Positions 1 through 64,000 of a DNA stretch of 64,000 nt are shown here, piece after piece. This DNA comes from Candidatus Phytoplasma melaleucae (GTDB lineage Bacteria > Bacillota_I > Bacilli_A > Acholeplasmatales > Acholeplasmataceae). The translations under genes were made by a program, and so were the position numbers. The notes under the pieces were generated by a model. It was not told the DNA's origin, made no database searches, and saw only the letters and a program-made list of their open reading frames with translations. How positions within the stretch are numbered: the first letter of the stretch is position 1; each line of letters begins with the position of its first letter. Location of the stretch: assembly GCF_030588185.1 (NCBI RefSeq), contig NZ_JAOSID010000002.1:30292-94291 (forward strand), in the 5' to 3' direction.

Positions 1-1
1 T

Positions 2-196
2 GATTACCCAAAAATGAAAGATGAAGTTACTTTACAAACTACAAATATCATTGAACAAGCAATAAGTCAATTATCAAGTCAAACTTCTACAGATCGTGCT
101 TATGTCATAACAAATATTAAAAAAGTGGTAGATAGTATAGTTAAAGATGCAATTACTGATCTTTGGCCTTCAAAACTAACACCATCATCAAAATAA
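2..196 (+). CDS. 3' end of an unidentified gene (left-truncated)
   Basis: The reading frame is open from the first bases of the window to a TAA at 194-196, so this is the C-terminal ~64 residues of a gene that starts outside. An ATG at 14 is in frame, but no ribosome binding site is visible before it. The visible tail is hydrophilic and predicted helical, ending in a Pro/Ser/Lys-rich stretch (DLWPSKLTPSSK). I do not recognise the family. A strong hairpin terminator follows 37 bases later, which fits a genuine gene end. Confidence 0.5.
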   Translation, partial: DYPKMKDEVTLQTTNIIEQAISQLSSQTSTDRAYVITNIKKVVDSIVKDAITDLWPSKLTPSSK

Positions 197-233
197 TATT
201 ATTGTTACGAATGTTATATGCACAAAAAAAAAT

Positions 234-272
234 AAAAGCTACTTGCAATATAAATATTGCAAGTAGCTTTTT
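234..272. terminator. Bidirectional intrinsic terminator
   Basis: A perfect 17-bp stem (234-250 paired with 255-271) with a 4-base TAAA loop has an A-tract on the left and a T-tract on the right. It can end transcription of the plus-strand gene at 2-196 and of the convergent tldD-tldE operon. Confidence 0.85.
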
Positions 273-316
273 CTATGATTCAACAAAAATTTATAATATA
301 TTTCAAAATTTGATGC

Positions 317-1648
317 TTAATTCGGCATATCTCCTGCAATAGTCAAATTACCCACATAAACACTTGAACTACCGAATCCGGAAATACTAAATACGAAATC
401 ATCAGATATATCTTGAATATTTTGCAGAATATCAAAAAAATTACCTGATAACACTATCATTTTAACAGCAGTAGTTATTTCCCCTTTATTTATTTTAAAG
501 CCAGCAGCTTGGAGACTAAAATCACCACTAATGTCATTAACTCCCGCATGTAATCCTATTATAGAATTAATATAAACACCTTCTTGTATAACAGAGATCA
601 TGTCTTGAAAACTTTTATGCCCTTTTTGCAGATAACAGTTACTCATAGCAATAGTCCCATTAAAACAGTTACCAAGAGCTTCTTGGTGAAAAATATGAGC
701 AGTTTTTAAATTATGAATAAAATTATCAAACAAACCATTGGTAATAATATTTTTTGCTTGGCAAGCAACTCCTTCGTCGTCAAACGGATGTTGAAAAAAA
801 GCCTTCTCTGATAAAGGATCATCGATAATAGTAACTTTAGAAGAGGCTATTTTCATTTTTTGTTGTTTTTTTAATTTAGTCAAATTACGATAAGCATAAA
901 GCCCACTAAAAACATTTTGGAAACTACACAATAAATCTGCGAATACTTCATTAGCTAAAACTGTAGGATAAATACTAGATTTCAATGATCTGCCGTTAAT
1001 TTTCTTTTCTCCTAAAGTAATTATCTTTTGAGCATAATCAGAGAAATTAAAATCTTGAAATATTTTGACAGGAAAACGTTTATAAATTTCTTCTTTCTCC
1101 TGTCCTCTAGCAAAAATACACATAGCATCAATTATGGCATAACTATTTTTTTTTTGTAAATTTAACCCTTGAGAATTCACTAATATTTGTCGCGAAAAAA
1201 TCTCTGTATAGGAGATATCACTTTTACGAGAAAAATAACAACTGGCTAACAACTCCTGTTGTAATTTTAGTAATAAGTTTATTTTAAGATTTATATCTAT
1301 TTGAGAAAAATCAAAATTATTTTCTGAAATAATAGGGTATAGTTTAGAACCGCTAAAAATAATATCTATTTCCTTAAAACTCAAAATTTCTATTCTTTTT
1401 TTAAGAACATCTAAAATTGTATCTATCATTAGATCATTATGATTTTTTTCTAGATAAATAGATGCTTTTTTATTCTTGTATAATCCATTGATAATTATAG
1501 TTGAAAGGTCACTTTTGACCTGTTGATTCACCTTGCCATCTTCTGAAGTGATTTGTAATGAATTTTGTTCATTAACTATAAATTCTAAAGCATCAAACCC
1601 TTTTGCTTGGCTTTGTTCAAACCATTTGCAATAATTAATAAAACCCAT
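317..1648 (-). CDS. tldE: TldE/PmbA-family metalloprotease subunit
   Basis: 443 residues, the usual TldE/PmbA length. In the known TldD/TldE pair, TldE lacks the zinc motif and forms a heterodimer with TldD, making a protease that cuts small unfolded peptides in the cytoplasm. The C-terminal half has the family's Gly-rich region (GLHAGVNDISGDFSLQAAG) and the LSGN segment near residue 405. Its start overlaps the stop of the upstream tldD by one base (TAATG on the minus strand), so the two are translationally coupled. The operon ends at the bidirectional hairpin at 234-272. Confidence 0.9.
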   Translation of the reverse strand: MGFINYCKWFEQSQAKGFDALEFIVNEQNSLQITSEDGKVNQQVKSDLSTIIINGLYKNKKASIYLEKNHNDLMIDTILDVLKKRIEILSFKEIDIIFSGSKLYPIISENNFDFSQIDINLKINLLLKLQQELLASCYFSRKSDISYTEIFSRQILVNSQGLNLQKKNSYAIIDAMCIFARGQEKEEIYKRFPVKIFQDFNFSDYAQKIITLGEKKINGRSLKSSIYPTVLANEVFADLLCSFQNVFSGLYAYRNLTKLKKQQKMKIASSKVTIIDDPLSEKAFFQHPFDDEGVACQAKNIITNGLFDNFIHNLKTAHIFHQEALGNCFNGTIAMSNCYLQKGHKSFQDMISVIQEGVYINSIIGLHAGVNDISGDFSLQAAGFKINKGEITTAVKMIVLSGNFFDILQNIQDISDDFVFSISGFGSSSVYVGNLTIAGDMPN

Positions 1649-3033
1649 TATTCTTTCTTACTCCCTCCTACAATCATTTCTGTAACTCTAATAGTTGGTT
1701 GTCCTAAATCTACTGGAACATATCCTGAAATAGAACCACAATATCCCTGTGTAAAACATAAATCATTAGCTACACGATCAATTTTTAATAAAACATCTTG
1801 CCCTTTACCTATTAACATCATGCCTTTAACAGGAATAGTTAATTTACCGTTTTCAATTAAATATCCAGAATTAACCATAAAATTGAATTCTCCTGTATTT
1901 GTATCAACAGTTCCTCCACCTAAAGTTTTAGCATAAAGCCCATAAGAAGTATCTCTGATAATTTGTTCAGGTGTATCATCCCCTGCCGCAATATAAGTAG
2001 AACTCATTCTTGAAGTAGGTGAATACTTATAAGATTGCCTTCTACCAGAACCTGTTACCTTCATATTTAATTTACGACTATTACGAAAATCAACTAAATA
2101 ATTTTCCAAAATACCTTTTCGGATTAAAGTATTTTTTTGAGTTGGCGTCCCTTCATCGTCAAAATTAAGTTTGCCCCAAAAACCAGAAATAGTACCATCA
2201 TCGTAAGCACTCACAACTTCAGAAGCAATTTTATGATTGATTTTATTGCAAAAAGGAGATAAATTTCTTGCAATAGCTGTAGCTTCCAAAGAATGTCCAC
2301 AAGCTTCATGAAAAATAACTCCCCCTGAACCATTGTTTATGATAACTGGCATAATTTGCGGTTTTAATTTTTCTGCTAATAAAAGCTTAACAGCTTGCAA
2401 AGCTACCTGTTTCGATTCTTTTTCCGTATCAATAATATCAAAGAATTCTAACCCCATTGAACGACCAAAACTTTGCGTAAATTCTTGCATAATACCATTG
2501 TCCTGAGCTACTGCTGTTAAACTTAATCTAATATAAGGACGAAAATCATTTTGATAAAGTCCTTTAGAATTAGCAATCAATATCTTTTGTTCTTTTTCTT
2601 CTAAATTAACTATAGTTTGAATGATTTTAGAATCCGTCATTTTCATTGTTTGAGATAAAAGTAACATTTTATTAACTTTTTCCTCTAAACTTAAACATTC
2701 AAATGATTTGGCTAAATTATGAGGAATCATTTTTGAATCATTCAAAGGCATCGCAGAAATCATTTGTTTATCGCAAAAGAATTTTTTCTGTTTCATAATC
2801 AAATCTAAAATATTCTTGTAATTAACTTTATTCGTATAAATATAAATTTCATTTGTATGTTTTAATAAACGAATACCCACTCCGTAAATATAACTATTAG
2901 AAGAAAAAACCACTTCTTGATCAATTACTTTATAAACATAACTCACGCTATCTTCAAAAAAAAACTCTGCAAAATCAATACCAGCATCTAAAGAACACGT
3001 TAAAAGATCTTGAATTTCTTTTTTACTTAACAT
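1648..3033 (-). CDS. tldD: TldD-family zinc metalloprotease
   Basis: 461 residues. The diagnostic HExxxH zinc motif is present as HEACGHSLEA near residues 239-244, followed by the conserved Gly-rich C-terminal part. TldD supplies the catalytic metal site of the TldD/TldE protease. The start is supported by an AGGAG sequence shortly upstream of the ATG. It is cotranscribed with tldE by a one-base overlap. Retention in a reduced genome suggests a role in peptide turnover; the substrate cannot be inferred here. Confidence 0.93.
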   Translation of the reverse strand: MLSKKEIQDLLTCSLDAGIDFAEFFFEDSVSYVYKVIDQEVVFSSNSYIYGVGIRLLKHTNEIYIYTNKVNYKNILDLIMKQKKFFCDKQMISAMPLNDSKMIPHNLAKSFECLSLEEKVNKMLLLSQTMKMTDSKIIQTIVNLEEKEQKILIANSKGLYQNDFRPYIRLSLTAVAQDNGIMQEFTQSFGRSMGLEFFDIIDTEKESKQVALQAVKLLLAEKLKPQIMPVIINNGSGGVIFHEACGHSLEATAIARNLSPFCNKINHKIASEVVSAYDDGTISGFWGKLNFDDEGTPTQKNTLIRKGILENYLVDFRNSRKLNMKVTGSGRRQSYKYSPTSRMSSTYIAAGDDTPEQIIRDTSYGLYAKTLGGGTVDTNTGEFNFMVNSGYLIENGKLTIPVKGMMLIGKGQDVLLKIDRVANDLCFTQGYCGSISGYVPVDLGQPTIRVTEMIVGGSKKE

Positions 3034-3118
3034 TGCCTTCTCCTGTTTAAAACAATCTATTTATATTAGAAATTATTTTAATTCATGAACAAAAATATTT
3101 TTTGTCAAAAAATATAAA

Positions 3119-3156
3119 CAAAAAATACCACTATATATACTTACTTGTATAGTGGT
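3119..3156 (-). terminator. Intrinsic terminator of the P-type ATPase gene
   Basis: On the minus strand a 9-bp stem (3127-3135 with 3148-3156; ACCACTATA arms) is followed by a T-rich run. It lies 85 bases after the stop of the P-type ATPase gene and before tldD. Confidence 0.7.
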
Positions 3157-3240
3157 TATAAAACATGTTATAAGAAATAAAAAAATTACAAACCAAAAAC
3201 TCTTATATGAATTAGGGTTTATATATGGTAAATTATTCAA

Positions 3241-5262
3241 TTAATCTTTTATTTGAAAAATTCTTAAACTGTTAAAAAGAACTAAAATAGTGCTTATTTC
3301 ATGTAAAAAAACAGCCCAAGGCAAAAAAATACTAGTTACAAAATTAGCTAAAGACAAGATTGTTATAATTAAAATAGCAAAAATAATATTTTGCCATATT
3401 ATTTTATTCAACTTTAACGCTACTTTATGAGCAAGAATAATGCGTTTTAAATTATTTTTAATTAAAATAATATCGGCAATGTCAATAGTAAAATCAGTTC
3501 CTTCTTGCATGGCTATACCGACATCTGCGCTTGCTAAAGCGGGCGCATCGTTTATGCCATCTCCTACCATTGCAATAATAGGGTAATTTTCTTTCATTTC
3601 TTTAATTTTTAATGATTTTTCTTCAGGTAAACATTCGGAAAAAATATAATCAATATTTAAGTATTTAGATACCGCATAAGCAGTTTTCTGATTATCGCCT
3701 GTTAACATAATTGTTTTAATTTTTTTTTGGCTAAAATAATTAATAGTTTCTTGCGCTTCTAATCGCAAAACATCTAATATAGCCATCACTATTACAATTT
3801 GATTATTACAACTAAAACAAAGCACTGTATAACCATTTTCTAAAAATTTTCCTGCTTTTTCTACCATCTCTTCAGGTATTATTTCTGATAAATGATTTTT
3901 AAAAATGCTATATTTAGCTATTCTGTAATTATCATTATTATATGTAGCTTCAATTCCTATTCCTATCAAATTATTGACATAAAAATCATTTACATCTAGC
4001 TCAGATATAACTGAAAACCGATTTTTAAGATATTTTTTAATAGTAAATGCTAAAGGATGATTAGATTTTTGTTCCATTTGGTATAAAATTTTTAAGTACT
4101 CTAATTTTTGCTCATTTGATATTTTAGAATAAAAATAAACTTCTTTCACTAAAGGCCTTCCGCTTGTTAAAGTGCCTGTTTTATCAAAAACAATAGCATC
4201 AATATGAGCTAAATGGCTCAAAGAATTACCACTTTTCAATAAAATGCCATTTTTAGCCAAATAAGAAATAGCAGTAAAAGTAGCTGGCACATCAGCAACT
4301 GCTAAAGCGCAAGGAGAAGCAACAGTTAAAAAAACTATACTTTTATAAAAAACGTCATTAAAACGAAAGTAAACGACCCCGTTGACTAAATTAATAAGTT
4401 GGCTTATTAATACAAATAGTATAGAAACAAAAATCACAATTTTAACATATAAAGGTTCTATTCTTTTAATCAAAGTTGCTTTCTTAGAAATATTTTTTTT
4501 AATATTGTAGGATAATTCAATAATTCTATGAAAAATATTTTGTTGAGAAGTAGCTGTAATCTCAATAATTAGAGTATTATGCCTATTAATATTACTGCCA
4601 AAAACTTTGTCTCCTACTTTTTTATCTACAGGAATACTTTCACCTGTGATACTAGATTCATCAACAAAAGAAGAACCAGATACAACAATACCATCTGATG
4701 GAATTTTATCTCCGCCTAAAACTACAACTTTATCTCCTATTTTTAATTGTTCTACTTCTATTAATTGAAAATCACCATTAGTTTGTAACAAACGTGCTTG
4801 AGTAGGAGCTATTTTTAAAAGATTTTTAATCTCACTTTGACTTTTTCTTTCAATATATTCTTCCAAAAAGTTAGCAATAGCAAAAATAATGATCAAAAAA
4901 ATAGCTTCATTAAAATTTTCTAAAAAAACAGCTCCAAAAGCGCCTAAAGTCATCAAAACATGAACGTTAGGAGTAAATTTTTTATTTTTTTTCGTTAATT
5001 GGTAAGTGTCTATAAAACCTTCTAAAATAACTTTATATCCTATAAAAACCAAAATAACTAATGTAATACCACGATTAAAAAATAATTCCTTCTTTTTATC
5101 AAACTCAAATAACTTAAATACTGAAATAGGAATAAAAATAAAAAAATAAAAACATAAACCTAAAACAAAAAAAAACAAACATCTCCTATTGCTTTTATCC
5201 AAATTCCTACAACAATTTAAGAAATTTTGATCGTTTTTGTTATTATTAATCATATTATTCAA
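3241..5262 (-). CDS. P1B-type heavy-metal translocating ATPase
   Basis: 673 residues. P-type ATPase landmarks are in order: TGES actuator motif (~205), SPCALA transmembrane metal motif (~314), phosphorylation site DKTGTLTSG (~359), MLTGDNQ (~518) and GDGINDAPALASADVG (~566). A last membrane segment follows with HEISTILVLFNSLR (~653). There is no N-terminal metal-binding domain with CxxC. SPC instead of CPC together with HExST in the last helix resembles the P1B-4 subgroup, known for Co/Zn/Fe efflux, so I infer a divalent metal exporter. The TTG start at 5262 has GAGGT 8 bases upstream; an ATG at 5253 is the alternative. The start overlaps the stop of the small ORF at 5259-5378, implying one transcript. 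Confidence 0.93.
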   Translation of the reverse strand: MNNMINNNKNDQNFLNCCRNLDKSNRRCLFFFVLGLCFYFFIFIPISVFKLFEFDKKKELFFNRGITLVILVFIGYKVILEGFIDTYQLTKKNKKFTPNVHVLMTLGAFGAVFLENFNEAIFLIIIFAIANFLEEYIERKSQSEIKNLLKIAPTQARLLQTNGDFQLIEVEQLKIGDKVVVLGGDKIPSDGIVVSGSSFVDESSITGESIPVDKKVGDKVFGSNINRHNTLIIEITATSQQNIFHRIIELSYNIKKNISKKATLIKRIEPLYVKIVIFVSILFVLISQLINLVNGVVYFRFNDVFYKSIVFLTVASPCALAVADVPATFTAISYLAKNGILLKSGNSLSHLAHIDAIVFDKTGTLTSGRPLVKEVYFYSKISNEQKLEYLKILYQMEQKSNHPLAFTIKKYLKNRFSVISELDVNDFYVNNLIGIGIEATYNNDNYRIAKYSIFKNHLSEIIPEEMVEKAGKFLENGYTVLCFSCNNQIVIVMAILDVLRLEAQETINYFSQKKIKTIMLTGDNQKTAYAVSKYLNIDYIFSECLPEEKSLKIKEMKENYPIIAMVGDGINDAPALASADVGIAMQEGTDFTIDIADIILIKNNLKRIILAHKVALKLNKIIWQNIIFAILIITILSLANFVTSIFLPWAVFLHEISTILVLFNSLRIFQIKD

Positions 5263-5378
5263 CGCACTTTACCTCGACAGCGACATGACACTTGCTCTCT
5301 TGCAAATATACGGCATTTATATTCCAGATATTTACCTATTGCTCCAATCATAATTAAAAACACTACTACTGTAAACAT
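5259..5378 (-). CDS. Small membrane protein with Cys-rich tail (39 aa), coupled to the metal ATPase
   Basis: The minus-strand frame runs ATG (5378) to TGA (5261-5259) and encodes 39 residues. It has one hydrophobic N-terminal segment (about residues 2-16), then a basic tail with three cysteines (KCRIF ... SCRCRGKVR). The TGA shares bases with the TTG start of the P-type ATPase, so the two would be translated together. A short anchor with a cytoplasmic Cys pair recalls the small Cys-rich proteins found beside FeoB iron transporters, which suggests metal hand-over; that is inference only. No clear Shine-Dalgarno is seen before the ATG, and a TATAAT lies directly upstream of it. It could also be a chance ORF. 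Confidence 0.5.
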   Translation of the reverse strand: MFTVVVFLIMIGAIGKYLEYKCRIFAREQVSCRCRGKVR

Positions 5379-5408
5379 ATTATACAAGGTCTTTTAATTA
5401 TATTTGAT

Positions 5409-5726
5409 TTAGATATCTCTTTCAACTTCGTCATGTTCTTCTTTGTTTTTTGTATCAAGTTCTGTTTGATAAGATTTAAGAATTTCCTCTTCAATCATTT
5501 TTCTTGTTTTTTGATTAATTGGATGAGCAATATCCATAAATCCTTCCCCATTTTTTTTAGGCACACTAGGAAATGCAATAAAATCGCCTCTTTCACCACA
5601 AATAATTTTAACACCGTGAACTGCAAAATCATTATCAAAAAATATAGTACAAATAGCTTGTAATCTATTTCTCTTTTCCTTATCTTTTTTATTTATTAAT
5701 TTTACATTAACACCGGTAACTTTCAT
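5409..5726 (-). CDS. spoVG: SpoVG family RNA/DNA-binding regulator
   Basis: 105 residues, full length for the family. The conserved SpoVG core is clear: the N-terminal MKVTGVNVKL strand, the AVHGVKII segment, and a C-terminal AHPINQKTR helix. In Bacillus and Staphylococcus, SpoVG is a small nucleic-acid-binding regulator; in a non-sporulating mollicute the targets are unknown. An AGGTAGGTAG sequence just before the ATG is a plausible ribosome binding site. It lies 31 bases upstream of the small Cys-rich ORF on the same strand. Confidence 0.93.
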   Translation of the reverse strand: MKVTGVNVKLINKKDKEKRNRLQAICTIFFDNDFAVHGVKIICGERGDFIAFPSVPKKNGEGFMDIAHPINQKTRKMIEEEILKSYQTELDTKNKEEHDEVERDI

Positions 5727-5963
5727 CTTATATCTACCTACCTATTATTATTCTACATTTGCGTTATATATATCATGATATGATATGTACTTTAGATCTT
5801 TAGATTAACAAACCTTAACCTAACGAATATTTTAGCACAATTTATTTACATAAGTATACTTTTATTGTCATTTTATCATTAATTAGTTAATTAGTTAATA
5901 AATGATTTTATTATTCCCCATATTTAAGGTTAATATATTTTACTTAAATGTACTTTCTTTTGT

Positions 5964-6779
5964 TTATAAATTAAAAAAATTAAAAAATAATAATGATATT
6001 TTTTTAAATTGTTGAATATTAATTTGCTCAGCTCTTATATGAGGAGAAATTTGATATTCTGTAAAAAATTTTAAAAGTTGTATTTTAGGTACCCCAAAAC
6101 AATGATTTAAATTATTAATCAGTTTTTTTCTTTTTTGATAGAAAGCAATTTTGACAAATTTATAAAACTTATTTATCATAAAATCTTTTTCTTCTGTGTT
6201 GAAAGGTATCTTATCAAATTTTAAAACCATTCCATCTACTTTCGGTTTAGGAGAAAATCTAGTATTTTTAACTACTTTAATTTTATGAACGAAACATAAA
6301 GATTGGCAAATAACACTTAGAGCATTATAATTTTTACACTTAAATGATGATAATATACGTAAAGCTACTTCCTTTTGTAACATAATAGTAAACGTTTTAA
6401 CTCTTGGTAAAAATAAAATTTTCCATAAAACAGGTGATACAATATAATAAGGCAAATTCCCCATTACAACTACTTCTTCTTCACAAAAATAATCATAAAA
6501 ATCTTTTTCTAAATTGCGCTTTAAAAAATCATCATAGATAATGTGAACATCAAATCGAGAACCAAAAACTAAAAAAGGCTTCAAAGTAATATCTATTTCA
6601 TAAGCTAAAACTTTTTTAGCTTTTAAAATGATAAATTTTGTTAAAGCTCCTTTGCCTGGGCCAATTTCGATAACATTTTTATTACTTATATTAGCTTTTT
6701 CAACAATAAACTCTGATAATTTATTATCAGTCAAAAAATTCTGACCATATTTTCTTTTAAACGTATATTTATTTAGCAT
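5964..6779 (-). CDS. rsmA: 16S rRNA (adenine1518/1519-N6)-dimethyltransferase
   Basis: 271 residues, typical for RsmA/KsgA. It has the N-terminal KRKYGQNFL segment, the SAM-binding VIEIGPGKGALT (residues ~38-50) and the catalytic NLPYY motif near 106. It dimethylates two adenines near the 3' end of 16S rRNA during 30S assembly. It starts 9 bases after the stop of the HD-domain gene, so the two probably share a transcript. No strong Shine-Dalgarno is visible, consistent with translational coupling. Confidence 0.95.
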   Translation of the reverse strand: MLNKYTFKRKYGQNFLTDNKLSEFIVEKANISNKNVIEIGPGKGALTKFIILKAKKVLAYEIDITLKPFLVFGSRFDVHIIYDDFLKRNLEKDFYDYFCEEEVVVMGNLPYYIVSPVLWKILFLPRVKTFTIMLQKEVALRILSSFKCKNYNALSVICQSLCFVHKIKVVKNTRFSPKPKVDGMVLKFDKIPFNTEEKDFMINKFYKFVKIAFYQKRKKLINNLNHCFGVPKIQLLKFFTEYQISPHIRAEQINIQQFKKISLLFFNFFNL

Positions 6780-6788
6780 GTGTTTAAT

Positions 6789-8090
6789 TTAATATTCCCG
6801 AAAATAAAAAAAATTTTGTTCTCCCTTATGAAGATGTAAACTCATTAAAGTTCTCAAAATTAACGATTCTTTACTTAGAGATTGTACTTTAAATCCCGTA
6901 GACGAATAAGATAAAACTAGAATCTGTTCCAAAACATTGTTTTTGTTCTCATAGTAAGCATCTCGTGCGATACTATCATTATAGTATGAAGTATAATAAT
7001 CAACGTTAATGCCATAAAAATTTTTAATTTTATTTATAATTTTGTGGTTTAAAAAATTATTTTCTATACATTTCCAAATACGACGATTAAGAAAATCTTT
7101 ACAAAGACTAGATAAAACCGAATCATCACTATTTTGAAAATAGATAATTAAACTGTTTATATAAAAATCATCCATTCGCATATAAGTATTTAAATTATAT
7201 TTGTCATATAAGAATTCCTTTAAAGGCCAAATGATATCGGTATTAAAACAATAATTTTTTTTCACTAAAAATATTAATCTTGCAAAAATCTTTTCTAAAA
7301 CAATTGAAAATGCTATAATTTTCGTATGACAATACACTTGGCGATACATATGATAACGGTTAATTAAATAATTTTCGATACTAGAAATTCCACTTTTTCT
7401 AAAAACAATCCTCGGTTCTTGTCCTTGTGTTTCTATATCCATAATTCTTATCAATCTGTCTGAATCAATGTGTCCATAACTAACACCTGTAAAAAAAGAA
7501 TCTCTTTTTAAGTAATCTAAACGATCGAAATCTAATTGACTTGCTAAAAGTTGTTTAATCAATTGGAATTTACCATTCTGTTCTTTTCGAATAACTGAAG
7601 CTACGTCTTTTTTAAAATCATTATCTATTTTATCTAATATAGAAGTAATTTCTGGATCATGCATTATAATTTGAACACTTTTGTCTTCATGCTTAGTATT
7701 AAAAATGCGCTCAAATACATGTGAATAAGACCCATGTCCTACATCGTGCAACAAAGCAGAAACTAAGAGAATTAATTCGTCTCTAAAAGAAAAAACCATT
7801 GCCTTTGCAAGCTGAAAACGATTATTTTCTAAAAATCTTCTAGCTAACTCATAGACCCCTAAACTATGAGTAAACCGCGAATGTTCAGCCCCAGGAAAAA
7901 CAATATTAACACACCCTAATTGCCTAATTCTTCTTAATCTCTGAAAAAAACTAGTATTAATTAGTTCCTCTAAAAAAACATAATCAAAGAAAATATAACC
8001 ATATATCGGATCTCTAAAAACTTCTGATTTGGCAAATTTTATTATTTCTTTGAAAGAATTTCTACACATTAATTTGCAAACTCTTTCCAT
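6789..8090 (-). CDS. HD-domain phosphohydrolase (SAMHD1/YwfO-like dNTPase family)
   Basis: 433 residues. The HD metal ligands are visible as HSRFTHSLGVYELA (~67-80), LLHDVGHGSYSH (~113-124) and a downstream SQLDFDRLDYLKRD. This pattern belongs to the dGTPase/SAMHD1-like HD family, whose Bacillus member YwfO hydrolyses nucleoside triphosphates. I infer a nucleotide-pool function; the substrate is not determined. The start is uncertain: the ATG at 8090 has little Shine-Dalgarno, while the in-frame ATG at 8069 (MCRNSF) has a GGAAAGAG upstream. It precedes rsmA by 9 bases. Confidence 0.9.
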   Translation of the reverse strand: MERVCKLMCRNSFKEIIKFAKSEVFRDPIYGYIFFDYVFLEELINTSFFQRLRRIRQLGCVNIVFPGAEHSRFTHSLGVYELARRFLENNRFQLAKAMVFSFRDELILLVSALLHDVGHGSYSHVFERIFNTKHEDKSVQIIMHDPEITSILDKIDNDFKKDVASVIRKEQNGKFQLIKQLLASQLDFDRLDYLKRDSFFTGVSYGHIDSDRLIRIMDIETQGQEPRIVFRKSGISSIENYLINRYHMYRQVYCHTKIIAFSIVLEKIFARLIFLVKKNYCFNTDIIWPLKEFLYDKYNLNTYMRMDDFYINSLIIYFQNSDDSVLSSLCKDFLNRRIWKCIENNFLNHKIINKIKNFYGINVDYYTSYYNDSIARDAYYENKNNVLEQILVLSYSSTGFKVQSLSKESLILRTLMSLHLHKGEQNFFYFREY

Positions 8091-8389
8091 TTCTTATTAA
8101 TTTATGTATTAACTTTAATGTATTGAACAACAAACTACAAAAATTTGTATGCGTATGACATTGTTGCATATCAACTATTTCTGCTAATAAAATCTTTAAA
8201 TGAAAACCAACTACTAAAAACATTTAAAATTAAATTGATCTCAGATTTTTATTTATTTCAATAATAATTGAAAACATAACCTCATCAACAAAATATGAAA
8301 AAAATAAGGAAAACATAAGAAAATAAATGATATTTATGATATAGTGATTTCAATATATAATGTGTAAAATAATCAAAAAATTGAAGAAA

Positions 8390-9019
8390 TTAAATTAAGT
8401 CTAACAAATCACCATTTTGAAGCAAAAAAGCATTAGCATCATCAGTATCTAAATGCAGTTCTAAGCGAAAATTTTTATGAACACGACACATAACTTGTTG
8501 TAAAATGCCTGATTTAATGCCATTTACTTTAACACTCACTATTTGTTTGTCTACTACGCCAAACTCTTCAGCTTCTTCAGGTGAAAAATGTATATGTCTA
8601 CTAGCTATAATAACCCCTTCTGATATTTTTACTTGCCCCTTAGGGCCTAATAAAGTAGCACCGCTAGAATTTTTAATATCACCCGACTCTCTTAGCGGAG
8701 CTTTAAATTTCAATTTAATATTATCGTTTTGACTAATTTCTACTTGGTCAAAAGGCCTCACAGGACCAACTACACGTACATCCTTCAAAACTATTCCTTC
8801 AGAACTGATAATATCTATTTTTTCTTGTGCTGCAAATTCGCCTACCTGTTTCAAAACCTTCAACAAAGTTAACTTATAATTTTTAACGCCAAATAAAATA
8901 TCCAAAGTTTTTTGAGAAAGATGAACATGCCTATTAGAAATTCCTAAAGGGATTTTTTTACATGTTTTTTTAGAACATCTCTGAAAGATTCTACTAACTA
9001 TCCGTTTAATTGAAAACAT
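8390..9019 (-). CDS. pduL: Phosphate acyltransferase, PduL type
   Basis: 209 residues. Two PduL domains each carry the His signature: SNRHVHLS (~27-34) and ASRHIHFSPEEAEEF (~138-152). PduL swaps CoA and phosphate on acyl groups. In phytoplasmas, which lack a standard Pta, it is thought to feed acetate kinase for ATP production; that pathway role is inferred here. The N-terminus has ~25 extra basic residues (IVSRIFQRCSKKTCKK), which could be a targeting remnant or an upstream start. AAAGGAG stands 7 bases before the ATG, supporting the start. Nothing recognisable lies in the 299 bases before the HD gene. Confidence 0.92.
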   Translation of the reverse strand: MFSIKRIVSRIFQRCSKKTCKKIPLGISNRHVHLSQKTLDILFGVKNYKLTLLKVLKQVGEFAAQEKIDIISSEGIVLKDVRVVGPVRPFDQVEISQNDNIKLKFKAPLRESGDIKNSSGATLLGPKGQVKISEGVIIASRHIHFSPEEAEEFGVVDKQIVSVKVNGIKSGILQQVMCRVHKNFRLELHLDTDDANAFLLQNGDLLDLI

Positions 9020-9274
9020 AATTATCTCCTTTAATATTATTCAAGAGCACATTGCCAAATGAGTCTTTTCTAATTTATACAATTGTATTATAACAATAAA
9101 TTTTGGTTAGTTACCTCAAATAATGATAATTAATCTTAAAATTAAAAAATAAAAAGTAGAACAAGCATTTCGTCCCTTTTGAAAAACCACAATGAAGACT
9201 ATTTAAAAAATATTTAATAGTCTGAATCTGATATTGAGAAGCAGCCAAAAAGCCAAACAATTGGTTAATAAATT

Positions 9275-9283
9275 TGCTATAAT
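9275..9283 (+). promoter_or_regulatory. Extended -10 promoter upstream of ychF
   Basis: TGC directly precedes TATAAT (9278-9283), an extended -10 element, about 120 bases before the ychF start. No good -35 hexamer is found at 16-18 bases, as expected for this class. The rest of 9020-9401 shows no gene I can support. Confidence 0.5.
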
Positions 9284-9401
9284 TAAAATTATAAAACATT
9301 TGGATTTTTCTGTTTGGAAAAGGTTAATAGGGGCATTAAGCCAAAAACAATATAAAAAATCTTTATGCTTTTAAAAATTAGTAGTTCAGGTAAATATAAA
9401 A

Positions 9402-10502
9402 ATGATGAAAGTGGGAATTATAGGATTTCCTAATGTGGGGAAATCTACTTTATTTAATGCGTTAACAAAAATGAATATTCTAGAAGCTAATTATCCTTTT
9501 GCTACAATTAAGCCTAATATAGGAATTGTAGATATTCCTGATGAAAGACTAAACTATTTAGCAAAAATTTTTGGTTCTCAAAAAATTACTACTGCTCAAA
9601 TAAAATTTATAGATGTTGCCGGGTTGATCAAGGGCGCTTCTAAAGGAGAAGGATTAGGAAATCAATTTCTAGGACATATTAGAAACGTAGACACTATTTG
9701 TCATGTAGTTAAATGTTTTAAAGATCCTAATATAATCCATTTAAATTCTGAAATAAATCCTATTGAAGAAAGCCAGATTATTGAAACAGAGCTAATTTTA
9801 TCTGATTTAGAACAAATAGAACAAAGATTGCTAAAGATCAAAAAAAATAATAAAGTCAACAAAGAACATCTTCAAGAAACAAAACTTTTAATAAAAATTC
9901 GTGATTATTTGCAAAAAGAAATACCAATTAATCAAATTGGGTTAACTTCCCAAGAATTACAAATAGTTAAACATTTCAATTTATTATCAATCAAACCCAT
10001 GATTTACATAGGTAACTTTTTAGAAACAGATCTCAATGATTTAGAAAATAACATTTTTTTCCAAAAAATGAAAATTTATAGTCAAAAAAAAGAAAAATAT
10101 TTTTTTCCTACTTGTATTTTATTAGAAAAAAAAATGTCTCATTTAGACTTAAATACAAAGAATACCTTATTAAAAGGATATAATTATAACCTACAAAATC
10201 GTGTTCTGCACGAAATAATAAAACAGAGTTATCATACTTTAGGATTGAAAACATATTTTACAACTGGTAAAGACGAAACAAAAGCTTGGTCTTTTGTCGA
10301 AGGCACTAAAGCACCTCAATGTGCTAAATTAATACATACCGATTTTCAACGTGGATTTATTAAAATAGAAGTTTTTAATTTCAAAGATATTATTAATTTC
10401 CCTAGTTTAGCCAAAATCAAAGAAAATGGAAAATTAAGGTTAGAAGGAAAAGAATATTTAGTCCAAGACGGAGACGTGATACACTTCTATTTCAACGTTT
10501 AA
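9402..10502 (+). CDS. ychF: Ribosome-associated Obg-family ATPase YchF
   Basis: 366 residues, full length. The N-terminal P-loop reads GFPNVGKST (9-17), followed by the switch/G3 region DVAGLIKGASKGEG and G4-like positions. The C-terminal TGS-like domain ends in RLEGKEYLVQDGDVIHF. YchF is an Obg-family nucleotide hydrolase (ATP-preferring) that binds ribosomes and affects stress responses. The second ATG, one codon later, is equally possible. It precedes ileS on the same strand. Confidence 0.95.
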   Translation: MMKVGIIGFPNVGKSTLFNALTKMNILEANYPFATIKPNIGIVDIPDERLNYLAKIFGSQKITTAQIKFIDVAGLIKGASKGEGLGNQFLGHIRNVDTICHVVKCFKDPNIIHLNSEINPIEESQIIETELILSDLEQIEQRLLKIKKNNKVNKEHLQETKLLIKIRDYLQKEIPINQIGLTSQELQIVKHFNLLSIKPMIYIGNFLETDLNDLENNIFFQKMKIYSQKKEKYFFPTCILLEKKMSHLDLNTKNTLLKGYNYNLQNRVLHEIIKQSYHTLGLKTYFTTGKDETKAWSFVEGTKAPQCAKLIHTDFQRGFIKIEVFNFKDIINFPSLAKIKENGKLRLEGKEYLVQDGDVIHFYFNV

Positions 10503-10662
10503 ATTTAAAGTTAAATAAATATTGAATATTAAATATAAAAAGAATATGTACAGTTGAGGTTAACCACGCAATTATAAGTGAACGAAGATTAATTTGAATA
10601 TCAATTAAATAATTTGTATCGGATCAGCAAAATAGAAAAGGAGATCAAAAATATTAAATGCT

Positions 10663-13419
10663 ATGGTTATAAAAACAGATTACAAAAACACTTTATTAAT
10701 GCCTCAAACGAATTTTCCCATGAAAGGTAATTTAAATAAGAAAGAAATTGAAATAGAGAAACATTGGAAAGAAATTCGCTTATACGAAAAAATGCTAAGT
10801 AAAAACAAAAATAATCAACATTTTATTCTTCATGACGGTCCTCCATATGCTAACGGCGAAATGCACATTGGTCATGCTTTAAACAAAATATTAAAAGATT
10901 TTATACTACGCTTTAAAAACATGCAAGGATACTATGCACCATATATACCTGGATGGGATACACACGGGTTACCTATTGAAATTGCAGTTCTAAAAAAATT
11001 TTCTAAAGAAGAATTATCATCAAAGAATCTTTTTATAACAGAATGTAGAAAATTTGCTTTATGTTTTATAGAAAAACAAAAAAATAATTTCAAAAGATTA
11101 GGCATTTTAGGTCATTGGGACAAATACTATTCTACTTTGGACAATTCTTACATAGCAGATCAAATTAGAATATTTGGACAAATGATAACTAAAAAACTTA
11201 TTTTCAAAAATTTAAAACCAGTTTATTGGTCACCTTTTTTGCAATCTTCTCTAGCTGAATCAGAAATAGAATACCGTAATTATAAATCTCTATCTATTTT
11301 CATTGCTTTTGATATCATCAATTCAAATATTTTCCCCAATACTCAACTTTTAGTATGGACAACAAATCCTTGGACTTTACCTTCTAATGAAGCAATCTGT
11401 GCGCATCCAAATCAAAAATACCATCTTATTAAAGTTAACGGCAAACAATATATCATCGGAGCAGCAACCCTAAATAGCTTAAGACCAAAATTAAACTGGG
11501 AGAAAATGGAAATTATTAACACTTTCTCAGGCAAAAAACTAGAAAATTTATTATATATAAACATTCTTTTTTCTAAACAAAGAAGAGTTGTTTTAGATAC
11601 ATTCGTATCAGAAAAAGAAGGAACAGGTCTAGTAAGTATATCTCCGGGACATGGTCATGACGATTTTATTATAGGACAAAAATATAATCTCGATATCAGT
11701 TGTAGCATAGACAAAAAAGGATTAATGACTGAAATAGCAGGTATATATAAAGGTATTTTTTTTACAGAAGCTAATAACCTCATTGTCGAATCATTGCGCA
11801 CAAAAAACCTTTTAATAAAATCAGAATCTATAACTCATTCTTATCCGCATGATAATCGCATTCAAAAACCAGTTATTTTTTTAGCTATTCCACAATGGTT
11901 TTTGAATGTTAGTAAAATTAAAGATAAATTATTAAAGGAAGTACAAAAAATCAAATGGCATCCTGAATGGGGGCAAAAAAAAATGCATAACATGATGTCA
12001 GAAAGAGAACACTGGAACATCAGCAGACAACGAAAATGGGGGGTACCAATACCTATTATTTATACAGAAAACCATGAACCTATTACTGACATAAATATAA
12101 TAAATCATATAGCAGATTTATTTGAAAAAAACGGCAAAGAGATCTGGCATAAATGGGATGCAATTAAATTATTACCTCCTAACTATCAAAACAAAAAAAG
12201 TCCTAATCAAATTTTTTATAAAGAACAAGATATTATAGATGTTTGGTTTGATTCTGGAACTTCCTATAGCATTATCCAAAGAATATCTGATAATTTTTTC
12301 CCAGTTAATTTATATCTAGAAGGAGCTGATCAATATCGAGGATGGTTTAATTCTTCCTTAATCACTTCTGTCGCAGTGTTTAACCAGTCTCCTTATCAAC
12401 AAGTTATCACCCATGGCTTTGTTTTAGACGGTTATGGGCAGAAAATGAGTAAATCGCTCAATAATGTCGTAGATCCCTTGAAAATTATAAATCAAACTGG
12501 AGCTGATGTTCTAAGATTATGGGTCTCTAATATAGACTACAATAATGACGTTAAAATAGATAGTTCTATCTTGGAACAAATCCAAGAAAAATATCGCAAA
12601 ATAAGAAATACCATCCGCTTCATGTTAGGTAATTTAAACGATTTTAACCCAAACCAAAATTATGTCTATTTTAATAACCGAGATCCCATACATCAAACAA
12701 TTATCTTAGAATTTAAATATATGCTAATCAAAATCATTGATTCTTATCAAAATTATGATTTTGAACAAATTATAAGTTTATTGTATCCTTTTATTACGAC
12801 AAAAATAAGTGCTTTTTATTTAGATTTCGCGAAAGATATTTTATATATCGAAGATCAAAATAATTTGGAAAGAAGAATGATACAATCTAATATTTATGAT
12901 CTTTTATTAGATTTTCTCAAAATTTTGACCCCTATTATCCCCCACACTACTTCTGAAGCTTATAATTCATTAACATTTAAAAATGAAGAAGATATTTATC
13001 TTGAAAAAATACCACAAATAAAAGAAGTTAAAAATTTTATAAATGACACATATTCTGAAAATGTAGTTATAATACAAAACGCTTATAAATTATTCTTAAA
13101 TTTAAGAGAGATAGTTTTGAAAAAACTAGAAGAATCACGACAAAAAAAACTAATCAGAAAATCTTTACAAGCTAAATTAATTTTACATTTAACACCAGAA
13201 TATATAAAAGCTTTAGAAATTCTAAAGATAAATAAGAAGTTAAACCAAATATTAATTGTTTCCCAAATTGAAATAAAAGAAAAAACTACTTTAAATATAA
13301 CAATCTTAATGGCTAACGGTATAACATGCCCGAGATGTTGGAATGTTAAATCAACGATCAAAAAACAAGGAGACCTTTGCCAACGTTGTTTTTCCGTTTT
13401 ATCTAAACAAATATTGTAA
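10663..13419 (+). CDS. ileS: Isoleucyl-tRNA synthetase
   Basis: 918 residues, full length for the bacterial type. Class I signatures are present: PPYANGEMHIGHAL (HIGH ~68-71) and KMSKSLNNVVDP (~594). An editing domain lies between them, and a C-terminal zinc knuckle CPRC...CQRC (~889-909) matches the Bacillus-type enzyme. It charges tRNA-Ile in the cytoplasm. AAAAGGAG ends at 10643, 19 bases before the ATG, which is long. A closer ATG at 10658 opens only a four-codon frame (ATG CTA TGG TTA TAA) that overlaps the ileS start. No T-box motif (AGGGTGGNACCGCG) is seen upstream. Confidence 0.97.
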   Translation: MVIKTDYKNTLLMPQTNFPMKGNLNKKEIEIEKHWKEIRLYEKMLSKNKNNQHFILHDGPPYANGEMHIGHALNKILKDFILRFKNMQGYYAPYIPGWDTHGLPIEIAVLKKFSKEELSSKNLFITECRKFALCFIEKQKNNFKRLGILGHWDKYYSTLDNSYIADQIRIFGQMITKKLIFKNLKPVYWSPFLQSSLAESEIEYRNYKSLSIFIAFDIINSNIFPNTQLLVWTTNPWTLPSNEAICAHPNQKYHLIKVNGKQYIIGAATLNSLRPKLNWEKMEIINTFSGKKLENLLYINILFSKQRRVVLDTFVSEKEGTGLVSISPGHGHDDFIIGQKYNLDISCSIDKKGLMTEIAGIYKGIFFTEANNLIVESLRTKNLLIKSESITHSYPHDNRIQKPVIFLAIPQWFLNVSKIKDKLLKEVQKIKWHPEWGQKKMHNMMSEREHWNISRQRKWGVPIPIIYTENHEPITDINIINHIADLFEKNGKEIWHKWDAIKLLPPNYQNKKSPNQIFYKEQDIIDVWFDSGTSYSIIQRISDNFFPVNLYLEGADQYRGWFNSSLITSVAVFNQSPYQQVITHGFVLDGYGQKMSKSLNNVVDPLKIINQTGADVLRLWVSNIDYNNDVKIDSSILEQIQEKYRKIRNTIRFMLGNLNDFNPNQNYVYFNNRDPIHQTIILEFKYMLIKIIDSYQNYDFEQIISLLYPFITTKISAFYLDFAKDILYIEDQNNLERRMIQSNIYDLLLDFLKILTPIIPHTTSEAYNSLTFKNEEDIYLEKIPQIKEVKNFINDTYSENVVIIQNAYKLFLNLREIVLKKLEESRQKKLIRKSLQAKLILHLTPEYIKALEILKINKKLNQILIVSQIEIKEKTTLNITILMANGITCPRCWNVKSTIKKQGDLCQRCFSVLSKQIL

Positions 13420-13589
13420 AAATTAACAGATTACTATACAAAACTAAAAACATCTTTAAAAAGTAAAATAAAAAAACTATTTCATTTGAAAAAGATAACA
13501 TCTAAATCCATTTTAAAATAACAAAGTAAATAATGAAATAATATAAGACTAAAATAAAAATTATCAAAAATTATCAGTTCAACAAAATA

Positions 13590-13618
13590 TTGACATTATT
13601 GTGTTTATTTGTTAGAAT
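13590..13618 (+). promoter_or_regulatory. Sigma-70 type promoter of the rpsF-ssb-rpsR operon
   Basis: TTGACA (13590-13595) and TAGAAT (13613-13618) are separated by exactly 17 bases, one of the clearest promoters in the window. It lies about 320 bases before rpsF. Confidence 0.75.
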
Positions 13619-13624
13619 AACGGG

Positions 13625-13940
13625 TAGTAAATAATAACTAGAGTGTAGCTTAATCTCTTATAACGGCTTAAGATTATTAGATTAGATTAAATAGAACAGT
13701 TAGCTTGTTTTTTATGTATAACAATCAAAATTAATAATTATCGAAATGAATGAAGCGAAAAGAAGATGAAGACAAATAATATTTACTTTTATGTAATTCT
13801 TCGATTATATTCTTTTTTATATTACATTTACTTAAAAGATTTCGCAAGGATAATAACTAGATAGATACTGGTATAAAAATATTGTTCAAAATTATAAAAT
13901 AAAGTAATTAGTTAGAGATTTAAAATTAGGAGAATCTTCG
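13625..13940 (+). promoter_or_regulatory. Long 5' leader of rpsF operon
   Basis: About 315 bases separate the predicted transcription start from rpsF, unusually long for this compact genome. It begins with a short hairpin (TCTTA / TAAGA around an AACGGC loop) near 13660. In many bacteria S6:S18 binds its own leader to repress the operon. I cannot identify the known S6:S18 motif here, so a regulatory role is only inferred. No ORF is supported in 13420-13940. Confidence 0.3.
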
Positions 13941-14234
13941 ATGATAGTAGAATACGAAGTAATGTATATTTTAAAACCAAATATAGATAAAAGTAATGTT
14001 GATAAAATAATAAGCAATATTAACGATAAACTCAAAAAAGATAAAGATATTGAATTTTTCGAAGAAATAAATCCCAAAATTGAATTCAAGAAATTAGCTT
14101 ATCCAATAAAAAAGTTTGAGCAGGGCTATTATGTTTGGTTTTCAATTAAAACTAATAACCAATTTGTAGAAAAATTAAATAATATAATCAAAATAACTGA
14201 GGAAGTAATTAGGTTTATATGCGTAAAATCATGA
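13941..14234 (+). CDS. rpsF: 30S ribosomal protein S6
   Basis: 97 residues, the usual size. It has the S6 N-terminal strand YEVMYILKP, the central KLAYPIKKFEQGYYVWF segment and a terminal helix before RFICVK. S6 pairs with S18 on the 30S platform. AGGAG lies 9 bases before the ATG. It is the first gene of the conserved rpsF-ssb-rpsR operon. Confidence 0.96.
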   Translation: MIVEYEVMYILKPNIDKSNVDKIISNINDKLKKDKDIEFFEEINPKIEFKKLAYPIKKFEQGYYVWFSIKTNNQFVEKLNNIIKITEEVIRFICVKS

Positions 14235-14300
14235 TAACATTATCATAAACCAAATAAAAATTAAAAAATTAAAAGTAAAATAAGAGAGGTAAGTATTATC

Positions 14301-14768
14301 TTGATTAATAGAGTTGTTTTAGTTGGTCGAATAACTAAAGATCCAGAGACACGTTTCACTAAAGAAGAAAATATTCCTTATGTTGTTTTTAGCTTAGCTG
14401 TTGATAGAAATATTATCAGCCCTGAAGGTAATAAAAAAACAGATTTTATTCGCTGCGCAGTTTGGAACAAACCAGCTGAAAACTTAACTAAATATATTTC
14501 CAAAGGGGCTTTACTAGGTATTGAAGGAAAAATAAGAACAAGAAGTTTTGATAACGAAAACAATCAAAAACAATTTATAACAGAAGTTCTTTGTGACTCC
14601 GTACAATTTCTAGAATCTAAAGAATATAGTCAATACAGAAACAAAAAAAAATCTGAACATAATGATTTTGACATAGACAAAAAAGATTTCTTTAAAATAG
14701 ATACAGAAAATACAGAAAAAAATATTCCGATAGACTTAGAAGAAGATAATGATGAATCACCTTTTTAA
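14301..14768 (+). CDS. ssb: Single-stranded DNA-binding protein
   Basis: 155 residues. The OB fold begins INRVVLVGRITKDPETRFT and continues through FSLAVDR and the DFIRCAVWNKPAEN region. The acidic tail ends in DDESPF, close to the canonical DDDIPF used to recruit replication partners. The start is TTG, preceded by a GAGAGG ribosome binding site. It acts at replication forks and in repair, and lies between rpsF and rpsR as in Bacillus. Confidence 0.97.
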   Translation: MINRVVLVGRITKDPETRFTKEENIPYVVFSLAVDRNIISPEGNKKTDFIRCAVWNKPAENLTKYISKGALLGIEGKIRTRSFDNENNQKQFITEVLCDSVQFLESKEYSQYRNKKKSEHNDFDIDKKDFFKIDTENTEKNIPIDLEEDNDESPF

Positions 14769-14820
14769 TTTTTTAATTGACAAAATGTAATTATAAGAAA
14801 TAATAAAAGGAGACAAGAAC

Positions 14821-15057
14821 ATGCAAACAACAAAAAAAAAATATTTTAAAAAGCGTCGTAAAATATGTTTTTTTACTCAAAATAAATTTACTAAAATTGA
14901 TTTCAAGAATATAGACTTGTTACAAAAATTTGTTACTAATGGAGGAAAAATTTTACCTAGCAGAGCAACCGGAACTTCAGCTAAATGGCAAAGACGTTTA
15001 TCAATTGCTATTAAAAGAGCCCGTCATATGGCTTTGATACCTTTTGTATCAAAATAA
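14821..15057 (+). CDS. rpsR: 30S ribosomal protein S18
   Basis: 78 residues. It has the typical S18 features: a basic N-terminus ([14 protein letters not shown]), the central [19 protein letters not shown] segment and the [12 protein letters not shown]-terminus. It binds S6 on the 30S platform. An AAAGGAGA ribosome binding site precedes the ATG. It is the last gene before a terminator. Confidence 0.97.
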
Positions 15058-15063
15058 ATCAAC

Positions 15064-15095
15064 AAACAAGTATAACAACTTGTTTTATTTTTTTA
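15064..15095 (+). terminator. Intrinsic terminator after rpsR
   Basis: AAACAAGT (15064-15071) pairs with ACTTGTTT (15078-15085), followed by a T-rich run. It closes the rpsF-ssb-rpsR operon. Confidence 0.75.
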
Positions 15096-15147
15096 TATAA
15101 TAATATTAGCATTTGTTAATCGCTATTCTTTATTCACTTTTATATTT

Positions 15148-15265
15148 TATATATACATGATATTTTTTTGACTATGATAACTATTAAAAAACTATTAACC
15201 CTTCCCAACAAGAAAGTACAAGAAAAATTATTATTTGAAATAATTTTGGTTTTCTGCTGGGAATT
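15148..15265 (+). pseudogene. Decayed partial duplicate of the 5' end of gdpP
   Basis: This stretch aligns with 15365-15525, the gdpP region coding residues ~25-80, at an offset of about 221 bases. Shared landmarks include TGATATTTT, GACTATGA, CCCAACAA(G)AAA, TACAAGAAA and CTGGGAATTTA, in the same order. The copy has lost about 30 bases and has no proper start. A 60-codon frame at 15168-15350 is only a by-product. It looks like an old tandem duplication. Confidence 0.6.
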
Positions 15266-15292
15266 TAGAAAAAGGGAGCTTTATAACAAAAT

Positions 15293-17827
15293 ATGTTGTT
15301 ATCTATTTTTAAAAAAAAAAACATTCATAATTATAAAAAGATCATATTAGTTTGTTTTTTAATTACTGCATTTTTATATATGATATTTTGCGACTATGAC
15401 AACATTAAACAACTATTTCAAAATCCCAACAAAGAAATACAAGAAACAAAAAACATTATCTTAAAATTATTTTTTAGTATTCTAGGCAAAATAGTTATTT
15501 TTTTTATCATTCTGGGAATTTATTTTAATTTTAACAACCATTTAAAAGTTAAAAAGTTAGAAAATAGACTCAAATTGTGGTCTAAATTATCCTATTATAT
15601 AAATCAAATTGGAGAAGAAGTTTTCAATGAATTACCGATAGGCATTATTGTAACTAAAAAAATATCTGGAGAAATTCAGTGGCTGAATACTTATGCCAAC
15701 AAAATATTTAATAACCCCGAATTAAATACCCCTATACAAAATTTAAACACTGAAATAGCTCAATTACTCAACTCAACAAAAAAAGAAGAAAAAATTATTG
15801 TTAATATGAAAGAAGAAAACTTTGATTGTTTATATAAAAAAGAGTTTAATGTTTTTTATTTATTTAATGTAACAGAAAGAGAACAAATTAAAAATCTCTA
15901 CCATCAAACAACTCCAGCTTTGGTATTCTTATCTTTTGATCATTTAGAAAACTCCTTAAAAAATTGGGACTTTTCTGAGCAATCCCAAATAAAAGCGGAA
16001 TATTTAAGTACTATATCTGATTTTATCGAATTATATCAAGGTTACTTAAAACAATTATCAGATGACAAATTTTTACTTTTATTAAACCGCAAACAATTAG
16101 AAAAAATGATAGAAGACAAATTTTCTATTTTGAAACATGTTCGCCATATTTCAGATAAATATAAATTAAAAATCACTCTATCAATGGGTATCTCTTGTTA
16201 TAATTTATCATATAACCAACTTGCTTATTATGCTCAAAGTGCATTAGAATTAGCACAAAAAAGAGGAGGAGACCAAGTCGTTGTAAATATCGAAAACCAA
16301 AAAATCCAATATTTTGGCGCTACAAAAACTTCTTTAAGCACTAACTCTAAAGTACCAGCTAGAGTAAATTCTGAAATTATAAAAGAACTTTTAGAGAAAC
16401 ATAAAAATTGTTTTTTCGTAAGTCATATTAATCCAGACTTAGATGCCTTAGGTTCCATGATTGCCTTTTATAAAATAGCTGCATCTATAAATGATAATAA
16501 TAGGCATTATTTAATTATTGATGAAGATAAAATAGATCAAAATTTCAACATTATTTACCAAAATTTAAAAATAGAAGAACCAAAACTCTCACAGCAAATT
16601 ATTAGTACCAAACAAGCATATAAAATAATGGACCAAAACTCTCTACTTGTTATCTTAGATACCCAAAACCAAGAAATTTTAAATAGCCCAGAGTTATTAG
16701 ATTTAACTACTAATATTGTCATCATCGATCACCACCGATCCTCAGAAAAAGTTATTGAAAACATCTTTATTTATACAGATTCATCAGCTTCCTCTACTGT
16801 TGAAATGTTAATTGAGTTAATATATTTCTTAAATAAAAATGTAAATATTACCCCTTTTGAAGCAAGTATTATGTATGGTGGTATGATTATTGATACAAAT
16901 TATTTTACATATCGTACAAACGCAAGAACTTTAGAAGCAGCCGCACAATTAATAAATATGGGAGCTGAAGGAGATAAAGTTAAAACTTGGTTAAGACCAA
17001 AATTTACACAAATTGTAGAAATAAATCAATTAATTTCTGAAATGGAAATTTACATGAACAAATTTGCTATTATCAGGAGCCAAAAGAAAGATAATAATCG
17101 TGATTTTTTAGCAAAAGTATCAGATAATGCTTTAAACATCCAAAACATAGATGCTGCTTTTGCTATCGGCCAAATACAACCAAACAAAATCGGAATTAGT
17201 GCCAGATCTTGTAATAGTATTAACGTTCAAATGATTATGGAACAAATGAATGGTGGTGGACATATAAATAGTGCAGCTACTCAAATTGATGAAGAAGACA
17301 TAAATGAAGTTATCAATAAATTAAAAAATATCCTAAAACTAGAATACCAAGAAGGAGTAGAAAATATGAAAAAGAAAAGAATCATTTTATTAGAAGATAT
17401 ACAACATAAGGGTAAAAAAGGCGATATTATTGAAATATCTTCTGGTTATAGTAATTTTTTAATAAAAGAAAATAAAGCTCTCCTAGCTGATAAGAAAAAT
17501 ATCACAAAATTAGCAGAAGAAACAAAATTAAAAGAAAAACAAGATGCTGAACATGCTCTTCTCATGAATAAACTAAAAGAAAGCATAGAAAATAAGCAAA
17601 TTAACTTACAAGTTAATGTAAAACCAAACGGAAAACTTTATGGCAAAATAACTGTAAAACATATAGTGGATGAATTTTTCGAAAAATATAATATTCTTAT
17701 TAATGAAAAAAAAATTATTTTGGATAGTGAAATAAATACTTTAGGAATGCATAAAGTTAATGTGATTTTAACAAAAGACATAAAAACCTACTTTGTTATA
17801 AGTGTAACAGCAAAAAATAATGAATAA
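15293..17827 (+). CDS. gdpP-rplI: GdpP-type cyclic-di-AMP phosphodiesterase fused to ribosomal protein L9
   Basis: 844 residues in one frame. Residues 1-690 are GdpP-like: two N-terminal membrane helices (~13-33 and ~62-80), a PAS-like part, a degenerate GGDEF domain (~190-310), the DHH domain (SHINPDLDALGSM ~376-389; IIDHHRSS ~478) and DHHA1 with NGGGHINSAATQ (~651). This family degrades c-di-AMP. Residues 692-844 form a complete L9 (MKKKRIILLEDIQHKGKKGD start, 153 residues). No stop separates them. An internal AAGGAG and in-frame ATG at 17366 would allow separate L9 synthesis. In Bacillus the order gdpP-rplI-dnaC is the same but unfused. The fusion is known as an annotated architecture in mollicute relatives. 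The stop overlaps the start of dnaB by 8 bases. Confidence 0.93.
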   Translation: MLLSIFKKKNIHNYKKIILVCFLITAFLYMIFCDYDNIKQLFQNPNKEIQETKNIILKLFFSILGKIVIFFIILGIYFNFNNHLKVKKLENRLKLWSKLSYYINQIGEEVFNELPIGIIVTKKISGEIQWLNTYANKIFNNPELNTPIQNLNTEIAQLLNSTKKEEKIIVNMKEENFDCLYKKEFNVFYLFNVTEREQIKNLYHQTTPALVFLSFDHLENSLKNWDFSEQSQIKAEYLSTISDFIELYQGYLKQLSDDKFLLLLNRKQLEKMIEDKFSILKHVRHISDKYKLKITLSMGISCYNLSYNQLAYYAQSALELAQKRGGDQVVVNIENQKIQYFGATKTSLSTNSKVPARVNSEIIKELLEKHKNCFFVSHINPDLDALGSMIAFYKIAASINDNNRHYLIIDEDKIDQNFNIIYQNLKIEEPKLSQQIISTKQAYKIMDQNSLLVILDTQNQEILNSPELLDLTTNIVIIDHHRSSEKVIENIFIYTDSSASSTVEMLIELIYFLNKNVNITPFEASIMYGGMIIDTNYFTYRTNARTLEAAAQLINMGAEGDKVKTWLRPKFTQIVEINQLISEMEIYMNKFAIIRSQKKDNNRDFLAKVSDNALNIQNIDAAFAIGQIQPNKIGISARSCNSINVQMIMEQMNGGGHINSAATQIDEEDINEVINKLKNILKLEYQEGVENMKKKRIILLEDIQHKGKKGDIIEISSGYSNFLIKENKALLADKKNITKLAEETKLKEKQDAEHALLMNKLKESIENKQINLQVNVKPNGKLYGKITVKHIVDEFFEKYNILINEKKIILDSEINTLGMHKVNVILTKDIKTYFVISVTAKNNE
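17351..17368 (+). promoter_or_regulatory. Internal ribosome binding site and start for L9
   Basis: GAAGGAG (17351-17357) stands 8 bases before an in-frame ATG (17366-17368) where L9 homology begins. It argues that free L9 is made in addition to, or instead of, the fusion. Confidence 0.65.
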
Positions 17828-19193
17828 TAATATTAAATTGCCTTATTGCTTAGAAGCAGAACAATCTATTCTAGGAATTATTTTTTTAGAACCACAGCAA
17901 ATTATGAATGTAATAAACCACTTGGAAGTAACAGACTTTTTTAATATTAACCATCAATACATTTTTATGGCTATGCAAGATTTATTTTCCCAATCCAAAG
18001 CAATCGACTATTATTCGGTATACATACTATTACAAGAAAAAGATCATATCATAGAAGGAGGTCAAAACTACCTCATTCAACTAGGAGAAATAATTCCTTC
18101 TATTTACCATCTTAATACTTATATCACATTCGTACAAGAAGCTGCTATCAAAAGGAACATTATTCAAACAGCTTCTGCTATTGTGTATGAAGGACTTAAT
18201 AATCCTAACATCGATCCCCAACATTATTTAAATGTAGCAGAAGAGAAAATTTTTCAAATATCTAGCAAGCAAAAAACAAACAATTTTGTTAAAATCAAAA
18301 CTTTATTGGCAAAAATACAAGAAAAAGTAATTATTAATCATCAAGATAATAACATTATTGGATTGAGTACAGGCTATTATAATTTAGATGAGGTCACTTT
18401 GGGATTAAAACCAGAAGAATTAATAATTATTGCTGCCAGACCTTCAATGGGCAAAAGCAGCTTTATGATGAATTTAGCAGTTAAAATTGCACAGCAGAAT
18501 AAAAATACTCAAGCTGCTGTAGCTATTTTCAGCTTAGAAATGTCAAACGAACAACTAAGTTCGCGTATGTTAAGTGCCCAAAGCGAAATACCGCATAAAA
18601 ACATTCAACTAAGTATGCTAAACGAAAATCAATTATTGTTATTAAAAAATACCACTGCTAAATTAGAAAATTTAAACATTTATTTTGACGATTCAGTAGC
18701 TGTTAATATTTTAGACATTAGAACACAATGTCGAAAACTTAAATACCAAAATAAATTAGATATTGTTATTATTGATTATTTACAATTAATTAAAAAAAAC
18801 CAAAAAACAAACAACTATGGTTTTTATAACCGCCAGGAAGAAGTATCAGATATTTCTAAAAGTTTAAAACAAATGGCTAGAGAACTAAAAATACCTGTTA
18901 TAGCCTTATCACAGTTATCTAGAGAGGTTGAAAAAAGAGAAGAAAAAAGACCTATCTTATCTGATTTAAGAGATTCAGGAAGTATTGAACAAGATGCAGA
19001 CATTGTTATGTTTTTATACAGAAAACATTATTATTCAAAAGAACATCATAATCAATCTTTAATAGACTTAGGGCATACAGAACTAATTATAGCTAAAAAC
19101 CGCCAAGGAATAACTGGTGTTAAATATTTTAATTTCGACCTAAATTGTCTTCTTTTCCGAGAAACTAATAATTTTAATGATGAATTATTTTAA
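17820..19193 (+). CDS. dnaB: Replicative DNA helicase DnaB
   Basis: 457 residues. The N-terminal domain (LPYCLEAEQSILG) is followed by the RecA-like ATPase with Walker A ARPSMGKSSF (~206-215), FSLEMS, Walker B IVIIDYLQLI and the arginine-finger region near DLRDSGSIEQDAD. It unwinds DNA ahead of the replication fork. It overlaps the 3' end of gdpP-rplI by 8 bases, so translation is probably coupled. Confidence 0.97.
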   Translation: MNNNIKLPYCLEAEQSILGIIFLEPQQIMNVINHLEVTDFFNINHQYIFMAMQDLFSQSKAIDYYSVYILLQEKDHIIEGGQNYLIQLGEIIPSIYHLNTYITFVQEAAIKRNIIQTASAIVYEGLNNPNIDPQHYLNVAEEKIFQISSKQKTNNFVKIKTLLAKIQEKVIINHQDNNIIGLSTGYYNLDEVTLGLKPEELIIIAARPSMGKSSFMMNLAVKIAQQNKNTQAAVAIFSLEMSNEQLSSRMLSAQSEIPHKNIQLSMLNENQLLLLKNTTAKLENLNIYFDDSVAVNILDIRTQCRKLKYQNKLDIVIIDYLQLIKKNQKTNNYGFYNRQEEVSDISKSLKQMARELKIPVIALSQLSREVEKREEKRPILSDLRDSGSIEQDADIVMFLYRKHYYSKEHHNQSLIDLGHTELIIAKNRQGITGVKYFNFDLNCLLFRETNNFNDELF

Positions 19194-19216
19194 AAAAAAG
19201 GACAGAGAAATGTATA

Positions 19217-20293
19217 ATGTTTGATAAATTAGAATTAATAAAACAAAATTACTTAAAATGGCAAAAAAAAATTTTAGAAAATCAAGAAAATCTACAAAAT
19301 ATTGAATTGCTAAAACAAATGAGCAAAATTCAAAAAATTGTTTTTCTTTATGATGAATACATTGAACTAAAAAAAGAATTATCCCAGTTAGAAATAGAAT
19401 TAATACAAAGACAAAATGGTTATGATAATCAAATGATCAATTTAATAAAAGAAGAAAAAAAAAATTTAAACCAAAAAATAGATCAAAAAACAAATATATT
19501 AGAAAAAATACTATTCGCAGAAGAGGATGAAAATAATCAAAATGTCATTATAGAGATCAAAAGAGGTATTGGTGGCAGAGAAGCAAATTTATTTGTAGCT
19601 GATTTATTTCGAGCTTATATGAAACATGCTGAAAGTAAAAAATGGAAAACAGAAGTTATCTATCTTATGAATAGTTTTAAAAATGGAATTACATCAGTAG
19701 AATTCACAATTCATGGTAAAAATACTTATTCTTGGCTTAAATATGAATCTGGAATACATCGAGTACAACGTATACCAGAAACTGAAAAAAAAGGAAGAAT
19801 TCATACTTCTACAGCCAAAGTATTAGTTATACCCAACAAAAACGAACTCAAAATAGATATTAACTGGAATGATATTCGAACAGATACTTTTAATTCTAGT
19901 GGACCAGGAGGACAATCAGTGAACACCACCAAATCAGCTGTTCGACTCACCCATCTACCTACTGGAATTAGTGTTGCTTGCCAAATAGCTAAAAGTCAAC
20001 ATGAAAATAAAGATAAAGCTTTTAAACTATTAACAAATAAGATATACTACCAAAAAATTTCACAACAAAAAAGAGAAAAAAACGACATTAAAAAAAACTT
20101 TATTAGCAAAGCTGATAGAAGCGAAAAAATAAGAACATACGACTATTCTCACAATAAAATAATAGATCATAGAATTAATTTAACTATAAATAAACTGGAT
20201 ATGTTTATGGAAGGTCACATTGATTTAATAATAAAACCATTAACAGAAGAATTACAAAAACAAAAATTCCAAAAGTATTGCGAAACATTATGA
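19217..20293 (+). CDS. prfA: Peptide chain release factor 1
   Basis: 358 residues. The GGQ catalytic motif lies in SSGPGGQSVNTTKSAVRLTH (~228-247). The central domain has the RVQRIPETEKKGRIHTS segment, and the codon-recognition region belongs to RF1, which reads UAA/UAG. The usual partner prmC (GGQ methyltransferase) is not next to it; tsaC follows with a 16-base overlap. Confidence 0.96.
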   Translation: MFDKLELIKQNYLKWQKKILENQENLQNIELLKQMSKIQKIVFLYDEYIELKKELSQLEIELIQRQNGYDNQMINLIKEEKKNLNQKIDQKTNILEKILFAEEDENNQNVIIEIKRGIGGREANLFVADLFRAYMKHAESKKWKTEVIYLMNSFKNGITSVEFTIHGKNTYSWLKYESGIHRVQRIPETEKKGRIHTSTAKVLVIPNKNELKIDINWNDIRTDTFNSSGPGGQSVNTTKSAVRLTHLPTGISVACQIAKSQHENKDKAFKLLTNKIYYQKISQQKREKNDIKKNFISKADRSEKIRTYDYSHNKIIDHRINLTINKLDMFMEGHIDLIIKPLTEELQKQKFQKYCETL

Positions 20294-20859
20294 TAAAAAA
20301 AAATACGAAAACAAATATTATCATCTTTCCTACTGACACAGTTTATGGTATGGGAACTAGTATTTATGATCAAACTAGCTTGGAAAAAATTTATCAAATA
20401 AAAAAAAGAGATACCAAAAAACCAATGGCTGTTTTATTTAATTCTTTAGAACAAATGAAAAAAATAGCAATCATAAATAATCAAGTTAAAAAAATAGCTC
20501 TTTTTTTTTGGCCTGGAGCTTTAACTCTAATTGTTCAAACTCACCCATCATATTGCCAATTAACCAAAGAAAAAAAAATAGGAATCAGAATACCCAACCA
20601 TTTACTAACTTTGAAACTACTTCAAAAAAAAGGTCCTCTAAAAACTACTTCTGTTAATGAAAGCGGGTTCCCCCCTTTACAGAATTTAAAAGTACTTATA
20701 AACAAATACCAAAATCAAGTAGATTATATTTACCTTGATAATCAAAATTTATCACAAACACCTTCTACAGTGATAGATACAACTACTACTCCTTTTTGGC
20801 GCGTTTTAAGAAAAGGGGCAATTACATTATCTATGATTCGAAAAATATTAATTAAATAA
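20278..20859 (+). CDS. tsaC: L-threonylcarbamoyladenylate synthase (intact copy)
   Basis: 193 residues. The YrdC/Sua5 fold has PTDTVYGMG (14-22), the KKRDTKKPMAVLF segment (~41-53), FWPGALTLIV (~79) and the TSVNESG region. It makes threonylcarbamoyl-AMP for the t6A modification of ANN-decoding tRNAs. It overlaps prfA by 16 bases and runs 12 bases into the convergent holA. Its 3' part, from 20481, belongs to the 1740-bp duplicated segment; this is the only complete copy. Confidence 0.93.
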   Translation: MRNIMIKKNTKTNIIIFPTDTVYGMGTSIYDQTSLEKIYQIKKRDTKKPMAVLFNSLEQMKKIAIINNQVKKIALFFWPGALTLIVQTHPSYCQLTKEKKIGIRIPNHLLTLKLLQKKGPLKTTSVNESGFPPLQNLKVLINKYQNQVDYIYLDNQNLSQTPSTVIDTTTTPFWRVLRKGAITLSMIRKILIK

Positions 20860-21855
20860 TACCGTTTTAGCCATGAATAAAAATCTTATATCAGGGGCTT
20901 TAATCCCTAATTGCATTTCAAAATACAATTCGAAAAAAAATAAAAACAAAGAAACAACCCTTTCTATATTGAAAGAACGTAATTCTTTAGCTAAAAAAAA
21001 AGTTTTAACAGAAGAATACTTTAACAACGAGGAAATTTGCTTTTGACTTATATTTTGGCGTAATAATCTTTCAGCGACAATCATTTCTTGTAATTTTTTT
21101 AAAATTCGGTACAAAAACAAAAAAATATCTTTTTTTTGGCTAACTGTTTTTTGGAAAAAGGCAAAATCACTTATAGAACTTTTTTCGCTAATTATAAATT
21201 CTATTAAAGTAAGAACACTTGTATCTTCTGACGCATAAGTCAATTGTTCAATAACAGATTCATCATGAATCTTTTTTTTTGGTAAATGATATAACTTAAT
21301 TTTATTAATTTCCTCACTTAACAAGAACAAATCCCCGTTAGTTTTTTGTATTAATCGATAAATAAATTTATCTTTAATGGTTTCATTGATAAAAAAACCT
21401 TCTTGCGTAAAAGTGTTTAAAATATAAGAAAATAAATCATCTTTGCGATGAATAGACTTAATTTTTAATACTTGAGCAAATCTTAATAATTTGTTTTTCA
21501 CCAGAGCAAAAAAATGATTATTTTCATCTAATGTAACATACATAATAATGTTCTGATCAGATGATTTATTTAAATAATTTACTAAAAAAGAAAAATAATC
21601 AACTTTTTTTAACTCAAATAACAAAGAAATATTTTCTATAAAAAAAACTTTTTTTTGGGAAAAAAAATTGCCGGTAGATAACAATTCTTTCATTCGAGCC
21701 ATAATATCAAAATAATTATGAGATTCGAATTTACAATAGTAAAAATAATAATTATTTTTATGGCAAAATTCTACTAAATAATTCTTTTCCCTTTCTAAAA
21801 AAAATAACTGTGAATAACATAATAAACTTAAATAAACCACTCTTTTAACCGCCAC
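20848..21855 (-). CDS. holA: DNA polymerase III delta subunit, copy 1
   Basis: 335 residues. It is a HolA-type clamp-loader subunit: N-terminal Rossmann-like ATPase fold without a P-loop, IMYVTLDENNHF region, then LSEEINKIKLY and a helical C-terminal collar domain. It opens the DnaN clamp for loading. The start is GTG at 21855; an overlapping ATG in another frame (at 21857) is not used. The protein is identical to the copy at 30374-31381. In this copy the upstream xerC is truncated, so its promoter context differs. Confidence 0.88.
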   Translation of the reverse strand: MAVKRVVYLSLLCYSQLFFLEREKNYLVEFCHKNNYYFYYCKFESHNYFDIMARMKELLSTGNFFSQKKVFFIENISLLFELKKVDYFSFLVNYLNKSSDQNIIMYVTLDENNHFFALVKNKLLRFAQVLKIKSIHRKDDLFSYILNTFTQEGFFINETIKDKFIYRLIQKTNGDLFLLSEEINKIKLYHLPKKKIHDESVIEQLTYASEDTSVLTLIEFIISEKSSISDFAFFQKTVSQKKDIFLFLYRILKKLQEMIVAERLLRQNISQKQISSLLKYSSVKTFFLAKELRSFNIERVVSLFLFFFELYFEMQLGIKAPDIRFLFMAKTVLFN

Positions 21856-21910
21856 ATATTAGTATTTTAGATTTTTTTTTAATCTTTTTAATTTATAAAA
21901 TCATTATAAA

Positions 21911-22220
21911 TTATTTTTTTATCCTTATATGTTTTTTAGGCATACTTTTCTTAAAACCATCTTTTACTATAGGAATAGCAGCACGAGGATGATATTTATA
22001 ATATATTTCTTTTAAACGTTTTTGACTAACATGTGTATAAATCTGAGTAGTCGAAATATCCTCATGCCCTAAAATACTTTGTAAAGCTCTTAAATCTATA
22101 CCATTTTCTAATAAATGTGTTGCAAATGAATGTCTTAAAGTATGAGGAGAATATTTCTGTTTTAAACCAGATAATTTTATCTTTTGTTTAAAAATCTTAT
22201 AACAACCCTGTCTAGATAAA
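21911..22220 (-). pseudogene. xerC: Truncated xerC: C-terminal ~100 codons only
   Basis: The sequence matches the 3' part of the intact xerC at 31437-32399, from the [10 protein letters not shown] segment through [12 protein letters not shown] and the tyrosine region to the stop. It breaks at 22220/22221, the edge of the direct repeat. Beyond it the frame continues for only about 10 codons of unrelated sequence before a stop. It lacks the N-terminal DNA-binding domain and the first catalytic Arg, so it is non-functional. Confidence 0.92.
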
Positions 22221-22468
22221 GCGATTATAATATCTTGTTTGGTTAATTTATTATCTTATTTATAATAACTAAAATCATTGATTTCTTTTTTCTTGGTGGG
22301 ATAATTCTTCGAAATTTTTGGGGTTCTTGAATTTCTTTGAAGGTGGATGATTATTTATTTCTTGGGGTTTTGTTAAGTGTTATTTTCATTTTTTTCAACG
22401 CCTACTCCATTATTTCCTTGATTTTTTCAGCATAAATGCTAATTTGATTGCAAAAATATATGTCTAAT

Positions 22469-22508
22469 AAAATCATAAAATCATAAAATCATAAAATCAT
22501 AAAATCAT
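22469..22508 (+). repeat. Five tandem copies of AAAATCAT
   Basis: Five exact, head-to-tail copies of the 8-base unit lie in gene-free sequence. The array is a likely slippage hotspot. Confidence 0.9.
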
Positions 22509-22797
22509 AAATAAAACTAAAATAAAATATTTTGGCAACAAACTCATAATTACTTTTCTTTTTGATTCCATATTACAAATATTTTACTTTTCTACAAATA
22601 TTAAAAGGTTTAAAAATTCCCCATTAAAATATTACGGTAATAAATATATTTTTATGCAACATTTATATTTGCGACATTTTATTATGTGCATTTTTTCAAT
22701 AATTTTGCAACCTTTAATTTTATTTGGAATTGAAATATTTGATAAAAATTTATTTTCTGTTTAATTTCAATAGTTTTATATTACAATACAAGTATAG

Positions 22798-22866
22798 TTA
22801 TTTAAATGTTTTAAGTCTTGGTTTAAAATATGATTATTTAAATATTTTGAGTCTTGGCTTTAAACT
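22798..22866 (+). repeat. Imperfect 36-base tandem duplication
   Basis: Two near-identical stretches (TTATTTAAATGTTTTAAGTC and TTATTTAAATATTTTGAGTC, each followed by TTGG) start at 22798 and 22834. The period is a multiple of three, which gives a spurious repetitive reading frame. Confidence 0.75.
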
Positions 22867-23842
22867 CTTTGTTTATCTTAGAATAAAAATATTCAAAAGC
22901 AACTACTAATTTTATAAGTTATTTATTCACAAATTAAATCACATATATAGCAAAATAAGTAAGATACTAAATTAGTTATATTTATTTTTTATTTCGATTT
23001 ATTATATACAATTTAATACAATTGATATATTTCTATTTTGTAATGACTTTAAAACTTAATACCAAAAACTATTTTTACAATTGTATTTTATAAAATAAGA
23101 CCTTATTTATATAATAATTTATATAGAAATCCCCAATATGTTTAAGTATTAATTCGATCGGTATAATAAGTGTTTGCAATGTTTTGGGAAAATAATAAGA
23201 ATATTTTATAAATTTATTGTTGTGTTAATGATATCTTTCATTTATTATTAGCCATAATTTTATCATTTTATGCAATCCACCCAAAAACTAATTGAGAGTT
23301 AATTATAATTTAGATTTATTAAATTATTACAAGTTTTTATATTTTTTATACCCTAAGCTATATTTATATCATTTTTTTAATAAGTTTGGTATTAAATTAT
23401 TGTATTTTAAATATTTTCCTTCACCGCTTTTGTATTTTTATTAAGCATAATAAGCATCTTTAAAATTATAGTTTATTTTTCATAGTTTAATATGAAAAAA
23501 ATTTGAAAAATCAAATCATAAGTAATAAATTTTTTTTAAAAATATAAAATAAAAAGATTTTTACTGTCAAGCTATAATAGACCAATAACAAATTAGCTCT
23601 CATTATAATTAAATATTTTTGCTAAATTATTGCCAAATGTATAGGTATAACTATATCAAAATTGCTATTTTTAATGATGGATTTTATAAATAAATCCCAA
23701 AACACTAATTTATAATTACAAATTTTTAGATATTTTGTAAAACTTTGATTTCGCAAAATTGAATTTTTGCAAATCCAAAGAATAGTTCATTTTAAATTAT
23801 TTTTAAATTAATTCAGAAAAGCAAAAAAAAGGAGTCTAAATT

Positions 23843-25003
23843 ATGGATTTTTTTATCAAATATAAAAAAAAAATAATGATTTTTATTTTAGTAACAATAA
23901 CAACACTAATTTTATCTATTCCTTTTTTATCTTTGACAAAAACCAAAAATGTTAAAACCGTTTCAAAAGATCTACAAATAGTAACGACTACTACTATGTT
24001 AAAAGATTTAGTCAAGCATTTAGTTGGTAATGTGGCAGAAGAAGAACAAAACGAATATCAAAAAATTGAAGGCATTCAAGTTGATTCTTTGATGGGAGTA
24101 GGAATTGATCCGCACAATTATAAAACCAAATTATCAGATCGCAAAAAAATTAAAGAAGCTGATTTAGTTGTGATTAATGGACTACATTTAGAAGCTAAAA
24201 TGGCAGAAGCTTTTCCACTTTTGACACATAATTCCTTTACGGTAGTACAGTTAGATGAAACACATACTAAAGTTATAAATCAAAAAGGTGATGAGAAGGA
24301 ACACATTCAAGAAAAAGATATTAAACGAGACGAAGATACTAACGGGCCAGATCCTCATATTTGGTTTGATATAGATCTTTGGATTAAAGTTTTACAACAA
24401 TTAAAATATAAATTAGAAACAGTATTGGAGAAAAAAATTAAAGAAAAAGATTCACGTTTTAACTCAGAGGATATTGGAAAATTAAAAGAAAATTGTGAAA
24501 CATATGCATGCAAATTAAAATTATTAGATAAATATGTAGACCAGAAAATTAAAGTATTAAAACAACAATTTTCTTCTCAAGGTAGAACATTTATTTTAGT
24601 TACTGCTCATGATGCTTTTTCTTATTTAGCTAGAAAATATAATTTTCAATTAAGCCCCATTCAAGGAATTTCTACTCAAACAGAAGCCAGTATCACCAAT
24701 ATTGAAGAGTTAGCAAATGAACTTGTTATTAACCAAGTAAAAGCTATTTTTGTAGAAAGTGCTTTTCCAGAAGGAACACTGGATTCTCTTAAAGAATCTG
24801 TAAAAAGTAAAGGTTATAATATTAAAAAAAGCGATGAAGAATTATACGCTGATGCTTTGGGGTCAGAAAATGAAGAACCAATAGAATTTGAAGGAGATCA
24901 AGATACATACGGAAACTCCAAACCCACAAAATATAAACATTCCACCTATATTGGAGCTTTATTACATAACATTAACACAATAGAAAAAGAATTAAAACAA
25001 TAA
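23843..25003 (+). CDS. znuA: Zn/Mn ABC transporter substrate-binding protein
   Basis: 386 residues. An N-terminal hydrophobic segment (~11-30) serves as signal or anchor; no lipobox Cys is seen. Cluster A-I metal-binding features are present: VTTTTMLKDL, GVGIDPHNYK (first His), an acidic and His-containing loop (~150-175), GPDPHIWFD (second His), TAHDAFSYLA (third His) and a late acidic ligand. It captures divalent metal (Zn or Mn; family members differ) outside the cell. AAAAGGAG precedes the ATG. It is the first gene of a four-gene operon with an ATPase and two permeases. Confidence 0.92.
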   Translation: MDFFIKYKKKIMIFILVTITTLILSIPFLSLTKTKNVKTVSKDLQIVTTTTMLKDLVKHLVGNVAEEEQNEYQKIEGIQVDSLMGVGIDPHNYKTKLSDRKKIKEADLVVINGLHLEAKMAEAFPLLTHNSFTVVQLDETHTKVINQKGDEKEHIQEKDIKRDEDTNGPDPHIWFDIDLWIKVLQQLKYKLETVLEKKIKEKDSRFNSEDIGKLKENCETYACKLKLLDKYVDQKIKVLKQQFSSQGRTFILVTAHDAFSYLARKYNFQLSPIQGISTQTEASITNIEELANELVINQVKAIFVESAFPEGTLDSLKESVKSKGYNIKKSDEELYADALGSENEEPIEFEGDQDTYGNSKPTKYKHSTYIGALLHNINTIEKELKQ

Positions 25004-25033
25004 TAACAATAACAAAGAAATAAGGAGATTATA

Positions 25034-25795
25034 ATGAAAAAAGAAATAGCCATTAAAATTAGAGATCTAACTGTAGCTTATCATCTAAAACCAGTTTTGT
25101 GGGATATTGATATAGATATTTATCAAAGCTCTTTAACAGCTATTTTGGGGCCTAATGGTGCTGGAAAATCAACTTTAATTAAAACTATTTTAGAATTAAT
25201 TCCCAAAGTGTCTGGAGAAGTTTTATTTTATAATCAAAAATATGGGCAAGTAAGAAAAAAAATTGCCTATGTACCACAAAGAAATTCAGTTGATTGGGAT
25301 TTCCCTACTACTGTTTTTGATGTTGTTTTAATGGGTCGTTACGGACATTTAGGATGGTTTAAAAAACCAACTGTTAAAGATAAAGAAATAGTAATGCAAT
25401 CTTTAGAAAAAACAGGAATTCAAAATCTTAAGGACCGTCAAATATCTGAACTTTCAGGCGGCCAACAACAAAGAATTTTTTTAGCTCGCGCCTTAGCTCA
25501 ACAAGGAGATATTTATTTTATGGACGAGCCGTTTCAAGGGGTTGATATCCAAACAGAAAAAAAAATTATCCAAGTTTTAAAAGATTTGCAAAAAGAAAAT
25601 AAAACCATTATTGTAGTACACCATGATTTAGAAACAGTAACTCAATATTTTGATCATGTAGTTTTAATAAACGTACAAAAAATTGCAAGCGGTACTATGG
25701 ATGCAGTTTTTAATCAAACTAATTTAACTAAAACTTTTCAAAATAAACAATTAAAAAAAGATATTCATAATTTTGTAAACTTAAAAGAAAACTAA
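25034..25795 (+). CDS. znuC: Metal ABC transporter ATP-binding protein
   Basis: 253 residues. It has Walker A GPNGAGKST (~38-46), a Q-loop in AYVPQRNSVDWDFP, the signature LSGGQQQR (~141), Walker B IYFMDEP and the H-loop VVHHD. The VPQR...DWDFP stretch is typical of the manganese/zinc importer ATPases (MntB/ZnuC). It powers import with the two permeases downstream. AAGGAG stands before the ATG, 30 bases after znuA. Confidence 0.95.
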   Translation: MKKEIAIKIRDLTVAYHLKPVLWDIDIDIYQSSLTAILGPNGAGKSTLIKTILELIPKVSGEVLFYNQKYGQVRKKIAYVPQRNSVDWDFPTTVFDVVLMGRYGHLGWFKKPTVKDKEIVMQSLEKTGIQNLKDRQISELSGGQQQRIFLARALAQQGDIYFMDEPFQGVDIQTEKKIIQVLKDLQKENKTIIVVHHDLETVTQYFDHVVLINVQKIASGTMDAVFNQTNLTKTFQNKQLKKDIHNFVNLKEN

Positions 25796-25854
25796 ATAAA
25801 AAGAATTAAATTAAATATAAATAAAATAACTAAACACATAAGAAAGGATTAAAT

Positions 25855-26919
25855 ATGTTTGTTTTAGAATTTAATTATACTGTTGTTAAAGTGCTTTTAG
25901 CAGCTAGTTTTTTAGGGTTTACATCAGGTATTTTAGGTGTTTTTATTATCCTGAAAAAACAAGCCTTAATTGGCGATGCTCTTTCACATACTGCTTTGCC
26001 AGGAATTGCCTTAGTTTATCTTTTTGTTCGCAGTACAGATATTTGGGTTTTGTGGTTAGGTGCTATTCTTGCTTCGTTTGTTACTTTGTTTTTGATGGAA
26101 CTTATTAAAAAATATTCTAAAATTAAATCTGATACAGTCTTATCGTTAGTGCTTGCCTCTTTTTTTGGTTTAGGTAACGTTTTAATTGCCATTGCTCAAA
26201 ATACTGGTGAGGATAATAAAATAGCTACTTTGGAAAAATTTATTTTAGGGCAAATTGCTTTGGTAACTAAACTAGATATGATTTCTACTGGCATTATGGC
26301 CTTAATTACTTTAGTAGTGGTGGCTAGCTTGTGGAAAGAAGTTAAAATCTATATTTTTGATGATAAGTTTGCCCAAAGTATCGGGTTTAACACTAAAATT
26401 ATGACTTTTATTCTCAATTTCTTATTAATTGGCGTAATAGTTATTAGTTTAAAAATTATTGGTATTATTTTGACAAGTGCCTTCTTAATTATGCCAGGAA
26501 TAATTGCCCGTCAATTTAGTGATAGATTTGTTACTAATGTTATTATTGCTTCCATTGTTACTTTCTTTTCTAGTTCGATTGGAGTTTTTATAAGTAATAG
26601 TGTAGAAGATATGCCAACAGGACCAATTATTATTGTTATTACTGCTTTATTTATTGCTATTTCTTTATTATTTTCTCCTAAATATGGAGTTATTAGTAGA
26701 TATATGCAAAAAATTAAATATCAAAAAAAGATTAAAAAATTTCGCCAACTTATTCATCTTTATTATGAACAAGAAGAAATTCAAAGCCTGAGTTTGCCAA
26801 TAATTCAAATAGAAAGTTTTTTATGGAAGGAAAAATATTTAATGTTGCAAAATCAAAAACCCCAATTAACACCTAAAGGAATTAAATTAGTTGAAAATTT
26901 AATTGATGGTGTTGTTTAA
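25855..26919 (+). CDS. znuB: Metal ABC transporter permease 1 with C-terminal extension
   Basis: 354 residues. The ABC-3 family membrane domain (about 8 helices, residues ~8-285) includes GDALSHTALPGIA, the family's cytoplasmic coupling signature. The last ~60 residues are soluble, with FLWKEKYL and LTPKGIKL segments that resemble a winged-helix fold; such tails occur in other Mn/Zn permeases. It shares the operon and overlaps the next permease by one base (TAATG), so the two are coupled. The two permeases are paralogues and probably form a heterodimer. Confidence 0.92.
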   Translation: MFVLEFNYTVVKVLLAASFLGFTSGILGVFIILKKQALIGDALSHTALPGIALVYLFVRSTDIWVLWLGAILASFVTLFLMELIKKYSKIKSDTVLSLVLASFFGLGNVLIAIAQNTGEDNKIATLEKFILGQIALVTKLDMISTGIMALITLVVVASLWKEVKIYIFDDKFAQSIGFNTKIMTFILNFLLIGVIVISLKIIGIILTSAFLIMPGIIARQFSDRFVTNVIIASIVTFFSSSIGVFISNSVEDMPTGPIIIVITALFIAISLLFSPKYGVISRYMQKIKYQKKIKKFRQLIHLYYEQEEIQSLSLPIIQIESFLWKEKYLMLQNQKPQLTPKGIKLVENLIDGVV

Positions 26920-28013
26920 TGATAAGTTTTATTAATAATGTTGTTAGCGGCTTTGAATTAGATGTTTTTTTAGTTATTTTATTTTGTTCTTTGACTTTGG
27001 CTAGTTTAGGAGTTTTTTTAGTATTGAAAAAATCTTCTATGGTGGTTGATGCGATGAGTCATAGTGTTTTATTAGGCATTGTTATAGCTTTTTTAGTAGT
27101 TAAAAATATCAATTCTCCTCTTTTAATTATGGGGGCTGCTTTAGTAGGTGTACTTACAGCTTATATGGTAGAACTTTTAGGCAAGAATTCTAAAGTTACT
27201 AAAGATGCTTCTATTGGGATTGTTTTTACTTTTTTCTTTTCGGTAGCTATTATTTTGATAAGTCTTTATACAAGACATGAACATCTTGATACTGATGCTG
27301 TTTTTTTAGGCAATATTGAGCTGACCCACCTTAACCAACTCAAAAAAATTATTCCTCTTTTATGTATTAATTTGCTGTTCGTTTTTTTCTTTTATAAAGA
27401 ATTAAAAAACTACATTTTTGATCCTACTCTAGCTGTCATCCTCGGATTTTCGATTAATTTAATTAATTATTTATTAATGTTTTTAGTTTCTATGACAGCT
27501 GTTATTTCTTTTGATGTAGTTGGTTCTATTATGGTAATTTCTTGTATGATTGGACCTGCCGCCATATCTCTTTTAGTTACCAAAAACTTATGTAATAGTT
27601 TTTTACTTTCTTTATGGATTGCATTTGTTGATTCTAGTATTGGTTATTATTTGGCAATTGGACTTAATTTGCCAGTATCAGGGCTAATTGCTTTTATGAA
27701 TTTAGTTAGCTTTTTGCTCTTTTTCTTCTTAGCTCCTAAAACTGGAATTGTTGCTAAAATAATTAAAAATAATTTGCAAAGAAAAGAATTTATGATTATT
27801 TCTTTACTAATGCATCTTAAAAATAACCAAAACCAATTACAAAAAAACCATTATCAAGAGATTTATAAAGATCTAAAATGGCCTTTATTTCGTTATAATA
27901 AATGTCTTAATAATGCTTTAAAAAAAGGCTATATCCGAATAAAGAATAATCAAGTAATATTAAATACTTCAGGGAAATATGTTTTAGAAGAAAAAATTGC
28001 TCTTTGGATTTAA
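26919..28013 (+). CDS. znuB2: Metal ABC transporter permease 2 with C-terminal extension
   Basis: 364 residues. This is an ABC-3 family permease with VVDAMSHSVLLGIV as coupling signature, about 8 membrane helices, and a C-terminal soluble tail (RKEFMIISLLMHLKNNQ ... KKGYIRIKNNQVILNTSGK) that looks like a winged helix. It overlaps permease 1 by one base. It ends the operon; a terminator lies 115 bases later. Confidence 0.92.
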   Translation: MISFINNVVSGFELDVFLVILFCSLTLASLGVFLVLKKSSMVVDAMSHSVLLGIVIAFLVVKNINSPLLIMGAALVGVLTAYMVELLGKNSKVTKDASIGIVFTFFFSVAIILISLYTRHEHLDTDAVFLGNIELTHLNQLKKIIPLLCINLLFVFFFYKELKNYIFDPTLAVILGFSINLINYLLMFLVSMTAVISFDVVGSIMVISCMIGPAAISLLVTKNLCNSFLLSLWIAFVDSSIGYYLAIGLNLPVSGLIAFMNLVSFLLFFFLAPKTGIVAKIIKNNLQRKEFMIISLLMHLKNNQNQLQKNHYQEIYKDLKWPLFRYNKCLNNALKKGYIRIKNNQVILNTSGKYVLEEKIALWI

Positions 28014-28127
28014 ATAATCAAATCCATCAACATGCTTTAATAAAGTGGGTTTTTATTTCATTTATAATAAGTTTTATAATATTTAAACAATATTCAAACA
28101 CTCGATTATTATATAAAAGTTATTTTG

Positions 28128-28160
28128 GGACCTTTTTAAAAAAGAGGTCCTATTTTTTTT
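28128..28160 (+). terminator. Intrinsic terminator of the metal ABC operon
   Basis: GGACCT (28128-28133) pairs with AGGTCC (28145-28150), followed by TA and eight Ts. An 80-codon frame across 28004-28246 reads through this hairpin and is not considered a gene. Confidence 0.85.
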
Positions 28161-28334
28161 ATGAATGGGTTCGATGTTTTGTATATAAAATACTTACCCC
28201 ATTCAATAACCAAAAACAAAGTAATTATTATTTTAAAATTTTTTAACATCGGTAAAAAGTTTTTAAGATCCTTAAAGCCTAAAAAGAATTGAAAAAATAA
28301 CCTTTTTCCCTCTACTTGAAAGATTTAATTTACA

Positions 28335-28478
28335 ATGAAAAATAAAATTAACAAAGTTATATTTAAATTATTAATTTTGATCTGTACATTTATTTTATGA
28401 ATATTAATATGTTTTTATATTACAAAAATAATAAAAATAGAAATTATTAATCACTATAAAGAAACCAATAAAAACTAA
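28335..28478 (+). pseudogene. Broken tandem copy of the small membrane-protein gene
   Basis: Starts MKNKINKVIFKLLILICTFI, identical over 20 residues to the intact gene 230 bases downstream. A TGA at 28398-28400 replaces the TTA (Leu) codon of that gene. The frame then stays open to a TAA at 28476 but diverges. The upstream leader (GATTTAATTTACAATG) is also duplicated. Confidence 0.8.
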
Positions 28479-28564
28479 TTTATCTTAAAAAATAAATATT
28501 ATTGATAAATGTAAAAAAATGTTGAAAAACAAAAAAATTTAAAACGAGAAGGATTTAATTTAAA

Positions 28565-28885
28565 ATGAAAAATAAAATTAACAAAGTTATATTTAAATTA
28601 TTGATTTTGATTTGTACATTTATTTTATTAACATTAACATGTATTTTATTAAATAAAATAATAAACAATAACAAAAAAATAACACAATCAAATAATATAG
28701 TAGAAACACAAAATGCTAATGTACCTCACAAAAACAAAAATATTTTAAAAAAAATGAAAAATAATAAAATATTTCAAAAAATAAAAAATAATAAACATAA
28801 AATATCTAAATATTTTATAACAAGAGATATTCATATTGTAGGTTTAGTAACAGGATTAATAACTGGATTACTTTCTTTGGCTTAG
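28565..28885 (+). CDS. Small two-anchor membrane protein of unknown function (106 aa)
   Basis: 106 residues. An N-terminal hydrophobic helix (~7-32) leads into a Lys/Asn-rich soluble part (~35-85, with repeated KMKNNKIFQKIKNNK units) and a C-terminal hydrophobic segment (HIVGLVTGLITGLLSLA). The N-terminal signal resembles signal anchors of phytoplasma surface or secreted proteins, but it does not match the SVM signal well. An AAGGA precedes the ATG. It is a tandem paralogue of the broken copy at 28335 and is followed by a terminator. Function unknown. Confidence 0.65.
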   Translation: MKNKINKVIFKLLILICTFILLTLTCILLNKIINNNKKITQSNNIVETQNANVPHKNKNILKKMKNNKIFQKIKNNKHKISKYFITRDIHIVGLVTGLITGLLSLA

Positions 28886-28913
28886 TCAATCTATAATCTA
28901 GTAGTTTTTAAAT

Positions 28914-28953
28914 AAAAACCAAATTATTTATTAATAAATAATTTGGTTTTTTT
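28914..28953. terminator. Bidirectional terminator (38-base palindrome)
   Basis: A perfect palindrome (28914-28951), A-rich on the left and T-rich on the right, follows the 106-residue gene. Confidence 0.75.
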
Positions 28954-28982
28954 ACTTTTATAATAATGTCATTTTATTTTTT

Positions 28983-29087
28983 TTAAAAATTAATTTTTTT
29001 AATAAAAAGGAAAATACAAGCTCCTAAAACCGAAATAAACATTATAAATGTAGTAATAAATAAAGTTTTATTCGATGTTTTTTTAAT
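28983..29087 (-). pseudogene. Small membrane-protein ORF without a standard start
   Basis: On the minus strand a frame encodes about 34 residues ending LGACIFLFIKKINF, with one clear membrane helix. AGAGAAGAGG lies just upstream, but the only nearby starts are three consecutive ATT codons. It could be a remnant, or a real gene with a rare AUU start. Confidence 0.25.
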
Positions 29088-29236
29088 AATAATATACCTC
29101 TTCTCTCCGTTTATATTTTATTAATATGATATGCAAAATAATTTAATTAATTGGTTATTTTATGTTTTCTTATATCATTTTTATTTGTTTGATTATTACT
29201 GTTATAAATAATATTATAATTATGCGGCATAACATT

Positions 29237-29480
29237 TTAGTGCATAGATAATTGTATTTGGGATGTATATATACGATGAATATTGCCATCTACAAATAAT
29301 GAATTTAGATCATCTGTTGTATTATCAAATTTTTCATTATTTTCTTTTATCATTTTTTTATAAAGTCTCCACCTTTATCATCGATATTACCTGTAATTTT
29401 GATATTTGAAATAAGGTGCATATCAGAATATGTTTGATCTTGAATAAAAAATAATACACTTTTCTAAGGTATTTTTTGGT
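29237..29480 (-). pseudogene. Frameshifted remnant of an unknown gene
   Basis: Two minus-strand frames continue one another. The first reads FIQDQTYSDMHLISNIKITG and then NIDDKGGDFIKK. The second starts at an ATG at 29353 and runs 38 codons (NNEKFDNTTDDLNSLFVDG). The composition is protein-like, but stops interrupt it. I do not recognise the family. Confidence 0.45.
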
Positions 29481-29599
29481 TTTCAAGAATCATAAATTTG
29501 CTTTTTTTTATAAAATTAAGTTTTACTAAGTAAAGTAGCGTTTAATAAGGATTTAGAAGTGTAGAAATAATTACTTACCATTTGAAGAAGAAAACTTAT

Positions 29600-29989
29600 T
29601 TTTATAATAACGTTCACATACCAGATAATAGAAGTTTCAGGAACTAAAACACCTAGAAATAATAGCATACAAAAAGAATTAACCCAATATGCTAAAACAT
29701 TAAAAAATACTATTAATAAAAAAAAGAATCTTCCGATGAAGAAAGAAATAATGTTTTACAATTAATAAATTTAAATTCTAAATTAAATTAAAAGAAAATA
29801 AGCTTCAAAAAGTTTTATTTCCGTTTTATTAAAACCTTCCCAAACAAGGTGGGAATCTTTTAAAAGTTGGGTTACTTTTACAAATAAAGAAAACTCCAAA
29901 TCTTTAAAAGATGTTTATCAATCTATACTAAATGATTTACAAAAAAAACAAAGAATTACAATCAGATTTGAAGAAATTAAAAAATATAA
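29600..29989 (+). pseudogene. Gene debris on the plus strand
   Basis: Overlapping short frames look coding but are broken: IIEVSGTKTPRNNSIQKELT in one, and SWVTFTNKENSKSLKDVYQS plus ILNDLQKKQR in another. They suggest one hydrophilic gene with several frameshifts. Unrecognised. It abuts the second copy of the direct repeat. Confidence 0.4.
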
Positions 29990-30385
29990 ATGATGAAAAA
30001 GAACATTCAAGTTAAAAAAATAGCTCTTTTTTTTTGGCCTGGAGCTTTAACTCTAATTGTTCAAACTCACCCATCATATTGCCAATTAACCAAAGAAAAA
30101 AAAATAGGAATCAGAATACCCAACCATTTACTAACTTTGAAACTACTTCAAAAAAAAGGTCCTCTAAAAACTACTTCTGTTAATGAAAGCGGGTTCCCCC
30201 CTTTACAGAATTTAAAAGTACTTATAAACAAATACCAAAATCAAGTAGATTATATTTACCTTGATAATCAAAATTTATCACAAACACCTTCTACAGTGAT
30301 AGATACAACTACTACTCCTTTTTGGCGCGTTTTAAGAAAAGGGGCAATTACATTATCTATGATTCGAAAAATATTAATTAAATAA
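29990..30385 (+). pseudogene. tsaC: Truncated tsaC (copy 2), fused to 5 foreign codons
   Basis: After MMKKNI-Q the frame enters the duplicated tsaC at the repeat edge (30007) and runs to the normal stop. It lacks the first ~67 residues, including the PTDTVYG nucleotide/threonine-binding region, so it cannot be active. It remains an open frame of 131 codons. Confidence 0.9.
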
Positions 30386-31746
30386 TACCGTTTTAGCCAT
30401 GAATAAAAATCTTATATCAGGGGCTTTAATCCCTAATTGCATTTCAAAATACAATTCGAAAAAAAATAAAAACAAAGAAACAACCCTTTCTATATTGAAA
30501 GAACGTAATTCTTTAGCTAAAAAAAAAGTTTTAACAGAAGAATACTTTAACAACGAGGAAATTTGCTTTTGACTTATATTTTGGCGTAATAATCTTTCAG
30601 CGACAATCATTTCTTGTAATTTTTTTAAAATTCGGTACAAAAACAAAAAAATATCTTTTTTTTGGCTAACTGTTTTTTGGAAAAAGGCAAAATCACTTAT
30701 AGAACTTTTTTCGCTAATTATAAATTCTATTAAAGTAAGAACACTTGTATCTTCTGACGCATAAGTCAATTGTTCAATAACAGATTCATCATGAATCTTT
30801 TTTTTTGGTAAATGATATAACTTAATTTTATTAATTTCCTCACTTAACAAGAACAAATCCCCGTTAGTTTTTTGTATTAATCGATAAATAAATTTATCTT
30901 TAATGGTTTCATTGATAAAAAAACCTTCTTGCGTAAAAGTGTTTAAAATATAAGAAAATAAATCATCTTTGCGATGAATAGACTTAATTTTTAATACTTG
31001 AGCAAATCTTAATAATTTGTTTTTCACCAGAGCAAAAAAATGATTATTTTCATCTAATGTAACATACATAATAATGTTCTGATCAGATGATTTATTTAAA
31101 TAATTTACTAAAAAAGAAAAATAATCAACTTTTTTTAACTCAAATAACAAAGAAATATTTTCTATAAAAAAAACTTTTTTTTGGGAAAAAAAATTGCCGG
31201 TAGATAACAATTCTTTCATTCGAGCCATAATATCAAAATAATTATGAGATTCGAATTTACAATAGTAAAAATAATAATTATTTTTATGGCAAAATTCTAC
31301 TAAATAATTCTTTTCCCTTTCTAAAAAAAATAACTGTGAATAACATAATAAACTTAAATAAACCACTCTTTTAACCGCCACATATTAGTATTTTAGATTT
31401 TTTTTTAATCTTTTTAATTTATAAAATCATTATAAATTATTTTTTTATCCTTATATGTTTTTTAGGCATACTTTTCTTAAAACCATCTTTTACTATAGGA
31501 ATAGCAGCACGAGGATGATATTTATAATATATTTCTTTTAAACGTTTTTGACTAACATGTGTATAAATCTGAGTAGTCGAAATATCCTCATGCCCTAAAA
31601 TACTTTGTAAAGCTCTTAAATCTATACCATTTTCTAATAAATGTGTTGCAAATGAATGTCTTAAAGTATGAGGAGAATATTTCTGTTTTAAACCAGATAA
31701 TTTTATCTTTTGTTTAAAAATCTTATAACAACCCTGTCTAGATAAA
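30007..31746 (+). repeat. 1740-bp direct repeat, copy 2
   Basis: Second copy of 20481-22220. The left edge cuts tsaC; the right edge continues into an intact xerC, so this side carries the original xerC junction and copy 1 carries the original tsaC junction. Confidence 0.95.
30374..31381 (-). CDS. holA: DNA polymerase III delta subunit, copy 2
   Basis: 335 residues, identical to the protein at 20848-21855. Here it lies 55 bases downstream of the intact xerC on the same strand, so this is the copy in its apparent ancestral upstream context. Having two complete copies of a clamp-loader subunit gene is unusual for a reduced genome. Confidence 0.88.
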   Translation of the reverse strand: MAVKRVVYLSLLCYSQLFFLEREKNYLVEFCHKNNYYFYYCKFESHNYFDIMARMKELLSTGNFFSQKKVFFIENISLLFELKKVDYFSFLVNYLNKSSDQNIIMYVTLDENNHFFALVKNKLLRFAQVLKIKSIHRKDDLFSYILNTFTQEGFFINETIKDKFIYRLIQKTNGDLFLLSEEINKIKLYHLPKKKIHDESVIEQLTYASEDTSVLTLIEFIISEKSSISDFAFFQKTVSQKKDIFLFLYRILKKLQEMIVAERLLRQNISQKQISSLLKYSSVKTFFLAKELRSFNIERVVSLFLFFFELYFEMQLGIKAPDIRFLFMAKTVLFN

Positions 31747-32399
31747 CGCCCTCCTTTATAATTCACAAAAACGAAACAATTAGATGTTTTACACAAAAGA
31801 AAATCACGAGAACATTTAAGATATAATTCAATAACTTGAGCAGAATATTTAGAAATAGGGACCATTCTTTCTTTGCTGCTTTTTCCTGTAACCAAAACAT
31901 ACATCTCTTCTAAATGTAACCGATCTAAAGTAAGATTTAAAAGTTCTGATATTCTTAACCCCGACCCATACATTAATTCAAATATAGCCTGATTCCGTAA
32001 ACTAATATAAGAATCATTTTGGTTAATTTGTGCTAAAAAACGAAAAGTTTCTTTCAAAGATAAAACAGTGGGTAAGTTTTTATTTATTTTAGGCATTTTC
32101 AAAGACAAAGCGATATTATAAACAACTTGGTTTTCTATTAAGAAAAAATCATGTAATTTTTTAATAACAACAATTTTCCTAGCTAAAGTTTTGCTGCTTA
32201 ATTTTTTTTCAGTTGTAATAAATTCTAAAAAAAGAAATATGTGATTTGGACGTATTTCGCACGGTTCTTTTAATTTTAAATATTTGTCTATAAATTCCAA
32301 ATATTGTCTCACATCAGTCAAGTAAGATATTATAGTATTTAAAGATAGAATCAATTCATGTTTTAGGTATAATTCGAACGCTTGTATAATATATTTCAT
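31437..32399 (-). CDS. xerC: XerC/XerD-type tyrosine recombinase
   Basis: 320 residues. It has an N-terminal SAM-like DNA-binding domain (~1-95) and the catalytic residues in order: Arg in GSGLRISELL (~148), Lys in VTGKSSKERM (~172), HTLRHS (~240), GHEDIS (~266) and the nucleophile Tyr in TTQIYTHVS (~275). A basic tail [13 protein letters not shown] follows. It probably resolves chromosome dimers or acts in element recombination. The weak ribosome binding site leaves the start moderately supported. Its 3' third is duplicated at 21911-22220. Confidence 0.93.
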   Translation of the reverse strand: MKYIIQAFELYLKHELILSLNTIISYLTDVRQYLEFIDKYLKLKEPCEIRPNHIFLFLEFITTEKKLSSKTLARKIVVIKKLHDFFLIENQVVYNIALSLKMPKINKNLPTVLSLKETFRFLAQINQNDSYISLRNQAIFELMYGSGLRISELLNLTLDRLHLEEMYVLVTGKSSKERMVPISKYSAQVIELYLKCSRDFLLCKTSNCFVFVNYKGGRLSRQGCYKIFKQKIKLSGLKQKYSPHTLRHSFATHLLENGIDLRALQSILGHEDISTTQIYTHVSQKRLKEIYYKYHPRAAIPIVKDGFKKSMPKKHIRIKK

Positions 32400-32462
32400 A
32401 GATAAAATTTTAACTTTCTAAAAGATAAACCCAAAAATCTATTTAGATGAATTAGTTTTAAT

Positions 32463-33245
32463 TTAATTTTTTTTAAGCGTTAAATGATTTTGTTTATTTC
32501 TATTAGTAGTGAAATACATAAAAAAAGTAGATAAAGGAATTTTAATAAAGTTAGTCAGAAAAATAGATTCCCAGTAAAATTTTTTCGTCGTAAAATAAAT
32601 CAATAAAGTAGCTATAACAGAAATCGAATAATTGAACAAACAAATCATTAATGAAATATCTTTTTGTTTATAAACATTTAAATATTTAGAAATAATATCT
32701 ATACCCCCAGTAGAACCCCCTATTCTAATAGTAATACCACCAATAATTCCTCCTAAAATAGCAGAAACTATTATTCTCACAAAAGAAGACCAAAACCCAC
32801 CATCCATATCAAATAAACCAAAAAAATTTTTCATTTTGTTTAAATATAAACTATTATTATTGTTAATAGAAGCAGTTAACAAAATTAAAAAAACGAAAAT
32901 AGAAATACTGTTAATAAGAGTACTTATAGTAAACTTATAACTTAATTTAGGAAAAGAAATAAAAATAAATAAAAATGCGTTTATGATTATATAGAAAAAA
33001 GCAGAAAATAAACCAACAAACAAAGAATTATTTTTTAAAAATATAAAATTCGCTTTTAATATTTTAGCAATAGCATCACCAATACCATGTATACCTGTCG
33101 CATATGAATTAACTTTATAATTGCCACTATTGAAAAAAACATCCGAAAGAGAATAAATAAAACATAAAAATATATTGATAAAAATAGTTTTCACATGTAA
33201 TTTATTTTTAGGCCCAAAAAGAGAATTATCTCTATTATTTTTCAT
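32463..33245 (-). CDS. YitT-family membrane protein
   Basis: 260 residues, about five hydrophobic segments. It has the family's GGIIGGITIRIGGSTGGIDI loop (~162-181) and the following KYLNVYKQKDIS segment. It lacks most of the C-terminal DUF2179 domain of longer YitT proteins. The function of the family is unknown. GGAGA lies before the ATG. Confidence 0.82.
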   Translation of the reverse strand: MKNNRDNSLFGPKNKLHVKTIFINIFLCFIYSLSDVFFNSGNYKVNSYATGIHGIGDAIAKILKANFIFLKNNSLFVGLFSAFFYIIINAFLFIFISFPKLSYKFTISTLINSISIFVFLILLTASINNNNSLYLNKMKNFFGLFDMDGGFWSSFVRIIVSAILGGIIGGITIRIGGSTGGIDIISKYLNVYKQKDISLMICLFNYSISVIATLLIYFTTKKFYWESIFLTNFIKIPLSTFFMYFTTNRNKQNHLTLKKN

Positions 33246-33443
33246 CTGTAATCTCCGCTTTTTCTACATTTTTTTTTCATTAAAATATAATTACAACTAA
33301 ATAACAGGAATAATTCAATTTACAAATAAAAATAATTAAAAAAAATTGAATGATAATAAGAATTTTTAAAGTTTGAATTTAATATATTTTAATATATCTT
33401 TATTTTCATTTTTTTAGTTCATAGATTTAAATTTTAATAACTT

Positions 33444-34472
33444 TTACCAACCGATACCTAATTTTTTTTTCACTTCATCTAACTTATTTTGGGCGATTAT
33501 ACTTGATTTTTCCGCACTTTTACTAAGAATATTAGCCAAAATAGAACTTTGACGAAAATAATGAAATTGATTTTGAATAACGGAAAGATGTTCTATAACT
33601 AAATCAGCTACTTTTATTTTCAAATTCTGATAAGAATAACCTTGAAAATAAGCTTCCGTTTTATTAAGATCCCAATCTCTAAAAGCGGAGTAAATTTTTA
33701 ATAAATTAGATAATCCTGGTTTTTTTTCTGTATCATATTTAATTTCGTTGTCAGAATCAGTTACTGATTGCATAATTTTTTTTCTGATAAGATTTAAATC
33801 TTCAGATAAAAAGATGCAACCTTTTTCTAATGATTGATCAATCAAATGATCACTTTTATTCATTTTTTTAATTGGATTAATCAAAGAATTAATAGTATGT
33901 CCTATTTTTAAAAAGTCAGGGACAATAAAAGTATTACCATACAAAGAATTAAAACGAATAGCTAAAGAGCGAACTAATTCTAGATGTTGTTTTTGATCTT
34001 GTCCAACAACTACAATATCAGCATCATAAAGCAAAATATCTGCTGCCATTAAAATGGGATAAGTGAATAAAGAAGTTCTTACATTTGGTTCAGAGTTATA
34101 TTTTTTTTTTTCTTTAAATTGAATCATACGGCTTAACTCTCCTAAATAAGAAGTACATTCCATTATATAACTTAAATAGGTATGTTGAGGCACCTCTGAT
34201 TGAATAAATAAATTAGTTATAGAAAGATCTAATCCTGCTGCAAGACATAAAGCTGCTGTGTCCTTAATAACTTGTTTAAGTAGAGATGGAGTTTGAAAAA
34301 AAGTTAGAGAATGTAGATCAGCAATAAAAATATAAAAATCATATTTATTATAAAACTTTTTTTGCAAAAGAACTAAAGGTCTAATAACCCCCAGAAGATT
34401 TCCTAAAGTTAATTTACCAGTGGGTTTAATACCGGTGATTATTTTTTTTTTCAACTTGGATTGCATAATCAT
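33444..34472 (-). CDS. trpS: Tryptophanyl-tRNA synthetase
   Basis: 342 residues. The class I HIGH-like motif appears as TGIKPTGKLTLGNLLG (~14-29), the MAADILLYDADIV tryptophan pocket (~150) and the KMSKS-like KMNKSDH (~203). It charges tRNA-Trp. A second ATG at 34466 is also possible; an AGAGAGGTGG sequence lies upstream. No T-box motif is seen. Confidence 0.95.
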   Translation of the reverse strand: MIMQSKLKKKIITGIKPTGKLTLGNLLGVIRPLVLLQKKFYNKYDFYIFIADLHSLTFFQTPSLLKQVIKDTAALCLAAGLDLSITNLFIQSEVPQHTYLSYIMECTSYLGELSRMIQFKEKKKYNSEPNVRTSLFTYPILMAADILLYDADIVVVGQDQKQHLELVRSLAIRFNSLYGNTFIVPDFLKIGHTINSLINPIKKMNKSDHLIDQSLEKGCIFLSEDLNLIRKKIMQSVTDSDNEIKYDTEKKPGLSNLLKIYSAFRDWDLNKTEAYFQGYSYQNLKIKVADLVIEHLSVIQNQFHYFRQSSILANILSKSAEKSSIIAQNKLDEVKKKLGIGW

Positions 34473-34594
34473 CTGATAATTTAACTACCACCTCTCTAAT
34501 TTTATCCTACGAACTATAAACACTATAAACTCAAACATAAAAATTATATTATTTGCTAAAAAAATTATTATGTAAGACTGGCTTCATAATAAAA

Positions 34595-35467
34595 TTAAAG
34601 ATTAACAAAGAAGGAGGTTTTTTTGAAATATCGACTACAATTAAATTTATTCTTCCAATAAAAAACCATTAAAAAGAAAAAAGCAAATATAATAAATAAA
34701 ATTAATATTCTAAATAAAACCGCTAATTTTTCTGGCAAATATAAACATCTAAATAACGGATCTCCAAAAATTTTAGAATGTTCATAATAATCACACTGAA
34801 TACTACTATAGGGAAACCAACATTCAGACGCTGAACAAACCACTCCTATTTGACTTCTAATAGGTTCAAATAAGCAAATAAAATAACAAAATAAATAGAA
34901 CAAGGGGTGAAAAAAAGTATAAAAAATTTTTTTAAAATTAGTTAAAGAAACAGGTAAATAGAAGAAAAAAAAGAAAAAAGAACTCCAAGGAATAATAATA
35001 TGCTGAAAAATACTTAAAATATAGCTATCATAAAGAAATTTAGATAAACTAATATTTCCATTATTTAATTTAAAATATTTAAATAACTTGTAAACATCAC
35101 CATTTTCGTTCCAAATAGGACTTAAAATGCAATTATATACAAAAGTAGTTAATAAAGAATCTACTACTATCATTAAAATAAAAAAAGATTGCGTTCTTTG
35201 ATTCTTAATTTTTATTAAGAAAGAACATAATACTAAGAAGACTAAAAGAGTTTTTTGATTAGTAAAAAATCTATAATATAAAAAAATTACTTTAATTATT
35301 TTCAAAATCAGAGATGTATTTGCCTGATTTTTCAAAAAAAATCTAGAAAAATCAGTAATAATAGTAAAAAAGGTAGTTAATAGAATAAACCAAAATAAGA
35401 GCTGGCCTCCAAAACTTAATTTATAAATTAAACCTTTTTTTTCATCTTTTTTTATTTTTTTATTCAT
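34595..35467 (-). CDS. Polytopic membrane protein (Pr6Pr/DUF1600-like)
   Basis: 290 residues with about seven hydrophobic segments. YRFFTNQKTLLVFL (~66-80) and IFQHIIIPWSSFFFFFFY resemble the FFTxQSN and HHxxP landmarks of the Pr6Pr/DUF1600 membrane family seen in mycoplasmas. A loop near residue 215 holds two Cys (VVCSASECWFPYS). Function unknown. The ribosome binding site is weak. Confidence 0.6.
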   Translation of the reverse strand: MNKKIKKDEKKGLIYKLSFGGQLLFWFILLTTFFTIITDFSRFFLKNQANTSLILKIIKVIFLYYRFFTNQKTLLVFLVLCSFLIKIKNQRTQSFFILMIVVDSLLTTFVYNCILSPIWNENGDVYKLFKYFKLNNGNISLSKFLYDSYILSIFQHIIIPWSSFFFFFFYLPVSLTNFKKIFYTFFHPLFYLFCYFICLFEPIRSQIGVVCSASECWFPYSSIQCDYYEHSKIFGDPLFRCLYLPEKLAVLFRILILFIIFAFFFLMVFYWKNKFNCSRYFKKTSFFVNL

Positions 35468-35820
35468 TTTTATTTCTTTTTAAAAAATCATAACCTCACA
35501 AAGATATTTTCATAAACATTTCTTGTTATAGAACAATCTGAAATTTACTAAGCATAAAATGCTTTTCAATGCAAAAAGTATAATAGTTTATTTGCAAAAT
35601 ATTATGTACACTTTATAAGTTTATATACACATTTAATATAATTAAAAACTTTATTTTACTAATATTACTAATAACTATAAAACTTATAAATAAAAACAAA
35701 GGCCTGATTAATAATTTGTATTTTGGGATACTATATACATATTATTATTTTACCAGATGATAAAGATATTTTTTAATTATTTTTAACTACTACACATATC
35801 AAAGTTTGCTGAGTTAATTT

Positions 35821-35905
35821 ACCCTATCTTTTGCAAAAAGCAGCGACGACTTACTAACATTCACTGTTGACTTACAATCTTGTTTCTATTTAACTGTTTA
35901 TAATT
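35821..35905 (+). repeat. 85-bp direct repeat, left of oriC
   Basis: The stretch from ACCCTATCTTTTGC to TGTTTATAATT matches 36607-36691 at 84 of 85 positions. It is richer in GC (AGCAGCGACGAC) than its surroundings. The two copies bracket the DnaA-box cluster. Between trpS-side gene end (35468) and here I see no gene. Confidence 0.95.
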
Positions 35906-35992
35906 CTTTTGTACTACATTTGGCAATTTCTTTAAATTAAAGGCTGCTTGAAATCGTCAATGATTGTGAATTAAAATTAGTAAATTTTGATA

Positions 35993-36069
35993 TTTTTATT
36001 CACACTAATTACAAAGTTATTCACAATGTTATAAATTGTGAATAACTTTGTAATTAGTGTGAATAAAAA
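35993..36069. repeat. 77-base inverted repeat carrying four DnaA boxes
   Basis: Arms of 35 bases flank a 7-base centre (GTTATAA, 36028-36034) with perfect complementarity. Each arm contains two DnaA boxes, giving a symmetric four-box array. Confidence 0.95.
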
Positions 36070-36176
36070 AAATAATTCTATTTAAAAACACAGTACTTCA
36101 GATCATTTTTTGTTTGTTTATAAATCACATTTTTTGTGAACAAAAAATGTGAATAACTTTTTTTTTAAAGTTATTC

Positions 36177-36238
36177 ACATTTTTTTTAATATAAAAGTAA
36201 CATTTTTTTTAATATAAAAGTAACATTTTTTTTAATAA
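36177..36238 (+). repeat. 23-base tandem repeat inside oriC (2.7 copies)
   Basis: The unit ACATTTTTTTTAATATAAAA plus GTA is repeated at 36177, 36200 and partially at 36223. Confidence 0.85.
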
Positions 36239-36606
36239 AAATAAAAAGACCATTTTTAGGACATAATTAATTTTTGCTTGTCTTTGTTTATTAGCCACAA
36301 AAAAATAAAATATCATAAAAAATGTGAATAACTCTTTTTTATGTGAACAAAATGTGAACAAAATGTGAATAACTTTTAGCATTTAGCCCCAAAAAAAATA
36401 CATTTTGTAAGTTATTCACATTTTTTAGGTTCTATAACAATGATAATATATATATATATAATAAATAAAGAAATTTAAAAATTTTAAAAAAAAGATAGAA
36501 AACTAAGTCTTCAAAATTGAAAAAATTTAGAATCACTTACTTCATCTAACTTTCCATTTGATAGATAATTGTTTTTATTTCTTAGCTTCTATCTCTTAAT
36601 GAGCTT

Positions 36607-36691
36607 ACCCTATCTTTTACAAAAAGCAGCGACGACTTACTAACATTCACTGTTGACTTACAATCTTGTTTCTATTTAACTGTTTATAATT
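36607..36691 (+). repeat. 85-bp direct repeat, right of oriC
   Basis: Second copy of 35821-35905, with one difference (TTAC for TTGC), 786 bases away in the same orientation. Confidence 0.95.
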
Positions 36692-36867
36692 AAAATTGTT
36701 CCTTCTCTGTAATAAATTATCAAATAAATGAAAAAGAAAAAAATAAACTAACATAATAAAAATGCTAAAGTGTTGAGTTACTTTTATATAATATAGATAT
36801 GAAAATAAAAAGATCATCTGAACAATATAAAAAGTTTAATAATTAGAAAAGAATAAGGTAAAAATTT

Positions 36868-39339
36868 ATGAAAATTATTTATGACGGTTACGAAAACGGA
36901 AATGTTTATGATTTTGTAAATAAATTAAATTATCCTAAAGAACATATAAAAAACTATTTACCCAAAAATGAAGAAAAAATTTTCTTAGTTACTAAAACTG
37001 TTGAATTCGGAAAAATAACAAAAGAAATAGAAGATTTTCTAGAACAAAATCATCAATTGGTAATAGGAGTAGCTGTATCAGGAAATAGAAATTATGGTAA
37101 AAATTTCGGTAAAGCAGGAGATCTAATCGCGCAAAAATTTAATATACCTTTAATACTCAAGTTTGAGGGCAAAGGATTCGAAGAAGACATACAAAAATTA
37201 AAAAAATGGCTACAGAACTATCAAATAAGAAAAAATGAAAACCAAAAGAATAAAATCCCTAATTGGATTCTGTTAAATAACCAAATAATAGATGAAGAAG
37301 GCAATATAAAAGATTTAAACAAAGATCAAGAAGCTATAGAATCATATCTTTCTGAAGAAATAACTCCTAAATTAAAAAGATTTCCTACTTTAGAAGAAAA
37401 ATTAAAATTTTTAACAGAAAACAATTACTACGAAGAAGATTTTTTAAAAGCTTATTCTATATCTCAAATAAGAGAAATTTATCGAATAGCTTACAAACAA
37501 CAATTTCATTTCCTTTCTTTCATGAGCATCTATAAATTTTATAACGATTATGCCTTAAAAACAAGAGATAAAAAAAAATATCTAGAAACTTATGAAGATC
37601 GTCTTTCGATAAATGCGCTCTATCATTCTTCAGGCAATTTTGAATTAGCTAAAAAAATGGTTAGTAGCTTAATAAAACAAAATTTTACACCAGCTACACC
37701 TACTTTACTAAACACCGGTCTTAAAAAAAGAGGAGAATTCGTTTCTTGTTTTTTGTTAGAAGCTGGTGATTCTTTAAACGATATATCTCGTATTACGGAA
37801 TTCACCATGCAACTTTCTAAAATAGGAGGTGGAGTTTCAGTTAATTTATCTAATTTAAGAGCAAAAGGAGAAACTATTAAAGGAATTAGAAATGCTTGCA
37901 AGGGCGTAATAGGAGTTGCTAAAATATTAGATTATGTTTCGCGTTATGCAGATCAAATGGGACATAGATTAGGGGCTGTAGCAGTTTATTTAAGCGTTCA
38001 TCATGCAGATATTGAAGACTTTCTTGATTCTAAAAAGTTAAATGCAGATGATGATATAAGATTAAAAACATTATCATTAGGCGTTATAGTTACTGACAAA
38101 ATGATAGAATTAGCTAAAAAAAATCAAATGATGGCTACTTTTTTTCCTCATACTGTTTTTCTAGAATATGGAACTGATTTTGCTGATATAAGTGTAGAAA
38201 TGGATCAATGGTATGATATTTTAATCAATAATCCTAAAGTGAAAAAGAAATTTATTAATCCTAGAATTTTATTAGAATTAATTGCAAGACTTCAAGGTGA
38301 ATCTGGTTATCCTTATTTAATGTTTTGTGACAATGCTAACAAGGCTAATACTTCTTCAAAAAAAATTAAGTTTTCTAATTTATGCACAGAAATTCTTCAA
38401 CCTTCTTTAACTTCTCACTATGCTTCTTATGACCAAAGAGAAAAAGACCAAATAGGTATGGATATTTCTTGTAATTTAGCTTCTGGTCATATGGGTAATA
38501 TGATAAAGAATAAAGAAATCAAAGAAACTGTTTTTTTAGCGATGGAATTAATGAATTCTGTTTCTTGTAAAACAAATATTAGTTATGTTCCAGGAGTATG
38601 TAAAGCGAACCGATTGAATAGAAGTGTTGGATTTGGTATTATGGGGCATCATAGCTTTCTAGCTGAAAATATGATAGATTTTGGAAGCAAAGAAAATCTA
38701 GAATTAATCGATGTTTTTTTTAACGCTGTTAATTACTACTCTTTGTTGCATTCTAATCTTAAAGCTCAAGCAACTGGCCAAAATTTTTTCGAATTTAAGC
38801 AATCTACTTATGCTAGTGGTGAATATTTCAAAGATAAAAGATCTATTCTTCCTGTTTCACCTAAAATTAAAAAAATATTCGAAAATATTCAATTACCAAC
38901 TGACGAGGATTGGTTAACATTAAAAGAAAATATAATATCATACGGATTGTGGAATTCTCATAGACTAGCGGTAGCGCCTAATGGTTCTATTGGATATGTT
39001 ATGTCTACTACTTCTTCTTTAACTCCTATTAAGCAATTAATCGAAGAAAGAACCTATGGCACATCAAAAACTTATTTCCCAGCTCCTAATTTATCCGAAG
39101 TTTCTTTTATGTATCAAACAGCTTATCAAATTGATAAATTTAAATTAATAGACGTTATTGCTATGGCTCAAAAACATGTAGATCAAGGAATTTCTTTAGA
39201 ATTATGCATTAATTCAGATATGACTACAAGAGAATTACAGAAAATTTATTTATATGCTCATTACAAAAAAATTAAAACTCTCTATTATACAAGGACTAAA
39301 AAATTAAAACTTTCAGAATGTGAATCATGTTCGATTTAA
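36868..39339 (+). CDS. nrdIE: Class Ib ribonucleotide reductase: NrdI flavodoxin fused to NrdE large subunit
   Basis: 823 residues. Residues 1-~120 match NrdI: IIYDGYENGNVYDFV and the flavin-loop segment VAVSGNRNYGKNFGKAGD. From ~135 on it is NrdE: TPATPTLLNTG, the catalytic Cys in FVSCFLLEAGD (C294), NLCTEILQP (C506) and CNLASG (C535), PNGSIGYVMSTT, and the C-terminal redox pair ECESCSI (C818/C821). NrdE reduces ribonucleotides; NrdI activates the NrdF manganese-tyrosyl radical. No nrdF is in the window. The fusion is continuous, with no internal stop. It lies between oriC and dnaA, an atypical position. GAATAAGGT precedes the ATG. Confidence 0.93.
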   Translation: MKIIYDGYENGNVYDFVNKLNYPKEHIKNYLPKNEEKIFLVTKTVEFGKITKEIEDFLEQNHQLVIGVAVSGNRNYGKNFGKAGDLIAQKFNIPLILKFEGKGFEEDIQKLKKWLQNYQIRKNENQKNKIPNWILLNNQIIDEEGNIKDLNKDQEAIESYLSEEITPKLKRFPTLEEKLKFLTENNYYEEDFLKAYSISQIREIYRIAYKQQFHFLSFMSIYKFYNDYALKTRDKKKYLETYEDRLSINALYHSSGNFELAKKMVSSLIKQNFTPATPTLLNTGLKKRGEFVSCFLLEAGDSLNDISRITEFTMQLSKIGGGVSVNLSNLRAKGETIKGIRNACKGVIGVAKILDYVSRYADQMGHRLGAVAVYLSVHHADIEDFLDSKKLNADDDIRLKTLSLGVIVTDKMIELAKKNQMMATFFPHTVFLEYGTDFADISVEMDQWYDILINNPKVKKKFINPRILLELIARLQGESGYPYLMFCDNANKANTSSKKIKFSNLCTEILQPSLTSHYASYDQREKDQIGMDISCNLASGHMGNMIKNKEIKETVFLAMELMNSVSCKTNISYVPGVCKANRLNRSVGFGIMGHHSFLAENMIDFGSKENLELIDVFFNAVNYYSLLHSNLKAQATGQNFFEFKQSTYASGEYFKDKRSILPVSPKIKKIFENIQLPTDEDWLTLKENIISYGLWNSHRLAVAPNGSIGYVMSTTSSLTPIKQLIEERTYGTSKTYFPAPNLSEVSFMYQTAYQIDKFKLIDVIAMAQKHVDQGISLELCINSDMTTRELQKIYLYAHYKKIKTLYYTRTKKLKLSECESCSI

Positions 39340-39447
39340 TTTTTTTTCGTATCTGGATTTTATTATTTCTTTGATAAGTGCTTTATTAAAAAAATGAGTT
39401 ATTTTTTAGAATAAAAACTTATTTTTTTTGCAAAAAGGAGGGTTCAG

Positions 39448-40821
39448 ATGGAAAAATTATCAGAACAAGATATTGTAGATAAAGTCTTACAAGAATTATC
39501 TTTAATTTATAGCAAAGAAGTATTTGAAGAGAATTTTGCCAGTATGAAAACTCCATATAAAGTAGAAGATGGTATTATCTTTATTTTAGTAGAAAATGAG
39601 TTCATTAAAAATAAACTTTTTAATATTTATTCTAACCAAATAAATGAAATCTCTAAAAAATATTCTCATAATAAGATAATTTTTAAATTTATTTCTCATA
39701 AAGAGATAAAAAAAACTAATTCAGTTGTAACTCAAAAAATGCCTCCTGATTCTTGCTACTATGGGAAATTAGAACCCAAATATAATTTTGACAATTTTGT
39801 TGTAGGTTCAAGTAATATTTTTGCTTTTAAAATTGCTAAAAAGATTGCTGATGATGAGGAAGTTTTAGTTAATCCCTTGTATATTTTTGGTGATGTGGGA
39901 TTAGGAAAAACTCATCTTATGCATTCTATTGGTAATTACATTTTGAAAAAAAATCCTCAAAAAAAAATTTTATATATTAAAGCAGACGGTTTTATAGAAG
40001 ATTTTACTAATCAATTAAAAGAAAATAAAATGGAAGATTTTAATAATAAATATAGAAACATAGATCTTTTGCTAATTGATGATATTCAAATCATGGCGGA
40101 TGCTAAAAGAACTCAGATAGAATTTTTTAAACTTTTTGATTACCTTAATTTAAACAAAAAACAAATAGTAATAACTAGTGATAAACCTATTTCTCAACTA
40201 AATAATATTATGGAAAGATTAACTAATCGCTTTAAAGCGGGATTAGTAGGAGATATTAAAAAACCTAATTTCCAACACTGTTTAGAAATTTTAAAAAAAA
40301 AATTATTTGTTATTCAAGGTAAAAATAACATTAAGCTAACTAAGGAAATTCTCAGTTTTATTTCTGCCCATTTTAACGATAATATTAGGGAAATGGAAGG
40401 TGCTTTATTAAGGCTTGTTAATTACATTCAAGTATACGGTTTAGAAATAAATTTAAAAAACACAATAGCAGCTCTCGAACCATTGTTGAAAAATAAAAAT
40501 AATATATCTAAAGAAGAAATAAATGTGGGACAGATTCAAAATATTATTAGTGAATTTTATAATATTAAGATACGTAGTTTAATCAGTAAACAAAGACATC
40601 GTAAATATACTTTACCACGCGATGTTTCTATTTATTTTATTAAAAAAACTAATAATATATCTAATGAAATGATTGGTTTTCTTTTTAATAAAAGACATGC
40701 TTCTACTATTTCCAAATCTTACCGTAGAATAGAAAAAAAAATGAAAGATAACGAAGAACTAAAAAAAACCATCGAAATTATTTTGAAAAAAATAAATGAT
40801 TCGAAATTAATTCTAAGGTAG
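39448..40821 (+). CDS. dnaA: Chromosomal replication initiator DnaA
   Basis: 457 residues. Domain I is at the N-terminus, and the AAA+ core has Walker A FGDVGLGKTHLMH (~147-159) and Walker B LLLIDDIQIM. The arginine-finger region is at ERLTNRFKAG. Domain IV has RDVSIYFIKK and a degenerate box-binding signature GFLFNKRHASTISKS (~409-423). It binds the boxes at 35996-36420. AAGGAGG stands 7 bases before the ATG. dnaN follows 11 bases later. Confidence 0.97.
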   Translation: MEKLSEQDIVDKVLQELSLIYSKEVFEENFASMKTPYKVEDGIIFILVENEFIKNKLFNIYSNQINEISKKYSHNKIIFKFISHKEIKKTNSVVTQKMPPDSCYYGKLEPKYNFDNFVVGSSNIFAFKIAKKIADDEEVLVNPLYIFGDVGLGKTHLMHSIGNYILKKNPQKKILYIKADGFIEDFTNQLKENKMEDFNNKYRNIDLLLIDDIQIMADAKRTQIEFFKLFDYLNLNKKQIVITSDKPISQLNNIMERLTNRFKAGLVGDIKKPNFQHCLEILKKKLFVIQGKNNIKLTKEILSFISAHFNDNIREMEGALLRLVNYIQVYGLEINLKNTIAALEPLLKNKNNISKEEINVGQIQNIISEFYNIKIRSLISKQRHRKYTLPRDVSIYFIKKTNNISNEMIGFLFNKRHASTISKSYRRIEKKMKDNEELKKTIEIILKKINDSKLILR

Positions 40822-40832
40822 TAAATATAAGT

Positions 40833-41969
40833 ATGAATCTCGAAATTAAAAAAGAAGTTTTGTTGCATTTTTTGTTGCAAATACAAAAGATACTTCCTCA
40901 AAAAACTTTTTTCCCTGTTTTTAATTATATTAAATTAGAAATTTCTCAAGACGTTTTTTTTTTAGAAGTTTTAAATATGAATATTTCTGTCAGAATTAAA
41001 ATACAAGATAATAGCCTTAAAGTGAAACAAAATGGATCTTTAGTTATAGTGGGGAAATATTTTATTGATATTATTAAAAAAATTGATTCTGTGTTTATTC
41101 AAATAGCTTCCATTGAAAATAGATTGTTAGTTATTAAAACTGCTTCTTCTGAATATAAACTTAAAATAATGAATTTATGTGATTTCCCTTCAATCGATTT
41201 TGTTGTTGATGTAAATAACGTGTTTATGATTAGAAGTAATTTTTTTAAGAGATTAATCAAAGAGACTAATATTGTGACTTCGAAAGATAAGCAACAAAAA
41301 ATTTTAACAGGCGTTAATTTATTTTACCAAAAACCTTTTCTAAAAGCTTTTGCTACAGATTCTTTTCGTTTAAGCAAAAAAGAAATAGAATTAAATCTTA
41401 ATTACTCTAATTTTAACATTGTTATTGCTCATAAAAATTTAGAAGAATTGAATAAACTTTTAGAATATCAAAAAGATGAATTTTTAAAAATATCTGTAAA
41501 TAATCAAAGATTTATTTTATATTGTGATTCTCTAATATTTCAAACTTCTTTACTTGAAGGTGATTATCCGTTATTACCAGAAATTAAAATGCAGCAATTC
41601 CCCTTTTTTATTAAATTAAATAAAGAAGATTTAATTAAAACTTTAGAAAGACTTTCTTTGTTTTTACCTAAAGAAGAAAATGTTTTTTCTAATATTATTG
41701 AAATAAAAATTGTTAATCAACAAATGATAGAAATTTCAGCTAATAGTGATGAGATTGGTAACGCAGTGGAGAGAATTACTCCCTTAAAATCATCTATCAA
41801 GGAAGGAGTTAAAATATCTCTTAATGTAAAACATTTAGAAGAAATTTTAAAAGTTTTCCCTGCTAAAGAAATTAAGATTTTGTTTCAAAACGGTTCTAAC
41901 CCTTTTATTATTCACAACGAAGAAGAAAAAACTCTACTCTATTTGATTTTGCCTTTTTTTCCGATATAA
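40833..41969 (+). CDS. dnaN: DNA polymerase III beta sliding clamp
   Basis: 378 residues, three-domain clamp of the usual length. It has FFPVFNYIKLEI near the start, ATDSFRLSKKEI in the middle and a C-terminal LYLILPFFPI close to the usual ending. It holds the polymerase on DNA and is loaded by the holA-containing clamp loader. It is cotranscribed with dnaA (11-base gap). The ribosome binding site (GGTAG) is weak. Confidence 0.96.
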   Translation: MNLEIKKEVLLHFLLQIQKILPQKTFFPVFNYIKLEISQDVFFLEVLNMNISVRIKIQDNSLKVKQNGSLVIVGKYFIDIIKKIDSVFIQIASIENRLLVIKTASSEYKLKIMNLCDFPSIDFVVDVNNVFMIRSNFFKRLIKETNIVTSKDKQQKILTGVNLFYQKPFLKAFATDSFRLSKKEIELNLNYSNFNIVIAHKNLEELNKLLEYQKDEFLKISVNNQRFILYCDSLIFQTSLLEGDYPLLPEIKMQQFPFFIKLNKEDLIKTLERLSLFLPKEENVFSNIIEIKIVNQQMIEISANSDEIGNAVERITPLKSSIKEGVKISLNVKHLEEILKVFPAKEIKILFQNGSNPFIIHNEEEKTLLYLILPFFPI

Positions 41970-42099
41970 AATAGTCAGAAAAGATTTTTTAGTTAAAACT
42001 ATGATAGAAAATAGATGAATATATTAACAAAGTTATATAGAACTTACTTGTGTTATTTCTTAAATGTTTTTTGATTAAATAAGGATGGTATATAAATAA

Positions 42100-43341
42100 A
42101 TGATAGAAATGTCTAATTTAAAAATAAAAGATGCAGAGATTTATAAACTAATTAAACAAGAGAAACATCGGCAAAATGAATATTTTAATTTAATTGCTTC
42201 GGAAAATTTTGTTTCTCAAGCAGTTTTAGAAGCGCAAGGAAGCGTTTTAACTAATAAGTATAGCGAAGGATATCCTAATAAAAGGTATTATCACGGATGT
42301 AATTATGTTGACCAAGTTGAGGAAATAGCGATAGCAAGGGTTAAAAAATTGTTTAATGCAAAATATGCTAATGTCCAGCCACATTCAGGGTCTCAGGCTA
42401 ATATGGCAGTTTTTCAATCTTTGTTAACCCCTAATGATAGTATCTTGGGGATGTCATTGGATTGTGGTGGTCATTTAACGCATGGTGCTAAATTTAGTTT
42501 TGCGGGAACTTTTTTTCAAGCACATAGTTATAAAGTTTCTTTCATAGATGAAATTATTGATTATGAAGAGATTAGAAAAATAGCATATGAACAAAAACCT
42601 AAGTTAATTATAGCTGGTTGTTCTTCGTATTCTAGAATCATTGATTTTACCAAATTTAGAAAAATAGCTGACGAAGTTAATGCTTATTTAATGGCAGATA
42701 TTGCTCATATTTCTGGTTTAATAGCTTGCGGCTTACATCCTTGTCCTTTGTTGGCTGGGGCTGATGTTGTTACTTCTACTACTCATAAAACTTTAAGAGG
42801 TCCTAGGGGTGGGTTCATTCTAACTAACAACGAATCTGTTTTTAATAAAGTTAATAAAGGGGTTTTTCCAGGAATTCAAGGAGGACCTTTAATGCATGTC
42901 ATCGCAGCTAAAGCAGTTGCTTTTCAAGAAGCTTTACGACCTGATTTTATAACATACCAAAAACAAGTGCTTATCAACGCTAAAATATTAGCAGATACCT
43001 TCCAAAAACTGGGTCATCGTTTAGTAAGCGGAACTACTGATAATCATCTACTATTGTTAGATGTAAAATATAAATATTCTCATTTAAATGGGAAACTAGC
43101 AGCAGATATTCTACAAAAAGTTCATATTATTGTCAATAAAAATCTTATTCCTTTTGATAAAGAAAAAGGTTTTTATGCTAGTGGAATTAGATTTGGCACT
43201 TCAGCTATGACTTCTAAGGGGTTTAGAGAGGCAGAATTTATAGAAATTGCTAATTTGATAGATGAGGCATTAGGTTATTCTCATAACGAAAATATTTTAG
43301 AGAAAATTAAAGCAAAAGTGTTGTTTTTAGTTCGAAAATAA
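42100..43341 (+). CDS. glyA: Serine hydroxymethyltransferase
   Basis: 413 residues, full length. It has the N-terminal NEYFNLIASENFVSQAVLEA, NKYSEGYPNKRYYHG, and the PLP lysine in TTHKTLRGPRGG (~227-238). It converts serine to glycine and supplies one-carbon units to folate. AAGGATGG lies 11 bases before the ATG; the ATG three codons later is also possible. Confidence 0.97.
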   Translation: MIEMSNLKIKDAEIYKLIKQEKHRQNEYFNLIASENFVSQAVLEAQGSVLTNKYSEGYPNKRYYHGCNYVDQVEEIAIARVKKLFNAKYANVQPHSGSQANMAVFQSLLTPNDSILGMSLDCGGHLTHGAKFSFAGTFFQAHSYKVSFIDEIIDYEEIRKIAYEQKPKLIIAGCSSYSRIIDFTKFRKIADEVNAYLMADIAHISGLIACGLHPCPLLAGADVVTSTTHKTLRGPRGGFILTNNESVFNKVNKGVFPGIQGGPLMHVIAAKAVAFQEALRPDFITYQKQVLINAKILADTFQKLGHRLVSGTTDNHLLLLDVKYKYSHLNGKLAADILQKVHIIVNKNLIPFDKEKGFYASGIRFGTSAMTSKGFREAEFIEIANLIDEALGYSHNENILEKIKAKVLFLVRK

Positions 43342-43768
43342 TATTTATGTATTTTTTTTATATTAAGAAATTAAGGGACTTCTTTGCGCTGTGTTTTGCA
43401 TACATAAAAAGAGATGTTTATTCTGTAAATAATAAAATAAATTTAAAATAGTTATTTGGTGAATTAATATTAGCAGAAAAGTCATTGTGTTGTAAGTAAT
43501 TTAAACTATGTATCTTTGTTTAAAAGAAGAAAGATATTTTTAATGCGAATGCGTTAATTAACTTACGCATGCACACGAGAATTATTTTTTTACATAACCT
43601 ATATTTATGTGATTATGTTATTTTGTGTTTCTTTTACATTTCATTTAAAATATTCTTGGATTTAATGTTAAAATTAGAAGTAGTTTATAGAATTTCAATT
43701 TATCTGTTATATATTTTGTAATTTTAATAATTTAAACTTGAGCAAATTTTAAAGAGGATCTATTACTT
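43342..43768. other. Gene-free interval between glyA and rpmE
   Basis: I see no ORF, tRNA or clear terminator in these 427 bases. The more mixed stretch at 43545-43585 (GCGAATGCGTTAATTAACTT then ACGCATGCAC) contains several short palindromes. It may hold the rpmE leader. Confidence 0.5.
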
Positions 43769-43975
43769 ATGAAAAATAAATCAAAACAACCTGACTTTTA
43801 TGAAATAGAAGTGTCTTGTGCTACTTGTAAAAAAAAGCATAAGATTGGTACTACAGTGAAAACAATTAAAGTTGAATCTTGTTCTAATTGTCATCCTTTT
43901 TATACTAATTCACAATCTTTTGTTACAGTCGCTGGCCGCGTAGATAAATTTTATAAACGTTATGGTAATAATTAA
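43769..43975 (+). CDS. rpmE: 50S ribosomal protein L31
   Basis: 68 residues. It is the zinc-type L31 with CATCKKKH and CSNCHPFYT knuckles and a C-terminal VAGRVDKFYKRYG. An AGAGGA ribosome binding site is present. It is directly followed by tdk. Confidence 0.96.
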   Translation: MKNKSKQPDFYEIEVSCATCKKKHKIGTTVKTIKVESCSNCHPFYTNSQSFVTVAGRVDKFYKRYGNN

Positions 43976-44021
43976 AAAAATAAAATTTGAAATAAATAAA
44001 AAGGGGGGAGGTTCGCATAAA

Positions 44022-44609
44022 ATGATTTTAAATAAAGAAGGATTTATTGAAGTCATTTGTGGTCCCATGTTTTCTGGTAAGACTACAGAATTAATGAGAC
44101 GTATTAATTTTTTGCAAACTTCACACGTTAAATTTTTAGTTTTTAAGCCAGCCATTGATAATCGTTATTCTCTTAAATGCGAATTAGTAAATCATAATTC
44201 AGAAACTTTTCCTGCTTTATTGATTAATAAGAGCGAAGAAATCTTACATTTTATTAGTAAAGAACAAAATATTAAATTTCTTATTATTGACGAAGTACAA
44301 TTTTTAGATAATGAAATTGAAAAAATCTTAAATGATTTGTCCTATAAAGGGGTTTGTATTATTGTTGCTGGTTTAGATCTTGATTTCAAAGGAAGACCTT
44401 TTGGTTCCATGCCTTATTTATTGTCAATAGCTGATAAAGTAATAAAAAATAAATCTTTATGTTTTATTTGTGGAAATGAAGCTTCAAGAACGCAAAGAAT
44501 TTCAACAAATGATAATAAATCATCATTTGTTGAAGATGAATCTATTATTTTAGTTGGCAAGGATAATTATCATAAACCTTGTTGTCGTAAATGTCATAAG
44601 TTTTTTTAA
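44022..44609 (+). CDS. tdk: Thymidine kinase
   Basis: 195 residues from the ATG at 44022, which has GGGGGGAGG 11 bases upstream. An in-frame ATG at 43962 overlaps rpmE and adds 20 unlikely residues. The P-loop is GPMFSGKTT (14-22), Walker B IDEVQFL (~88) and the lasso/zinc part has CFICG...CCRKCHKFF. It phosphorylates thymidine in the salvage route, supplying dTTP precursors alongside ribonucleotide reductase. Confidence 0.95.
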   Translation: MILNKEGFIEVICGPMFSGKTTELMRRINFLQTSHVKFLVFKPAIDNRYSLKCELVNHNSETFPALLINKSEEILHFISKEQNIKFLIIDEVQFLDNEIEKILNDLSYKGVCIIVAGLDLDFKGRPFGSMPYLLSIADKVIKNKSLCFICGNEASRTQRISTNDNKSSFVEDESIILVGKDNYHKPCCRKCHKFF

Positions 44610-44681
44610 GAAAATATTTTTTCATTTAAGTTTTACGAGTGATTTGTTATTAATGATAGTAATGATATAATATGTGATTTT

Positions 44682-45137
44682 ATGGATGAAAAACATTTTT
44701 TTTTCATGGAAGTAGCTTTTAAAGAAGCTCAAAAAGCTTTTACCAAAAACGAAGTTCCTGTTGGGGCTGTAGCAGTTTCTAATAATAAAATTATTTCAAA
44801 AGCTCATAATAATACGGAAAAAAGTCAGTTTTTTTTTGGTCATGCCGAATTTTTAGTTCTTATGAAAATAAATAAAAAATTAAAGACTTATCGGATGAAT
44901 GATATAAGTATTTATATCACTTTAGAACCTTGTATTATGTGTATAGGAGCTTTAATCCAATCTAGAATACAAAAAGTTTATTATAGTGTTTCTAGTACAA
45001 AATTTCTTTTTACCCGTAACTTTTTTCTTTTTGTACACAAGAAATTTTATCATCATAAATTTATTAAACTAGGTTTATTTGAAAATGAGAACCAAAAAAT
45101 TTTGAAGAGTTTTTTCGATAATTTAAGAAAAAAATAA
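44682..45137 (+). CDS. tadA: tRNA-specific adenosine deaminase
   Basis: 151 residues. The zinc/catalytic motifs are HAE (54-56) and PCIMC (83-87). It converts the wobble A34 of tRNA-Arg to inosine. The N-terminus HFFFMEVAFKEAQKAF and NEVPVGAV are typical. It precedes the SRP RNA, as in Bacillus. Confidence 0.95.
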   Translation: MDEKHFFFMEVAFKEAQKAFTKNEVPVGAVAVSNNKIISKAHNNTEKSQFFFGHAEFLVLMKINKKLKTYRMNDISIYITLEPCIMCIGALIQSRIQKVYYSVSSTKFLFTRNFFLFVHKKFYHHKFIKLGLFENENQKILKSFFDNLRKK

Positions 45138-45168
45138 TTTTATTTATTTTTTATCATGTGTATTTTTA

Positions 45169-45290
45169 TAAATCTTTTTAAAAATCATCATTCAATGTAA
45201 ATTTTAATGAATCTGGTCAGGTCTTAATTGAAGCAGCCATAAGTTAAATTGCATGTGGATGGTGATTTTTAAAAAGATTTAGTTCTGGAA
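45169..45290 (+). ncRNA. ffs: Signal recognition particle RNA (small bacterial type)
   Basis: The apical domain is diagnostic: GGTCAGGTC (about 45216-45224), a short TTAATT loop, and GAAGCAGCCA (about 45230-45239). The outer arms AAATCTTTTTAAAAAATCAT and GATGGTGATTTTTAAAAAGA pair with few mismatches. The core RNA is about 45178-45275, with the extended stem reaching 45169-45290. It binds Ffh and targets membrane proteins. Its position right after tadA matches the Bacillus tadA-scr-dnaX order. The exact ends are uncertain. Confidence 0.9.
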
Positions 45291-45324
45291 TCAAAATATT
45301 AATTAAGGACAATTTTAACAAATT

Positions 45325-45942
45325 ATGTATTTTTTTCAAAATATAAAAAAAAGTGATATGCAATTATTACCTTTTATCTTTCATTCTGCTGAAGGGGCAC
45401 CTTTTCGTACAGATTTATATTGTACTTACGATGAATACAAGAATAAAATTGAGTTTTATTATTTCAAACAAACAAAATATTCTTCTTATTTTCTAGATGT
45501 TAACCAATATGTAGTTTGGACTTTAGTTGGCGGTATTTATAGAGTTTTTGTTGATCATGATTATTACCATGAATTTCATCTTTTATATCAACAAAAGATA
45601 AATACTTTTTATGTTGAATTTATTTTTGAATCTTTGCAATGGTATATGAACATAAAACAAAAAAGGTATTTTTATTTTGTTTTAGGTTTTTTTCTATTTA
45701 TTTTTTTTACTTTTTTCATGATTAAATTATTTATTTCCTCAATGAAAAGAGGTATTTTAATATTCATTTTAATGTTAGTATTGTTTTTGCTTTTTTTCTG
45801 TCTTTTTTTGCAGAAACAATTATGTAAATTGTCGGTTGAAAAAGAAAAATTATTTTCTTTTTTTATAAAAAAAACTGAATTATTTTTAAGCAAAGATATT
45901 TTAGATGATATTTTGAAAAAACATAGAATATATAAAAAGTAA
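45325..45942 (+). CDS. Unknown two-helix membrane protein (205 aa)
   Basis: 205 residues. A soluble Tyr/Phe-rich N-terminal part (~1-110; SAEGAPFRTDLYCTYDEY) is followed by two hydrophobic helices (~115-135 and ~142-163) and a basic cytoplasmic tail. I do not recognise it. It lies between the SRP RNA and mnmG, where Bacillus would have dnaX and recR. No clear Shine-Dalgarno is seen (AAGGACAATTTT upstream). Confidence 0.65.
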   Translation: MYFFQNIKKSDMQLLPFIFHSAEGAPFRTDLYCTYDEYKNKIEFYYFKQTKYSSYFLDVNQYVVWTLVGGIYRVFVDHDYYHEFHLLYQQKINTFYVEFIFESLQWYMNIKQKRYFYFVLGFFLFIFFTFFMIKLFISSMKRGILIFILMLVLFLLFFCLFLQKQLCKLSVEKEKLFSFFIKKTELFLSKDILDDILKKHRIYKK

Positions 45943-46026
45943 ATCAAAATGATTTAGACATAATTGTGAAACTGTTTTGAAGAATGGTTTTGAATAAATA
46001 ATTACAAAAGTGAGGAGATTTTTTAG

Positions 46027-47913
46027 ATGAATTATGAAGGTATTATTATTGGAGGAGGTCATGCAGGAATAGAGGCGGCCTTGGCCTTATCTAAAAAGCA
46101 TAATACTTTATTGATAACTGGTAATTTAAAACACATTGCCACTCTTCCTTGTAATCCTTCTATTGGCGGTCCTGCTAAAGGTATTGTTGTTAGAGAAATA
46201 GATGCTTTAGGCGGTGCTATGGGCAAAGCAGCTGATTTATCTCAAATTCAAATGAAAATGTTAAACACTTCAAAAGGTCCTGCAGTAAGAAGTTTAAGAG
46301 CTCAAATAGATAAAAAAGTTTATCCTGAAGTTATATTACAAATGCTAAGACAAGCACCTAATTTAACCTTAATGGAAGCTTTAGTCGATTATTTAATCAT
46401 TGATGCAGATCGCAAACAAGTTCAAGGAGTTAAATTAGATGATGGTACTTTATTGTATAGTAAAATTGTTATTTTGACAACAGGAACTTATTTATCTAGT
46501 AAAATTTTAATTGGCCATGAAAGGATTAGTTCGGGACCAAATAGTGCTCCAACTACCTATGGTATTAGTCAACAGCTAAAAGATTATGGTTTCGAAGTAA
46601 TTCGTTTGAAGACTGGTACTCCTCCGCGAGTGAAAAAAAATACTATTAATTATGATAAAACTCAAATACAATTTGGTGATAGTTTATTACAAACTTTTAG
46701 TTCACCTCCTGTTATTAAAGAATTGGGAGTTCAAGAGCCATGCTTTTTGCTTCATACCAATGAGCAAACACATCAACTAATAATTCAAAATTTAGATAAA
46801 ACTGCTATGTATAGTGGTTATGTTAAAAGTACAGGCCCTCGTTATTGTCCTTCTATCGAAGATAAAATAGTGCGTTTTTATGATAAAAAACAACATCAAA
46901 TTTTTATAGAGCCTGAAAGTTTATTATCAGATGATATGTATCTGCAAGGTCTTTCTACTAGTATGCCTAAGCATCTACAACACACTATTTTAAAAACTAT
47001 TCCTGCTTTTGCTCAAGCTAAAATTACTAAATATGCTTATGCTATCGAGTATGATGCTTTTAACCCTAATCAATTGCAACATACTTTAGAAACTAAGAAA
47101 ATTAAAAATTTGTTCTTTGCTGGTCAAATTAATGGCACAAGCGGATATGAGGAGGCAGCTTGTCAAGGCCTCATAGCGGGGATTAATGCCAGTCTTAAGC
47201 TTCAATGTAAAGCTCCTTTTATTTTAAAAAGAAATGAAGCTTACATTGGGGTTTTAATTGATGATTTAATCAATAAAGGAACTAAAGAACCTTATCGCTT
47301 GCTGACTTCAAGAGCAGAATTCCGTTTATTGTTAAGACATGACAACGCTGATCTAAGATTAAATCATTATGGATTTAAAATGGGATTAATAAATAAAGAG
47401 TCTTACAAAAGAGTTGAAAATAAAAAATGTCAAATTAAAATTTTAAAGGATAAACTTCAGAATCATTTTTTACCTTGTAATGAACAAAATTTAACTTATC
47501 TGAAAGAACATTACTCTTCGCTTAATATAGAGAATGTGAGTTTATATCAACTCTTAAAAAGAACAGAATTAAATGCAAGTCTTTTACGATTTTTGTTTAA
47601 AGATGCATACTCTCCGGAAGTTTTAGAACAGGTTGAAATTCAAGTTAAATATGAAGATTACATCTTAAAAGCAGAAAAAGAAGCTCAAAAAAGTTTGCTT
47701 CTGGAACAAAAAATCATTCCTACCGATATTGATTATGCATTAATTCATAATTTATCTCATGAAGCTAAAGAAAAATTAACAATGATTAAACCCTATAATG
47801 TGGGGCAAGCAGCCAGAATTTTAGGAGTTAATCCCGTAGATATTTCTATTCTACTAATCTATTTGCAAAAATATAATCGCCATGTACAACAAAATATTGC
47901 AAAAAACTTTTAA
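46027..47913 (+). CDS. mnmG: tRNA uridine-5-carboxymethylaminomethyl enzyme MnmG (GidA)
   Basis: 628 residues. The FAD-binding motif [12 protein letters not shown] (8-19), the [13 protein letters not shown] signature (~38-51), [10 protein letters not shown] and [14 protein letters not shown] are present. With MnmE it modifies the wobble U34 of several tRNAs. GTGAGGAG precedes the ATG. Its 3' end overlaps rsmG by 32 bases. Confidence 0.97.
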
Positions 47914-48511
47914 TTGTGATAATGCGCAATTAGCTAAATTTCAATTATATTATTCTGTTTTATTACAATATAACATTAAAATGAATTTAACTTCTTTACT
48001 AACTGAGAAATCTGTTTATTTAAAACATTTTTATGATTCTTTATTGATTTCAAAGATGGTCAGATTAGGACAAATTAAAAGTTTGTGTGATGTTGGTACG
48101 GGAGCAGGGTTTCCAGGTATTCCTCTAAAAATTCTCTATCCTCATTTAAAAATTTTTTTAATTGATTCGTCTTATAAAAAAACTCTTTTTTTGAAATATT
48201 TAGTTCGTAAGTTAAATTTAACCAATGTTTTTATTTTTCGTCAAACAATGGAAAATTACACAAAAAAACACGAATATGTAATTACAAGAGCTTTAGGTAA
48301 ATTAAATATTATTTATAAGTCAATATCTTCTTTGGTAAAAAATGAAGGTTATTTTATAGCTATGAAAGGCCCCAATTATAAAGAAGAACTGAAAAATATT
48401 TGTATATTTAGTCAATTTCAATTAAAAAGAAAACAAATTTCCGAATTACCGGAACAACTAGGACAAAGAGTAAATTTATTGTTTCAAAAGAAATCAATTC
48501 GTTTTTTGTAG
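47882..48511 (+). CDS. rsmG: 16S rRNA (guanine527-N7)-methyltransferase RsmG (GidB)
   Basis: 209 residues. The SAM-binding motif [17 protein letters not shown] (~67-83) is followed by [13 protein letters not shown] and the VITRALG motif (~137). It methylates G527 of 16S rRNA. The overlap with mnmG and the conserved gidA-gidB order support coupling. Confidence 0.95.
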
Positions 48512-48535
48512 ATTTATTTTTACGCTTGTAATAAA

Positions 48536-48574
48536 AACTATTCTCTTGACAAATAAAGGAATAGTTGATAAAAT
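48536..48574 (+). promoter_or_regulatory. Consensus promoter with inverted repeat around the -35
   Basis: TTGACA (48546-48551) and TAAAAT (48569-48574) are 17 bases apart. AACTATTC (48536-48543) and GAATAGTT (48559-48566) form an 8-base inverted repeat that overlaps the promoter, as an operator would. It reads into the repeat element at 48583. Confidence 0.6.
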
Positions 48575-48582
48575 AAAGTCGC

Positions 48583-48752
48583 TTTTTTATATTTAAATTT
48601 AGTAAATTAGAAATATCAGAATGACCAGCTCCAAAAAAATTCCAGCGTTTATAGAAGTTTGGTCCTGCCATTTCATTTACCAGAAAAATTAATTGGATTT
48701 ATTTGTTGGTATCAGTGATTAGTTTTGTATGAATTATCATTGTTATTTTAGT
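48583..48752 (+). repeat. 170-bp dispersed repeat, copy 1 (degenerate)
   Basis: Matches 58928-59096 with about a dozen differences. It contains the start of a small ORF (ATGACCAGCTCCAAAAAA at 48620) disrupted here by an extra A and by TAG and TGA codons. Confidence 0.9.
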
Positions 48753-48765
48753 TCATAAAGCTTTC

Positions 48766-49361
48766 TTTTCATTGCCATTTGTCTGCAGAAACTCTTTTCT
48801 TGGTCTTAATTATTGTTGGGTCAATAATTTTAATGAGTTGTGGTTTTATGCTGAAAATAGTTATAACAGGGGGGTTGTTAGTATTTTCAGTACTTGTGCA
48901 AATCATTTGTTTTTAATGTTATTACAAAAATTTTACTGGGAGATTCTTTTTATAGTTATCGCCATAGTCCTTCTTGGGTTGATTAGCGGCGCTGCTTTCT
49001 GTTATCATAAGGAAACTGAACAACAAATGCCCCATTTTAAAATCTGGGAATAGGACCCAGATTATTGTTTTCTGGTTAAAACCATTGATAAATATCATAC
49101 TCAGATTAAGCATAACCTGAAAGGAAAAATGATCAGAAGACTTTAGCAGATAAGGGTTGAGAAAAATATCACTCCTTGAAAGGTCAACTGATTCAACGCT
49201 CTAATATGGTGGATGGTTTCTTAGAAGAACTTGACGAGGATACTAGTAAGAAATTAAAAGAAGCACTTATAGAGAAAGGACAAGCGAAAGCTTTCATCAT
49301 TTATGACCCACGAAGGAGTCAAAAGGAAGAATTGTCCCCCATATTATTTTCATTACTTTAA
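48766..49361 (+). pseudogene. Compositionally unusual block of broken frames
   Basis: This stretch is visibly less AT-rich than its neighbours and uses codons such as GCC, GGC and CTT more. Open pieces include a hydrophobic 93-codon frame at 48772-49053 (ILFIVIAIVLLGLISGAAFC) and a 61-codon hydrophilic piece at 49176-49361 (NMVDGFLEELDEDTSKKLKE). Frameshifts and TGA/TAA codons separate them. I do not recognise a family. It may be an acquired segment in decay. Confidence 0.45.
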
Positions 49362-49370
49362 AACATTTTT

Positions 49371-50515
49371 CTAAAAAATCTTCACCTTTGGGAAGGTTAA
49401 ATTTTGCTTTTTAACTATAAAAGCATGCCCCATTTCGTGTGTTAAAACGTCTACATCATCATTGGTGTTATTAAAAGCAAAAATAAAAATAGCTTTAAAT
49501 TTAGGTATATATGTACAATATCTCCCACCTATTTTATTAGGTTTACTTTCACCCCCCAGATCTAATAATTTTTTATCTAATAGATAATTGAAAAAAAATT
49601 AGTTTCTTTGGCATTTCATTATATATTTGGCAAGCTTTTTTTTAATTTAAAATCTAGATAACCAATTGAGGACTACCATCAGTAAAATATATAGTATCAT
49701 AACTTTGTATTTTTTTAACTATTTAAATGTTTAGCTTGTTTTTATTTCATTTTTAACACTAAAGGTAAAGCATGTTTTAAGATCATTTTTTTGTAACTAG
49801 ACAGTATCTGTTGTACAATAATCTGTTCTTAATAAACAATCATAGCGCCTAAATTATACAAAATTATCATTAATCTAAAATATGAGCTATTTTAGTTCTT
49901 GCTTTAACTAATTCGTCATAAATAAAATCATATTGATGTTCGTTTTTTTGAAAAAATTGAGAAACTGCTAATTATGCTTGTTTACGAGTATTACGTTGAA
50001 TATTTTTTGTAAAAAAAGTCATCTGACTTAAATTATATTTTTTATTTTCTCAAATTATTGAAGGATCAGCGATTAACTTATTGTAAGCTTCAACTAATTT
50101 ATTTTCTTCTTTTAATAAATCAATAATTTTTTTATTAAAAGTTTTAAAATTTAAAGCTAAATGTTAAAAAATAATTTACCTAGTTTTTTTCTAAAAAACA
50201 TAATGTTTACTTTTAACAACTTGCCGATATATTTTATTTAATAAAGAAGTAATTAAAAGGAATGTTTAATCCTAAAATCTTTTTTTCTTGATCATAAAAA
50301 ATATCTTTGACATTAGTAGTAGTATGAATATCAGCTAGATTTTGTATTAAATAAATTTCATTAAATATTTCTTACATACGAGATAATATTTTTTATTGTC
50401 CTAAAAAAAAGTCTTATTTTTAAAATTAAACATTAATTGTTTTAATTGTTGTTTTTAATTCTTCTAGATTAATTCTTTTATAAGAAAAATCACTAAATTT
50501 TATTGCATTTTATCC
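49371..50515 (-). pseudogene. pepF: Decayed oligoendopeptidase F (M3 family)
   Basis: On the minus strand, broken pieces follow PepF order. An N-terminal INLEELKTTIKTIN comes first. IFNEIYLIQNLADIHTTTNV and DIFYDQEKKILGLNI follow. Last are GGRYCTYIPKFKAIFIFAFN and then DDVDVLTHEMGHAF, which carries the HExxH zinc motif. Many frameshifts and stops interrupt it. The C-terminal ~200 residues normally found after HExxH are missing; homology ends at about 49400, next to the unusual block. Confidence 0.8.
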
Positions 50516-50877
50516 TTTTTAAGATTTAGTTTTTGAATTTTTATTAATCTTTGATATTAATAATGCGCACCATTTCGTATTCATTTTCTTCCAATAAATC
50601 TTTTGATCAACATTAATTGTTTTAATCCAAAAAAATTAAAAATAATTAAATGATAAAATTATTTTGTTTAATTGTTAATTAATATTCATATTTTCTAGCA
50701 AAAAATTAATCATAATTTTAAAAACTATTTATTGAAAAATAAATATCAAAAAAAATTGTAAAATATTTTTTTATAAAAAAATATTAAATATTTAATATTT
50801 AAAAAATCTTATAGAAAAAAATATTTTATGATACAAAATATTTAAAAAAATAAACAAAATAAGGAGCTAATATACTA

Positions 50878-52365
50878 ATGTTTCAAATTAACCATTTAAA
50901 TAAAAGTTTTATTAGTAAAAATAAACAAAAAACTACGGTTTTAAATAATGTTTCTTTTCGATTACCTGACAAAGGATTAATTTTTATTTTGGGTAAATCT
51001 GGTTCTGGTAAATCAACTTTACTTAATTTATTAGGTGGTCTTGATTTTTATGATACTGGTGAAATTTTGATTAATAATCATTCTACTAAAAATTTTAAAC
51101 AAAAAGATTTAGATAATTATCGTAACGGAAATGTTGGTTTTATTTTTCAAGAATTTAATTTAATAGAAGAAATGACAGTTTTGGAAAATATTGCTTTGCC
51201 TTTAGAATTACAAGGAAAAAAACCTGATATTAATTTAATTGCTAGTTATCTTAGAGAAATAGAATTAACTGGTTTTGAAAGTAGAAAAATTAGTGAACTA
51301 TCTGGGGGCCAAAAACAAAGAGTGGCTATTTTAAGAGCGATTATTAAAAACCCCAATATTATTTTGGCAGATGAACCAACCGGTAATCTAGACTCAGAAA
51401 CAGGTCAACAAGTTTTTGAAATCTTAAAAAAACTATCTAAAGAAAAATTAATAATTGTAGTTAGTCACGATTTTGAAAGTGCTTATCGGTATGGTGATCG
51501 ATTAATTGAGTTAAAAAATGGTCAATTATTAACTGATTTATCTAAAAATGAAAATTTTTCAAAGCAAAAATTAGAATTAAAAAAAGGTCAAGTATTAACA
51601 AAAAAACATTTAGAAGAAATTCAACAACAATCTAATAATAATTTTAAAAAATCGTTCGTTTCTACCAAACTTGATAATAACAATATTTCTTCCGTCCAAA
51701 AAGAACTTTTACAAATTAAAAGTCATCTAAATTTAAAAACAGCTTTTAAAATTGGCACTAATTTTTTAAAAGTTAAAAAAATATCTTTGCTTTTTGTTTC
51801 TTTATTAGGCGCTTTTTTATTAGCATTTTCATATATAGATTTTGTATATATAACATTCTATATTAAATTTTGGAATTTATTAAAAAAAAAGTTCTTAACC
51901 GAATTTTTAAATGAAGTTATGTTAATAATGTTAATTATATTTGTTCTAAGTTTTTTTGTTATTGGTGGTTTTGTGAAAAAAAGTATTCAATTTAAAAGAA
52001 AAGATATTGGCACCATGCGTTCTTTAGGAGCTCGCGCCCAAGATGTTTTTAAAATTTTTTTTAGCGAAGGTTTTGTGATTTCTGTAATTATTAATATTTT
52101 TTATTTTTGTATATTTGTTTTATATTTGAAGAATTCTATCGGTAGGATTTTCATAAAACAAAAGATAGAAGAAATTAAATTATTAGATCAACTTAAGAAT
52201 GCAAAATCTACTATTAATACAAATTTTACTGACCTTTTTACGCAGCCATGGTTTATGATGATCATCTGTTTTTTATTAAGCCTTTTAATTGTTTTTTCGA
52301 GCACTTATTTGCCAATTAGCAAATTAGCGAGGAAAAAACCTATTGATGTTATTTTAAATAAATAA
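50878..52365 (+). CDS. MacB/LolD-like ABC transporter, ATPase fused to a short FtsX-type permease
   Basis: 495 residues. The ATPase (~1-225) has Walker A GKSGSGKST (~39-47), signature LSGGQKQR (~141), Walker B ILADEPT and VVSHD. A charged linker follows, then about four hydrophobic segments (~300-325, 348-368, 395-420, 455-475). The FtsX-like KRKDIGTMRSLGARAQDVFKI motif lies at ~375-395. Related Firmicutes fusions are longer, with a large extracellular loop between helices; here it is short, so the gene may have an internal deletion that kept frame. Substrate unknown. AAGGAG precedes the ATG. A terminator follows. Confidence 0.82.
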   Translation: MFQINHLNKSFISKNKQKTTVLNNVSFRLPDKGLIFILGKSGSGKSTLLNLLGGLDFYDTGEILINNHSTKNFKQKDLDNYRNGNVGFIFQEFNLIEEMTVLENIALPLELQGKKPDINLIASYLREIELTGFESRKISELSGGQKQRVAILRAIIKNPNIILADEPTGNLDSETGQQVFEILKKLSKEKLIIVVSHDFESAYRYGDRLIELKNGQLLTDLSKNENFSKQKLELKKGQVLTKKHLEEIQQQSNNNFKKSFVSTKLDNNNISSVQKELLQIKSHLNLKTAFKIGTNFLKVKKISLLFVSLLGAFLLAFSYIDFVYITFYIKFWNLLKKKFLTEFLNEVMLIMLIIFVLSFFVIGGFVKKSIQFKRKDIGTMRSLGARAQDVFKIFFSEGFVISVIINIFYFCIFVLYLKNSIGRIFIKQKIEEIKLLDQLKNAKSTINTNFTDLFTQPWFMMIICFLLSLLIVFSSTYLPISKLARKKPIDVILNK

Positions 52366-52430
52366 CAATATTAAAAATTTACTAAATAACAATATTAAAA
52401 ATTTACTAAATAACAATATTAAAAATTTAC
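52359..52430 (+). repeat. Three exact 24-base tandem repeats over the ABC stop codon
   Basis: The unit TAAATAACAATATTAAAAAT plus TTAC occurs three times (52359, 52383, 52407). The first copy includes the stop codon. Confidence 0.95.
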
Positions 52431-52448
52431 TTTTAAAATAAAAAAATC

Positions 52449-52480
52449 AAACTATTAATTTTAATAGTTTAATTTTTTTT
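52449..52480 (+). terminator. Intrinsic terminator of the ABC gene
   Basis: AAACTATTAA (52449-52458) pairs with TTAATAGTTT (52461-52470), followed by AA and eight Ts. Confidence 0.75.
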
Positions 52481-52517
52481 ATTTATTGTTAATTATTGTA
52501 AATAATTCAAAAAAATT

Positions 52518-53086
52518 TTAAGAAAAAACATATCTTAAGTTTTTTAACATTCTATGCATATGAGGCATAGGTAAACCAGAAACAGTAGAAGGTAAATTTT
52601 GAATTTGTTGCACAAACGCTTCATTAAAACCATTTATTTGGTATTAATAGCTTCTTTAGTTTGTGCGTAAAATTCAATTTCTTTTTACTTAAAAATATTT
52701 AAATAAATTTTATTTTACTGAAATATTTTTAAGTAAAAAAAATTTGTTATTATCTTTTTTAATAGCACAAATTGCTTTTATTTATTGTCTAATTTGCCAC
52801 GAACATTTTTGTAAACAATAATGTTACTAAATCATTATTAATCGCTTTTGGTAAAATTTCATTATTACAAACAGTCACAGTATCAGCGCCAATAATAAAT
52901 CCTCTCTTTTTTCTTGAGAAGCGATTTTTTTAGCCTTAGTCATAGCTAGTCTCAAAGCTAATTTTTTAGCAATTTCGTTTTTTAATGATGTTTTGCCAAC
53001 ATTAGAAATTTAATTAATGGATTTAATTTTAGTTTTTGTAAAATTTTTAAACGAAAATATGAATGAGAGGCTAAAATAATTTTCAT
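52518..53086 (-). pseudogene. maf: Decayed Maf-family nucleoside-triphosphate pyrophosphatase
   Basis: The minus strand starts MKIILASHSYFRLKILQKL at 53086, close to the Maf N-terminal ILASxSxRR motif, with AAAGGA upstream. Other frames continue NEIAKKLALRLAMTKAKKIA and then GADTVTVCNNEILPKA. The C-terminal piece reads LPSTVSGLPMPHMHRMLKNL to the stop. At least three frameshifts are needed. Maf hydrolyses non-canonical or modified NTPs; this copy is dead. Confidence 0.8.
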
Positions 53087-53258
53087 TAACGTTTCCTTTA
53101 TAAAAAAATTTAAGATTTGATTATCAATTATTATAAAATTTACCTTTTAAGTTTTTTGTAAAAATATAATTTTTTCTAAATTAATTTATTTTCATTCATA
53201 TTATATAGAAAAAAATATTTTTAAGAATTTATGATTTACAAATTATTTTAATTTAAAA

Positions 53259-54060
53259 TTAATTATTTTTTCTACTTAATAAACAATATAAAACAAAAAT
53301 AATAATCTCTAATAATGACAAGAAAATAAAAATATTTAAGGGTGTTAATATTTTATTTGATTCAGTTGTTTCTAGTAAGATCTCTTCATTATTATTTTGT
53401 TTTTCATCCACATATTCTGTTAAAAATTCTTTATTGAAGTTATCATCTTGTGTATAAGAAAATCCTTTTAATGCATGTTGAAAATTATCACCTTGTTACT
53501 ATAACTCTAAAAATAAATTTTTTCTCATTTTCTTGTTTAACTATAGATAAAATAAAATTGTTTATAGTAAGATTTTCATTTTGTCCCTTGATCAGTTAAT
53601 TTTTCTGACAATAGTTTTTTAATTTCTATAGAACTTTCATCAAATATATAAGAATCGTAAATTTTTGTATCCCATCTAATTTTATATTGTAAAATTTTAA
53701 TTTTTAGACAAACAAAATCTGTTAATTCTTCTCAAAAATTTATTTTGATCATGATTAATAGTTTTAACCTTCAAAAACTTTATATTTGTATCATTGTTGT
53801 TAGTTGCTAGTTATAATACAAAATCTTAAGCTTGCAAATTATTATGTGTATCATTTTGTTTTAAGCGAGCAAGTACTAATTTCTTTAGTATTATTTGATG
53901 TTAAATCAAAATTATAAGAATCCGCAATATTTTTTGTTCTTGTTTATATTTTATAAAAAAACTCTATTACTTTTCTTACTAAAATTTCGTACTTAATTCA
54001 TTGAGCTAAATGATTACATTGATTATATTGTGTTTTCTTTACTAATTATCAAAGTTCGTT
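53259..54060 (-). pseudogene. Remnant of a membrane-anchored protein
   Basis: The last ~79 codons (53259-53498) are open. They contain an acidic stretch (EYVDEKQNNNEEILLETTES) and a C-terminal membrane helix (LNIFIFLSLLEIIIFVLYCL) with a short basic tail, like a surface protein anchor. Upstream pieces to about 54060 (RLKQNDTHNNLQA, NNNDTNIKFLKVKTINHDQN) are interrupted by stops and frameshifts. Family not recognised. Confidence 0.5.
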
Positions 54061-54199
54061 TAGCAATCGTTTTAATCGCGTTAGTTATTTATTATGAAAA
54101 TGAGAGAATTTCCTTTTTGATTGGGAAAGAGGTTTTTGTTTTGTAATTTATTTTTTCTTACTTTGTTCTAGTTTTGTTACAATAGAGGTTTTGGTAATT

Positions 54200-54967
54200 C
54201 TAGATACTTTTATTTTGTTGAGCTTTTGTTATTAAAGATAAAAAAATTGCTGCATTTAAAGAACTTCTTCCCGTTAAAATGCCATCAATTTCTTTTTGTT
54301 GGAAAAATAGATCAGCATTGGCAACTGATACAGAACCGCCATAAATCACTCTTATTTTATGGGATATTTCGTGTTTAAAGATTACAGAAATAAGTTTTTT
54401 TATTTTTCGTATAGTTTGATTTGCTTTTTCAGGAGTTTCGCTTGTAGATTGGTTTATTGCCCAAATAGGTTCATAAGCAAATATAATTTTAGTTAATGAT
54501 TGTATTTGAACGTTTTGCAAAATATCGTTTAATTGCTTATTTAAGATTAATTCGGTTTTATTTTGTTTTTTGACTTCTAAACTTTCCCCTATACAAACAA
54601 TAGGGTACATTCTTTGTTCTAGAACTGATAAAAGTTTTAAATTAGTTATTTGATCTGTTTCGTGAAATAAATTCTTTCTTTCATTATGACCTAATAAAAC
54701 GTATTTAATTCCTAAAGACTTAATATTTTGTGGTGAAATTTCTCCTGTATAAGGCCCTTCATTTTTATAGAATACATTTTGAGCACCAATTTGTAAATTA
54801 TCTCCTTTAATTTGATTTAAAGCATCTAGTAAAGTGTTCTGAGGAAGAATGAGGCTTGTTATTTGATTTTTATTAGGGATTTTATTTTGTATGCTTAGAA
54901 TGTAACTCATAGCTTCTTTTTTATTTTTATACATTTTCCAATTACCAGCGACAATAAATTTTTTCAT
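54200..54967 (-). CDS. tpiA: Triosephosphate isomerase
   Basis: 255 residues. Active-site elements are GNWKM (K11), LLGHNERK (His ~95) and AYEPIWAI (Glu ~166), plus the phosphate-binding YGGSVSVANADLF and GILTGRSSL. It interconverts dihydroxyacetone phosphate and glyceraldehyde 3-phosphate in glycolysis. AAGGTG stands before the ATG. The XRE-cupin regulator ends 34 bases upstream on the same strand. Confidence 0.97.
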   Translation of the reverse strand: MKKFIVAGNWKMYKNKKEAMSYILSIQNKIPNKNQITSLILPQNTLLDALNQIKGDNLQIGAQNVFYKNEGPYTGEISPQNIKSLGIKYVLLGHNERKNLFHETDQITNLKLLSVLEQRMYPIVCIGESLEVKKQNKTELILNKQLNDILQNVQIQSLTKIIFAYEPIWAINQSTSETPEKANQTIRKIKKLISVIFKHEISHKIRVIYGGSVSVANADLFFQQKEIDGILTGRSSLNAAIFLSLITKAQQNKSI

Positions 54968-55001
54968 TTTTTCACCTTAATATTTTTTCTTTTTATATTT
55001 T

Positions 55002-55538
55002 TTAATAGATAATAATTTGTAATATTTTTGTCTTATTTTTCTTATGATTGTTAAACAGGTGATATTCTTGGTTTACCGGTATATAAAAAGCATCTTCTTT
55101 ATTTAATAAGTAGTGTAATTTCTTCAAAACTAGAATAATTTCTCCTTCTAAAACCAAAAAAAATTCATTTTTTATTGTTTTTGTACCAAATTCTATTTGA
55201 CCTTCAGGTTGGATATCTATAATCATAGGTTCTATTTTGTGGGTTTGATAATTATGCAAAATATGATAAGTTTTGTTTTTTGTATTTTGATTATTTTTTA
55301 TTAAATAATCTTCTTTTTTAATTATTAATGGTATATTATGATTTTCTTGCTTAAAAAATGCTGATATATTCGTTTTGAAGACATCTAACAAGAGACATAA
55401 AGTTTTAAGCGAAGGAGAAATTAAATTGTTTTCTATTTGTGAGATATAACCACTAGTAACATTGATTTTTATCGATAATTCTCTTTGGGTCAATTTATGT
55501 TGTAATCTTAAATTTCTTATTTTAATTCCTATATCCAT
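55002..55538 (-). CDS. XRE-family transcription regulator with cupin domain
   Basis: 178 residues. The HTH (residues ~5-58; KLTQRELSIKINVTSGYISQ) is joined to a C-terminal cupin (~105-175; GQIEFGTKTIKNEFFLVLEG and FYIPVNQEYHLFNNH). This architecture is shared with small-ligand-sensing regulators such as PuuR. The ligand is unknown. AGGA precedes the ATG. It is placed between the coiled-coil gene and tpiA on the same strand. Confidence 0.88.
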   Translation of the reverse strand: MDIGIKIRNLRLQHKLTQRELSIKINVTSGYISQIENNLISPSLKTLCLLLDVFKTNISAFFKQENHNIPLIIKKEDYLIKNNQNTKNKTYHILHNYQTHKIEPMIIDIQPEGQIEFGTKTIKNEFFLVLEGEIILVLKKLHYLLNKEDAFYIPVNQEYHLFNNHKKNKTKILQIIIY

Positions 55539-55601
55539 AGTAAATCCTAAATCCTTTTGGTGTTTTTGAATGATTAATAATTAAATTCAAGTGATATTTG
55601 C

Positions 55602-58600
55602 TTATGTTCCAAATAAGTTAATTAAATTTTTGTACAGTTTGATTTGTTTTATCATGTTTTTTTTGAGTCTAATTTGGGTTTGTTGGTGATTTATTTCTAG
55701 TTCTTTTTTGTTTTTTTTATGTTGGAACCACCATATAACTTTGTCTATTAGTGAATATATTTTATTTTTCCATAATATTTGAGAAATTTTTGTATTAGTT
55801 TTCTTTTTATTTTTATTAATTTCTTTTAAAAAAATAAGATTTTTGTGTAAGTATTTTTTTTGTTTGTTTTTATGATAAATTAATATTTTTTGGATGTTTG
55901 TTTTTTGATTTTTGGTTATTATTTTCTCTTTGAGGAGTTTGATTTTTGATATTTGCTCATAAGCATCTAATTTTTTTTGTATTTTAGAAAATAAATTTTT
56001 TCTTTTTTGGTAATATTCTATTTTATTTTTATTTATTTTTTGAAGAAACTCTTTTTCTATTGTATGTGAAGTAAATTCTAGATTTTCTTGAACTAAGTTT
56101 ATGTTTTCTTTCATTTGATTTAATTGAGTTTTATTTTCTTTTTCATAGGAATTAATTTTTTCTTTTAAGATTTCGGTTTCTTGTTTGTTTACTGTTAATA
56201 TGTTTTGAATGTTTTGATTATACATTTCTTTTGTGATTTCTATAAATATGTTAGATATATTGTTTATTTGTTTTTGATTTTCTTTTAATGAGTTTATTTT
56301 GTTATTCTGTTTTTGATCTTGTATTTGATGTATATAACTTTGAGAAAAGTTGTATTCTTTTTGAAATTGATTATCATATGATTGTATAATACTTATATAA
56401 TTATGCCAATAAGTAAAAATTTTTTTAGAATAGATATAGTAAAATATTTGGCTAATAAATGAATTAGCATTTTTTAAATTATGAATTTTTTTTAAGCAAA
56501 TAAATATTTTTTTTTGATAAAAATTATATTTTTGAAAAATTTTATTTTGCTGATATTTTAACTGATCGATTTCTTTCTTTAGTTTATCTGAAATATTTTT
56601 CTTTTGTTGTTCGTAGATTATGAAATTTTTTTTATACAATGTTTCTAAGTTACTGTATTTTTTCATTTTTGTTTCAAAAAAATTCAAAAAGAATGTATTT
56701 GTGTTTTTATTTTTAAATTTAAATTTATATACTAAAACGCTAATAAAAGAAATGTTTTTTTCATAGAAATTTAAAATGATTTCTTTTACATTTTTTTCTT
56801 GTTTAATCATCATTTTATGATGATTATATATCATGTTCTTGAGAAGGTAATGATAGTAGAACTGCTTATCTTTGATATTATCAATGAATATTTGGTATAA
56901 GTTGTTTATTTCATCTAACTCTTGTCGAGAAAAGATTTTTTTTGTTTTTGTTCTGTTAAAGATTAACTTATTTAATCTTTTTGTAATTACGCAAAATATT
57001 TTTTTTTGTTGATTATGTTTAATGTTTATGTTAAAAATAAATGATATTATATTGCTTAAATTTTTTTTTTGGGTTATGAAATATTGTTCTATTATTTTGT
57101 TAGTTTTAATTTTTTCAATTTCAATTTCATGTAAATAATTTTGTTTTTGTTGTCTGTAAATTATATTTTGCAGATTTATTTCATATTCTTGTTTATTTTG
57201 TAATTCAGTTAATTGTTTTTTTAGTTGTTTGATTTTTTGATAATTGTTAATTATTTGTTCAAAATATTTAGATTTTAAATTTATTTTTTCTATTTTTAAT
57301 TGCTTTTTTAATAAAGCTTTTGCGTTTGTTTTTTTTTGTTGCAAAGATAATATCGTTTGGTGGTATTTTAAATCTGCTAATTTTGCTTTTATTTGTAGGC
57401 TTTTGCTTAAATAATCAAGTTCTAATTTGTTTTTTTGATTTTCTTCTGTAAATTCTGTTGTCGTAATTTTATTTTGAGTATTTTGGCTTAATAATTTGAG
57501 TTCCATTTCTAAACTATTAATTTTTTGTAAGTAGTTGTTTTGAATGATATTTTTTTCTTTTTCTTTTGTAAATAAAACATGGTTGGTTTGAAGATGTTTA
57601 GTTTGAGCAAATAATTTATTTTCTTGGTTGATTTTATTTAATTTTTTATGGCAGATAAATTTTAAAATAATATATTTCTGGCGCCAAATATGTAATTTTT
57701 TTAAATAAATAAGTTGATTATGATATATCATTTTTATAATAAGCATGATATTTTTGTAGTTTTCGCGGTATATTTGTTTAACAAAAAAAAACATTTGGAT
57801 TTGATTGTTATTTATTAATAGTTGTTTCTTTCTTGTTATAATGTTTTGTTTTTGTAGAAAAAAATTTTTTGTTTCATCGAAATTTTTATTATGATTGTCT
57901 AGTTTTTGTTGGAAAATGTTGTTAATTTGTTTTATTTGATTTATATATATTTCTTGTTGTTTTTTTTCACTGTTCTTTATGTTTTCTTGATTATCTTGGT
58001 AAATGTATTCTATTTGTTTAATAGATTCATTAAAAATACATTTTAATTTTTTAATTTTTTCATTTAAAATAACATTTTTTTGGTAGAAGAGTTTATTGAT
58101 ATCTGCTTTTGTTTGTTGATTGATTTGAATAATTTGGAGATTTTTTTTTACGAAAATTTTCTGCTCTTCTTCTTGTTGTAGATTAATTTGATTTTCTAAG
58201 TTCTTAAAAGAAGCTAAAGAGTTTTGTAATTGATTATTAGTTATTTTTTTAATGTATTCAAACTCTGAGTTTATTTTTTGTTTTTTAAGAATATCTTTAT
58301 TTTTTTGTTTATTAATTTTTTGTGTCAAATAAATCTCTTTTTTTTCATTGTTTATTTTGTGTGTTTTTAACATTTTGCGAAATTTATTTTTTAAACTTAA
58401 TATGTTATGGTGATAATCTATATTTAATTGTTGTATATCGGTAATAATTTTTTTATTTAAATTTTTATGTTTCTGTGTCCAATTTTTATTTGTATCGAAT
58501 GTTAAAGATTTTATTTCAGTATCTTCAAATAAATTGATGTTCTTTAAATAATTTTGCAAATTAATAATTTCCGATATTAATGAATGATTTGGAAATCTAT

Positions 58601-58655
58601 TCGAGTTATTATTTTTAATTATAGTGGGCAAGTTCTGTTTTGGATTATGATACAT
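55602..58655 (-). CDS. Giant Lys/Asn/Gln-rich coiled-coil protein of unknown function
   Basis: 1017 residues from the ATG at 58655, which has AAGAGGT 8 bases upstream; an in-frame ATG at 58676 is the alternative. Almost the whole length is charged and Gln/Asn-rich helical sequence of the long coiled-coil type. There is no signal peptide and no clear membrane segment. Aromatic-rich interruptions (near 310-350, 700-740 and 770-800) may be hinges. No P-loop is seen, so it is not an SMC. A cytoskeletal or structural role is inferred. It is intact despite its size, so it is under selection. It is followed by the XRE-cupin gene 63 bases later. Confidence 0.75.
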   Translation of the reverse strand: MYHNPKQNLPTIIKNNNSNRFPNHSLISEIINLQNYLKNINLFEDTEIKSLTFDTNKNWTQKHKNLNKKIITDIQQLNIDYHHNILSLKNKFRKMLKTHKINNEKKEIYLTQKINKQKNKDILKKQKINSEFEYIKKITNNQLQNSLASFKNLENQINLQQEEEQKIFVKKNLQIIQINQQTKADINKLFYQKNVILNEKIKKLKCIFNESIKQIEYIYQDNQENIKNSEKKQQEIYINQIKQINNIFQQKLDNHNKNFDETKNFFLQKQNIITRKKQLLINNNQIQMFFFVKQIYRENYKNIMLIIKMIYHNQLIYLKKLHIWRQKYIILKFICHKKLNKINQENKLFAQTKHLQTNHVLFTKEKEKNIIQNNYLQKINSLEMELKLLSQNTQNKITTTEFTEENQKNKLELDYLSKSLQIKAKLADLKYHQTILSLQQKKTNAKALLKKQLKIEKINLKSKYFEQIINNYQKIKQLKKQLTELQNKQEYEINLQNIIYRQQKQNYLHEIEIEKIKTNKIIEQYFITQKKNLSNIISFIFNINIKHNQQKKIFCVITKRLNKLIFNRTKTKKIFSRQELDEINNLYQIFIDNIKDKQFYYHYLLKNMIYNHHKMMIKQEKNVKEIILNFYEKNISFISVLVYKFKFKNKNTNTFFLNFFETKMKKYSNLETLYKKNFIIYEQQKKNISDKLKKEIDQLKYQQNKIFQKYNFYQKKIFICLKKIHNLKNANSFISQIFYYIYSKKIFTYWHNYISIIQSYDNQFQKEYNFSQSYIHQIQDQKQNNKINSLKENQKQINNISNIFIEITKEMYNQNIQNILTVNKQETEILKEKINSYEKENKTQLNQMKENINLVQENLEFTSHTIEKEFLQKINKNKIEYYQKRKNLFSKIQKKLDAYEQISKIKLLKEKIITKNQKTNIQKILIYHKNKQKKYLHKNLIFLKEINKNKKKTNTKISQILWKNKIYSLIDKVIWWFQHKKNKKELEINHQQTQIRLKKNMIKQIKLYKNLINLFGT

Positions 58656-58927
58656 TATTAATAAACCTCTTAACATTGATTAGTTAACTATTTTTATTAT
58701 ATAATTTTTGGATGTTCTAGACTTAGAAAATAAATTTTTAATTCAAGATAATAAAAATATTTGAGAATAATAATTCTTGTGCGATAGATCTCTATAAACT
58801 TACTAAAAAGACATAATTAAAGAATAGACCTAAATATTTGCTTGTGCTGTTGAAGATTTTTTTGTGTGGTTATTTTTTTTAATCTTATTTTATTAGTTTT
58901 AAATGAATAGTCGATAACTAAACCTGT

Positions 58928-59096
58928 TTTTTTATATTTAAATTTAGCAAATTAGAAAGATCAGAATGACCAGCTCCAAAAAATTCCAGCGTTTACAGAA
59001 GTTTGGTCTTGCCATTTGATTTGCCAGAAAAATTAATTGGACTTATTTGTTGGTAGCAGCGATTAGTTTTGTAGGAATTATCATTGTTATTTTAGT
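58928..59096 (+). repeat. 169-bp dispersed repeat, copy 2
   Basis: Matches 48583-48752. The surrounding sequence (58680-58927 and 59107-59440) holds no supportable gene, and the promoter seen before copy 1 is absent. Confidence 0.9.
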
Positions 59097-59106
59097 AGAT
59101 AGTTAA
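58966..59106 (+). pseudogene. Small membrane-protein ORF interrupted by one TGA
   Basis: ATG (58966) to TAA (59104-59106) is a 46-codon frame with a single in-frame TGA at 59017-59019 (codon 18). It reads MTSSKKFQRLQKFGLAI, then TGA, then FARKINWTYLLVAAISFVGI and a hydrophobic end. If TGA meant Trp, as in spiroplasmas and mycoplasmas, it would be a complete one-helix protein. In copy 1 the same codon is TCA. Most likely a pseudogene. Confidence 0.55.
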
Positions 59107-59449
59107 CTTTATTTAATGTATAACAAGTTGATTCGTGACAGCTCTTTTTTGGTAGTTTTATGCTTTTGCTAACTATTAAACATGTTATTTAAAACACTAT
59201 ATGCAATTTTATAAGAGCTACTATTTTCTTTTTAATTTTTATTTATTATTATATTTTATATCTTTTGCTTGATTTTGAAAACTTCTGCTAAATATATTCT
59301 TATTTGTGAAAAATTAAAATTTTCTTTTTAATCTTAATTTTGATCGCTCAAAATCCTTTCCCTTTTGTGAATTTAATTATTTGAATACTCCTTCTGATGA
59401 AATTTGTTTTTAGGTTTATTTATCTTTTTTTCTTATTTTGGCCTGATTG

Positions 59450-59458
59450 TGTTATAAT
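59450..59458 (+). promoter_or_regulatory. Extended -10 promoter upstream of truB
   Basis: TGT directly precedes TATAAT (59453-59458). The -35 is weak. This leaves a ~200-base leader before truB. Confidence 0.45.
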
Positions 59459-59664
59459 AAAAGTATAAATATAGCATAGCGAAAAAAGTAGTTTTTTGTT
59501 TATGATGTTTTTGTGAGTACTTTTCTTCATCATCATGAAATCAACTAACTTATCAATTATTATCTATTCGTTTTGTCAAGTTCAAATGTTATAGTAATAT
59601 CTAAAAATAAAGATTAGATTACTATATTTGGATCTTTTTTTTGAAGAAAGCAAAGATTTTAATT

Positions 59665-60543
59665 ATGGAAGGTTTTTTGTTAGTTTATAAAGACTCTGGT
59701 CAAACATCGCATGATGTTGTGCATCAAATCAAAAAAAAGTTTAGTTTTGCTAAAACAGGGCATACAGGCACTTTAGACCCTTTGGCAGAAGGACTTTTAA
59801 TTGTTCTTGTTAATAGGGCTACTAAACTCGCTTTTTTATTCGAAAATTTAGCTAAAATTTATAAAGGAGATATCGTTTTTAACCATAATTATGATACTTT
59901 GGATGTAACCGGAAGATTAATAGAAAGTAAGGATATTAAACTAAATGTTGAAGTGATACAACAAAGTTTTATGTTTTTTGATAAAAAAAGTTATTGGCAA
60001 GTGCCACCCATGTATTCTGCTATTAAAGTGCAAGGGACCAGAATGTATCATTTAGCAAAAAAAAATGTTCAAATTGAATTGACTCCTCGTAAAGTTAATA
60101 TTTTTGGTTTAAATATAATTTCTAATGATTTATCGAATAATCAAGTAACATTTGAAGCAAATGTATCAAAAGGGACTTATATTAGAAGTTTAGCCAGAGA
60201 TATTGGTTTTCGAATGAATACTTATGGCGCTTTAAAAACGTTAATTCGAACACAAATAGGCTCTTATCATGCCCAAAAAGCTAAAAATATTCACCAAATA
60301 TCGTTAGCAGATCTTATTGAAATTAAAACATTGTTTGCTCATTATCCTAAAATAGTTTTAGCAGATTACCTTATTCGACGTATTCAAAATGGTTTTTATT
60401 TAGATCAAAGACATATTACTATTAGCAAATCTTTTATTGTTTTAAATCAATATAATAGATGGATTGCCTATTATGAACCTATTAATAGATTTCAATATCG
60501 TCCTAGATATTTTTTTTGGTCTAACCAGGTATCTGTTTATTAG
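59665..60543 (+). CDS. truB: tRNA pseudouridine55 synthase
   Basis: 292 residues from the ATG at 59665 (MEGFLLVYKDSGQTSHDVV), which aligns with the family start. An upstream in-frame TTG at 59641 adds eight residues. The catalytic Asp is in GHTGTLDPLAEG (D38). PPMYSAIKVQG, GTYIRSLARDIG and the C-terminal region follow. It makes the T-loop pseudouridine 55 in all tRNAs. The usual conserved Lys of the family's LLVDKP segment reads LVYKDSG. Confidence 0.94.
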   Translation: MEGFLLVYKDSGQTSHDVVHQIKKKFSFAKTGHTGTLDPLAEGLLIVLVNRATKLAFLFENLAKIYKGDIVFNHNYDTLDVTGRLIESKDIKLNVEVIQQSFMFFDKKSYWQVPPMYSAIKVQGTRMYHLAKKNVQIELTPRKVNIFGLNIISNDLSNNQVTFEANVSKGTYIRSLARDIGFRMNTYGALKTLIRTQIGSYHAQKAKNIHQISLADLIEIKTLFAHYPKIVLADYLIRRIQNGFYLDQRHITISKSFIVLNQYNRWIAYYEPINRFQYRPRYFFWSNQVSVY

Positions 60544-61446
60544 TCGATATAAACTTATTTTTTTGCAATTTGCGGATACATGATGATTTACATAATATAG
60601 TAATTTTCTTGGGCAGGTGAGTGATTGTAATGAAATATCTTCCTTCATAATGAGATATGAAATCAAATATTTTTTAGCAAGAGTATAAGCAAGCAACTTA
60701 TTAATCATGTTTATCTCATTCAAGCTTTCTTATCTTAATCATCGCGTCTTGTTTCCGTTAATCTGAAAGAAGATTAAACCAAAACAAAGGAGATGCTCTG
60801 TGGATGCGAAAACTCAAACAACAATTTTATATTCATTAATGTTTTTGGAATTTTATTATTTAAGTTATTGGTCTTAGTATCTCAACTAATAATAACAACG
60901 AGAAAGAAATAGAAGCAGTTTTAATAATGTAATGTTTTATAAACGAACAAACTTGTTTGAGAATAAATCTTATAAGGCCTTTGAATTATAATCCAGGTCT
61001 AAGGGAAGTTAAAAAAAATTATAATAAGACAAAATCCAATATCACACCGGATTATTGTTATTTTAACAAGTGTTATTTTTTGCTTGTTAATTGATTTTCT
61101 AATGACTTAAAATATCAATAATCAAGATATTCTCTTAATTTAATTTTGATCAATCGTAATATTTAGCAATAACAATAAAAGAGGAAGAGGCATATTGAGA
61201 ATGTAAAAAAAAAAATTAGTTAAAGTAACTTTTATATACCAATTACAAAGACTCTCGGCGCCGAGAGTCTTTGTTTAGTGTTTAGAAAAAAGATACAATA
61301 AATAAACTAAGAAATAGTGATGAAAATATAGTTCGCTATTGATCGCCCTGTTGAACAGACTTATTAATAAAAAAATAAAAAAATAAAAAATATTCAGAGC
61401 AACAAATATTTTAATAAAAAAGTAATTTAAATCCTCATATTATTGA
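60544..61446. other. Gene-poor interval after truB
   Basis: Only one small frame has support: a GTG at 60800 with AAAGGAG upstream opens 25 codons (DAKTQTTILYSLMFLEF, stop at 60875). It may be a remnant or a chance frame. The rest shows no gene. It contains the GC-rich palindrome at 61245-61274. Confidence 0.5.
61245..61274. repeat. 30-base perfect palindrome, GC-rich core
   Basis: ACAAAGACTCTCGGC is followed directly by its exact reverse complement. The core CTCGGCGCCGAG is by far the most GC-rich spot nearby. It lacks a T-tract on the plus strand. It could be a terminator, a protein-binding site or a mobile element scar. Confidence 0.9.
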
Positions 61447-62834
61447 TTAATTATCATCTAATTGATCATATAAATCCTCTAATTGATAATATAAATAATT
61501 TGAATTTGTTTTTGAATTTGTTGTTAATTTTTGATCATAACCACTTTTAGCAAAAAAACCTAATTTCGTTATGGCAAAATTATTAATTTTAGATGTTTTG
61601 TTTTCTAATTCATAAACAACCCGATTATCGATTTTTTGATTAGTCCATTTGCATTCAAAAGCGATAATTTCTTTTTTAATGTGACTAACGATATCAATTT
61701 CCATATCTGATTTTTTTATTATCGAAATATCTTGCAATCTCTTTTAAATGATTTTTATTTTTTTTTATTAAAAATTGACGCCATATTTTTTCAAATTAAA
61801 AAGAGACAAATTGATCAATTTGAGGAGCTATTTTTTGTTCATAAAATGTTTCATTATTATCAAAAAGATGTTTTTTATTTTCGTTTTTTTTAATAAAAGC
61901 AAAATAAAATAAAAAAAATTGATCTTTAATATGATAAAAAGTTTTTTTTGGATTTTCTTTTTCGCCAAAACAAATTTCTTTTCCTACCACATCTATTCTC
62001 ATTAAAACTTGTAAAAAACGAGTTATTTCAGATGTTCCCCCCCCATTAAAGTACTAATTTTTGATAGTTTAGTAGTTTTGTTATCTTTTAAAATATCTAG
62101 TATTTCAATATAATATTTTGGTTGTCTGATATCTTGATTTAGTGTATAAAAAAAATCTATTTGGGTCTAATTATAGTTAGATAAAGCAACTTGAATAACA
62201 TTTTGTTGAAAAGCTTTCGAAGGGTCTATTTTTTCTAAATAAGTAGGTATGCCGCCAAAAACACTATATAATTTAATTTTATCTTCTGGTTTAAATTGAG
62301 GATAAAATTTTGATGCTTCATAATAATCAAAAGGTTCATTTTTTTTTAAAAGTAGTACGCCCATATAAAGGTTTATAAAAAGTATCTGCCTCTTCCATAA
62401 GACTAATATGACTACCAGATAAAAATAATTTAATCGAACTTTGAGATAATTTTTGATCAATAATTTTTTGTAATTCTGATAAAATTGGAGAATAATTTTC
62501 TAATAAATAGGAAAATTCATCCAACATTAAAACTAATTTTTGTTTTGTGATGGCGACTCTATCAACAATAAAATTAAATAAAGTGTAAAAATCATTAAAA
62601 ATTATTCCGGAGTATTTAAAAATTCTGATAATTCTTGACTAAGATATTTTAAATTATTTTTTATTCCTGATTGATCAAAACAATAACAAAAACAATGGTG
62701 TTTTTTAGCTAATTCTCCTAAAATTCTAGTTTTACCAACTCTTCGACGACCATAAATAATACTAAATTCAAAATTATTATTTGTAATTTTTTTTCTAAAA
62801 AGTTTAATTCTTTTTTTCTGCCAATAAAATTCAT
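61447..62834 (-). pseudogene. Broken AAA ATPase with DUF234 domain
   Basis: On the minus strand it begins MNFIGRKKELNFLEKKLQ at 62834. Broken frames then continue: YGRRRVGKTRILGELAKK (Walker A), LVLMLDEFSYLLENYSPILS (Walker B), LFLSGSHISLMEEA, KLYSVFGGIPTYLEKID, TFYHIKDQFFLFYFAFI and the DUF234 C-terminus MEIDIVSHIKKEIIAFECKW. At least four frameshifts or stops are needed. Intact members are ~450-residue ATPases of unclear role, often mobile. Confidence 0.82.
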
Positions 62835-63298
62835 TTTATTTTTTCTTTGTTTATATTATATTATAAAATTTTTTGTTTTATTTTAAGGATTATTTTCTTT
62901 TTTAGTATATTTTTAGTCTTTAACTCAACTTAAGAAAACCATCAAGAAGAGTTTTAGGCTGTTTGGATTATGTCTTTCTTGTAATAATTATTAAAGAAAG
63001 AAAAAATATTTTATCAAGGAGTGTGTAAAAAAGATTTTTAAAAAAACTAAAGAAATTTTATTTATTTTTTAAAGATTCGACAGAAGAACATTATAAATAT
63101 GAACCATTAAAAATAATAAGTATATTTATATCAGTTATAAAAATGCTCTTAATCTTGAAAGAAGTTAAAAAATATAAATTTATTAAAAGATAATTTTTTT
63201 CTATAAAATCAATTGAGAATGTTTTTTTCTTAAAAAAATCTAAAAATTAATTTGAATGCAAAAAAACAAAATTATAAATAAAATAACAAGAAATAAAA
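62835..63298. other. Gene debris or non-coding interval
   Basis: No proper gene is seen. A plus-strand stretch open from 63029 to a TAA at 63191 (STEEHYKYEPLKIISIFISV) has no standard start and looks like a remnant. Confidence 0.4.
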
Positions 63299-63625
63299 TT
63301 ACAAAATATAAGAATTTTCTTTTAAATTTTTTTGAATTTGATACATTACTTTAATAATTTTGTTGCGATCAACCTCTTGATATTGTGATTTAATATTATC
63401 TGTTAATTTAATAATAGCTTTAATATCATTAATATTATTAACTTTTAAATCATTTTGATCATCTTTTAAATATGGATTTATTTTTACTACTGGAAAAATT
63501 AATTTTATTAAATCAAAAAATGAAATATATTCTAAAATTGATATTCCAGAAGATCTAATTGATAATTTTTTTGAAAAAGAAAAAAAATATAAAATTATTT
63601 GATTCGAAATTAAAAATAAAAACAT
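63299..63625 (-). CDS. Hypothetical 108-codon frame
   Basis: The C-terminal part is protein-like and hydrophilic (NDLKVNNINDIKAIIKLTDN, then YQEVDRNKIIKVMYQIQKN). The N-terminal part is hydrophobic. No ribosome binding site is evident, and the sequence overlaps an open piece on the other strand, so reality is doubtful. No family recognised. Confidence 0.3.
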   Translation of the reverse strand: MFLFLISNQIILYFFSFSKKLSIRSSGISILEYISFFDLIKLIFPVVKINPYLKDDQNDLKVNNINDIKAIIKLTDNIKSQYQEVDRNKIIKVMYQIQKNLKENSYIL

Positions 63626-63732
63626 CTAATCCATTAAAAAATAATGAATATACTCTGAATGCTATTTATAGTCTTAATGAAAATATAATTTTTTTTAAAA
63701 CAAATATAAAAACTAATAGTAAAAATAAAAAT

Positions 63733-63758
63733 AGAGGGTTTTGTTGCCCTCTTTTTTT
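63733..63758 (+). terminator. Intrinsic terminator
   Basis: AGAGGG (63733-63738) pairs with CCCTCT (63747-63752), followed by Ts. The plus-strand gene it once served is not identifiable with confidence. Confidence 0.75.
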
Positions 63759-63872
63759 ATTTGTTAATAACACAAAAATTATTTCTTCTTATTTTTTTCT
63801 TTTAGTTTCTTTTGTTTTTTATAATTAAGAAACACTAATAACAAAATATTGATGATGATTAATAGTTTTTGA

Positions 63873-64000
63873 GAAATTATTTTTCCTAATAATCATATTC
63901 AAGAATTCCATCTTATAACCAATAATTTAATAAGAGAAAGCTGGTCTGATGGTAAATTCAAAGAATATGATCCTATTAATTCTTGGATAATCAAAGAAAA
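63873..64000 (+). pseudogene. DUF2963-like fragment running off the window
   Basis: A plus-strand frame is open from 63873 to the edge without a start codon. It reads HLITNNLIRESWSDGKFKEY, then DPINSWIIKE. The spacing of D-P-I, L-I-x-E and W/Y-x-x-G-K resembles the repeats of DUF2963 proteins that are common in phytoplasma mobile units. It could be an internal piece of a larger gene to the right. Confidence 0.45.

Follow-up and report, generated by a model that had tools for sequence, protein, structure and literature searches.

The locus described here lies within a 64-kb window, the whole stretch of DNA that was analysed, from the draft genome of a phytoplasma, a bacterium that infects plants. 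Self-comparison of this stretch revealed a direct repeat, A, of 1,740 bp at positions 20481-22220 and 30007-31746, and beyond both edges of the repeat the similarity breaks off sharply. The two copies enclose a spacer, B, of 7,786 bp (22221-30006), and the A+B unit measures 9,526 bp. The initial annotation had described an A-B-A layout with an apparently identical repeat around a 7.8-kb block; this is confirmed, with 0 differences between the copies, an equality which is to be read as a statement about the assembly. As claimed there too, holA is duplicated, with complete frames at 20848-21855 and 30374-31381, and tsaC is intact with copy 1 only and xer with copy 2 only. The features are listed below in window coordinates, with the strand where one is assigned.

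19217-20293, + strand: prfA, in the left flank (open frame and family searches)
20278-20859, + strand: tsaC, complete; repeat A starts within it (TIGR00057, TsaC)
20481-22220: repeat A, copy 1, with the 3' part of tsaC, holA and the 3' part of xer (100% identity to 30007-31746)
20848-21855, - strand: holA, first copy (TIGR01128, HolA)
21911-22220, - strand: xer fragment, C-terminal part only (repeat copy of 31437-31746)
22217-22220, + strand: TAAA, 4-bp microhomology at the A/B join, common to host and donors (alignments)
22221-30006: block B, putative piece of chromosome derived from the aster-yellows clade or its sister lineage (colinear donor match)
22221-23424: decayed donor left flank, including a donor gene cut off after its start (309-aa frame in OY-M; donor match)
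23843-25003, + strand: metal-binding lipoprotein, ZnuA family (PF01297; 82-85% amino acid identity to G008, G009 and G016)
25034-25795, + strand: ABC ATPase of the predicted metal importer (PF00005; 94-96% amino acid identity to the clade)
25855-26919, + strand: ABC-3 permease 1 (PF00950; 90-94% amino acid identity to the clade)
26919-28013, + strand: ABC-3 permease 2 (PF00950; 90-92% amino acid identity to the clade)
28103-29438: stretch without a colinear donor match (donor alignment)
29439-30006: right flank of donor origin, decayed; its end lies within a donor gene (306-aa frame in OY-M; donor match)
29990-30385, + strand: 131-aa open frame joining the end of B to a tsaC fragment
30007-31746: repeat A, copy 2 (self-comparison)
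30374-31381, - strand: holA, second copy (open frame, repeat copy)
31437-32399, - strand: xer tyrosine recombinase, complete; repeat A ends within it (PF00589, NF001399)

Repeat A and its flanks are, judged by sequence comparison, native to the recipient lineage. The uninterrupted order prfA-tsaC-holA-xer, which the initial annotation had proposed to look for in relatives, is indeed present: prfA/tsaC, the repeat region and xer lie within 4 kb at 13 of 23 loci of the same genus. The PrfA, TsaC and HolA proteins of the recipient are 61-64%, 50-51% and 27-28% identical in amino acids, respectively, to those of the aster-yellows clade (G008, G009 and G016). An origin of A in the sampled donors was ruled out by this low identity of HolA, together with the lack of any Xer match in the donor holA loci. 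The gene at 31437-32399, previously named xerC, does code for a Xer tyrosine recombinase, but the narrower label was not upheld: XerD scores 300 bits and XerC 280 bits in the family search, each below its own cut-off.

Block B, by the same kind of comparison, is foreign. The difference in origin between B and A was missed in the initial annotation and is the main new result. Four aster-yellows-clade genomes, OY-M, Ca. P. tritici (G016), G008 and G009, were used as the donor set, and B is colinear with the aster-yellows-type chromosome. The four-gene operon within B, whose open frames are intact, is predicted to encode a zinc or manganese importer. Its proteins are 82-96% identical to those of G008, G009 and G016, and the best values outside the clade are 42% for ZnuA (three genomes compared), 80% for the ATPase (partial pieces), 60% for permease 1 and 61% for permease 2. 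In the permease tree the sequence from B is found within a four-row clade with support of 100/100, in conflict with the recipient lineage, and a constraint placing it with 14 other rows was rejected (p-AU 6.5e-63). The dN/dS values against the donors, which cover the whole split, are 0.12-0.34.

The recipient's own importer operon is broken. It is found elsewhere in the genome as a remnant riddled with stops, 6 in the ZnuA piece and 5 in the permease piece. Because the native operon survives only in this form, B likely replaced the native importer, and the importer of B would then be functional in its place. In xenologous gene displacement a foreign orthologous operon is present and the native one is broken. 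The same is seen here, although the foreign copy is located at a new place and the native remnant is still visible.

The donor match starts at 22217 in all four genomes and ends at 30006 in two of them, so the border between foreign and native sequence is sharp and coincides with the insertion border on the left in four of four genomes and on the right in two of four. The right border is the weaker one; the donor matches at this end are short and interrupted by gaps, and in two of the four genomes they stop at 29984, 22 bp short of the repeat. Host and donors have the 4 bp TAAA in common at the A/B join and no visible common sequence at the right B/A join, but the microhomology could exceed these 4 and 0 bp, since the true donor is unsampled and those of its relatives that have been sampled show about 89% identity over 23434-28102. 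The flanks of the sampled donors show no similarity to A, and no extended homology was seen at one end of the incoming sequence. Tandem duplication of A followed by insertion of B was ruled out, because B adjoins both copies exactly.

Both ends of B are located inside donor genes (in OY-M), which argues that B is an arbitrary slice and not a unit element. The left flank shows 73-75% identity in three of four donors and in G009 lies within a longer match of 84%, while the right flank shows 70-82% in pieces of more than 100 bp. Flanks identical to the donors at about 70-75% are similar to what neutral DNA would show over the whole split; if this decay came after entry, gene conversion or graph collapse would have to account for such equal copies of A. 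The stretch 28103-29438 contains a 106-aa frame (28565-28885), the start of which recurs in part at 28318-28435, and has only short and weak matches elsewhere.

Features of mobile elements were searched for in the same region. Family searches found no transposase and no PMU genes of the dnaB/dnaG type among the block's larger frames, and there is no pair of inverted repeats at its two borders; a PMU or other transposon was ruled out accordingly. A tRNA-linked integrative island was ruled out as well, since the 64-kb window has 0 tRNA genes and the sole integrase-family gene, xer, is a native gene that the repeat cuts. No RNA family reached the gathering threshold in 19000-34000. Among 72,556 plasmid records there is no close relative: one search returned 2 records, covering at most 8% of B at about 70% identity, and a second returned 1,262 records, each under 60%. 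On this basis B as plasmid cargo was ruled out. Viral contigs gave no confirmed relative either.

The form of the assembly bears directly on how the repeat is read. Of 48 contig ends, 32 are readable and 16 read N. Nine pairs of readable ends overlap head to tail, eight by 127 bp and one by 125 bp, and five further pairs have a common 127-bp start. The assembly looks like a short-read de Bruijn graph with k=127, and both copies of A are then possibly one graph edge used twice. Since such a graph forces or favours equal copies, their equality is a property of the assembly and not a measured value, and a recent entry of B is not established. The warning in the initial annotation of a misassembly at the repeat was apt. 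For a graph assembler of the SPAdes type, A-B-A equals a loop. In such an assembly a chromosomal A-B-A cannot be distinguished from an intact chromosome, L-A-R, accompanied in some or all of the cells by a 9,526-bp circle of A+B, the loop having been walked once, as both forms have an identical k-mer graph. The single 16S gene found also fits such a reading: it is located on a 5,286-bp contig, one end of which leads to two other contigs, indicating that the assembler did not resolve a longer repeat. (The comparison of the rRNA locus mixed 16S with flanks of different lengths, and no placement was drawn from it.) However, no replication gene was found in the frames of A+B that were scanned, and such a circle could persist only through repeated excision from an integrated copy. 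This arrangement is considered improbable, and we infer that A-B-A is present in the chromosome as assembled.

Chimeras do exist in this assembly. The first 117 bp of contig C6 are identical to B (permease 2) and are followed by unrelated sequence, possibly plant DNA; a Pfam scan of five of its frames gave no match. The draft thus has at least one foreign or chimeric contig, and B could in principle be a library or assembly chimera, or DNA of a co-infecting aster-yellows-type phytoplasma wrongly joined. Several observations argue against this. The donor neighbourhood outside B (19 kb) matches this genome at 65-79% identity (pieces of more than 100 bits), as expected of diverged relatives only, which makes wholesale contamination unlikely. 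The search for 16S genes yielded one, the native importer is broken, and B differs from the sampled donors in its 1.3-kb stretch and its decay. It would also be unlikely for two chimeric joins to arise independently at a distance of 1,740 bp within half a megabase, and an origin of this kind is very improbable overall.

The arrangement of the joins allows us to propose a mechanism. B matches part of the chromosome of aster-yellows-type phytoplasmas from border to border and likely reached the recipient by horizontal transfer. Its ends were probably joined illegitimately to the replicating chromosome at two sites separated by 1,740 bp. Each end may have been joined to a different sister chromosome, or the replication fork may have switched template to B and then back 1,740 bp upstream. 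The outcome would be the native tsaC-holA-xer stretch duplicated on either side of B. The insertion would be tolerated because one complete copy each of tsaC, holA and xer remains. Ku was not found in the genome search, so there is no sign of classical end joining.

The initial annotation had explained the same layout by a circular molecule holding A+B, integrated through one homologous crossover in A. This would yield exactly L-A-B-A-R, and the open recA frame in the genome is in its favour. In Campbell-type plasmid integration, the inserted DNA comes to lie between direct repeats of native sequence, as is the case here. The geometry of that proposal therefore fits, but its necessity does not follow from joins with only 4 bp (TAAA) and 0 bp in common. 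With A native and B foreign, a chimeric circle would have to be built beforehand by two illegitimate joins, in the same or a very close strain. Moreover, family searches found no replication gene among the larger frames of A+B, where an integrated plasmid would carry one, and plasmid records and viral contigs hold no close relative. Neither end of B shares extended homology with A where they meet, so direct insertion with duplication of the target is simpler; it needs two joins only, while the circle needs two joins and a crossover; the circle is thus not required and appears an unlikely route. We infer direct insertion.

Homology-facilitated illegitimate recombination and merodiploids made by transformation are described for Streptococcus pneumoniae, Acinetobacter and Pseudomonas stutzeri in PMC3784515. 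There, incoming DNA bridging two sister chromosomes produces a direct duplication of recipient DNA around the novel join, as proposed for the present locus, and a small duplication that lacks flanking repeats is reported as well. The incoming DNA in those systems is partly homologous, whereas here neither donor flank resembles A. The available portions of PMC3633829 and PMC10210161 frame gene transfer in phytoplasmas as PMUs and effectors, with DNA moving between distant groups and Ca. P. asteris strains as partner. The movement between groups, the decay of flanking genes and the retention of cargo are alike in B; in contrast to a PMU, B has no PMU marker genes in the frames scanned, its ends fall within ordinary donor genes and its cargo is a nutrient importer rather than effectors. 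No report of a transferred zinc or manganese importer in phytoplasmas was found in the literature searched, mostly without subscription papers and including accessible parts of PMC12633904, PMC3633829, PMC10210161 and PMC13245659.

A nutrient importer on a chromosomal slice, in which no mobile-element features were found, has thus likely crossed between distant lineages and taken over from a broken native copy. If true, this would show concretely how a genome that is shrinking and uncultured can make good its losses. More generally, and only tentatively, phytoplasmas whose essential nutrient importer has decayed may restore it by taking up a random piece of the chromosome of a distant, co-infecting phytoplasma, with no mobile unit involved. 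The insertion would duplicate 1.7 kb of host DNA, spare every host gene and leave a 9.5-kb cassette that RecA can excise or amplify. The open recA frame makes later excision of B plausible, and recombination by RecA might equally multiply the 9,526-bp unit. Because the joins are preserved, the mode of insertion is open to direct test, and from the repeat one would expect excision and altered dosage.

In the assembly, positions 20481-22220 and 30007-31746 are identical over 1,740 bp. This direct repeat (A) encloses a 7,786-bp block (B, 22221-30006), so the A-B-A layout proposed in the initial annotation is borne out. Its interpretation as a whole is partly supported, as discussed below. Repeat A begins within tsaC, ends within a Xer recombinase gene and includes the whole of holA; because of its length it is not due to chance. 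Similarity stops abruptly outside both copies, and the repeat borders lie at 22220/22221 and 30006/30007. The block is likely a chromosomal slice acquired horizontally with a predicted zinc/manganese importer (ZnuA-family lipoprotein, ABC ATPase and ABC-3 permeases 1 and 2), lying between the two copies of a long duplicated stretch of the recipient's DNA. Two equal-scoring holA copies are also found in a relative, G019 (C1:331540-332463 and 450124-451047, in opposite orientation and about 118 kb apart), whose assembly is listed as 7% contaminated.

Block B was compared with four aster-yellows-clade genomes, here called donors: G008, G009, G016 (Ca. P. tritici) and OY-M. Judged by its sequence, it is foreign. 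All four matches start at 22217; those of G008 and OY-M run to 30006, whereas those of G009 and G016 stop at 29984. Identity to G008 is 75% over 22217-23424, 90% over 23434-28102, 80% over 29439-29558 and 70% over 29673-30006, with no colinear match in that genome for 28103-29438. A point against the present reading is the right border, which rests on short, gappy matches. Both ends of B fall within genes open in OY-M (frames of 309 and 306 amino acids), so the block is a piece of the donor chromosome with arbitrarily placed ends. Within 28318-28951, a 106-residue frame with a hydrophobic N-terminus (28565-28885) matched nothing in the family searches and has no colinear counterpart in the donors. 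Its start is partly duplicated 230 bp upstream (88% DNA identity), and the frame is followed by a perfect hairpin with 19-bp arms and a T run (28914-28951). The two permeases, separate frames in the window, form one 719-residue frame in OY-M (L071:8936-11095).

The tree of permeases 1 and 2 (22 rows) groups the window with G008, G009 and G016 at 100/100. In the TsaC+HolA tree (20 rows) a 100/100 branch sets the window apart from these same genomes, and its nearest rows are G011 and G022, with support of just 87/94. A constraint forcing the window together with 14 rows was rejected (p-AU 6.5e-63); these rows, chosen after the trees were seen, are those outside the G008/G009/G016 and G006/G007/G015/G023 groups, and three of them (G003, G018 and G021) are absent from the TsaC+HolA tree. 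Synonymous divergence of the importer from the three donors G008, G009 and G016 is 0.19-0.33, compared with 0.12-0.20 among these three, so B probably came from a sister lineage of the sampled donors. The dN/dS values against the donors, 0.12-0.34, suggest purifying selection on the importer for most of the divergence time.

The recipient is a draft genome of 504,639 bp in 24 contigs, 83% complete, placed in one genus with phytoplasmas; the window corresponds to C12:30292-94291. It has no close relative among the 40 searched, the best HolA match being 43%. Repeat A and its flanks are native to it. Identities of recipient proteins to the aster-yellows clade are 61-64% for PrfA (partial), 50-51% for TsaC and 27-28% for HolA, and Xer has no match in the aster-yellows-clade loci examined. 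Among the matches listed, window regions 1-20000 and 32400-52000 show 65-74% identity to G008 and G016 in pieces of at least 300 bp, with higher values in shorter pieces, up to 100% over 24 bp. The uninterrupted gene order envisaged initially does occur in relatives: prfA/tsaC, the repeat region and xer lie together in 13 of 23 same-genus loci. The xer DNA match is absent in the other ten, which include the aster-yellows loci and L022, cut by a contig end.

The recipient's own importer, likely replaced by the one in B, is found as a remnant (L010):

G000:C12:28348-29879, decayed native zinc/manganese importer operon, outside the window

The one intact ZnuA found in this genome is the copy in B. 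The second, native ZnuA has six stops, and the permease piece matching it has five. This permease remnant is about equidistant (66-71% DNA identity) from each of 20 of the 22 rows compared, with no match in G020 and G024; equal distance from relatives would be the pattern expected of the recipient's own copy. The DNA match of the remnant to B skips from the start of the ATPase to the end of permease 2, as after an internal deletion. Among 15 same-genus relatives, ZnuA is intact in 13, broken in G012 and not found in G014 (78% complete). On G012:C22 both ZnuA and permease 2 are broken, and no intact copy was found.

Among 32 readable contig ends, nine pairs overlap head to tail (eight by 127 bp, one by 125) and five pairs have a common 127-bp start, a pattern that makes it very likely that the draft was assembled from a k=127 graph. 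In such a graph, the repeat-block-repeat layout between its flanks has the same k-mers as flank-A-flank plus a separate circle of A and B. SPAdes, if it was the assembler used, would walk such loops on coverage grounds. The chromosomal A-B-A is preferred mainly because no replicon was found among the A+B frames scanned. The equality of the A copies, taken initially as a sign of a recent event or of gene conversion, is poor evidence of recency, as the graph may merge near-identical copies. Also against the present reading, the non-coding ends of B are about as diverged as neutral DNA would be across the whole split, which means either that decay preceded transfer or that conversion or the assembler kept the A copies equal.

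Contamination would be another source of donor-like DNA, but B does not look like plain contamination. When a 19-kb donor neighbourhood was compared with the recipient genome, donor-like DNA was found only in B and in a 110-bp piece of contig C6. The remaining matches above 100 bits show 65-79% identity and map to different places, most of them on contigs other than the window's, while identity rises to 80-96% in a few short stretches of 27-62 bp. The search for 16S genes gave a single one, carried by a contig of 5,286 bp. The counter-evidence is C6 itself (4,590 bp, G+C 37% over the first 1,500 bp), in which positions 1-117 (L009) are identical to permease 2 (27475-27591, reverse) and are followed by about 4.5 kb of unrelated DNA, which gives the impression of being perhaps from a plant. 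This junction shows that chimeric ends occur in the dataset; its weight is tempered by the length of the piece, which is below k, and by its position at the end of a contig.

At the left join of B, TAAA is common to host and donors, and at the right join no shared sequence is visible. The recipient has an open recA frame, and Ku was not detected in its genome. Among relatives, recA is broken in G008, G007 and G014 and was not found in G001 and G009, two of these five being aster-yellows-clade genomes. A-B-A would arise in a single event from illegitimate joining at two sites 1,740 bp from each other, either on sister chromosomes or via template switching. Integration of a circular A+B molecule by crossover, as initially proposed, would require the same two joins to make the circle, plus the crossover. 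Merodiploidy made by transformation, described in PMC3784515, is a related known process. The DNA could have been delivered by transformation, by co-infection with cell fusion or by a mobile unit.

Other features of the window include an 844-residue frame (15293-17827) in which a GdpP-type cyclic-di-AMP phosphodiesterase is joined to ribosomal protein L9, with both L9 domains C-terminal. The copies of an 87-bp direct repeat (99%, 35819-35905 and 36605-36691, 786 bp apart) enclose an almost perfect palindrome some 77 bp long (35993-36069). A 199-bp direct repeat of 90% identity is located at 48554-48752 and 58900-59096, 10.3 kb apart.
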